Virus record (IMG/VR): IMGVR_UViG_3300010296_000040 | Span: 1-33,180 of that record | Direction: 5' to 3' (one strand) | From: a virus | DNA length: 33,180 nucleotides | Part shown: positions 1 through 33,180 of the stretch, in pieces | Layout: each line of letters opens with the position of its first letter | Position numbering within the stretch: position 1 is the stretch's first letter | Made by a program: the position numbers and the translations under genes | The notes under the pieces: model-generated | The model's input: only the letters and a program-made list of their open reading frames with translations | Database searches by the model: none | Told to the model about the DNA's origin: nothing

Positions 1-1
1 A

Positions 2-3000
2 GGATACAGAAAGGACTCCGATATTGTTGTTTTTGGTGAAGGTACTTTTGCTGATATTAGTCCAATTATTGATGAAAGTAATGGTAGTATCAGTGGTGTA
101 AGAATCACTGATGGCGGTACTGGTTACAAGGCTGCCACAACTACCATGGTTCTTCAGAACCGAGGTATTGATGCAAAATTTATTGCAAATGTTAATGACT
201 GGAAAATCAATCAAGAAGTTAAGAGTAGAAACTTAATTAATTCTCTTGATGCTGCGATTACTAAACCAAACAGCAATACTGAACTGGGACTCCAATTTGT
301 TTCAATTTATCCTGCCAATAGACTTAGATTCCAAGTTGGGGATAATATTGACTCTGGTAATTTGGAGTTGTCTTCAAATCCATCGCACTCTCCAATTTTG
401 GGTTATGCTTATGATGGCAATCCAATTTACGGTCCATATGGATTCTCTGGATCTACTGGAGGACCTGTAAGAAGACTCACAAGTGGATATATCCTTAACA
501 CGTCGCCTAAGGTGGGCCTAAGACCTCCTGGGTACACTCCAGGGTATTTTATCGATGACTATGATTATAACGGTTCTGGCGACCTTGACGAGTATGGTGG
601 CAGGTATTGTGTAACACCACAATATCCCGATGGAACCTATGCTTATTTTTATTCCATTGACGTTGATTCCAGTGGAGTTGCTGAACCAAAATATCCATAT
701 ACTATTGGAAAATTCTTCAAGGATGCTCCAGTAAAAGAGAACTTTGTTGGTGACTTTAATCAGGACATTGATATTAAGAGCCTTAATGTAACTAGAAATA
801 TCGGTCCATACTATACAAATTATGAAAATTCTGTTTATGATCTTATTGATAAAGTAGATTCTTCATTCAAACAAGAATTTAAGATCACCAAAACTCAAAC
901 TGCTGGAGTTACATCTACAACCATCTTCTCTCCTGGCGATGGATATCGAGTTGGAGATAGACTTCAACTCGATAATGCTGGTACAAATGGAACGGGTACA
1001 AACATTATCGTATCCAAAGTTCTAGGTAAAGATATTACCTCTGTCGCTGTTGGAGTTGAAACCTTTATCGATGTTGACCTTAGAGTAATTAATAACTTCG
1101 TATATGGAAAAACTCAAGATCCACATGGACTAATTGATGGAGAAACCATCATTATCAGTGGTATTTCTACTGCTGTCCTTTCTGATTATGAAGGATCATT
1201 CCGCGTTTCCGTTGCAAATAGAAGTGTTGGACTTACCTCATATCTGAATACCTCTGCTAATACTGGCCTCTCTACTTTCATTTCCGTTACTGATATTGGT
1301 GGATTTGAAGTTAATGATATTATTGGCATTGGTACAGAAGTCCTGAGAGTTACTTCTATCGATCCAGAATACTCTAGACTGGGAGTTAATAGGCAAGTTG
1401 GACTTGCAGAAACTCATGATGTTGGTACTAACAATGTTAATCTTTTGCCCACCAGATTCTCATATGATTCTAGGGTACAATCGAGTTATCTTTCCTTCGA
1501 AAATAAGGTACTCTTCTTCAATCCAGAATATACGGTTGGTGTTGGAAGTACTGGGGTTGTCTTTGATTATACTCCTACTGGAATAAACACGGGTTCTTCT
1601 GAGACTAAGGTAACTAGATTCATTCCCGAAAGAGCAATTTACATTAAGAATCATCCATTTACAACTGGACAAAAGTTGGTTTACAACATGGGTGTTGGTG
1701 GAACCTCTATTACATGGGCAAAAACTGCTATCGGAGCGACAAGCGGTATCGGTACAGAAAATCTGGTTGACGGTGGCGAAGTCTATGCAGTAAACCTTGG
1801 CGTTGATTATCTCGGAATTTCTACTGTTGGATTCCCAACAGTCGGTGATGCTGTTTATTGGTACACAGTTGCTGTACCAGTTGGTGCTGCACATTCATTC
1901 ACTACTCAAAATCCAAGAACTACTTCCGTTCTTGAAAGATACAGAGGTCAGGTCTCTACAGGATCTTCTCATGGATTGCAAACGGGAAATAAAATTTCTT
2001 TATCTGCTGTTCCATTCGTTGAGGAAAATATAAAGATCATTTATGATCCTGTTATTAGAAAGATTACTACTGGAAAGGTTTCTTGGTCTTCCACATCTTT
2101 TGATCCTGTTGATTCTACCTTTGATTTCCCAGATCAAACATTCAAGAATGGCGACAAAGTAGTTTACTACACAAATGGTGCCACAATCAGTGAACTTTCT
2201 GATAATGAAATCTATTACATTCTCAGAGAGAGTGCAACTAGAATTAAACTGTGTAGATTTGCATCAGATGTCAAATCTGGTGTTGGTATTGCCATTACCA
2301 GTATGCCATTTGGAACATATGAACTGGCAAAAATAAATCCACCAATTACCGTAAACAAAGGCAACATTCTGAAAATTGATGTTTCAGATCCAGGTCTTGC
2401 CGATATGAGACTGGATATTTTTGAAGATCTTCAGTTTAGAAAGAAACTTGATGTTAATGGTAGTTCTGGTGCGTTTAATGTAATTAGAGATGGTATACCT
2501 GGTCTTGTTGGAGCAAATGTTCAAATTAGAACTCTTGCTGGATTCCCAAGAAAGTCTTTTTACTTCTTGACTCCTATTGTTCCTACAGACCAAAGAAAAA
2601 ATCAAATTAGTGTTGATAACACAGTTAGAGGATTTAACTCAATTACTGTAGAAAATAGTATTCTTGAAAGTGATCATACTATCATTGTAAACAATCAAAA
2701 TTCATTCTCGTTTAACTTAGATAAGAAACCAACATCGTCCGAATTATTCACTACGGTTTCTGGTCTCACGACTGTTTTCTACGAGACCGATTCTTTAGAT
2801 GCTATTGGTCCTATTGCTCAAACCAAGATTAACTTTGAGGGCAAAGGTTATGTGAAACTTCCAAAGGTTATTGGGTTTGATACCATTTCTGGTAAGGATG
2901 CGGTAGTTAAAATCAATTCTGATAAAATTGGCAAAATTGAAACCGCAGAAAGAGTTAAAGATGGATTTGATTATCCAACCGATCCAACTCTCTTACCATT

Positions 3001-5611
3001 CCTCAGTGTTCCCGTTGTATGTGACATTAGTGGAATTTCTAGGATCAATAGAATTCTGGTAACTGATGGCGGAATTAACTATCACCAGCCACCAACACTA
3101 AAAGTTCTGGGTAATAACAACATCAGTCTTTCTGCACATGTTCAGGGTGGATCGGTTGTTTCTGTTGATATTTTAAACAATGCATTTGAATTTGATTCGC
3201 CTCTTGCTATTGTTCCGACCAGGAACACTAATGGTTATGACATTGATGCCATCACTCATTCGAATAACTACGTTACTGTCGAACTTTTATTGGACGAACA
3301 GTTCAATAAATTAGTTAGAACTGGATATGGATCAACAGAAATCAAGTTCCCATTTGCAGTAGGCGATAAAGTTTATGTTGAGGGTTGTAGATTGACTTCT
3401 GCTTCTCTCCAAGCAGGAGAGTCTAATTTTAACTCCGAAAACTATGGATATAGAACCTTTGATGTTACTGCAGTTGATGAGCTAAATTATACCGTAACTT
3501 ATAGTATGGTTGGTATTGCAACTGGCATTCTTGGTTCTTATGAAGATGGATTAACTCTTGGATATATTTCGAATTATAATGATATGGCCAAGTTCCAGAT
3601 GGAACTTATTGATGATGCTAAGTTTATTTCTGGCGAAAAAGTAACCTCTTCCAAATTCGAGGCAACTGTGGTCGAAAATGGTTGGGATGTTAATCTCAGT
3701 CAATTGAGACTTACAAATAGTATTGGTGAATTGAGAGCCGGAGACACTCTTTATGGAGAGAGATCTAAACTCAGTGGTTATGTTGAATCTGTAAACAGAT
3801 TTAATATTAGAACATCTCTTGGACTTTCTAGAGAGAAAGTTGGTGAAGTAGATCAATCCGTAGGTATTCTTAATGATTATTTGCAGAGAATATCCGACAA
3901 CTTCTACTACCAAAAGTTCTCTTATTCTATTAAGAGTAATATTTCCTATGATACTTGGAGAGAGGCAGTAAGGTCTATCATCCATCCATCTGGATTTAGA
4001 GAGTTCTCTGATTTTGTTATTATCGGTGATCCCAAAAAAGATGCCATTGAAAGAAATTATGTGAATGCTGGTCTCGCTAAGTCCACCAACATGGCTGTAA
4101 AAGCAGTTGACCAAAAGATCGATCTTGTTATCAACATTGATAATGAAGCGTATCTTGGTAAGAGAACTAATTTTGCAATGGTCACTGAAGATGATGCATT
4201 GCCAGATGGATCTGTACAAAGAGTGTTCTTCCCAGAAGGAAGACCACTCAAGAGTTATATTCTTAATAAAACTAATAAAGTTTTGAAAATTGATGATATT
4301 AGTGAGGGGTTTGATGGTCAACTTGATAGATCTGGTAATTTGTTTGGCAAAACAAACTTCAAATTAAAAACTAATTCCGTACCATTATTCAAGAAATCCT
4401 TTAATTCTGCAAGTAGTGCAGTTGTGGATTTGAATAACAATTCACTCTCTATTCCAAATCACAATTTCCAAAGTGGACAGAGATTGATCATTGATAGGGG
4501 TGTTGGTAATCCTATTGGTGTTGCTACAACATCATATACCACTGCAACCAAAGACATTCTTATGCGTGTTTCTGGCGCTGGTGGAAGTGCAATGTTTGAA
4601 AATGGATATAACGTAGAAATTCCTGGACCAGTAACAGGTGTCTCTACTGTTGCCGATCCTATTGTTGGAGCAAAACAGTTTGGATTTGGAACTGGAATTC
4701 TTGGAATTTCTACAAGAGGATCTGGTGCAACATTTACTGTTTTGATTACCTATGATGGAACGGGACAACCAATTTCAACTAATGTTGTTCTTCGTGAAGG
4801 TGGTTCTGGTTACTATGTTGGTGATACAGTAAGTATTGCTGGTACTCACCTTGGTGGAGCTACTCCAACTAACGATTTGACTTTCCCAGTTACTGCAGTA
4901 ACGGGTACAAGAGTTGGCATTCAGACAGTTTACACAAATCTTACAGGCACCAATGATGGCGCAGGATCTGGCGCAATCTTCAGTGTAGAAAGAGACGAAA
5001 ACCTTGATATTAGTCAAGTTCTTGTTCTTTCTGGTGGATCTGGTTATGCATCTACAAATACAATTTCTATCGCAGGTACTGCCATTGGTGGAATTTCTCC
5101 AGATGATGATTTATTCCTCACTCCAACCGAATTGGGATCTAATGTATTGCCCGATATAGTATATGTTCAGAAGATTGATGACGTTAAGTTTAGATTCTCT
5201 GGACTTTCCACTTCTATTATTTTCGATCTCACTTCTTTCGGAACGGGAATTCATACACTTAGATATGAAAATCCAAATGAAAATGCCTTGATTCTGATTG
5301 ATGGAATTGTACAAAGTCCACTTCGAAATAAGAAACTCGAAGTTCAGACGGGAGAGGGTATCAGTGCATCTTCTCAGGCAGTTGCAATTTCTGCAGGTAT
5401 TGGTTCCCTGCAAATCGGTGATGTCTTGAAGTTAGATGAAGAATTAGTAAGAATTAACTTCATTGGGGATGGTACTTTTGTTTCTCAGAGAACTGCCACC
5501 GTGAATAGTGAAGTTGATGAGAATTTCTATTATGACAGAAACAGAGTTAACTCCTCTGTAACTAGAGTTGATAGCAATTTGGTGACCATGGATGATCACC
5601 CTCCATATTAA
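2..5611 (+). CDS. Giant baseplate-region virion protein with YHYH-type domain (5' end off window)
   Basis: The frame is open from base 2, so the gene starts upstream; the ATG at 146 is internal. 1869 residues are visible. Residues about 125-235 (numbered from base 2) match the YHYH-type domain of cyanophage structural proteins: HSPILGYAYDGNPIYGPYG at 129, then LDEYGGRYCVTPQYPDGTYA and a closing YPYTIG. The rest is Gly/Ser/Thr/Asn-rich beta sequence with recurring modules: GG-x-GY strands (for example GGSGYYVGDTVSIAGT and GGSGYASTNTISIAGT near the C-terminus) and HGL-x-x-G segments (nt 1124, 1972, about 4458). The C-terminus has a VGDVLKLDEELVRIN-like stretch (here IGDVLKLDEELVRIN). It lies upstream of the gp9/gp10-like gene and gp8, the position of the large wedge protein gp7 in T4, but I see no clear gp7 signature. 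A virion structural role is likely; the exact wedge identity is inference. Codons mostly end in T or A. Confidence 0.8.
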   Translation, partial: GYRKDSDIVVFGEGTFADISPIIDESNGSISGVRITDGGTGYKAATTTMVLQNRGIDAKFIANVNDWKINQEVKSRNLINSLDAAITKPNSNTELGLQFVSIYPANRLRFQVGDNIDSGNLELSSNPSHSPILGYAYDGNPIYGPYGFSGSTGGPVRRLTSGYILNTSPKVGLRPPGYTPGYFIDDYDYNGSGDLDEYGGRYCVTPQYPDGTYAYFYSIDVDSSGVAEPKYPYTIGKFFKDAPVKENFVGDFNQDIDIKSLNVTRNIGPYYTNYENSVYDLIDKVDSSFKQEFKITKTQTAGVTSTTIFSPGDGYRVGDRLQLDNAGTNGTGTNIIVSKVLGKDITSVAVGVETFIDVDLRVINNFVYGKTQDPHGLIDGETIIISGISTAVLSDYEGSFRVSVANRSVGLTSYLNTSANTGLSTFISVTDIGGFEVNDIIGIGTEVLRVTSIDPEYSRLGVNRQVGLAETHDVGTNNVNLLPTRFSYDSRVQSSYLSFENKVLFFNPEYTVGVGSTGVVFDYTPTGINTGSSETKVTRFIPERAIYIKNHPFTTGQKLVYNMGVGGTSITWAKTAIGATSGIGTENLVDGGEVYAVNLGVDYLGISTVGFPTVGDAVYWYTVAVPVGAAHSFTTQNPRTTSVLERYRGQVSTGSSHGLQTGNKISLSAVPFVEENIKIIYDPVIRKITTGKVSWSSTSFDPVDSTFDFPDQTFKNGDKVVYYTNGATISELSDNEIYYILRESATRIKLCRFASDVKSGVGIAITSMPFGTYELAKINPPITVNKGNILKIDVSDPGLADMRLDIFEDLQFRKKLDVNGSSGAFNVIRDGIPGLVGANVQIRTLAGFPRKSFYFLTPIVPTDQRKNQISVDNTVRGFNSITVENSILESDHTIIVNNQNSFSFNLDKKPTSSELFTTVSGLTTVFYETDSLDAIGPIAQTKINFEGKGYVKLPKVIGFDTISGKDAVVKINSDKIGKIETAERVKDGFDYPTDPTLLPFLSVPVVCDISGISRINRILVTDGGINYHQPPTLKVLGNNNISLSAHVQGGSVVSVDILNNAFEFDSPLAIVPTRNTNGYDIDAITHSNNYVTVELLLDEQFNKLVRTGYGSTEIKFPFAVGDKVYVEGCRLTSASLQAGESNFNSENYGYRTFDVTAVDELNYTVTYSMVGIATGILGSYEDGLTLGYISNYNDMAKFQMELIDDAKFISGEKVTSSKFEATVVENGWDVNLSQLRLTNSIGELRAGDTLYGERSKLSGYVESVNRFNIRTSLGLSREKVGEVDQSVGILNDYLQRISDNFYYQKFSYSIKSNISYDTWREAVRSIIHPSGFREFSDFVIIGDPKKDAIERNYVNAGLAKSTNMAVKAVDQKIDLVINIDNEAYLGKRTNFAMVTEDDALPDGSVQRVFFPEGRPLKSYILNKTNKVLKIDDISEGFDGQLDRSGNLFGKTNFKLKTNSVPLFKKSFNSASSAVVDLNNNSLSIPNHNFQSGQRLIIDRGVGNPIGVATTSYTTATKDILMRVSGAGGSAMFENGYNVEIPGPVTGVSTVADPIVGAKQFGFGTGILGISTRGSGATFTVLITYDGTGQPISTNVVLREGGSGYYVGDTVSIAGTHLGGATPTNDLTFPVTAVTGTRVGIQTVYTNLTGTNDGAGSGAIFSVERDENLDISQVLVLSGGSGYASTNTISIAGTAIGGISPDDDLFLTPTELGSNVLPDIVYVQKIDDVKFRFSGLSTSIIFDLTSFGTGIHTLRYENPNENALILIDGIVQSPLRNKKLEVQTGEGISASSQAVAISAGIGSLQIGDVLKLDEELVRINFIGDGTFVSQRTATVNSEVDENFYYDRNRVNSSVTRVDSNLVTMDDHPPY

Positions 5612-5612
5612 C

Positions 5613-5620
5613 TATAAATA
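5613..5620 (+). promoter_or_regulatory. T4-type late promoter TATAAATA
   Basis: Exact TATAAATA begins two bases after the stop codon at 5611 and 29 bases before the ATG at 5642. This is the consensus -10 box of T4 late promoters, which are read by the phage late sigma factor gp55 and need no -35 element. It probably drives the 5642 and 6672 genes. Confidence 0.85.
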
Positions 5621-5641
5621 ACTGAAAAGTTCACTTGAATA

Positions 5642-6661
5642 ATGGCTAAACAGGGTATTAACACAGGATCAGCCCCAAATGATGGCACAGGAGATACTTT
5701 ACTTAATGCAACTCTAAAGATTAATGCGAACTTTGACGATATCTATTCTAACTTTGGTGATGGCACAAATTTAGTAAGTTTTGTCTCCTTTGCTACTACC
5801 GCTGGATACTCTACCAATGCTGGTATTGCATCTACTTCGGTATACTCGGGAACTGCTGCGGGTGTCGCTAGCGATATTAACATTAATACCACTGGTGTGA
5901 TCACTGCACAGTATGCTAACTTTACTGAAGGGATGAAGATTCAGGAGTTTGGTACTCCTGTAGAGACTACTTTTGCAGTTGGTTTTGCAAGAACAATTTT
6001 CAGAATTCAAAATGGTTTTGTTGGTATCGGCACCTCTCTGCCTACCTCTCAACTCCAAGTAACTTCATATTCTCTTGAGAGACCTACAATTCATGCTGTT
6101 CCAAAATCGAGTGGACATGGTTTCCAAGTATCCGATGAAGAGGGAACCGATTCAAGTGCGGTTGTCATAACTTCTGCGGGAAAGGTAGGTATTGCCTCTA
6201 CCGCACCAACATCAAAACTCATTGTTAATGGTGATACTGAACTAATTGGTGTTACAACTCACACAGGAACCAGTCACCTTAATGGATCAATTACTGAAAA
6301 AGTTGTTGGTAATTTCAATACTCCATTGACAGCAATTGGTGGAACATTAACTGTTGATGTTTCCCAGGGAACGGTAATGTTGGGTGGACTTACAACATCC
6401 GTGTCTACATGGTCATTTACTAACGTAACAACACTCAATAGTAAAGCGACAACGGTCACTATTATTAATGATGCTGGACAATCATCCACATATGGCGATG
6501 CATGTAAGGTAAATGGCAATGATATTGCTGGTGGCATTAGATGGGTTGGTGGAAACGCTCCTCCAGCAACTAATGCCGAGGATATTTTGACATTTAGTAT
6601 TGTTAGAGATGGAACTGGTTTAACAAGAGTCTATTGCAGTAGTTCTCTGAATATTCAATAA
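5642..6661 (+). CDS. gp9/gp10-like baseplate wedge-associated protein
   Basis: 339 aa. Residues 5-40 carry the signature shared by the N-termini of T4 gp9 and gp10: INTGSAPNDGTGDTLLNAT, then KINANFDDIYSNFGDG. In T4 this region anchors the protein to the baseplate wedge. The middle has two VGIGT/VGIAST...P-x-x-x-L-x-V segments (GFVGIGTSLPTSQLQV and GKVGIASTAPTSKLIV), a repeat typical of phage tail-fibre proteins. The C-terminal part (FTNVTTLNSKATTVTII ... IRWVGGNAPPATNAEDILTF) is a compact beta domain common at the ends of cyanophage tail proteins. Its length is closer to gp9 (288 aa, the socket for long tail fibres) than to gp10 (602 aa), but the two cannot be separated by eye. A late promoter lies directly upstream and the next gene follows after 10 bases. 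The RBS is weak. Confidence 0.75.
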   Translation: MAKQGINTGSAPNDGTGDTLLNATLKINANFDDIYSNFGDGTNLVSFVSFATTAGYSTNAGIASTSVYSGTAAGVASDININTTGVITAQYANFTEGMKIQEFGTPVETTFAVGFARTIFRIQNGFVGIGTSLPTSQLQVTSYSLERPTIHAVPKSSGHGFQVSDEEGTDSSAVVITSAGKVGIASTAPTSKLIVNGDTELIGVTTHTGTSHLNGSITEKVVGNFNTPLTAIGGTLTVDVSQGTVMLGGLTTSVSTWSFTNVTTLNSKATTVTIINDAGQSSTYGDACKVNGNDIAGGIRWVGGNAPPATNAEDILTFSIVRDGTGLTRVYCSSSLNIQ

Positions 6662-6668
6662 GGGGGAA
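6661..6668 (+). promoter_or_regulatory. Ribosome binding site for the 1752-aa gene
   Basis: AGGGGGAA sits 3 bases before the ATG at 6672 and overlaps the last base of the preceding stop codon. There is no TATAAATA here, so this gene is most likely co-transcribed with the 5642 gene. The purine run supports the ATG at 6672. Confidence 0.6.
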
Positions 6669-6671
6669 TAA

Positions 6672-9600
6672 ATGGCAACCAGATTTACTCCTGGAAGCGG
6701 TGCGATTCTTAAACCGTTTTTCAACTCCTCTTATGGAATCGAAAAAATTGAAGTAGTCGAAGGTGGATCTGGGTATGCAAGTACAGATCCACCAAAAATT
6801 ACTGTAGATGGTACACAGACTCCTACAGCTGAGGGTGTTTTCTACCCAGTAATCAGTGGTGTCGGCAGCATCAGTGAAATTGTTATTTTTTCTTCTGGTG
6901 CGGGATATTTTCCAGTTTTCTCAACTACAACCTCTGGTCAGGCTTTTATTGATAGGGGTGTTTTTGGTACGGTAGCAGCCGCACATACTGTAGGAACATC
7001 ATCCGTTTTTAGTGGTGATTTCAATATTGTTGATGACGAAATTTTCTTCTCTGCCCCTCCATATGGAAAGCAGGGCCCTGCTGGATTGGAAACAGGATCA
7101 ACATTTTCTGGAAGAATGTTCTCTAGAAAACTCGATCCATATCAAACAAAAGATTATAATGTCATTTTTGACGATATATCTTTAGATTTTACTGGTGTTG
7201 CTGGAACTCAATTTGCACTGACATCAAATTTAAATGACATCACTTCTGCATATAACAATGTGAATGCAGGATCCGATATTGGAAATAACCCCTTTGTTTT
7301 GATTAATAATGTAATTCAAACTCCTGGATTGGATTTTGAAGTTGCGGACTCGACTTCTAATGATATTAATTTTTTAAGCGGAGTTCCTCGTGCTGGTAGA
7401 ATCATTAGAGTTGGATTGACAACTGGTTCTGGTTACTACTACCCACTGGCAGCGTCTGGCAAGGTCGGCATTGGGTCTACGGGAACGGTCAGTGTCATTC
7501 AACTTACTGGCGGCGGGCAGGGGTATAGAAACGTTCCTGATGTTCGTATACGGTCTGCAGAGGGATCTGGAGCCATTGCAACCGCATATCTCGGTGTAAA
7601 TACGACAACAACATATAGTATTTCCACTGCAACATATAATGAAGTAGTTGGAATCATGACCTTTACTACTTCATCATCTCATGATTATCAAGTTGGAGAT
7701 CGAATTAGACTGGTTGGTGCAGGCATAACTGTTGTACAGAATCTTCCTGCCAGAAATATAACAACTTTTGCTTATACTTATACCACTGGTATTGCGACCA
7801 TCACAGTTGACTCTGGTCACTATATTGGGACTGGATCGAATCAATCTAGGCATCTTCTTGTAGAAGGAGTTTTAGTAACTGATCCTGATTTAAATACAGT
7901 TACATTTAGAGAAGATGGATATCCTATTGTTTCTATTGCAAGTACACAAGTAGTAGAAATTCAGGCAGGAATTGGAACAACATCTTACACATATGATAGT
8001 GGCGGAACTGTAAAAACTGGTATTGATACTAATATTCTTGAGGGAAGAAATCTTGTAGGTTTCGATTTAATCGGCGCCACTGCAGATACCTTCACGGCTT
8101 TTGTTGGTATTACTACTCATGCTCATAATTATGTTTCTGGTGGTACTGCAACTAAGGCACATGCTGGTATTATTACTGGACTCGGTATTGTAGATCCTGG
8201 TGCAAATTATTTCATTCCCAAAACTATTTCTTTTGTAGATTATGAACCTTCTAATGGTGTTACTACAATTACCGCAGTTGGCGATGCAATTGGAATTGTT
8301 ACTACAATTGCAAACGTCTATTACACAGATGCTACTGGTATTGCCACAATCCAAGGCACAAATCTTCATGGACTCTCTGTTGGCGATGTTGTCAAACTTA
8401 CTGGAATTGGATTTAGTACTCCTATTGGGGATCTTGAATATCCACTGAGACAACCCTACTATGAGGTAAAGTCCACTCCGAGTACAATTGATTTTACTGT
8501 AAATCTCGGCATTTCTACTCTGGGTGTCCACACACATCAACAATCAACAGGAACGTTCCAAACTTATGCTCCTCATGGAGTAAAGACGGATGACTTTGTG
8601 GTTGCTGCTGGTGTTGCAATGACCACTAATTACTGGCCAGAGTTGAATATCTATGATGCAGTTTATGATGGTGCATCTGGAATTATTACAGTAACTACAA
8701 CGACACCACACTATCTCTCTGAGAGGGATTTTGTAATCATGTCTGGAATTGCCATGACATGCAATTATGATGGCGGAGTTGGCATTCTTACTTTCCCCAG
8801 AGTTACCGATCCATACTATAACGGATCTCAGGTAGACACAGTGGGTACTTCAACCATCTTCTCTTCGTTTGTTGGAACATCCACGATTACTCAGTACAGT
8901 TACGATGGAAGTGGAACTGTACAACATGTCTATAGATATCCACTTCCATATCTTGATGCTTATGGTTTGGTATCCGATCAGTTTGGTGACGGACAATATG
9001 TCCTAGAGAAACTTGATAATGCCAATTTCCGTGTTCAGTCTGGATTAGTTACTTCTAGATGGATGTATTCCAGAGGTGGTACTGTAGAAAAACCAGTTTA
9101 TCTTGAAATTTCGGAACCAATCGGTTATTTCAATCTTCCACTAATTTATAATGAAGATTCTGTTGGATACACCACAAGTGGCATCGGCACAAATGCAACT
9201 GCAGATGTTGCCGTCAATGTTGATGGTGAGATTGGTGTATTTGATGTTAAAGAAGAGGGTGTGGGATTTAAAGTCAATGATGCGTTGACTATTGCTGGAC
9301 TTTCTACGGACCCAAGAGTGGGAGTTCTTACGGAGTTCCAATTAAATGTTATTGAGATTGGAAATGATAAATTCTTTGGATTTTATCCTGGTCAATTCGT
9401 TCTCTTTGATGATATTTCGGAATTCTTTAATGGACTGCGAAAGAAATTTACACTCTCCGTTACCACTGCTGGTGTAACCGAAATTCTCAGTCTCAAGACT
9501 GTAGAAGGTAGTGATATGGATGTCACAAATAACATTTTCATCTATATCAATGACATTCTCCAGACCCCAGGAGAAGCATATAGCTGGAAGGGCAGTAGAG

Positions 9601-11930
9601 TTCTGTTTACGGAAGCTCCAAAGGAAGGATCTAAGTGTTCCGTTTTCTATTATAGAGGATCTTCTATTGATGTTGAGGAGATTGAACCTCCAGCAACAAT
9701 TAAACCTGGAGATATCATTCAGATTAAAGAAAATAAATTGGATGTTCTCGATAGAGACCAGTTTGAGAGAATGTCCAAGAGAATCGTTGCCTCCGATGTA
9801 CTTGAAACCTTTACCTATGATAGTTTGGGTATTAACACATCTCAGGATGCAGAGAGACCACTTTCTTGGGAAAAACAGAAGTCTGATAAAATTATTTCGG
9901 GTGTCTATTATTCTAAGAACAGATTAAATTATAGAAGTAAAATTAGTCCAGTTACTAGAATTATCAATAACGTCGGACAAACAGATGATGCGATATATGT
10001 CCAAAATGCGTTTCCAACATTCAGTGAAATTGATCTTTTGACTGAAGAAGATAGACACATTGAAATTTTCGAAGAAAGAGAGATCGAACCAGCAATTATT
10101 ACTACAGTAGTATCTACTTCCTCTAGTATTTCTAATTTAAGTATTGCTTCTTCTGGTGTTGGATATCTGAATGTCACAAATCCAGAGATTTCTATCTCTG
10201 GCGCAAAAGTGACAAGAAAGGATCCAATGGTCGATTGGAAATTTGATGTGATTACAGGAGAAATCTATTCTTCAAACTTACAGGCCATCACTCAATATGA
10301 ACCCATCATTGCAGTTGGCAGTAGTAGTCAATACATCAATACTCTTAGTGGTTTCTTCTGGGAAAGAGGAAATATTGGATTTGGTGGAACAATAACCTTT
10401 AATGCCATTGACGTTGGAGTAGAAGGATCCAATTATAGAACTATTGCGGTTGGTGAATATGCAGCTGCTGCGACTGCAGTCGCATACGGCGATACTGTTG
10501 GTCCTTGGACGGAATTGAATCTTATCGAACAGAGACAAATTCCTTCTATTGGTCTTAGTGTTGACTATCCAACTACTTTTGATAGAGAATTTAATGATGT
10601 GATGTGGGATCCTACCGCTGGATCTTGGGTTGCCATTGGATTTGGTGGATCCATTTTCACTGGTGTTGGAATTGGAACAACAACTCTTTATAGTCAGTAT
10701 TCTGGTACTCCACAGACACTTCATGGCATTACATATGCACAAAATGAATATATTGTTGTTGGAAATGGTGGTGCTATTCTTGCTTCTAATAAAGGTAGAA
10801 TTTGGGGACTTAAGACCAGTAATACCTTAAAGAATTTGAAAGATGTTATCTATGACGGAAGTAGATTTGTTGCTGTTGGTGATCAAGGTACTATTGTTAC
10901 TTCAACTGATAAAAACTTCTGGTTCCCATTTAGCGAAAATCTTCCAGCAGGCACCACTTCTCCTGCAACCTTTGATTTTGATAAACTGAGATATAAGGAT
11001 GGAATCTATGTTGGCATTACCACACTGGGTGAAATTTATTATTCTTTAGATCTTGCAAACTGGAACTATAGATATAGTGGCCAAAGTCAACCAGTTGGAG
11101 ATCTAGTGTTCTCTGATTTTGGTTTAGAGGGCAGACTTATTGTTGTTGGTAGTTCTGGAACTGCATATTACGCAGAACCAATCTTCAACAGAGCAACTGC
11201 AACTTGTGCCGTTACAAATGGCGGAGTTTCTACTGCAGTGATTATCAATGGTGGTTTTGGATATGAATACGACACTAATCCACCAGTAGTTGTACAGACA
11301 GATACGCCAAAGAGAGAAACTGTATATTCCTTCAAGACAGTTGGTGATTTTGGAACAATTGTTGGAATGAATACCTTTATTACTGGAATTGGATTTAGTG
11401 TTCCACCAAAACTTGAATTCTATCTCAAGTCCGAATTTAATGATAATACTAATCTTGGATATGGATACTCTTCTTTAAATGCTTTTGGTATTAATAATTC
11501 CCAACTCCAAATAGGTGATTATTTCGTAATTTACGATAGTCCAGTAGTTGTTGGACATGCCTTAACTGGAATCAGTACTCACGTTGGTGGGTACAATAAC
11601 TATCCAACAAATAAAGTTGGAATTATTTCAGAAGGCGAGAATTTGAATGGATTGTTCAGAGTCGATGATGTTACTGTGCCTGATGTGGTAAGTGGTATTG
11701 TTACTGTTACTTGTTCATTCTTACCTGGACCAAATAGTAATAGTCAAATTCAAGTTGGAATTGGTACTACAGCAATTAGTGATTATTATGGTAAGTATTC
11801 TTGGGGTAAAATTTACGATTTCCAGAATAGAATTTCTGGAAATCCAGAGAACTTCTTTGTCAATGTTGATGCTGGATTGGTTGGACTTTCCACTGCTGCA
11901 CAAATCAGTAGAACGAAGCCTCTTACATAA
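6672..11930 (+). CDS. Large virion structural protein with seven-bladed BNR/Ycf48-like propeller
   Basis: 1752 aa. Order of parts: GG-x-GY beta repeats (residues 30-80, GGSGYASTDPPKITV); a DDIS-FDG module at about 165-250 (FDDISLDFTG ... VLINNVIQTPG); a long beta region with GGGQGY and HGL-x-x-GD segments (LHGLSVGDVVKLTG); a second DDIS module at about 912-1000 (FDDISEFFNG ... IYINDILQTPG); a charged stretch (about 1000-1180) whose sequence looks helix-compatible; seven regular A/V-V-G-x-x-G strands from 1212 to about 1506; then more GG-x-GY and a C-terminal YSWGKIYDFQNR. By position, between the gp9/gp10-like gene and gp8, it could fill a gp10-like role at the wedge periphery, but no full gp10 match is visible. 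Location in the virion is inferred from neighbours and composition. No signal peptide or membrane segment was seen. Confidence 0.75.
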   Translation: MATRFTPGSGAILKPFFNSSYGIEKIEVVEGGSGYASTDPPKITVDGTQTPTAEGVFYPVISGVGSISEIVIFSSGAGYFPVFSTTTSGQAFIDRGVFGTVAAAHTVGTSSVFSGDFNIVDDEIFFSAPPYGKQGPAGLETGSTFSGRMFSRKLDPYQTKDYNVIFDDISLDFTGVAGTQFALTSNLNDITSAYNNVNAGSDIGNNPFVLINNVIQTPGLDFEVADSTSNDINFLSGVPRAGRIIRVGLTTGSGYYYPLAASGKVGIGSTGTVSVIQLTGGGQGYRNVPDVRIRSAEGSGAIATAYLGVNTTTTYSISTATYNEVVGIMTFTTSSSHDYQVGDRIRLVGAGITVVQNLPARNITTFAYTYTTGIATITVDSGHYIGTGSNQSRHLLVEGVLVTDPDLNTVTFREDGYPIVSIASTQVVEIQAGIGTTSYTYDSGGTVKTGIDTNILEGRNLVGFDLIGATADTFTAFVGITTHAHNYVSGGTATKAHAGIITGLGIVDPGANYFIPKTISFVDYEPSNGVTTITAVGDAIGIVTTIANVYYTDATGIATIQGTNLHGLSVGDVVKLTGIGFSTPIGDLEYPLRQPYYEVKSTPSTIDFTVNLGISTLGVHTHQQSTGTFQTYAPHGVKTDDFVVAAGVAMTTNYWPELNIYDAVYDGASGIITVTTTTPHYLSERDFVIMSGIAMTCNYDGGVGILTFPRVTDPYYNGSQVDTVGTSTIFSSFVGTSTITQYSYDGSGTVQHVYRYPLPYLDAYGLVSDQFGDGQYVLEKLDNANFRVQSGLVTSRWMYSRGGTVEKPVYLEISEPIGYFNLPLIYNEDSVGYTTSGIGTNATADVAVNVDGEIGVFDVKEEGVGFKVNDALTIAGLSTDPRVGVLTEFQLNVIEIGNDKFFGFYPGQFVLFDDISEFFNGLRKKFTLSVTTAGVTEILSLKTVEGSDMDVTNNIFIYINDILQTPGEAYSWKGSRVLFTEAPKEGSKCSVFYYRGSSIDVEEIEPPATIKPGDIIQIKENKLDVLDRDQFERMSKRIVASDVLETFTYDSLGINTSQDAERPLSWEKQKSDKIISGVYYSKNRLNYRSKISPVTRIINNVGQTDDAIYVQNAFPTFSEIDLLTEEDRHIEIFEEREIEPAIITTVVSTSSSISNLSIASSGVGYLNVTNPEISISGAKVTRKDPMVDWKFDVITGEIYSSNLQAITQYEPIIAVGSSSQYINTLSGFFWERGNIGFGGTITFNAIDVGVEGSNYRTIAVGEYAAAATAVAYGDTVGPWTELNLIEQRQIPSIGLSVDYPTTFDREFNDVMWDPTAGSWVAIGFGGSIFTGVGIGTTTLYSQYSGTPQTLHGITYAQNEYIVVGNGGAILASNKGRIWGLKTSNTLKNLKDVIYDGSRFVAVGDQGTIVTSTDKNFWFPFSENLPAGTTSPATFDFDKLRYKDGIYVGITTLGEIYYSLDLANWNYRYSGQSQPVGDLVFSDFGLEGRLIVVGSSGTAYYAEPIFNRATATCAVTNGGVSTAVIINGGFGYEYDTNPPVVVQTDTPKRETVYSFKTVGDFGTIVGMNTFITGIGFSVPPKLEFYLKSEFNDNTNLGYGYSSLNAFGINNSQLQIGDYFVIYDSPVVVGHALTGISTHVGGYNNYPTNKVGIISEGENLNGLFRVDDVTVPDVVSGIVTVTCSFLPGPNSNSQIQVGIGTTAISDYYGKYSWGKIYDFQNRISGNPENFFVNVDAGLVGLSTAAQISRTKPLT
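10281..11190 (+). repeat. Seven BNR-like blades inside the 1752-aa protein
   Basis: Seven phased strands recur: IIAVGSSS (residue 1212), TIAVGEYA (about 1257), WVAIGFGGSI (1319), YIVVGNGGAI (1360), FVAVGDQGTI (1399), YVGITTLGEI (1446) and LIVVGSSGTA (1489). Spacing is about 39-61 residues. Several are followed by a Trp (IWGLK, NFWFPF, NWNYRY), and blades 4 and 5 are preceded by LHGITY and LKDVIYDGSR. This is the blade pattern of BNR/Asp-box propellers, including the seven-bladed Ycf48/Hcf136 type. The repeat is seen directly; the fold is inferred. Confidence 0.7.
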
Positions 11931-11934
11931 CGTC

Positions 11935-11942
11935 TATAAATA
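11935..11942 (+). promoter_or_regulatory. T4-type late promoter TATAAATA
   Basis: Exact TATAAATA starts 4 bases after the stop at 11930 and 31 bases before the gp8 ATG. It is the only promoter-like box before the gp8, DUF4815 and 68-aa genes, so these three probably share its transcript. Confidence 0.85.
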
Positions 11943-11965
11943 AAGAAAAAATCAGCTCGGTTAAA

Positions 11966-13561
11966 ATGCCCGCCATCATTTCAGACCAATTTAGAATTCT
12001 CAACGCAGAGACTTTTGTGAAAAGTTTTGTTGGCGTTGGTTCTACAGTTAATAAGTATTATACTTTTATTGGACTACCAAATTCCACGAATCCTGAGGGT
12101 GGCGGTGTTAGTGATTGGAACACTAACACACCTTCGCCATTAGATGGTTTTAAGGAAGAGGGTGAAGTAAAAGAATCTATTATTGCCCTGAAGAAAGTTA
12201 CTGATAAGGATGTCCGCAGACTTATTAGAAAAGTAAACTGGGTTGCGGGACAAACCTATGAGATGTATAGACATGACTATAACATCTATAATTTGACTCC
12301 AACTACTTCACAGGCAAATCTGTATGAAGCAAATTATTATGTTGTCAATGAAGATCTGAGAGTTTATATTTGTTTGCAGAATGGATCTGACCCCGAGAAT
12401 CCAAAAGGTCGTCCTTCTTACGATCAACCACAATTTATTGACTTAGAACCAAGAGCTGCTGGTACATCTGGTGATGGATATATTTGGAAATATCTTTATA
12501 CCATTAAACCATCCGAGATCGTAAAATTTGATTCTATTGAGTATATTCCAGTTCCAGAGAACTGGGGTGTGCAGGGAGAGACTGTATCTACCAAAAATAA
12601 TGCTATTGATGGAAAAATTGAAGTCGTAGTTATTGATAATAGAGGTACGAGTTATCAGCCAATCTCCACTTCATTTGCAAATATTCCCATCCTTGGCGAT
12701 GGAACTGGTGGAAAGGCAACGATTACAATTGACTCTTTCGGTAAAGTATCCGAAATCTTTGTTACTGATGGTGGTAAAGGATACACTCATGGAAATATTC
12801 AGTTCTATCCAGGTGCTCCTGGAAGTGAGGCTGGTGGTCCATTAGAAAACCTCACTAACACTGGTATTGGTACTACAGCAAGAGCTCAATTTGGAGTGAT
12901 TATTCCTCCTAAAGGTGGGCATGGTTATGACATTTATCGTGAACTTGGTGCATATAGAGTTCTTCTCTATTCTAGATTTGAAACTCAAGAGACAAACCCA
13001 GACGTTATTGAGGGCAATGACTTTGCCAGAATTGGAGTTCTTAAAAATCCCACTGTATTTGGAAGTGACAAAGAACTTCTAGATACATCAGTTGTCAGTG
13101 GTCTTCAGGCACTAAAACTGTCTGGTGTTTCTACACAGACAACTTATGCCGTGGATTCTACCATTACTCAAACAGTTGGACTTGGATCTACCGCCATCGG
13201 TATGGTTGCATCATGGGATCCCGTTACTGCAGTTCTTAAGTATTATCAACCAGTTGGTCTTGCTAAGAGTGAGAGTGGATATAAAATTATTCCATTCACC
13301 TCAAATCCAGATGCAGGATATGGAGTTACTATCAATGGTAGTTCTGTAACTGGACCAGTTTTGTCGTTGAACACTGATTTCAACGGTATTACAACGTCAA
13401 TAAATAATACGACATACCAGTTAGGCATTAACTTCGTCGCTGGTATTGCTTCGGCAGAATACAACAAGAAATCTGGAGAGCTTATCTACATCGATAATAG
13501 GACCGCAATTCCCAGATCATCTAGTCAGAAGGAAGACATTAAAATCGTACTGGAGTTCTAA
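11966..13561 (+). CDS. 8: Baseplate wedge protein gp8
   Basis: 531 aa. gp8 is a structural subunit of the hexagonal baseplate wedge. The match to T4 gp8 (334 aa) can be followed by eye in two places. The first is a central block, YICLQNG ... SGDGYIWKYLYTIKPSEI ... EYIPVPENW, against T4 YRCLDVP ... PGDGYVWEYLFEIPPD ... EYIVVPWPEE. The second is the C-terminus, KKSGELIYIDNR ... IKIVLEF, against HSGEMIYMENR ... INILFTF. The N-terminus, MPAIISDQFRILNAETFVKS, is the usual cyanophage gp8 start. The extra length lies between these blocks (about residues 215-330) and holds a GG-x-GY beta module (IFVTDGGKGYTHGNIQFYPG). A late promoter precedes it and the next gene begins 6 bases after its stop. Confidence 0.92.
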   Translation: MPAIISDQFRILNAETFVKSFVGVGSTVNKYYTFIGLPNSTNPEGGGVSDWNTNTPSPLDGFKEEGEVKESIIALKKVTDKDVRRLIRKVNWVAGQTYEMYRHDYNIYNLTPTTSQANLYEANYYVVNEDLRVYICLQNGSDPENPKGRPSYDQPQFIDLEPRAAGTSGDGYIWKYLYTIKPSEIVKFDSIEYIPVPENWGVQGETVSTKNNAIDGKIEVVVIDNRGTSYQPISTSFANIPILGDGTGGKATITIDSFGKVSEIFVTDGGKGYTHGNIQFYPGAPGSEAGGPLENLTNTGIGTTARAQFGVIIPPKGGHGYDIYRELGAYRVLLYSRFETQETNPDVIEGNDFARIGVLKNPTVFGSDKELLDTSVVSGLQALKLSGVSTQTTYAVDSTITQTVGLGSTAIGMVASWDPVTAVLKYYQPVGLAKSESGYKIIPFTSNPDAGYGVTINGSSVTGPVLSLNTDFNGITTSINNTTYQLGINFVAGIASAEYNKKSGELIYIDNRTAIPRSSSQKEDIKIVLEF

Positions 13562-13567
13562 AGAACA

Positions 13568-16500
13568 ATGCCACAAAATACTAACCTCAATGCGTCTCCA
13601 TATTTTGACGATTTTAGTGAAGATAAAAATTATCAAAAGGTATTATTCAAGCCAGGACTCCCTATTCAGGCTAGGGAATTAACGACTCTGCAATCGATCC
13701 TTCAGAATCAGATTGAGAAGTTCGGTAAGCATTTCTTTAAAGAAGGATCCGTTGTTATTCCTGGTCAGATTGCATATGATTCGGATTTCACCGCAGTAAT
13801 GATTGACGAGACCCACCTGGGTCTACCAGTTAATCTTTATCTGAATAGTTTGGTTGGCAAAACAATCAAAGGCGAAGATAGTGGTGTAACTGCTAAGGTA
13901 GAAACCTTTATCACCAATTCTACGTCTGATCTTGGTAACTACACTCTGTATGTAAAGTATCAGAGTTCTAGTGAAACCGACTTTGCCAGACAGACATTCT
14001 CTGATGGGGAAAACCTTATTACTCTTGATGAGGTTCAATACGGACTTTCTAATATTAGATCTGGTTCTAGTTTTGCAACTACGACTATTTCCAGTTCTAC
14101 TAGGACTGGTTCAGCTGCAAAGATTGCTGATGGAGTATACTTTATTCGTGGTTTCTTTGTAAATGTTCAGTCGCAAACAGTAATCCTCGATCAGTATTCT
14201 AATAGACCTAGTTATAGAGTTGGTTTGTTGGTAACTGAGGAGTTAGTCACAGCATCCCAAACGAATTCGGATTTGTTTGATAATGCTAGGGGATTTTCTA
14301 ACTTTGCTGCACCAGGTGCTGATAGATTTAAAATTTCCACAACTCTCATCAAAAAGTCGTTGAATGACTTTGATGATGAAAACTTTGTAGAACTTCTAAG
14401 AGTAGAAAATGGAATTCTCTCTAAGTTTGTTAAAGATAGTAATTATAATCTCATTAGAGATGAATTAGCCAGAAGAACCTATGACGAATCTGGAGATTAC
14501 TATGTAAGACCATTTACTCTCTCCACCAGAGAATCTCTGAATGATAGACAGGGCAATAATGGTGTATATTTTGAAAATCAAAAAACAAAAGGAGGAAATA
14601 TTCCTTCCGATGATCTCCTGACTCTTTCTGTAAGTCCTGGTAAGGCTTACATTAGGGGATATGAAGTAGAAACTATCAATACTACAAATATCGATCTACC
14701 AAAGGCAAGAACAACTCTTACACAAAAGAATGAGTCCCTTTCCTTTACTCTGGGTAGACAAATTGAACTCAATAATGTATATGGTTCTACTCCTGTTGGA
14801 TTTGGAACCACATCCATGGTTCATTTGTATGACCAAAGAACAACAACACCAGGCACTGCATCTGGAACAAAAATTGGTGTTGCTAGAGTATATGATTTAA
14901 AACTCAAGAACTCTGAGTATCAAGATGCGACAACAAAGTTTGAGGCATCTCTTTATGATGTTCAGACATTTAGTTATTTGAATCTGAATGCAACATCGAC
15001 TCTCTCTAGACCTGCCTTTGTTGAGGGACAGAGCAGTAATGCATCTGGATATTTGTATGAAGATATGTCAGATACCAACCAAATGGTACTGTATCAGGTA
15101 TCTGGATCTTTCCAATCGGGTGAAGAAATTATCGTAAATGGTGAAGTATTCAATAGATCGATCACTAGAGCAAAGGATTATAGATTTGATGATGTACACC
15201 AAATCGTAGGAAACTCTGGTGTCCCATTTACTGCAGATCCAATCTTGAATCTTGGTAAACTTCTGGCACCTGCAGGAACACAATATACGATTTCTGCTGC
15301 ATCTGGTGGTGTTTCTACGGTTACTTCTGCAAATGCATCATTTGCAGTTGGAATCAAAACGGGTGATATTGTTCAGTACACAAAAACTGGCAATACAGTT
15401 CCAACTTACAACAGAGTATCTGCAGTTAATACTGCATCTAAAAACGTTGTACTTGCTGCTACAACTAACGTTACTGGAGTTTGTGATGGAACTCTGCCCT
15501 CTGGACAGATAACTACAAATGACTTTTTTAACGTTTCTTTAGAGGTCAAGAATGATGGAGATGCATATCTCTTTTCAGATCTAACAAGATCTAACGTATC
15601 TAACGTAGACCTGACATCTTCTTCTATTGTATTCAGAAAGTCCTATGCAGTATCTGTTGCTGGAGGTGCTTTCAGCCAGGTTCTCGAAACCGATCCAAAC
15701 TTGACTCTGGAACCTTTTGATGAAGAGGATTATACTCTATCATTTGATGATGGAACTATTGAACCACTCACGGATCAAAAACTCACCGTTTCTGGTAGAA
15801 CGGTAACTCTGAGTAATATCAGCACTAACGGTGATGGAAAACTGACTGTTACTTGGAAAAAAATTAATCTCAAACCCAAAAAGAAGGTTTATCAGAGATG
15901 TAGTATTTCTTTGATCGATAAGTCTTCTAAGAGTGGTTCTGGAACAGGCGTAGAAAAATTAGATGATGGACTGACATACAGCACGATTTACGGAACTAGA
16001 GTTCAAGATAGAAGAATCTCTCTTGGTATTTCGGATGTTGCTCAGGTCATTGGTATTTTCGAGTCTTCCACTTCTTCTGATCCAGCACTTCCAAAACTTA
16101 CCCTCGTAAATTTAAATTCAAATATCTTAAATGCGATTAAGGGCGAAACTCTTATTGGTCAAGATTCTGGTGCAGCCGCAGCATTCGTTGCAACCAATGG
16201 AACTAACGAAATTGAGTTTGTATATCTAAATGAAAATGTCTTTAGTAGTAATGAGTTAGTTAAATTTAGAGAATCTAATATTTCTGCAAACATTTCTGGG
16301 ATCATTCCTGGTGATAGAGATATTAAAGACAACTTTGAATTTGATCCTGGACAACTTAGAGAGTATGTTAACTATTCTGCCATTATCAGAAAGTCTGCCT
16401 CTTCTTCTCCCTCCAGAAAACTTAAAGTAGTTTATAACAACTACTATATTGATTCTTCGGATCCTGGAGATTTCGTAGTTATCAATTCTTATGATGCTGA

Positions 16501-19500
16501 CAGATATACCTACGATCTTCCTACGGTAGATAGACTTCCTGCATCTGACATTATTGATTTTAGACCAAGAGTAACATCATTCTCTGGCGCATTATCTCCA
16601 TTTGAATTTGAGTCTAGAACTTTTGACCCATTAACATCATCTTCTACTCACATCATTGCTAAAGATAAATCTACAAATCTTTCTTATGATTATTATGTTG
16701 GTAGAATTGATAAACTTTACTTGACAAAAGAAGGCATTTTTAGTCTTCAGAAAGGTGTCCCTGCGGATGTGCCCAAAGTACCTAATACTTTGGATAATGC
16801 TCTGGAAGTTGCGACAATCTATGTCCCTCCATATGTTTATTCTGCAGACCAGGTAAGAACACGTCTTCAGTCGCACAAGCGATATAGAATGAAGGATATT
16901 GCGGGTATTGAAAAGAGACTGAAGAATGTAGAATATTATACTTCACTTTCTCTTTTGGAAAGTGAGACCGCTAACATGACTCTGAGGGATCCTCAGACTA
17001 ACTTGGATAGATTTAAGGCAGGTTTCTTTGTTGATAACTTTAAGTCTATTCTTGGTGGTGATATTCAAAATGTCCAATTTAAGGCAAGTATTGACACTGT
17101 TGCTGGAAGATTGAGACCATCTCACTATACGACATCTATTGATCTTCTGTTGGGTTCGGAAGTTGTTGTTGGTGCGGCTACATCTGCCAACCCATCTGCA
17201 GACTATCGATTTGTAAGTGACCTCGGCGATACGAACGTTGTGAGAAAGGGTGACGTTGTGTGTCTTAACTATTCTAATGTAACGTATATTGAGAATAAGT
17301 TTGCTACGAGAATTGAAAACGTAAACCCATTTGCAGTTGTCAACTGGATTGGTCAAATTGAACTGAATCCATCTAGTGATACTTGGATCGAGACTAGAAG
17401 AAGTGCCAGAACCTACGATATTGAAGGTAGTTTTAGTGCCTCTATGGCGATTACTGGTGCAGATAGTAATACTGGTATGTCTCCAGTTGATTGGGGATCT
17501 TGGGAGACTACTTGGACTGGACAAAGTGTCAGTCTTGGTGGCGCTATTGAAACTATTTCAAGAGATATTGGTTCTACCAGCTCTCAAAGTCGTGGCGGTT
17601 TCCAAGGTGGTCGCGGTATTCCCATTACTACTACAACTACCACAACAAGTAGAACGACAACCTTCAGAAATCAGACAACTACTACAACTAGAAACCAAAC
17701 CAGAGAAGGCATTCAGTTCCGTGTTGGTGAAAGATTCGACTCTACCAGCCTTGGTGATAAAGTAGTCTCTCTCGATGTTGTCGCAACGATGAGATCGAGA
17801 AATATTGAATTTATTTGCAGAAGACTGAAACCTAATACCAGACTCTATTCATTCTTCGATAACGTTGATATGAATAGGTACACTGTACCCAAACTGATTG
17901 AAATTGAAATGGTCAGTGGTACTTTTGGTACTGGAGAAGTTGTTCAGGGATCTTTAGGTTCTGCCAACGTTAGATTCAGACTTGCACAACAAAACCACAA
18001 GTATGGCCCATACAATGCTCCAACTGAAGTTTATAAAGTAAATCCATATTCTCCTGCCGATGGATTGTCATCGACATACTCTTCTACAGCAACAGCATTG
18101 AACGTTGATACTGCATCTCTGGAACTCCAGTCTGCATCTGGATTCTTTGGTTATGTAAGTAAGGGAATGAGATTAGTTGGTCAATCGAGTGGTGCTATTG
18201 CTACCGTTAAGGACATTAGACTGATTACTGATCAAGCAGGCGTGTTGATTGGATCTATGTTTATCCCCGATCCCGTTACTCCAGCTACTCCTACATTTGA
18301 CACTGGTACAAAGACATTCACGTTGTCTTCTAGTTCTACTAATGAAACTATTTCTGGATTCACTGATAGTTCTGCCGAAACAAACTTTACTTCTCAAGGT
18401 ACTCTACAGAATGTAGAGGAATCTACTCTGAGAATGAGAAATGCAGATGTTCAAAGAATTCCTAGATCGGATTCTAGAACAATTACTGAGACCGACACTA
18501 GATTAGTTGCTGATACTACATTTAGTAATAGAACAACTCAACAAACAAGATGGGTTGACCCTCTTGCCGAATCTTTTGAGGTTCCAGATGTAAATGGTGT
18601 ATTCCTCACCAAGTGTGATGTGTTCTTTAGAACTAAGGACTCTAAGAGTTTGCCAGTTACTCTCCAAGTTAGAACTTTGCAAACTGGTTTGCCAACCCAA
18701 ACAATTCTGCCATTTGGTGAGGCAATTCTCGATCCAGATAATGTTGTGGTTTCTGAAGATGGAACAAAGGCAACTACTTTTGAGTTCCCATCCCCTGTTT
18801 ATTGTGAAGGTGGCGGTGAATATGCATTGGTTCTTCTTTCGGCATCTAATGAGTATACCGTCTTCATCTCCAGAATGGGAGAGGAAGACATCACCACAGT
18901 AAATAGACCAGATTCCGAGAAAATTATTGTTTCTCAACAACCACTCCTCGGTTCTCTGTTCAAGTCACAGAACGGTGCTACTTGGGATCCCAGTCAGTTT
19001 GAAGATCTTAAGTTCACTCTCTATAGAGCAGAGTTCGCAGCAAATCAAGGAAACGTTAGGTTCTATAATCCCGATCTAGATGTCGGTAACAGACAAATTG
19101 CTGCTTTAAGAAGAAATCCACTTGATATGGTTTCTAGAAATGTAGTTGTTGGTCTTGCTAAGAGTCTGACCTCCACAGAAGCAGCTGCATTAACACCTGG
19201 TATTACAATTCAACAACAAAACAATAGTAACTTTAAAGCAAAACTTTCTAAGGTTCTTGGTGCGGTTGGAGTCGGAAGTGACCTCGTTCTCAGTTCTATC
19301 GGTGCAGGGTTCACTAGTGGTTCCGTCGTTTATAGTAACGTTCCTCTCATCGCTAGAACTGGTAATGGTTCTGGTGCTAAGGCAAATATTCACGTCAACG
19401 GTGGTGTTGCTGTTGCTGCAACAGTTGCTATCGGTGGAACAGGATATTCTGCTGGCGATATCTTGACGGTTAATGCAGTAGATACAGGCGGATTTGGTAA

Positions 19501-21055
19501 GAATCTTCTTCTCACTATTCCAAATGAAGTTGGTATTATTAGTGCATTCAACACCTTAGTTATTGATAATATTCAGGGATCTCCTAAAGTCGATGCATCT
19601 TCTAATATTGTTTATGTTGGTGCTGGTGGTTCTACAATTCTCAATGGTGCCACTATCCAGTTTACTGATACTGTAACCGATGGTCTCCACTTCAGAGTCA
19701 AACACTCCAATCATGGAATGTATTCTGGACTTGATAGAGTATCTCTATTTGGAATTGAAAGTGATGTAAAACCAGAAAAGATTACAGCATCCTATAATTC
19801 ATCTCAAACGGATGATCTCCCCGTAACTTCTGTTGGTATTTTCACCGCCTTTGAAAACTATCCTGTCGATGGTAACAATCCTGGATATGTTAAACTTGGA
19901 CAAGAGATTATTCGATACACTGGAGTTTCCACCAGTAACGGAACAATCACTGGTATTACTAGAGCAATCGATGATACTAAATCTGGAGATTATAGTGAAA
20001 ATCAAGTCGTCTTTAAGTATGAACTCAATGGCATATCTTTGAGAAGAATTAACTGCGAGCACAGTTTCGAATCTACTGATTTGTCCAAATATCCTCTCGA
20101 TATTGATCATTACTGGGTGAAGGTTGGTGTTTCCAGTAGAGGAACCGACCGTGGAGTTGCCGCATCTCTTCCAGCACTTTACTTTAATGAAACTAAGTCT
20201 GCTGGATCTTATGAGAATCAACATTCTATCGTTGGTTCTCAGAATGTTCCTAGAGCAACTCAAAACGTTCCATTTAACTCTCTGAGAACAAACGTTTCTA
20301 TCCTTCAACCAGAAGGAACAGGAGCCTCTGCAAGAGTCAGAACTTTCACGGGCAACAGCCCAGATGGTTCTCTTCAACCCTTTGTTGATCAGGGATTTGA
20401 ACCAGTTTCTCTTAATAGTAACAATCCATTTAATTCTCCAAGAATCATTGCCTCTAAAGTCAATGAACTTGCTAGACTCCAAGATTTTCCTGGCAGAAAG
20501 TCTTTCACGATGGAGTTTACACTCTCTACAGAGGATACCAAAGTAAGTCCAATGATTGACTTGGATAGAGTCAATGTCATCACTACGATGGATAGAATTA
20601 ATGATAAGATTGATAATTATGCTACCGATCTGAGAGTGAATTCTCTTGATAGGGATCCAAGTGCTGCAATTTATCTGTCCAAACCAGTAAATCTTGAAAA
20701 GTCGGCAGATGGATTGAAAGTAATGTTTGATGCTTACAGACATTCCACTAATGATATTAGAGTTCTTTACAGAATCTTTAGACCTGATACTCCTGCGGAA
20801 TATCAACTATTCGAACTCTTCCCTGGTTATGATAACCTTGATGGTGATGGAGTGACAATTGATATTTCTAAGAATAGTGGTTTGCCTGATAGAAGAATCA
20901 CCGCTTCTAATGCTTTAGATGATTATCGCGAATATGAATACAATGTAAGAGATCTTCCTCCTTTCACAGGATTCCAGATCAAGATCATTATGACTGGTAC
21001 TAACTACGCTTATGTTCCTAAGATTCGCGATCTGAGAGCAATTGCATCCATCTAA
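13568..21055 (+). CDS. DUF4815-type giant virion structural protein
   Basis: 2495 aa, the largest gene here. The N-terminus (NASPYFDDFSEDKNYQKVLF, PGLPIQARELTTLQSILQNQ, FFKEGSVVIPGQIAYD) is the conserved start of DUF4815 proteins found downstream of gp8 in cyanophages. Residues about 1350-1385 are a Thr-rich linker (ITTTTTTTSRTTT, NQTTTTTRNQTRE). It is followed by the conserved VVSLDVVATMRSRNIEF and LKPNTRLYSFFDNVDM. At about 1664-1830 is a beta domain beginning DPLAESFEVPDVNGVFLTKC, then GG-x-GY repeats (near nt 19430) and a C-terminus ending FQIKIIMTGTNYAYVPKIRD. Spacing to gp8 is 6 bases with a poor RBS, so translation may be coupled. The family is known as virion-associated; its precise position (baseplate periphery or fibre) is not settled by the sequence. 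Confidence 0.85.
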   Translation: MPQNTNLNASPYFDDFSEDKNYQKVLFKPGLPIQARELTTLQSILQNQIEKFGKHFFKEGSVVIPGQIAYDSDFTAVMIDETHLGLPVNLYLNSLVGKTIKGEDSGVTAKVETFITNSTSDLGNYTLYVKYQSSSETDFARQTFSDGENLITLDEVQYGLSNIRSGSSFATTTISSSTRTGSAAKIADGVYFIRGFFVNVQSQTVILDQYSNRPSYRVGLLVTEELVTASQTNSDLFDNARGFSNFAAPGADRFKISTTLIKKSLNDFDDENFVELLRVENGILSKFVKDSNYNLIRDELARRTYDESGDYYVRPFTLSTRESLNDRQGNNGVYFENQKTKGGNIPSDDLLTLSVSPGKAYIRGYEVETINTTNIDLPKARTTLTQKNESLSFTLGRQIELNNVYGSTPVGFGTTSMVHLYDQRTTTPGTASGTKIGVARVYDLKLKNSEYQDATTKFEASLYDVQTFSYLNLNATSTLSRPAFVEGQSSNASGYLYEDMSDTNQMVLYQVSGSFQSGEEIIVNGEVFNRSITRAKDYRFDDVHQIVGNSGVPFTADPILNLGKLLAPAGTQYTISAASGGVSTVTSANASFAVGIKTGDIVQYTKTGNTVPTYNRVSAVNTASKNVVLAATTNVTGVCDGTLPSGQITTNDFFNVSLEVKNDGDAYLFSDLTRSNVSNVDLTSSSIVFRKSYAVSVAGGAFSQVLETDPNLTLEPFDEEDYTLSFDDGTIEPLTDQKLTVSGRTVTLSNISTNGDGKLTVTWKKINLKPKKKVYQRCSISLIDKSSKSGSGTGVEKLDDGLTYSTIYGTRVQDRRISLGISDVAQVIGIFESSTSSDPALPKLTLVNLNSNILNAIKGETLIGQDSGAAAAFVATNGTNEIEFVYLNENVFSSNELVKFRESNISANISGIIPGDRDIKDNFEFDPGQLREYVNYSAIIRKSASSSPSRKLKVVYNNYYIDSSDPGDFVVINSYDADRYTYDLPTVDRLPASDIIDFRPRVTSFSGALSPFEFESRTFDPLTSSSTHIIAKDKSTNLSYDYYVGRIDKLYLTKEGIFSLQKGVPADVPKVPNTLDNALEVATIYVPPYVYSADQVRTRLQSHKRYRMKDIAGIEKRLKNVEYYTSLSLLESETANMTLRDPQTNLDRFKAGFFVDNFKSILGGDIQNVQFKASIDTVAGRLRPSHYTTSIDLLLGSEVVVGAATSANPSADYRFVSDLGDTNVVRKGDVVCLNYSNVTYIENKFATRIENVNPFAVVNWIGQIELNPSSDTWIETRRSARTYDIEGSFSASMAITGADSNTGMSPVDWGSWETTWTGQSVSLGGAIETISRDIGSTSSQSRGGFQGGRGIPITTTTTTTSRTTTFRNQTTTTTRNQTREGIQFRVGERFDSTSLGDKVVSLDVVATMRSRNIEFICRRLKPNTRLYSFFDNVDMNRYTVPKLIEIEMVSGTFGTGEVVQGSLGSANVRFRLAQQNHKYGPYNAPTEVYKVNPYSPADGLSSTYSSTATALNVDTASLELQSASGFFGYVSKGMRLVGQSSGAIATVKDIRLITDQAGVLIGSMFIPDPVTPATPTFDTGTKTFTLSSSSTNETISGFTDSSAETNFTSQGTLQNVEESTLRMRNADVQRIPRSDSRTITETDTRLVADTTFSNRTTQQTRWVDPLAESFEVPDVNGVFLTKCDVFFRTKDSKSLPVTLQVRTLQTGLPTQTILPFGEAILDPDNVVVSEDGTKATTFEFPSPVYCEGGGEYALVLLSASNEYTVFISRMGEEDITTVNRPDSEKIIVSQQPLLGSLFKSQNGATWDPSQFEDLKFTLYRAEFAANQGNVRFYNPDLDVGNRQIAALRRNPLDMVSRNVVVGLAKSLTSTEAAALTPGITIQQQNNSNFKAKLSKVLGAVGVGSDLVLSSIGAGFTSGSVVYSNVPLIARTGNGSGAKANIHVNGGVAVAATVAIGGTGYSAGDILTVNAVDTGGFGKNLLLTIPNEVGIISAFNTLVIDNIQGSPKVDASSNIVYVGAGGSTILNGATIQFTDTVTDGLHFRVKHSNHGMYSGLDRVSLFGIESDVKPEKITASYNSSQTDDLPVTSVGIFTAFENYPVDGNNPGYVKLGQEIIRYTGVSTSNGTITGITRAIDDTKSGDYSENQVVFKYELNGISLRRINCEHSFESTDLSKYPLDIDHYWVKVGVSSRGTDRGVAASLPALYFNETKSAGSYENQHSIVGSQNVPRATQNVPFNSLRTNVSILQPEGTGASARVRTFTGNSPDGSLQPFVDQGFEPVSLNSNNPFNSPRIIASKVNELARLQDFPGRKSFTMEFTLSTEDTKVSPMIDLDRVNVITTMDRINDKIDNYATDLRVNSLDRDPSAAIYLSKPVNLEKSADGLKVMFDAYRHSTNDIRVLYRIFRPDTPAEYQLFELFPGYDNLDGDGVTIDISKNSGLPDRRITASNALDDYREYEYNVRDLPPFTGFQIKIIMTGTNYAYVPKIRDLRAIASI
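17621..17720 (+). repeat. Thr/Arg/Asn/Gln-rich low-complexity linker
   Basis: A run of ACT/ACA codons encodes a poly-Thr stretch with interspersed Ser, Arg, Asn and Gln, roughly residues 1352-1384 of the 2495-aa protein. It separates the upstream region from a conserved block starting VGERFDSTSLGDKVVSLDVV and probably acts as a flexible linker. Confidence 0.7.
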
Positions 21056-21056
21056 C

Positions 21057-21263
21057 ATGCACTTAAGAGTAGAAAATCATGTAGGCCTTGTCAGAGATAC
21101 GAATTCTAATGCAATTCTCAATACCTCTGACAAGGACTATGATGAGTATATAAAACTGAAGTCAAAGGCATTAAGTGAAAAAGAAAAAATTGCTAACCTC
21201 GAAAGTGAGGTTAGTGAATTGAAAGATATGGTAAAACTACTATTGGAAAAATTGGATAAATAG
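21057..21263 (+). CDS. Small coiled-coil protein downstream of DUF4815 gene
   Basis: 68 aa from the ATG at 21057, which follows the stop of the 2495-aa gene after one base (TAACATG). An in-frame TTG at 21042 would add five residues inside the upstream gene and is less likely. The N-terminal half, MHLRVENHVGLVRDTNSNAI then NTSDKDYDEYIKLKSKAL, is a motif I recognise from small cyanophage proteins of unknown function. The C-terminal half (EKIANLESEVSELKDMVKLL) has Leu/Ile/Val heptad spacing typical of a short coiled coil, which suggests oligomerisation or docking on another virion protein. Translation is probably coupled to the upstream gene, as no good RBS is visible. Two perfect inverted repeats lie inside the gene. 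Confidence 0.75.
   Translation: MHLRVENHVGLVRDTNSNAILNTSDKDYDEYIKLKSKALSEKEKIANLESEVSELKDMVKLLLEKLDK
21086..21135 (+). other. 11-bp perfect inverted repeat with nested stem
   Basis: CCTTGTCAGAG (21086-21096) is perfectly complementary to CTCTGACAAGG (21125-21135). The 28-base interval itself contains GAATT (21101-21105) and AATTC (21113-21117), which can form an inner stem. It lies within the 68-aa coding sequence, just after the end of the 2495-aa gene. No U-tract follows, so it is not a standard terminator. Confidence 0.5.
21193..21214 (+). other. 8-bp perfect hairpin CTAACCTC/GAGGTTAG
   Basis: CTAACCTC (21193-21200), a 6-base loop, then GAGGTTAG (21207-21214), in the coiled-coil half of the 68-aa gene and about 40 bases before the putative promoter at 21255. 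No U-run follows it. Confidence 0.45.
21255..21262 (+). promoter_or_regulatory. Putative late promoter GATAAATA
   Basis: GATAAATA differs from the late consensus at the first base only. It overlaps the end of the 68-aa gene and lies 31 bases before the ATG at 21286, the same distance as the exact box before gp8. It is probably a weaker late promoter. Confidence 0.5.
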
Positions 21264-21285
21264 TTAAAATCCGACCCTGTGGATA

Positions 21286-21618
21286 ATGGCAGCAAGAGTT
21301 ATTAATTTGGTGGTTGATCAGGGAGTAGATTTTGAAGCCACATTTACTATTCAGAATACTAATGGTTCCCCATTAAATCTTACGGGATATACTGCGGAAT
21401 CCAAGATGAAAAAACATCCTGGGGCAACAAAATACTACCCGTTCGTAATTTCATTTCCCAATAGACTAGCGGGACAATGCAAAGTTTCGTTTGCATCGAC
21501 GGCAACTGCTGCAATAGAGGGCGGTAGATATGTCTATGATTTGGTATTAGTTTCGCCCAATTCATATAAAACCAAACCAATTCAAGGCAATGTTCTCGTT
21601 GTACCTGGAGTTTCCTGA
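21286..21618 (+). CDS. Small Ig-like beta-domain structural protein
   Basis: 110 aa. The order DQGVDFEATFTIQNTNGSPL, NLTGYTAESKMKKH, a middle beta stretch, then GGRYVYDLVLVSPN and IQGNVLVVPGVS is that of a single immunoglobulin-like or BppU-N-like beta-sandwich domain seen in phage baseplate and tail accessory proteins. There is no signal peptide or membrane segment. Its TGA stop overlaps the ATG of the next gene by one base (TGATG arrangement at 21616-21620), so the two are translationally coupled and their products probably act together. The function is unknown; a small virion protein is the likeliest reading. Confidence 0.7.
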   Translation: MAARVINLVVDQGVDFEATFTIQNTNGSPLNLTGYTAESKMKKHPGATKYYPFVISFPNRLAGQCKVSFASTATAAIEGGRYVYDLVLVSPNSYKTKPIQGNVLVVPGVS

Positions 21619-22295
21619 TGACAAATTATCTTGTACAGGTAAATCAACCAGGTGATTATAGAGTTGGAGTTGACTATGAAATTCCAACAAAATCAATTCA
21701 ATATGGAAATATTGTTATTGATGATATTAGTGGTGGATTTGATGGGTCACAACTCAATTTTCCACTAAATGATGGGGGAAATCCTTATGCCCCAATCAAC
21801 GATCAACAACTTATAGTTGTTAAGAATGGGGATGTACAAAACCCAGCAACAGATTTTACTATTTCTGGTGCCGAGATTATCTTTACTCAGGCACCACTAG
21901 CCAATGATGATGTCTTTATCATCGCACTTGCTACTACTGCCGACTTAACTAGAACTATCAACTATGTGATAGATAGTGGCAGTTCTGATATGCTTTCTGG
22001 TAACAAAGGAAAGGTAACACTTGATGTTAGTGGTGTTATTGATTCGGTTACAGTTCTTTCGGATCAGACTGGAAACGTAGCTTTTGAGATCTCGAAGTCT
22101 AATTTTACCAACTATCCTACTTTTACCAGCATTACTGGTGGAAGCAGAATTATCCTATCTGGCGTTGACAAGTACTTTGACGATGTACTAAATAATTGGG
22201 ATAAAACAATTGTTGCGGGCGATATCCTCACATTTGATGTGTTTGGTGTCTCTGGGATTAGAAGATTCCTGATCTCTTTAAAATTAAAATTATAA
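21618..22295 (+). CDS. Small virion protein with DDIS-FDG module
   Basis: 225 aa. The start overlaps the previous stop by one base, with GGAG at 21607-21610 as RBS. Residues about 33-110 are the DDIS module (IVIDDISGGFDGSQLNF, LIVVKNGDVQNPATDF, IIFTQAPLANDDVF), which also occurs twice in the 1752-aa protein. The C-terminal half (GKVTLDVSGVIDSVTVLSD ... ILSGVDKYFDDVLNNWDKTI, AGDILTFDVFGVSGIRRFLI) is a compact beta domain often found at the C-terminus of cyanophage tail-fibre proteins. It looks like a two-domain fibre or adaptor protein, possibly paired with the 110-aa Ig-like protein. The late promoter for the next gene overlaps its stop codon. Confidence 0.7.
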   Translation: MTNYLVQVNQPGDYRVGVDYEIPTKSIQYGNIVIDDISGGFDGSQLNFPLNDGGNPYAPINDQQLIVVKNGDVQNPATDFTISGAEIIFTQAPLANDDVFIIALATTADLTRTINYVIDSGSSDMLSGNKGKVTLDVSGVIDSVTVLSDQTGNVAFEISKSNFTNYPTFTSITGGSRIILSGVDKYFDDVLNNWDKTIVAGDILTFDVFGVSGIRRFLISLKLKL

Positions 22296-22298
22296 ATA
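22291..22298 (+). promoter_or_regulatory. T4-type late promoter TATAAATA
   Basis: Exact TATAAATA overlaps the stop codon of the 225-aa gene (TAA at 22293-22295) and lies 50 bases before the ATG at 22341. With the terminator at 23379 it brackets the 335-aa gene as a one-gene transcription unit. Confidence 0.85.
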
Positions 22299-22326
22299 AC
22301 AATAGTTCTTAAAGTCTAACCCCCAA

Positions 22327-22332
22327 AAGGAG
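22327..22332 (+). promoter_or_regulatory. Strong Shine-Dalgarno AAGGAG
   Basis: AAGGAG sits 8 bases before the ATG at 22341. It is among the best ribosome binding sites in the window, which fits high expression of the 335-aa protein. Confidence 0.8.
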
Positions 22333-22340
22333 TTGTTTCG

Positions 22341-23348
22341 ATGGCATTACTAGTTCCCAATATTGGTGAAATTGAGTCTCTCCGTTATCTGATTGCTCAG
22401 AATAACTTCGTGCAGGACCTTCAGGATACTTCACCAAGAAACCTCGTTCTCAAACTGTTTACGAGTAACACCACCCCAGCGGAAGGTGACGTTCCTTCTA
22501 CCACGGCGTATTTCGAGCCATACATTGACGGTAACACCAATGGATATGGAACGACATCAAATACAGGATATCCTAATTGCGTAAATAATAGAACAGATCA
22601 GAATTACACACAGCAGTATGGTATTCTGCTGAATGGTTCTCGTTGGGTTATTAAGAACGTTGGTAGTGGTACAACCGCAACCTATCCAGAACAAACTTTC
22701 ACCTTCACTGGTCCCGCAGGTAACATCTATGGTTACTATGTGACTCGTGCAAATAACATGCCTGTTGCACTTCAGGGTGTTGAGCATGCTGCTGGTGTTG
22801 GTATCGGAACAACCATTTCGAAGGGAACAAACGTTGATCCTTGCATCGGCGTTGTTGGTAACTTCTACTTCACTGTTGACTCCGACATCACCATGGACGA
22901 TCTGACTCTCGGTCAGTACGTCGCAGGTAACCCTGGTATCCAAACTGGAACTAGAATCATTGGACTTGATAGAGCTCTGAACGTTGTTTATCTCGACAAG
23001 GCACTGATCGACAACATTCAGCCTCAGACTGACCCATCGATCACATTTAGTTTCGGTAAGATTCTCGCTCAGAATCACGGTCTGGTTGCTGGCGATATTC
23101 TTTATGTTGCTGCTGGTGCTGGTAACACAACTCTTGAGTCCAACGTATACACCGTCTTTAACGTACCTAACGCAGACGAGTTCTACACATCTCCTTCTCT
23201 GACTGCAACCGCAAATGGTGTTGCTGGTCTGAATACCGCGACTCTCTACTCCAGCATCATGTACGCTGAGAGATTCACAAACGGTCCTTACAACATTCAA
23301 AACAACGGTGACCAAATTAAGATCACCCTGAACGTTGCACTTGACTGA
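22341..23348 (+). CDS. Abundant virion structural protein (335 aa)
   Basis: 335 aa. N-terminus MALLVPNIGEIESLRYLI followed by LVLKLFTSNTTPAEGD; then YPEQTFTFTGPAGNIYGYYV near residue 130 and a C-terminal MYAERFTNGPYNIQNNGDQI leading into ITLNVALD. This framework is a recurrent cyanophage virion protein family. Shorter relatives run straight from the YGYYV strand to the ERF segment, whereas here about 165 residues intervene, including an HGLVAGDILYV module. Three features suggest an abundant product: an exact late promoter, a strong RBS, and Asn/Phe/Asp codons that largely end in C, unlike the AT-ending codons of the left-hand genes. It is followed by an intrinsic terminator. The role in the particle is not known from the sequence. 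Confidence 0.75.
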   Translation: MALLVPNIGEIESLRYLIAQNNFVQDLQDTSPRNLVLKLFTSNTTPAEGDVPSTTAYFEPYIDGNTNGYGTTSNTGYPNCVNNRTDQNYTQQYGILLNGSRWVIKNVGSGTTATYPEQTFTFTGPAGNIYGYYVTRANNMPVALQGVEHAAGVGIGTTISKGTNVDPCIGVVGNFYFTVDSDITMDDLTLGQYVAGNPGIQTGTRIIGLDRALNVVYLDKALIDNIQPQTDPSITFSFGKILAQNHGLVAGDILYVAAGAGNTTLESNVYTVFNVPNADEFYTSPSLTATANGVAGLNTATLYSSIMYAERFTNGPYNIQNNGDQIKITLNVALD

Positions 23349-23378
23349 TTTATACATACTATAGATCTTCGTTATGTA

Positions 23379-23410
23379 GGGAGGTGCTTCAAAAGAGCGC
23401 CTCCCCTTTT
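23379..23410 (+). terminator. Rho-independent terminator after 335-aa gene
   Basis: GGGAGGTGCT (23379-23388), a 7-base loop TCAAAAG, and AGCGCCTCCC (23396-23405) form a 10-bp stem with one G-U pair, followed by CTTTT. It stands 30 bases after the stop at 23348 and is the only strong intrinsic terminator I found in the window. Confidence 0.88.
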
Positions 23411-23430
23411 CATTAAATGAAGGCTAGAAT

Positions 23431-26400
23431 ATGGCGCCCAGAGTTTTTACTTACGACGAAACTCGAATCAATTACTTCGTTACCGACACCTTCGGAGACA
23501 TTACGGTGTCGGAAACGTCGTCGGAGGACTTTGGCAATATTACAGACGCCCATATTATTGAAGAAGACGAATTAGGTTTTAACCCAAATGATTACGGACT
23601 AGTAGTCTGGGTAGGCGACATACTTCCATTTGGATCAATGGGTACGATCCAAGATACTTTGGAAGAAAAAGTTGCCTTTGTACCAGCAGTATCGCATCTA
23701 CCCGTTCTCATACAGGGACAAGGAAAGATATCGCGTTCTCAGGCACCTTGGCAGGGGTCTGGCACCCTCTTCGAGATTGGAGGAGGTCTGGAGAGACTGG
23801 TTATACCAGACTTGGGTGCCGCAGGACCAGAACCAACCCTCAGCGGGGAAGCGGCCACAAGACAGACATTCACAGAAGTCGGATCTGGAAGTCTCACAGT
23901 CTCAGACGAGGCACAAACGGCGGAATTCAACATATATCCGTTCGTATCCAGAATTACACTCACCGTTTCAGGTGGAACTTCTCAAGAGTATCCAGATGAG
24001 TATATTGAAGCTCATCCTAACGAGGAAGTTCTCAACGGTACTGGAGATGAGAGTAGAACCTACGATTACTCCATCTTCTCAGGGACATTCGAAGAACAAG
24101 ACTTTGGTTCAATCTCTGTCAAACAAGGTGGCAACTTCTCCGAAGGTGGCACGACATTTGATAGTACGAATAGTTCTATCAATAGTTTCGCAGATGCCGA
24201 TCTTGTAGAGTCTGTTGATTACGGTCTACTTTCCGTAACCGACATTACGGAGATTGTTACCAGAATTATCACTACCAGTGATTTCGCTGCGTACAATCCC
24301 ACATACATTGGAACATTCCTTGCTCAGTCTGGGACAGGAATCGGTCAGGTCGGCGGATTTAATATTGGCGAACATATTAAATTCGGCAGCATCACCAATG
24401 GTAGATCCTTTGAGTGGGATGTAGATACTACCAACGCAACAAGCATTACCATCAGGGCAATCAGAGGTAATGATGCCAATGGTGGAGAAGATCCAGATAC
24501 TTCAAGCGAAAGTTTAGTTCTTGATAGATGGAACGGGACTTCTTGGGTAAGAATTAACACTGTCATTGCATATAATGACAATTCTTTCGATACCTTAAGA
24601 GACATCACCATTCCTCTGGATGCTGTACACAGAGGTCAATATACTTACAGAATTTATCAGGCTGTATCCAGTGGACCAACCTGGGATCACTACGGCGTAA
24701 CTCAGATCAGTTATGAAGTAGAACAGACTGTACCTATTCCTTCTGATGATTGGGGTGAGATTGTTGCCGATCAACGTTACGGTAAGATTAGTACCAAGGC
24801 GACTTACTCTGGTGCTCTTACCAGAGCATTTGAGAGATTTGAACACAGGTATATTGGAGAAAGTGCAACACTATCTCTCAGAGATGGTTTACTGCCAGAC
24901 GAAGAAAGAAAAGTCTTCGCATTCGAAGGTTCTGGTACTATCACTGCAGTTGGTCAACTTGGTCTTGGTCAGGCACCTCAACACACCGTATTTGGCGAAG
25001 AAGGTCAATTTACATTCGGTGGATCTGGTGCGGAAGCATTTGTACCACAAGGAATCGAGAGTTTTGGTCTTGTTCTTACTGGCGGTGCTGCTGCAGAAAG
25101 TATCATTTTCCAAGGCGAAGAAGAACGTGCAGAGTTCTTCTTCACTGGATTCTCCGAAGGACTCAAACTTACTCACTTCCCACCATCGGCAACAGCAGAA
25201 TTTGTTGTCAGTGGTGCTGCTACTGGGGTCAGACTAATCCAATCCTTCATTGGATCGGATCTCTTTACCATCAGTGGTCAACTTCTCGAAGATTATACTC
25301 CATTCTGGACATCTCCTACAGAACAAGATGGTTATGTAGAGCCATTAGATTGGGGATTCATCAGTCAGGTTCCAGATCCACAACCAAATGGATACGAGGA
25401 TTGGGGTCTGGTATCCAAGGTCGCATTTGCTGCCGACGATTGGAAGTATATCATTATCGGTTGGAGACCATTCAGAATTTACGGAGACGACGAAAGTATC
25501 TCTGGTCAAGACTCCTTCAGCAGAGCAAATTACCAGGGTGTCGGTACATTCTTCATGTCCGAACCTGCCGTCGAGGCAGTTGTATTTGATTACGAAACAT
25601 CTGGTATTACTGGCATTGCCACTTACAAGGCAGGCATCAACATCTTTGGTGCCAACTGGTTCAGTCAGGCTCCACAACATACCGTATTTGGTCTCGAAGG
25701 CAAATTCACTATCGGTGGATCTGGTGCAGAGTCCATTACTCCAGCAACAGAGTTTGGTTCTGGTTCCCTCTTTACCATTGGCGGCATTGCAGAGAGTTCT
25801 GCAGTTACGCCTCCTGCTGCAGGGGTCAAGTTCATCAGTGGTGCTGCAGATGTCAAACAATCTCCTGCACCATCCGCGTCTGGTCTCATCACTCTGCGTC
25901 AAGGTAGAGAAGAAGGTCAGACTTATCTTAGAATTATTGATACTGGCGAAAGTTCTGGTCTCTTTGGATTCGCTGGCGGAGCAACAGGCGAAAAACAGAC
26001 AGATTCTTACAACGAGTCTTCCATCTGGTATGGTCAAGAAAACGAAGACTTTGGTCTCCTCAGTGGCACACCAACCTTCGGATTCGATCTTGCACAGACA
26101 CCATCTCTGCCAACGTTCGACGGAACGTCCTCCGCCGAAAACTTCAGCACTAATAATGCAAGTATTGATTGGGGTGACATTGGTAATGGTGAAGGATCGA
26201 ACACCATTGGTGGACCAGATTACGATCAATATCTGTATCCATCCAATACTGGTTTCGTCGATCAAAGTATCGACAAAGGTTACGAAGATTATGGTTGGGT
26301 CAACGAAGAAGATTCTCAACCTACCAGATTCCCACTTTCTGTTGGTGTTGCACTCTCCTTCACCGAGGGAGCACTTGTCACCAGATTCATTCCAAATTTC

Positions 26401-28422
26401 CCTGGTTCTGGTTCAGCTCTCTTTACGATTTCCAGCGCGCTCGAATCGATTACTGTATTCGAACGTGCAGATGTTCCTCTTCTGCCACTTTCTGGTTCTG
26501 CAGAAGAAGCTTATTCTGCACAAACTCCAGAAAGAACCGTCACTATCCTTGTCGATGGTCAAAGTGCCGAGAGTATCACGATCACCGCCGACGAATTTGT
26601 TGGTGTTGGTATTGGAACTCTGTTCTCCTTCGGAGAACTTGTCGAGAGAGTCAGATTCGAAGAAGTTGGTATTGGATCTGCTACCTTTACTGGTGCTGGA
26701 GTCGAGAAGTTCATCTCGAATCCACCAGAAGGCACTCAACTCTTTACCCCATACGGATCTTACTCCGATCTCAGCGCAACCTTCTCTGAGGTTGCAACCA
26801 AGGCAACTCTCCGACTCTCTGGAGAACTGGTTCACCCATTCATCGATTACACTCCACACTACGGTATCGAAAGAAACATCGGTATCGAGACTGGATTCAC
26901 ATTATTCCCTGGTGGATCGGGCGGAGAATATGGAGATCCTGGTATTGTTACTACCAGATTTATTCCAAAATATCCAGCGTCTGGTGTTATTGGAATCAGT
27001 TCCAGAGCTATTTCCAGAACCAACGCTCCTATCATCACAGATGGTACGATCTACATTCTTGGTATTCATACCGCAGCTCAGGGTGTCAGTTCTGGCAGAG
27101 AAACTGGTGCTGGAGAAAGATTTATTCCAGCGTCTATCGATGCAGGTCCTGGTCTCTTCCTCTTCAAAGGAGATGCACCAAACAGACCAATTCAGGTCTA
27201 TGGTTATTATGGAGACGACAAGGATCCTGGTACATCTGGTCAGATTACCATCTCCACAGAAACCACACCAACTCTTTACAGAGAAATTACATCTGCGGCA
27301 GTTGGAATTGGTATTGGGACATTCTCTGGTTATATCACCGAGAGAAAATCCAAGGCCTACTCTGGATCTGGTTCTCTGTTCAAAACAGGTGGATCAGCGG
27401 AATCTATTCCAGTTCGTCCAGTCACATCTGGTACGATCTTTGTTTCGGGCGCATACGGTGCAGAGTACGCATACTCCGCACAAACCCCAGAAAATGTCAT
27501 CACTCTCACTCTCAGTGGAGTCGCTGACAAGGCAGTTCTCCTCACAACTGACTTTGGTGGCACTATCTTTGCATCTGGTGTTGCTGGAGAAAGTGCAACA
27601 TTCGACGAGATTGGATCTGGATCTCTCTTTGCGATTGGTGGAGGAGCGGAATCCGTTACTCCTGTTGTTTCTACATTCACTGTTCTTGTCAATGTTGGTG
27701 GTTCTGCAGACAGCAGAGAAATTGCTGTTTACGGTTACTACGGGGACGACAGAGATCCTGGTACTTCTGGAACAATTTCGATCGTTGGAGAACTTACTCA
27801 TCCAAACATCGACTTTACTCCAGCTGTCACTGGTGTTGGCCTGTTCAAAATCGATGGAACTGCAATTCCCAAGTTCCAACTTACTGCAGATGTTCTGGGT
27901 GGAAAGGCAACAATTTCTGGATCTGCAGAAGTATCCTTCACCTCGGGCGCTGGCGAGCAAACAATGCTCTTCAGAGTTCTTGGAAATGCAGATACTGCAC
28001 TCAATCAAGTCTTTGGATACTACGGAGACGACAAGGATCCTGGTACTTCTGGAACTCTCACGATTTCTGGCATTGGCGAAACGAGAGAAGTTCAAGTCTA
28101 TGGATACTACGGGGACGACAGAGATCCAGGCACATCTGGAAAAATTACTCTCTCTTCGACAACTCTGGTATTCCCATTTGTCGATTACACTCCATCCCCA
28201 GACGGTTCTGGTCTGTTCATCATTGGTGGTTCTGCCGACAAACGTCGCATATTCCCACCCGTCGATGGTCGCGGCGTTCTGTTCAAAATTGGAACAGCGC
28301 AAGAAGCTTATGCAAGAGCAACATATGTTGGAATTGGGAATGTCAGATACTCCTCCACTACTATTGCCTCTACACAACTCGTACAATTCGAAGAGGGTCG
28401 AGTATACGTTATTATCATTTAA
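23431..28422 (+). CDS. Giant repeat-mosaic fibre-like virion protein
   Basis: 1663 aa, RBS GAAGG at 23419-23423. Almost the whole protein is made of short beta repeats of several kinds. (a) G-S-G-x-L/F-F-x-I-G-G-x-A-E-S strands, many copies (GSGTLFEIGGGLER, GSGSLFTIGGIAES, GSGSLFAIGGGAES). (b) D-W/Y/F-G motifs (EDFGNIT, NDYGLVV, DDWGEIV, LDWGFIS, YEDWGLV, IDWGDIG, YEDYGWV). (c) Four copies of VYGYYGDDKDPGTSG. (d) Long-range duplicates such as APQHTVFGEEGQFTFGGSGA at residue 515 and APQHTVFGLEGKFTIGGSGA at 747. No enzyme motif is visible. Size, repeats and neighbours suggest a fibre or tail-surface protein. It has no clear promoter of its own; TATACATA at 23351 lies before the terminator and is doubtful. 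No TATAAATA box lies in the gap upstream. Confidence 0.72.
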   Translation: MAPRVFTYDETRINYFVTDTFGDITVSETSSEDFGNITDAHIIEEDELGFNPNDYGLVVWVGDILPFGSMGTIQDTLEEKVAFVPAVSHLPVLIQGQGKISRSQAPWQGSGTLFEIGGGLERLVIPDLGAAGPEPTLSGEAATRQTFTEVGSGSLTVSDEAQTAEFNIYPFVSRITLTVSGGTSQEYPDEYIEAHPNEEVLNGTGDESRTYDYSIFSGTFEEQDFGSISVKQGGNFSEGGTTFDSTNSSINSFADADLVESVDYGLLSVTDITEIVTRIITTSDFAAYNPTYIGTFLAQSGTGIGQVGGFNIGEHIKFGSITNGRSFEWDVDTTNATSITIRAIRGNDANGGEDPDTSSESLVLDRWNGTSWVRINTVIAYNDNSFDTLRDITIPLDAVHRGQYTYRIYQAVSSGPTWDHYGVTQISYEVEQTVPIPSDDWGEIVADQRYGKISTKATYSGALTRAFERFEHRYIGESATLSLRDGLLPDEERKVFAFEGSGTITAVGQLGLGQAPQHTVFGEEGQFTFGGSGAEAFVPQGIESFGLVLTGGAAAESIIFQGEEERAEFFFTGFSEGLKLTHFPPSATAEFVVSGAATGVRLIQSFIGSDLFTISGQLLEDYTPFWTSPTEQDGYVEPLDWGFISQVPDPQPNGYEDWGLVSKVAFAADDWKYIIIGWRPFRIYGDDESISGQDSFSRANYQGVGTFFMSEPAVEAVVFDYETSGITGIATYKAGINIFGANWFSQAPQHTVFGLEGKFTIGGSGAESITPATEFGSGSLFTIGGIAESSAVTPPAAGVKFISGAADVKQSPAPSASGLITLRQGREEGQTYLRIIDTGESSGLFGFAGGATGEKQTDSYNESSIWYGQENEDFGLLSGTPTFGFDLAQTPSLPTFDGTSSAENFSTNNASIDWGDIGNGEGSNTIGGPDYDQYLYPSNTGFVDQSIDKGYEDYGWVNEEDSQPTRFPLSVGVALSFTEGALVTRFIPNFPGSGSALFTISSALESITVFERADVPLLPLSGSAEEAYSAQTPERTVTILVDGQSAESITITADEFVGVGIGTLFSFGELVERVRFEEVGIGSATFTGAGVEKFISNPPEGTQLFTPYGSYSDLSATFSEVATKATLRLSGELVHPFIDYTPHYGIERNIGIETGFTLFPGGSGGEYGDPGIVTTRFIPKYPASGVIGISSRAISRTNAPIITDGTIYILGIHTAAQGVSSGRETGAGERFIPASIDAGPGLFLFKGDAPNRPIQVYGYYGDDKDPGTSGQITISTETTPTLYREITSAAVGIGIGTFSGYITERKSKAYSGSGSLFKTGGSAESIPVRPVTSGTIFVSGAYGAEYAYSAQTPENVITLTLSGVADKAVLLTTDFGGTIFASGVAGESATFDEIGSGSLFAIGGGAESVTPVVSTFTVLVNVGGSADSREIAVYGYYGDDRDPGTSGTISIVGELTHPNIDFTPAVTGVGLFKIDGTAIPKFQLTADVLGGKATISGSAEVSFTSGAGEQTMLFRVLGNADTALNQVFGYYGDDKDPGTSGTLTISGIGETREVQVYGYYGDDRDPGTSGKITLSSTTLVFPFVDYTPSPDGSGLFIIGGSADKRRIFPPVDGRGVLFKIGTAQEAYARATYVGIGNVRYSSTTIASTQLVQFEEGRVYVIII
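27196..28140 (+). repeat. Four copies of the VYGYYGDDxDPGTSG repeat
   Basis: 45-base in-frame copies at 27196-27240, 27727-27771, 28009-28053 and 28096-28140 (residues 1256, 1433, 1527 and 1556 of the 1663-aa protein). The consensus V-Y/F-GYYGDD-K/R-DPGTSG is invariant at 13 of 15 positions. The interval shrinks from 177 to 94 to 29 residues. Each copy is followed by a beta strand (QITIS, TISIV, TLTIS, KITLS). The Asp cluster could bind a cation; this is inference. Confidence 0.9.
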
Positions 28423-28440
28423 TGCAATATTTTTAATAAG

Positions 28441-28448
28441 TATAAATA
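28441..28448 (+). promoter_or_regulatory. T4-type late promoter TATAAATA
   Basis: Exact TATAAATA lies 44 bases before the ATG at 28485, in a 62-base gap. It probably drives the 152-aa, 134-aa and long-fibre genes together, since no other late box or terminator was seen between them. Confidence 0.85.
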
Positions 28449-28484
28449 AAACAGAAGCAAAGTCCGTTTCATGAGATTTGAATC

Positions 28485-28943
28485 ATGACAAAGCAGGTAC
28501 AACTAAGAAAAGGCACTACTGCGGAGCACTTTAACTTCACAGGTGCCCTTGCAGAAGTAACTGTTGATACAGACAAGAATGTTGCTGTTGTACACGACGG
28601 TGTTACTCCAGGTGGTTTTGAATTGGCGAAGTCCAGATGGACGTTCGTTAATGGCCCATACAGTATGACAACTAACCAAAAGTATACTGTCGATTCACAA
28701 AACACTCCTGGTGGATATTCTCTCTCCATGCCCGAACCCCGCGCTGTCGGTGACTGGGTATGGGTAGAAGATTTTACTAATTTTTGGAGTATTAATCCAG
28801 TTTCTATTACTTCGAATTATTCATTTGAAAATGGCCATTTGGTTAGGGAGAGTTCTCCTCTGATTCTGGATGTGTCAGGTGCATCTGTAAGTTTAATTTG
28901 GACTGGATCTCTTTGGAAAATCTTCAACAATAGAGGAAGTTAA
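28485..28943 (+). CDS. Mtd-N / gp10-domain tail fibre protein
   Basis: 152 aa. Residues 4-47 (QVQLRKGTTAEHFNFTGALA, EVTVDTDKNVAVVHDGVTPG) match the N-terminal domain family named after the Bordetella phage major tropism determinant (Q-x-R-x-G-T ... F-x-G-x-x-G-E-x-x-x-D ... L-x-V-H-D-G). That domain is a common attachment module at the start of tail fibres. Residues about 65-150 (YTVDSQNTPGGYSLSMPEP, FTNFWSINPVSITSNYS, SVSLIWTGSLWKIFNN) align by eye with the second domain of T4 gp10 (YAINTSSGRVTINLP, VFATWNVNPVTLVAAS, DLELVYCAPGRWEYVKN). So it appears to be an attachment module joined to a gp10-like beta domain. The late promoter is upstream and the next gene starts 2 bases after its stop. 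Confidence 0.8.
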   Translation: MTKQVQLRKGTTAEHFNFTGALAEVTVDTDKNVAVVHDGVTPGGFELAKSRWTFVNGPYSMTTNQKYTVDSQNTPGGYSLSMPEPRAVGDWVWVEDFTNFWSINPVSITSNYSFENGHLVRESSPLILDVSGASVSLIWTGSLWKIFNNRGS

Positions 28944-28945
28944 AC

Positions 28946-29350
28946 ATGGCATTAACCCTAAGTAATTCGATTTCTGGTGAGTTTTTACCATCAGAATCCT
29001 CAGGTTTTTTCGTATATGCTCTGAGAAGAGACGCGGAAAACATGCTGTATTTCTCCAAGGTTAGTGCTGCTTCCACTGAACTCGGAGAATTCTATCGCGC
29101 TAATGGTACTGCTATCCCAGAATTTGGTGATGGTATTGACTATGGCACATACGATGTTGGCGTTGGAAAAACGTCGGTCATTCGAAATGATATTGCTACC
29201 GAAAAGAAAGCTTTAGATGATCCGAATGATAAATACCAACAGATCCGTTTTGACCGCAGAAATTTATATTATTACATAGACGACGATGGATTCTTCGTCA
29301 TTAGGTTCAACGGACCAGATTATGATTACAACTCTATCGGACCCAAATAA
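28946..29350 (+). CDS. Small virion-region protein of unknown function
   Basis: 134 aa. RBS AGAGGAAG lies at the end of the preceding gene, 6 bases before the ATG. I do not recognise a named domain. It is a soluble, mixed-charge protein: ESSGFFVYALRRDAENMLYF near residue 20, a Gly/Tyr-rich middle (FGDGIDYGTYDVGVGKTSVI), and an acidic-aromatic C-terminus (LYYYIDDDGFFVIRFNGPDY). There is no signal peptide, membrane segment or coiled coil. It sits between two fibre genes in the same tight operon with good RBSs on both sides, so an accessory or chaperone-like role for the fibres, or a small structural role, is plausible but unproven. Confidence 0.65.
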   Translation: MALTLSNSISGEFLPSESSGFFVYALRRDAENMLYFSKVSAASTELGEFYRANGTAIPEFGDGIDYGTYDVGVGKTSVIRNDIATEKKALDDPNDKYQQIRFDRRNLYYYIDDDGFFVIRFNGPDYDYNSIGPK

Positions 29351-29358
29351 TAATTACC

Positions 29359-29363
29359 AGGAG
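29359..29363 (+). promoter_or_regulatory. Ribosome binding site AGGAG for the long fibre gene
   Basis: AGGAG lies 5 bases before the ATG at 29369 and fixes that start; the gene runs off the right edge. Confidence 0.8.
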
Positions 29364-29368
29364 AGACA

Positions 29369-32300
29369 ATGGCTGAGTTTAGACTTGGAAGAGTAAAATT
29401 CAACTGGACTGGCGATTGGCAGCCATCCAAATCCTACTTGATTGATGATATCGTCAAGTTCGGTGGTAACTCCTACGTTGCCGTCGCTAACCACACATCC
29501 ACTGCGAGCACTGCGAATTTCTATTCGACGGATCTTAGCAACTGGAATGTTCACCTTGAAGGCATCAATTCCAGAGGGAATTGGATGTCTGGTGAATACT
29601 ATCGTGTTAACGATGTAGTAAGGTTCGGAAACATCCAGTATAGAGTTACTACTGCCCACACATCCGAAGGAACATTCGTTGACCTCACTAAGGTCACTGA
29701 ATATGTTGCTGGATTCAATGCAGAGGGCGAGTGGAACATCGATACACCATATCAAACTGGTGACGTTGTTAACTACAACGGTTCTTCTTACGTTGCCCTT
29801 ACGACATCTCTTGCAGGATTTTCTCCTCCACAGAACGTTGCTATCGGTACAGATACTGAAGGCAAGACATGGCAAATTCTTGCAGATGGTATCGCTGGAG
29901 CCGCAAATACCTACTCTGAGGGAACATACTTCAGAGGACAGCTTGTACAATATGGTGGCGACATCTTCCGTCACAAGTTAGGTATTACGACCAACATTGC
30001 ACCTCTTTCTACTGGTAACACACAAGGTGTTGGTATTGGTGCCTCTGTTTGGGATCTCCTGGTTAAAGGTTTCAACTTTGTTGGTAACTTCTCTACAACG
30101 TTTGCGTACCATCCTGGTCACGTTGTAAGATACGGTTCGAACTCCTACGTTTCTGTTGGTAACTCCTTTACTAACGTTATTCCTACTGCTGGTCTCGGAA
30201 CATATTGGGAAACTCTTGCTGCTGGAGACAGCTCTGCTGTTCTGGTAAGTAAGGGTGATATCCTCACTTATAACTCTGGTCCTTTCAGAATTGGTATTGG
30301 TTCCACTGGTTACGCTCTTGCAGTTGGTGGAAACGGACTTCCTGGTTACGAAATCGTTGGTGCTCAAACCCGAGTTTACTATTGCGACTCCGAGTCTGGA
30401 CACGACACAAACAACGGTCTTGCACCTAACCTGGCATTTAAGACAATTAAGAGGGCTTGTGCCGCTGCACGTCCTCAAACACCTATTACAGGATTTAATT
30501 ACACTGCCGCAACTGGTGTTGCAACCATTACTGCTCCTGGTCACGGACTGCAAAACACTGGTACGTTCGTTCAGTTAGAAGGCGTAGAATTTGAATGTCT
30601 CTCTGGTGGTAATGTCTTCACCGTACTGGGTATGCAGTACAACAAGACAGTTGGTCTCGCAACCATCACCGCTATCGGACTGGGTAATGCACCCGAAGTC
30701 GGTATCGGCACACTTGTTAGAATTAGAAATCTTCAAGTTCAGTACACTGGTGATGCAAGATTTGAGCACCAATTCCGAAGTGCTTTAAGTGGCGCAGTTG
30801 TCACTGGTGGTGACTATAATCACACATTTATTGCTGCAAACCCTGGTGCAATCACCTGTGTCCAAGGATCTCTCGCAGGTTCGACATTCACCCCAACAAA
30901 CGCACAATATACCCCAACTTCGGGCGAAATCATCTTTACTGTTGGTAATCACGGTCTTTCGATCGCTGATACGATCAGCATCGATACCAACTCATTGACC
31001 TTCACTTGTGCGATGGATGGCAATAATGCCAATAAGACATATCCTCGTGCAACTGACCCTGCTGCTGGTGCGACTCTCGCAGTTACTTCAATTACCCAAA
31101 ATACCTTCACGGTAAACGTTGGTGCATCTCCACTCGTTGCTTATGACGTATCGGATGCAACTTATAATCACCTGACTGGTGCTATGACATTGGATATTGG
31201 TGCTCACCAACTTCCTGCCAACACCTCCATCAAACTGGCAAACAACAGTTTGACCTTCCGTTGTGCAATGGACGGTTATCTGACCGACCACTCCTATCCT
31301 CGTGCAACGGATCCTTACTACGATACTGCGATCAATATCACATCGGTTACTCCAACCACAATTACTGTTAACATCGGTGTTGCATCCAGCAACACAACCA
31401 TCACAGGTAACTTCCCATCTGTCCACACTCCTGGTCAGTTCCAGTTCCCTGTTCAAGGTATCCCCGATGCCAACTCGGTCATTCTGAACGTTGGTCAATC
31501 TGCAACTGATTACCTCTACGTTCAGGCTGGTACAGCATTCGTTGGACTGACAACCACTGTTTATCCCGATAAGGCTTCTAAGTCCTACTTCGAAGTTCTT
31601 GAGGTTCCCGATGTTAATACTTTCAGAGTTAACATTGGTGTTTCTACGATCAACCACACTTATGTACAGGGTGGTCTGCTGACTGACCTGACGCCTGCTA
31701 TTCTGAGACTCTCTGCTTCTCAGTTCTATGAGCAACTCCCAATTGTTGTTCCTCCATTCACTTCGATTGTTGGACATACTCTGAGAGGTACTCAGGTTCT
31801 TCCTGCCGCTGGGTTCTCTGATGATGGCGTCACGCCAAACAACAGATCGACCATGTTCAAACTGTCTGACGCAACTACCGTACAGGCACTGGCGTTCAAG
31901 GGAATGGAAGGTTTCCATTATGATCCTAACGCTCCTCTGGAGATGGACAATACCAACCTCAGAACTGGTATTGGTACAACTGCCGCAGGTATCTTCTTCG
32001 CACTGAACCCCAACTCCCCAATTAACAACAAGTCGCCTTACGTTAAGGATTGTACGACTTTCTCGGATCCCGCAACTGAAAGTGGCAGATTCGGTGGTGG
32101 TGGTGTTGGCGTCTTCATCGACGGTGGTGTCCACAGCGAAGGTGCAAAATCGATGGTCTTCGACGCCTTCACGCAGGTCAACTCTGACGGTGCTGGATTC
32201 CTCCTTGATAAGAGTGCAATCGCTGAGATCGTCTCCTGCTTCACCTACTACGCTAAGTGGGGTTACTACTCTGGTGGCGGTGCGAGAATCCGTGCTGTTG

Positions 32301-33180
32301 GTGGTAACAACTCTTATGGTGATTACGGTGTCATCTCTTCTGGTTTCGCATCTGACGAAGTTGCAAGATCTGCAAGACTGTTCGGTGATCTGATGACCAT
32401 TCTCGGAACAACAGTTTCGGGTACAGTATCAATTGGTGACACCCTTACTGGTCAAGTCTCTGGCGCACAGGGATGGTTGATCAATGACCAGAAGTCCGCT
32501 GATAAGTATTACTTCAAGTATCATCCTGGTTATGGTGCTACCGCAACTGCTGAAAACGGCAACGTTGCAATCGGTACTTCTCCATTCGTAGATGGTGAAC
32601 TTGTATATGCTTACAGTGACACCTCGGGCGCTGGTTATGCTGGTTCCTTCAACGTTGCAGCTGCAACATCCTCTGTTTCTGGTCAGAAGGGTACAATCCT
32701 TGAGATTGATGGATTTGATTCCGTTCCTCTCGTAGGTGACGCAATCGGATTCACCACCAGCTTTGGTGAAGATAGCCTGTTCTACATTGTCAATACGGTT
32801 ACTAACGTCGCGACCGCAGTAACTTACTATGATACCGTTGGAATGGCACACACCTACTATAACCGCGCTACTCTGACAATCTCGCCAGAGAAGGGTAAGG
32901 CAACCCCTGACACCCGTAACGTCACGGGCGCAGGTTCTACCATCACTGTTAGAACAAGATTCTCTCAGGTCCGCCTGACGGGTCACGACTTCCTGAGTGT
33001 TGGTACTGGTAACAAGGTCGAAACCAACTATCCCGATGTTGACGAAACTCAAATCATTCAGGGTAATGAGACCAATACATTCGGTCCTGGTAAGGTGTTC
33101 TTCGTCTCCACTGACCAAGGTGGTAACTTCAGAGTTGGTCAATTCTTCTCCGTTGACCAGTTGACTGGTCGTGCAACCCT
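29369..33180 (+). CDS. Long tail fibre with chitin-binding-like repeats and beta-helix (3' end off window)
   Basis: 1270 codons are visible, open to the window end. Residues 15-300 hold five or six tandem carbohydrate-binding-like modules of the CBM5/12 type (G-x-W ... Y-x-x-x-D-x-V-x-x-G-x-x-Y): GDWQPSKSYLIDDIVKFGG, GNWMSGEYYRVNDVVRFG (70), GEWNIDTPYQTGDVVNYNG (120), a divergent copy near 184 and GNFSTTFAYHPGHVVRYG (239). At 335, RVYYCDSESGHDTNNG then AFKTIKRACAAA is the usual start of a right-handed pectate-lyase-like beta-helix. Coil-like Gly/Asn-rich sequence resumes after about 780 (IVGHTLRGTQVLP, GGGVGVFIDGG, YGDYGVISSGF). Between them are HGL modules and a tandem duplication. This architecture suggests a host-surface polysaccharide-binding fibre. 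No catalytic residues were assigned. C-ending codons are frequent, suggesting high expression. Confidence 0.82.
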   Translation, partial: MAEFRLGRVKFNWTGDWQPSKSYLIDDIVKFGGNSYVAVANHTSTASTANFYSTDLSNWNVHLEGINSRGNWMSGEYYRVNDVVRFGNIQYRVTTAHTSEGTFVDLTKVTEYVAGFNAEGEWNIDTPYQTGDVVNYNGSSYVALTTSLAGFSPPQNVAIGTDTEGKTWQILADGIAGAANTYSEGTYFRGQLVQYGGDIFRHKLGITTNIAPLSTGNTQGVGIGASVWDLLVKGFNFVGNFSTTFAYHPGHVVRYGSNSYVSVGNSFTNVIPTAGLGTYWETLAAGDSSAVLVSKGDILTYNSGPFRIGIGSTGYALAVGGNGLPGYEIVGAQTRVYYCDSESGHDTNNGLAPNLAFKTIKRACAAARPQTPITGFNYTAATGVATITAPGHGLQNTGTFVQLEGVEFECLSGGNVFTVLGMQYNKTVGLATITAIGLGNAPEVGIGTLVRIRNLQVQYTGDARFEHQFRSALSGAVVTGGDYNHTFIAANPGAITCVQGSLAGSTFTPTNAQYTPTSGEIIFTVGNHGLSIADTISIDTNSLTFTCAMDGNNANKTYPRATDPAAGATLAVTSITQNTFTVNVGASPLVAYDVSDATYNHLTGAMTLDIGAHQLPANTSIKLANNSLTFRCAMDGYLTDHSYPRATDPYYDTAINITSVTPTTITVNIGVASSNTTITGNFPSVHTPGQFQFPVQGIPDANSVILNVGQSATDYLYVQAGTAFVGLTTTVYPDKASKSYFEVLEVPDVNTFRVNIGVSTINHTYVQGGLLTDLTPAILRLSASQFYEQLPIVVPPFTSIVGHTLRGTQVLPAAGFSDDGVTPNNRSTMFKLSDATTVQALAFKGMEGFHYDPNAPLEMDNTNLRTGIGTTAAGIFFALNPNSPINNKSPYVKDCTTFSDPATESGRFGGGGVGVFIDGGVHSEGAKSMVFDAFTQVNSDGAGFLLDKSAIAEIVSCFTYYAKWGYYSGGGARIRAVGGNNSYGDYGVISSGFASDEVARSARLFGDLMTILGTTVSGTVSIGDTLTGQVSGAQGWLINDQKSADKYYFKYHPGYGATATAENGNVAIGTSPFVDGELVYAYSDTSGAGYAGSFNVAAATSSVSGQKGTILEIDGFDSVPLVGDAIGFTTSFGEDSLFYIVNTVTNVATAVTYYDTVGMAHTYYNRATLTISPEKGKATPDTRNVTGAGSTITVRTRFSQVRLTGHDFLSVGTGNKVETNYPDVDETQIIQGNETNTFGPGKVFFVSTDQGGNFRVGQFFSVDQLTGRAT
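29411..30290 (+). repeat. Tandem CBM5/12-like modules in the fibre N-terminus
   Basis: Units start near residues 15, 70, 120, about 180 and 239, with a weak sixth near 291. Each has a leading G-x-W/F, a Tyr, a D/H-x-V turn and a Y/N-G-x-x-Y strand. The spacing of about 50-65 residues matches the usual CBM5/12 length. Confidence 0.75.
30899..31378 (+). repeat. 85-residue tandem duplication in the fibre
   Basis: Unit 1 (30899-31123) and unit 2 (31154-31378) are in frame and offset by exactly 255 bases. Each ends in a 45-codon block with NSLTF-x-CAMDG, YPRATDP and TVN-V/I-G at identical positions. Upstream parts also align (NAQYTPTSGEIIFTVGNHGL with DATYNHLTGAMTLDIGAHQL). DNA has diverged mainly at synonymous and surface positions. 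Confidence 0.9.

Follow-up and report, generated by a model that had tools for sequence, protein, structure and literature searches.

The gp7-like baseplate wedge protein encoded in the window, which is the entire 33,180-base virus record, carries a predicted seven-bladed beta-propeller that is an optional insertion in gp7, present in some T4-like cyanophages and absent from others. Propellers in phages are already known; what is new is the optional insertion of one into a T4-like wedge protein, its distribution over a clade and the evidence against its capture from the host. No description of a gp7 propeller was found in the literature searched, which comprised open-licence papers, and the gp7 records of isolates examined, annotated as baseplate wedge, large exoprotein, YHYH-domain or hypothetical proteins, leave the propeller undescribed. 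Little is understood of how marine T4-like cyanophages recognise their receptors. With its sharply placed insertion site and with relatives that naturally have or lack it, this self-contained domain allows a clean test of whether the wedge itself contacts the host.

The wedge protein and its locus

The protein is 1752 aa long (6672-11930, plus strand), and its gp7 label rests on annotation, on matches to PHROG 2885 and 708 and on gene order, given that its homologue in S-SSM7 is annotated gp7 and lies in a gene order matching that of the window. Homology to T4 gp7 was sought, and phmmer returned no solved chain matching the protein. Downstream lies the baseplate wedge protein gp8 (11966-13561, plus strand; PF09215, 3.4e-9; PHROG 438), a conserved neighbour that served as the marker for the phage tree. 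The PHROG wedge families and PF09215 thus bear out the placement, in the initial annotation, of the propeller within a baseplate-region protein adjoining gp8. Upstream are a T4 gp9/gp10-like protein (5642-6661, plus strand; PF07880, 1.9e-8) and a further gp7-like wedge protein, whose open reading frame is open at the window edge (2-5611) and which has a YHYH domain near its N-terminus (PF14240, 1.4e-19).

Sequence and predicted fold of the propeller

Seven strands of the [AVI][VI][GA] type are anchored at residues 1212, 1256, 1318, 1359, 1398, 1444 and 1488 (10305, 10437, 10623, 10746, 10863, 11001 and 11133 in the window), that of blade 6 being a variant of the motif, IYVGITTLG. The AlphaFold2 model built from 29 related sequences (alignment A3) has a pLDDT of 87.8, a pTM of 0.87 and approximately 28 strands, and each of the seven motifs forms the second strand of a blade. 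Closure of the ring was read from strand order and the pattern of tryptophans: an N-terminal 'DWKF' strand bears the conserved Trp that is seen in the fourth strand of the other blades, a pattern which suggests Velcro closure of blade 7. Residues 1184-1506 are predicted with high confidence to form a seven-bladed beta-propeller. A longer model of the gp7 C-terminus, 693 residues in length, yields the same propeller and the same fold matches, with less certain flanks. The alignment, the AlphaFold2 model and Foldseek place the domain at 10221-11189 (plus strand). The seven blades counted in the initial annotation are consequently recovered both as phased strands and in the structure prediction that it had called for; of the span first proposed, 10281-11190, the 3' end holds and the 5' boundary is slightly wider.

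Foldseek against the PDB identified Ycf48/HCF136 (PF14870, PSII_BNR) as the best match (E 2.5e-10, TM 0.67/0.72), and the resemblance to this factor first noted from the sequence is therefore upheld at the level of fold. The two share seven blades, superposing with an rmsd of 4.2 over approximately 332 columns, but at 14% identity; the WD40 proteins that follow in the same search mostly have a higher rmsd. In a library of viral structures the top match was the S-SSM7 model (E 9.2e-40), followed by several phage proteins including the S-CBWM1 BNR protein and a DUF6242 protein, and several of these E-values are better than that of Ycf48 in the PDB library, although E-values from the two libraries are only roughly comparable.

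No Pfam family, PF14870 included, matched the propeller segment of the window even at E 10, PF14870 had no match in the whole record, and single-sequence searches of Pfam, PHROG and the PDB with the propeller returned no matches; a profile search of the PDB with a 10-sequence propeller alignment gave insignificant matches only. A match to PF14870, one of the profiles named in the initial annotation for such repeats, is absent for the window segment and present for the DSL-LC03 homologue at the same gp7 position, which reaches 31.1 bits against a 27-bit cut-off over part of the PF14870 model and matches Ycf48 chains at 6e-5. An independent blade matrix was derived from Limnohabitans phage DC31, with 200 shuffles of the 1752-aa protein as the null. 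It scored blade 5 at 31.1 bits, blade 4 at 12.8 and blade 6 at 11.6, against a shuffle maximum of 9.1 (n=200), and these three blades are above chance by sequence alone; the four other blades are too diverged for this test and are supported by the homologue alignment and structure prediction.

The propeller is inserted between two repeats

A GGxGY repeat of approximately 45 aa (R1, residues 1139-1183; 10086-10220, plus strand) directly precedes the propeller and a second (R2, about residues 1507-1550; 11190-11321, plus strand) directly follows it. The two align with a score of 47, which none of 500 shuffles reached. R2 opens the conserved gp7 C-terminal region (residues 1507-1752; 11190-11927, plus strand), a region that is also kept in relatives without a propeller. 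In phages that carry the propeller R1 and R2 lie approximately 300-340 residues apart with the propeller between them, while in S-SM2, Bellamy, SynMITS9220M01, B23, S-T4 and ACG-2014f the two repeats are directly adjacent and the propeller is missing.

A propeller occupies the same gp7 site, just before gp8, in S-SSM7, S-SSM6a, Sf-FS3, S-SCSM2R, S-8S53/55/56, S-CAM9, DSL-LC03 and DSL-LC02, the identity for the isolate gp7 propellers aligned being 25-54%. The two classes of gp7 were told apart by HMMs for the propeller and for the C-terminal flank. The propeller was detected in the window, its metagenomic relatives, S-SSM7, Sf-FS3, S-SCSM2R, DSL-LC03, S-8S53/55 and S-CAM9, with a weaker match in DSL-LC02. 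It was absent, with the flank kept, from the six phages with adjacent repeats and from S-SRM01 and S-SKS1, which are also without the GGxGY repeats. For Syn9, MED4-213, S-CREM2 and Syn1 the HMMs found no propeller and the flank as fragments at most. It is suggested that a propeller of the BNR/DUF6242/PSII_BNR type was inserted in the linker between tandem beta-rich repeats near the gp7 C-terminus, an event that would leave the repeats undisturbed because the ends of a closed propeller are adjacent.

Distribution and probable gain

Mapped on a gp8 tree with 23 phages, of which 11 carry the propeller and 12 do not, the distribution requires one change, with a support of 95/96, and 92% of bootstrap trees agree on the split between carriers and non-carriers, in a sample partly picked via propeller matches. 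Given that the carriers form one gp8 clade, a single gain with vertical retention is the simplest reading, short of proof; on this reading a single clade of Synechococcus T4-like phages probably owes the propeller to one acquisition by its ancestor, with inheritance alongside the wedge genes since then. Among phage records gp8 was found in 485 and the propeller in 13 cyanophage records by tblastn, in addition to DSL-LC02 by HMM. At 89 of the 90 metagenomic loci with enough sequence, gp8 follows the propeller match at a distance of 683-790 nt. The recorded hosts of the isolates that carry it are all Synechococcus or Parasynechococcus.

Role of the propeller

In T4 there is one gp7 per wedge. 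With the same copy number in the carriers, six propellers would be displayed at the periphery of the baseplate, where they may contact a surface polysaccharide or an outer-membrane receptor of the host during adsorption. Host-surface binding is the likeliest role, to which an even chance may be given, and receptor or glycan binding is plausible. Several relatives of the propeller are annotated as tail fibres or are encoded beside tail-fibre, collagen-like or baseplate genes. Precedents are two baseplate-periphery propellers for which host-surface binding has been proposed: the seven-bladed phiKZ gp131C, a proposed but unproven receptor binder, and the propeller platform of the phi11 RBP, which has a modelled GlcNAc site and differs in being five-bladed and part of a trimeric RBP (PMC4901313). 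Neither was among the top 50 PDB fold matches of the window propeller. In an evolution experiment with Synechococcus and S-PM2d, early mutations arose in the baseplate wedge gene gp8 and in fibre genes (PMC9910659), a result that supports a part for the cyanophage baseplate in adsorption generally and not for the window propeller in particular.

The propeller may instead be a structural docking platform within the virion, for example for a tail fibre or an accessory baseplate protein, and have no host ligand. Propellers, including Ycf48, commonly mediate protein-protein contacts (PMC8038367), and this one has been retained across one whole clade. The hypervariability expected of a fast-evolving receptor binder is not seen, given that loops and strands are equally variable (entropy 1.33 vs 1.29, p 0.54) and that the divergence of the propeller is only modestly above that of the gp7 flanks. 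This pattern of conservation places docking second, as a serious possibility that falls somewhat short of even. It is weakened by those propeller relatives that belong to proteins in contact with the host, tail fibres for example, and by the baseplates of close relatives that are without a propeller, such that the shared wedge does not need one. That related T4-like cyanophages do without the propeller also counts against the host-binding reading. The fuller version of the host-binding reading, in which one insertion of a phage propeller gave the clade six extra host-contact domains at the baseplate, apart from the tail fibres, and so shaped its host range, is doubtful.

Known sialidase propellers are six-bladed. 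A role as a glycan-degrading enzyme, for example a sialidase-type glycosidase, is on this ground and others very improbable: degenerate Asp-box-like SxDxxxW turns do occur in blades 5 and 6, but the window propeller matches no glycosidase or sialidase in Pfam and the positions invariant in its alignment are chiefly Gly, Trp, Ser and hydrophobic residues, as is typical of blade structure.

Origin of the propeller

The closest kin outside gp7, by HMM and by profile, are proteins of Limnohabitans phage DC31 and Actinomycetia phage DSL-LC01, a Caulobacter phage KSC tail fibre and the S-CBWM1 BNR protein. Unlike the window propeller, these phage BNR/DUF6242 propellers form proteins of their own or segments of fibres, and no example of them turned up within a gp7 wedge protein. 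The gp7-propeller HMM scores five phage virion propellers at 40-122 bits vs 12-21 bits for seven cyanobacterial Ycf48 proteins, and hhalign gives the phage virion propellers a probability of 99.2% (score 143.9, E 9.7e-20), Ycf48 80.9% (score 45.8) and the control 2.9%. In the propeller tree, which has long branches flagged by the program, Ycf48 is monophyletic (100/100, branch 2.54) and all phage propellers fall on the other side. The boundary between gp7 propellers and those of other phage proteins is blurred, and the propeller of the KSC tail fibre lies among the gp7 ones with modest support (86/88). It is suggested that the donor was most likely another phage virion protein.

Ycf48 binds D1 through a conserved arginine patch. 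This patch was located from the positions at which 5ojp and 5ojr differ by an Arg-to-Glu change, and its four positions are G, S, Q and T in the window, in an alignment with a probability of 80.9%. Ycf48 is, moreover, a stand-alone, exported lumenal lipoprotein with a signal peptide or lipobox (PMC8038367), whereas the window propeller is internal to a virion protein and is without a signal peptide of its own. At E 1e-3 the gp7-propeller profile had no match in the 194 genomes scanned, all from the class to which a Synechococcus genome belongs; it detects the phage positive controls but at this threshold fails on Ycf48 itself, so that the scan excludes a close cellular relative only. PF14870 has matches in 57 of 59 genomes of the same class. 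From the profiles, the tree, the genome scan and the arginine patch, it appears that Ycf48 and the window propeller share a superfamily and that direct capture from the host is unlikely.

Host capture of Ycf48, which the initial annotation had raised as an origin and which would allow the domain to act on or mimic photosystem II assembly, was accordingly rejected as the main reading and is the least probable of those considered: the best PDB fold match and the PF14870 and Ycf48-chain scores of the DSL-LC03 homologue speak for it, but the nearer relatives are phage virion proteins, the phylogeny with cyanobacterial Ycf48 that had been proposed puts the gp7 propellers neither within nor beside any Ycf48 subclade, and the class that holds Ycf48 yielded no match to the gp7 profile. 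An origin independent of Ycf48, the other possibility raised, is favoured, from a phage BNR/DUF6242-type lineage rather than from sialidases specifically. A Ycf48-like fold, or a 'photosystem II assembly factor' label in a phage, is thus no evidence of captured photosynthesis genes.

Two of the relatives merit description. The DC31 protein (4521-6311, 596 aa) consists mostly of such blades, in more than one ring's worth. The DSL-LC01 gene (4875-5747) is surrounded by collagen-like genes and groups with the phage propellers; its annotation, 'photosynthesis system II assembly factor', is probably misleading.

Other proteins of the window

Towards the end of the window, a 1663-aa protein (23431-28422) contains several copies of the motif 'YGYYGDD(K/R)DPGTSG'. 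A Leu/Ser-rich open frame of 1028 aa (25388-28474) overlaps its gene on the same strand; it is probably mechanical and was set aside. The open reading frame at 28485-28943 matches the N-terminal domain of a major tropism determinant (PF18454, 1.6e-12) and is a possible receptor-binding or fibre-adaptor protein. The last protein, which is large and runs off the window end (29369-33178), has three stretches that match the CBM_5_12 carbohydrate-binding module (7.1e-18).

Follow-up and report, generated by a model that had tools for sequence, protein, structure and literature searches.

The tail fibre gene at the end of the DNA analysed here (the window; positions 1 to 33,180, in all 33,180 nucleotides, of IMG/VR virus record IMGVR_UViG_3300010296_000040) raises the question whether CBM5/12-like modules at the start of a marine cyanophage fibre grip sugars or hold the fibre on the virion. 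The open reading frame (29369–33178; plus strand, as are all features below) encodes 1270 amino acids and runs off the end of the window, its 3′ end lying outside. It belongs to phrog_9851 (tail fiber protein, E 9e-273), and its best annotated relatives are those of Sf-FS3 (71% identity), S-SSM7 and S-SSM6a (both 67%). The protein is a further member of a known cyanophage tail fibre family, of T4-like cyanophages, in agreement with the preliminary description, which had assigned it to a cyanophage. The S-SSM7 tail fibre-like protein (T4-GC_1335) and that of Sf-FS3, both in phrog_9851, are homologous across the 1270 residues and lie in a matching gene order, but have diverged in sequence, most of all in an insertion (see below). 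The tail fiber protein of P-SSM2 (T4-GC_296) and those of S-CAM1 and S-CAM3 share the leader, five modules, a T4-GC_295-type gene upstream and the beta-helix core, but carry another insertion and another C-terminal tip. A complete homologue (L039) has 1475 residues and is identical to the window protein at 1249 of 1270 positions; the latter is therefore short of about 205 C-terminal residues.

PF02839 matches the ORF with E 7.1e-18 (64.8 bits), and three stretches exceed the Pfam cut-off of 26.2 bits; they are the only such places in the whole record. They correspond to module 1 (amino acids 11–65; 29399–29563), module 2 (68–115; 29570–29713) and module 3 (116–174; 29714–29890), the last of which is aligned by phmmer with the chitin-binding domain of ChiA1. 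An independent module profile, made from modules of S-BM3 and of one further homologue (L047) with the window sequences left out, also covers module 4 (181–234; 29909–30070) and module 5 (235–286; 30071–30226), with scores of 53.2, 31.4, 36.7, 8.6 and 27.4 bits for modules 1 to 5. The top score among 200 shuffled sequences was 4.7 bits, 169 of the 200 giving some match at a loose limit. The number of modules is five, with module 4 degenerate. Five or six had been proposed: five stand out from the shuffled controls, and a sixth is rejected because residues 287–331 are matched neither by Pfam nor by module profiles. TRF finds no DNA-level tandem repeats within the window, and the module copies are therefore probably old.

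An AF2 model shows strands in every module, consistent with a small beta-sheet fold, and structure comparison (VIA) with the CBM structures 1wvv, 2d49, 2rts and 1ed7 gives Z 5.0–7.4, which is middling, as Z 4–8 is the middling range of this tool for modules of 45–50 residues. The model is a monomer (pTM 0.53) and speaks to the fold of single modules, not to their arrangement. A direct phmmer search with module 5 gave no useful match. Fold and core aromatics are common to the modules, the ChiA1 chitin-binding domain (CBM12) and chitinase CBM5 domains; the modules differ in being devoid of the CBM5 aromatic pair and in having Trp687 replaced or lost. The number of this tryptophan is taken from the title of a paper, and the letter that we take it to denote was deduced from the sequence.

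The CBM5 pair consists of two consecutive aromatics, Y282-W283 in CjCBM5 (PMC8449059, available text), and was placed at module positions 30–31 by an alignment of three solved CBM5 domains. Among the matches listed, which comprise 561 distinct modules in 115 proteins, none has W, F or Y at either position (5 of 561 if His is also counted), and the pair is missing from all five modules of the window. An aromatic residue occupies core position 7 in 560/560, core position 13 in 561/561 and core position 26 in 558/561 of the listed modules, and position 38, placed by extension since the ChiA1 alignment stops one residue short, in 99 of 555. The surface aromatics give a divided picture: the CBM5 pair is lost, while at the Trp687-like place of CBM12 module 2 has a Phe (Phe103), as does module 3 if aligned differently. 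Among the matches listed, module 2 of 93 five-module proteins has F (77) or W (4) at this place, and the His of the HTS motif is kept in 79. Modules 4 and 5 of the window are without the CBM12-type aromatic. Because the PF02839 profile matches and a Phe stands at the Trp687-like place, the predicted loss of sugar-binding aromatics is not total, and one or two modules may bind sugar. To judge from sequence, loss of these aromatics in all copies, which the preliminary description had named beside a missing profile match as telling against its proposal, appears to be mostly what is found.

The absence of the CBM5 pair does not favour the proposed contact with polysaccharide or chitin, which on these residues would be a weak interpretation. 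That five modules together grip host polysaccharide or particle chitin through multivalent weak binding appears unlikely to us, even though the Pfam match, sequence matches to chitin deacetylase modules and to ChiA1, and the residues kept in module 2 would fit such a role. The modules lie at the extreme N-terminus of the fibre. They also occur in a SAR11 phage and, in distant versions, in phages of Gordonia, Pseudomonas, Aeromonas, Rhodococcus and Tunturiibacter, which speaks against a cyanobacterial target. Moreover, the distal carbohydrate-binding module of the A-1(L) neck fibre gp80 is described as failing to bind the host (PMC10966104, available text).

Comparison with solved phage structures points in another direction. 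The best VIA match of the module model is module 5 against the tail fibre of the Anabaena phage A-1(L) (8kec_a, residues 135–184; Z 7.8, rmsd 1.1, 49 residues, 29% identity), and the module profile picks up residues 139–180 of the A-1(L) short tail fibre gp33 at 15.3 bits, with no match to A-1(L) gp34. By the published description, residues 111–215 of gp33 form a joint that attaches to the periphery of the wedges and holds the fibre in place (PMC10966104, in the part available). Both profile and structure thus place one homologous module within the joint domain; gp33 differs in having one module instead of five and, by its partial description, in beta-ring, stem and CBD. In the phage 7-7-1 tail fibre, chain 9rkv_O residues 75–119 match the module model with Z 6.1 and lie within the segment (1–120) by which the long fibre is said to be attached to the baseplate (PMC12796354, available text). 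Subdomain D2 in the head of CBA120 TSP1 has a chitin-binding-domain-like fold (PMC3966878, in part), and ultracentrifugation shows that TSP4 is bound by the D1-D2 head (PMC8825819, in part). This is a similar fold within a docking head, but the match is weak (Z 4.0), D2 is a single copy, and D1 lies ahead of it. Most matched phage chains align over a single module, not over a chain of five. A chitin-binding-like insertion domain of the T4 capsid protein is described as bridging neighbouring molecules (PMC3185693, available text).

The N-terminal position together with these structures favours a virion-side role. We hypothesize, as the probable reading, that the modules form an N-terminal docking chain or articulated joint in which the fold has been kept, the sugar face has largely been lost, and the domains are reused for protein-protein contacts. 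This explains the data better than a host-gripping part does. In this view the fibre would be held on the virion by its leader and foremost modules, perhaps by way of the 134-residue protein encoded upstream. The other modules would serve as a short articulated spacer, with the beta-helix and the C-terminal parts directed outward. The fibre is probably trimeric. Attachment to the baseplate, contact with the partner and absence of sugar binding are what we infer rather than observe.

The relatives show how this region varies. After removal of proteins below 280 residues and merging of those with identical first 330 residues (146 to 115), five modules were counted in 93 of the listed proteins, six in 1 and seven in 21. 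The N-terminal leader MAEFRLGRVK (residues 1–10; 29369–29398) follows a pattern found in 115 of the 115 distinct proteins listed, with module 1 starting at residue 11 in 114, a constancy that stems partly from selection, since every one of the three scans included one or more patterns that reach into module 1 or the end of the leader. Relatives from outside the phage records were gathered with N-terminal queries, so that they carry modules by construction; one scan contributed 80 of 538 matches. Modules 3–5 are more divergent than module 1. Variable copy number beside a constant leader, and this divergence, would suit a passive spacer that sets how long and how bent the base of the fibre is while the leader or another protein docks. 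Such a role seems rather improbable to us, as the A-1(L) joint with its homologous module touches the wedges (PMC10966104, in the part available), and as module proteins without a fibre need a role beyond spacing. Such stand-alone proteins of 297–299 residues occur in S-BM3 and in contigs L114–L122 (at least ten loci, eight distinct sequences), and in all ten loci the following ORF opens with its own similar start. A broken gene was considered for the 297-residue protein of S-BM3 and rejected, given nine further contigs with a 297–299-residue version and a similar C-terminus.

The candidate partner gene (28946–29350; 134 amino acids, T4-GC_295 type, phrog_8997) ends 18 bases before the fibre, which gives the window the T4-GC_295/296 gene pair arrangement. 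A gene of this kind (about 130 residues) lies beside the module fibre in 22 of 23 phage records, representing about eleven distinct phages, several of them recorded more than once. Among the matches listed it is present in 110 of 132 contigs, a count that includes redundant contigs and is limited to loci preceded by 700 bases or more. All 22 contigs without it in the upstream stretch searched code for proteins with seven modules (L047 and 21 of the L133–L155 group). As phage Mosig lacks it too, the partner is not obligatory. The protein has no Pfam match and no convincing sequence match in the PDB (best E 0.27). The literature searched yielded no virion structure or binding assay of the fibre protein, and cluster 296 goes unmentioned in the available main text on S-SM1 virion proteomics (PMC3037559).

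That the modules precede a beta-helix holds true, the helix being interrupted. The model of L039, a near-identical homologue standing in for the window protein, has the right-handed parallel beta-helix fold of tailspikes (7eea; Z 18.9, rmsd 5.1, 253 residues). With approximate boundaries, a first part (about 332–375; 30362–30493), where many VIA ranges begin (L039 model residue 37), is separated from the main part (about 780–1246; 31706–33106), to which pectate-lyase-type matches over model residues 485–951 correspond, by a variable insertion of about 400 residues (about 376–779; 30494–31705), whose repeats are common to other cyanophage structural proteins. The C-terminal 98 or so residues of L039 resemble the XD1 domain of CBA120 TSP4 (residues 78–177; Z 17.0, rmsd 1.5, 29% identity; by sequence E 6.6e-9) and, more weakly, T4 gp10 and gp9. 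These are baseplate-side proteins, and the polarity of the fibre is therefore not beyond doubt. A reversed fibre, with this domain at the virion and the modules distal, strikes us as very improbable all the same: of the 87 distinct, complete proteins with modules among the matches listed, nearly all gathered by N-terminal queries, only 41 have the domain (an earlier count of 42 of 126 took in proteins cut by contig or locus ends), and the matching modules of A-1(L), 7-7-1 and CBA120 are virion-proximal as far as the available sources describe them. One module region is joined to differing C-termini across the relatives.

For docking we counted the loss of the aromatic pair, the matches in A-1(L), 7-7-1 and CBA120, the bridging domain of T4, the stand-alone proteins, the linkage to the partner and the differing C-termini; against it, the middling Z scores, the single-module alignments, the Phe in module 2, the non-obligatory partner and the XD1-like tip.

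A match to PF02839 can earn phage genes a carbohydrate-binding label, and the present fibre suggests that this label can mislead, because the fold is kept while the CBM5 pair is missing in every module examined. If such domains are virion connectors, the search for host-range determinants of marine phages would change. Only tentatively, and with more doubt than belief, do we consider that phages have converted a sugar-binding fold entirely to docking, as a chain of 5–7 copies forming an adjustable plug whose socket is, for the majority of these phages, the partner of about 130 residues, a plug that some phages make as a separate protein of 297–299 residues, onto which other fibres could be swapped, and that is common to cyanobacterial and SAR11 phages. 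The upstream partner and the modules are a candidate binding pair open to direct test. The next gene upstream of the partner (28485–28943) encodes a 152-residue tail protein with an Mtd_N domain (PF18454, E 1.6e-12; phrog_9648).

The tail fibre ORF (29369-33178, + strand) encodes 1270 residues and runs past the window end. It is assigned to the tail fiber protein family phrog_9851 (PHROGs, E 9e-273), and its closest annotated relatives, each covering all 1270 residues, belong to Synechococcus phage Sf-FS3 (71% identity) and to S-SSM7 and cyanophage S-SSM6a (67%), which supports the tail fibre assignment of the preliminary description. The window protein thus joins a family already named in annotated cyanophages. 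Nucleotide similarity of the window's first 25,000 bases matches the same phages, but with only about 5% of the query covered; from sequence, the source may fairly be read as a T4-like cyanophage. A complete homologue of 1475 residues, on the related contig L039, is identical at 1249 of the 1270 residues.

The Pfam profile CBM_5_12 (PF02839) matches the fibre in three stretches (E 7.1e-18), as had been anticipated, and a search of the whole record gave three places above the Pfam cut-off, every one within the fibre ORF. An independent profile, built from the modules of S-BM3 and of the related locus L047 alone, recognizes five modules at residues 11-65, 69-115, 116-147, 186-234 and 235-286, with scores of 53.2, 31.4, 36.7, 8.6 and 27.4 bits (top of 200 control shuffles, 4.7); the fourth is degenerate. 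An iterated profile places them at residues 11-65, 68-115, 116-174, 181-234 and 235-286. A sixth module was found in the window fibre neither by the two module profiles nor by Pfam. From these matches it follows that, of the "five or six" tandem modules first described, five stand and the sixth does not. In an AF2 model of residues 1-337 (mean pLDDT 79.1, pTM 0.53) most ten-residue blocks within modules lie at 79-92, but given the pTM only the folds of single modules are usable, not their mutual arrangement.

CBM5 domains require two consecutive aromatics (Y-W or W-W) and a third, less conserved one, and their core holds a separate Tyr and Trp, as described in PMC8449059. When four solved domains, three of CBM5 and one of CBM12, are aligned to the module profile, the CBM5 pair lands at positions 30-31. 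Trp, Phe or Tyr occurs at neither position in a set of 561 distinct modules drawn from 115 proteins (0/561 each; 5/561 if His is counted), and in the same set core positions 7 (560/560), 13 (561/561), 26 (558/561) and 46 (510/552) are aromatic. The CBM12 domain of ChiA1, to go by the title of a reference, reportedly uses Trp687 and Gln679. Extending the alignment places this Trp at position 38, which is aromatic in 99/555 modules; in five-module proteins these residues are concentrated in module 2 (F in 77/93, W in 4/93). In the window fibre, Phe103 of module 2 occupies this position, and Phe151 of module 3 lies opposite Trp687 in a phmmer alignment to 1ed7. Judged by aligned residues, the CBM5 pair is lost in every module examined, yet a CBM12-like aromatic is apparently still present in one or two modules of the window; loss of the binding aromatics from all copies is therefore found for the most part, not entirely. 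The carbohydrate-binding reading proposed earlier is thereby weakened, and multivalent weak glycan binding, which the surviving aromatic would favour and the missing pair would not, seems unlikely, if with some chance left.

Structure comparison (VIA) of the module model yielded Z values that the tool itself ranks as middling. The top match was 8kec_a (A-1(L) tail fibre, residues 135-184), which pairs with module 5 at Z 7.8, with an rmsd of 1.1 over 49 residues and 29% identity. The module profile matches A-1(L) gp33 at 139-180 and gave no match with gp34; because the residue numbers agree, we treat 8kec_a as gp33, the short tail fibre. Both stretches fall inside the gp33 joint domain (residues 111-215), described as binding the wedge periphery and anchoring the fibre tightly (PMC10966104). 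Likewise, a match to the phage 7-7-1 tail fibre chain 9rkv_O at 75-119 (Z 6.1) falls within the long-fibre anchoring region 1-120 (PMC12796354), and Milano baseplate chain P1 is matched with Z 6.5. PMC3966878 describes subdomain D2 of CBA120 TSP1 as chitin-binding-domain-like and remarks that no tailspike head domain has ever been reported to bind polysaccharide; ultracentrifugation showed binding of the D1-D2 head to TSP4 (PMC8825819). In T4, a chitin-binding-like insertion domain is described as bridging capsid molecules (PMC3185693). Many chitinases and chitin deacetylases are matched at similar Z, so that structural resemblance alone cannot choose between a glycan-binding and an anchoring role.

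Module 1 begins at residue 11 in 114 of the 115 proteins, and a leader of common pattern precedes it in all of them, a constancy partly due to selection because every scan included one or more patterns that overlap module 1 or the end of the leader. Five modules are present in 93 proteins, seven in 21 and six in one (Mosig). Directly upstream of the fibre lies a partner gene (28946-29350, 134 residues), with a relative in 22 of 23 phage records (about eleven distinct phages) covering at least 80% of the module region, the exception being Pelagibacter phage Mosig, and in 110/132 contigs having at least 700 upstream bases. The 22 contigs without it, L047 and 21 of the related group L133-L155, are all seven-module. 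A tail protein with an Mtd_N domain (28485-28943; PF18454, E 1.6e-12) directly precedes the partner gene.

Taken together, the loss of binding residues, the profile homology, the N-terminal position and the link to the partner gene make a virion-side connector the most likely role of the modules; mere passive spacing is improbable. We hypothesize that the fibre docks on the baseplate or the upstream partner through its leader and first modules, that the remaining modules form a jointed spacer, and that beta-helix and tip point outward in a presumably trimeric fibre. The case shows that annotation of a phage domain as a CBM may be misleading.

The beta-helix proposed after the modules is borne out by the model built for L039 residues 296-1475 (mean pLDDT 74.8, pTM 0.49), in which a parallel beta-helix is seen. 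It matches the Pam1 tailspike 7eea over 253 residues (VIA Z 18.9, rmsd 5.1) and also many pectate-lyase-type structures across about residues 332-1261, single-domain lyases falling on 780-1246. Residues of about 376-779 form an insertion, highly variable or missing in relatives; its approximately 400 residues (30494-31705) carry repeats also present in further structural proteins of cyanophages (phrog_3442 and phrog_701 among them). Past the window end, the final 98 residues of L039 (1378-1475; L039:10132-10425) resemble CBA120 TSP4 78-177 (Z 17.0, rmsd 1.5, 29% identity; sequence match E 6.6e-9), a stretch that the linker positions given in PMC8825819 identify as the XD1 domain, and more weakly T4 gp10 and gp9. 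XD1/gp10/gp9-like domains are described there in baseplate-side proteins, and this likeness suggests a reversed fibre polarity, which we consider very improbable next to a connector at the module end. The L039-type tip occurs in 41 of 87 complete distinct module-bearing proteins; one module region is therefore joined to various ends. Behind the S-SSM7 fibre gene come six short ORFs (L050:19486-23533), of which five span 219-267 residues, and then a carbamoyltransferase and sugar-related genes; the short ORFs may possibly encode fibre tip proteins.

In S-BM3, the module region is the entire protein (297 residues), and nine related contigs (L114-L122) carry a similar form of 297-299 residues; the module region is thus self-contained and can exist without the beta-helix. 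In all ten of these loci, which hold eight distinct module-protein sequences, the module gene is followed by a further ORF that has a similar start of its own. Module matches at E <=0.01 were obtained in 50 phage records, including phages of Synechococcus, Prochlorococcus, Pelagibacter, Gordonia, Pseudomonas, Aeromonas, Rhodococcus and Tunturiibacter. With this spread of hosts, cyanobacterial polysaccharide, the contact initially suggested, is unlikely as a common target. The matched protein in Pelagibacter phage HTVC024P (269 residues) and in uncultured phage L062 (263 residues) adjoins the annotated tail fibre gene, and its match starts at residue 1. In the related phage S-SCSM2R, a very large gene annotated 'large exoprotein' (L156:22018-27737) lies two genes beyond the tail genes that both share, close to the position of the fibre genes in the window. 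Further upstream in the window, 23431-28422 encodes a 1663-residue protein with the motif YGYYGDD[KR]DPGTSG three times (residues 1257, 1434 and 1557) and eight D[YFW]G-type motifs.
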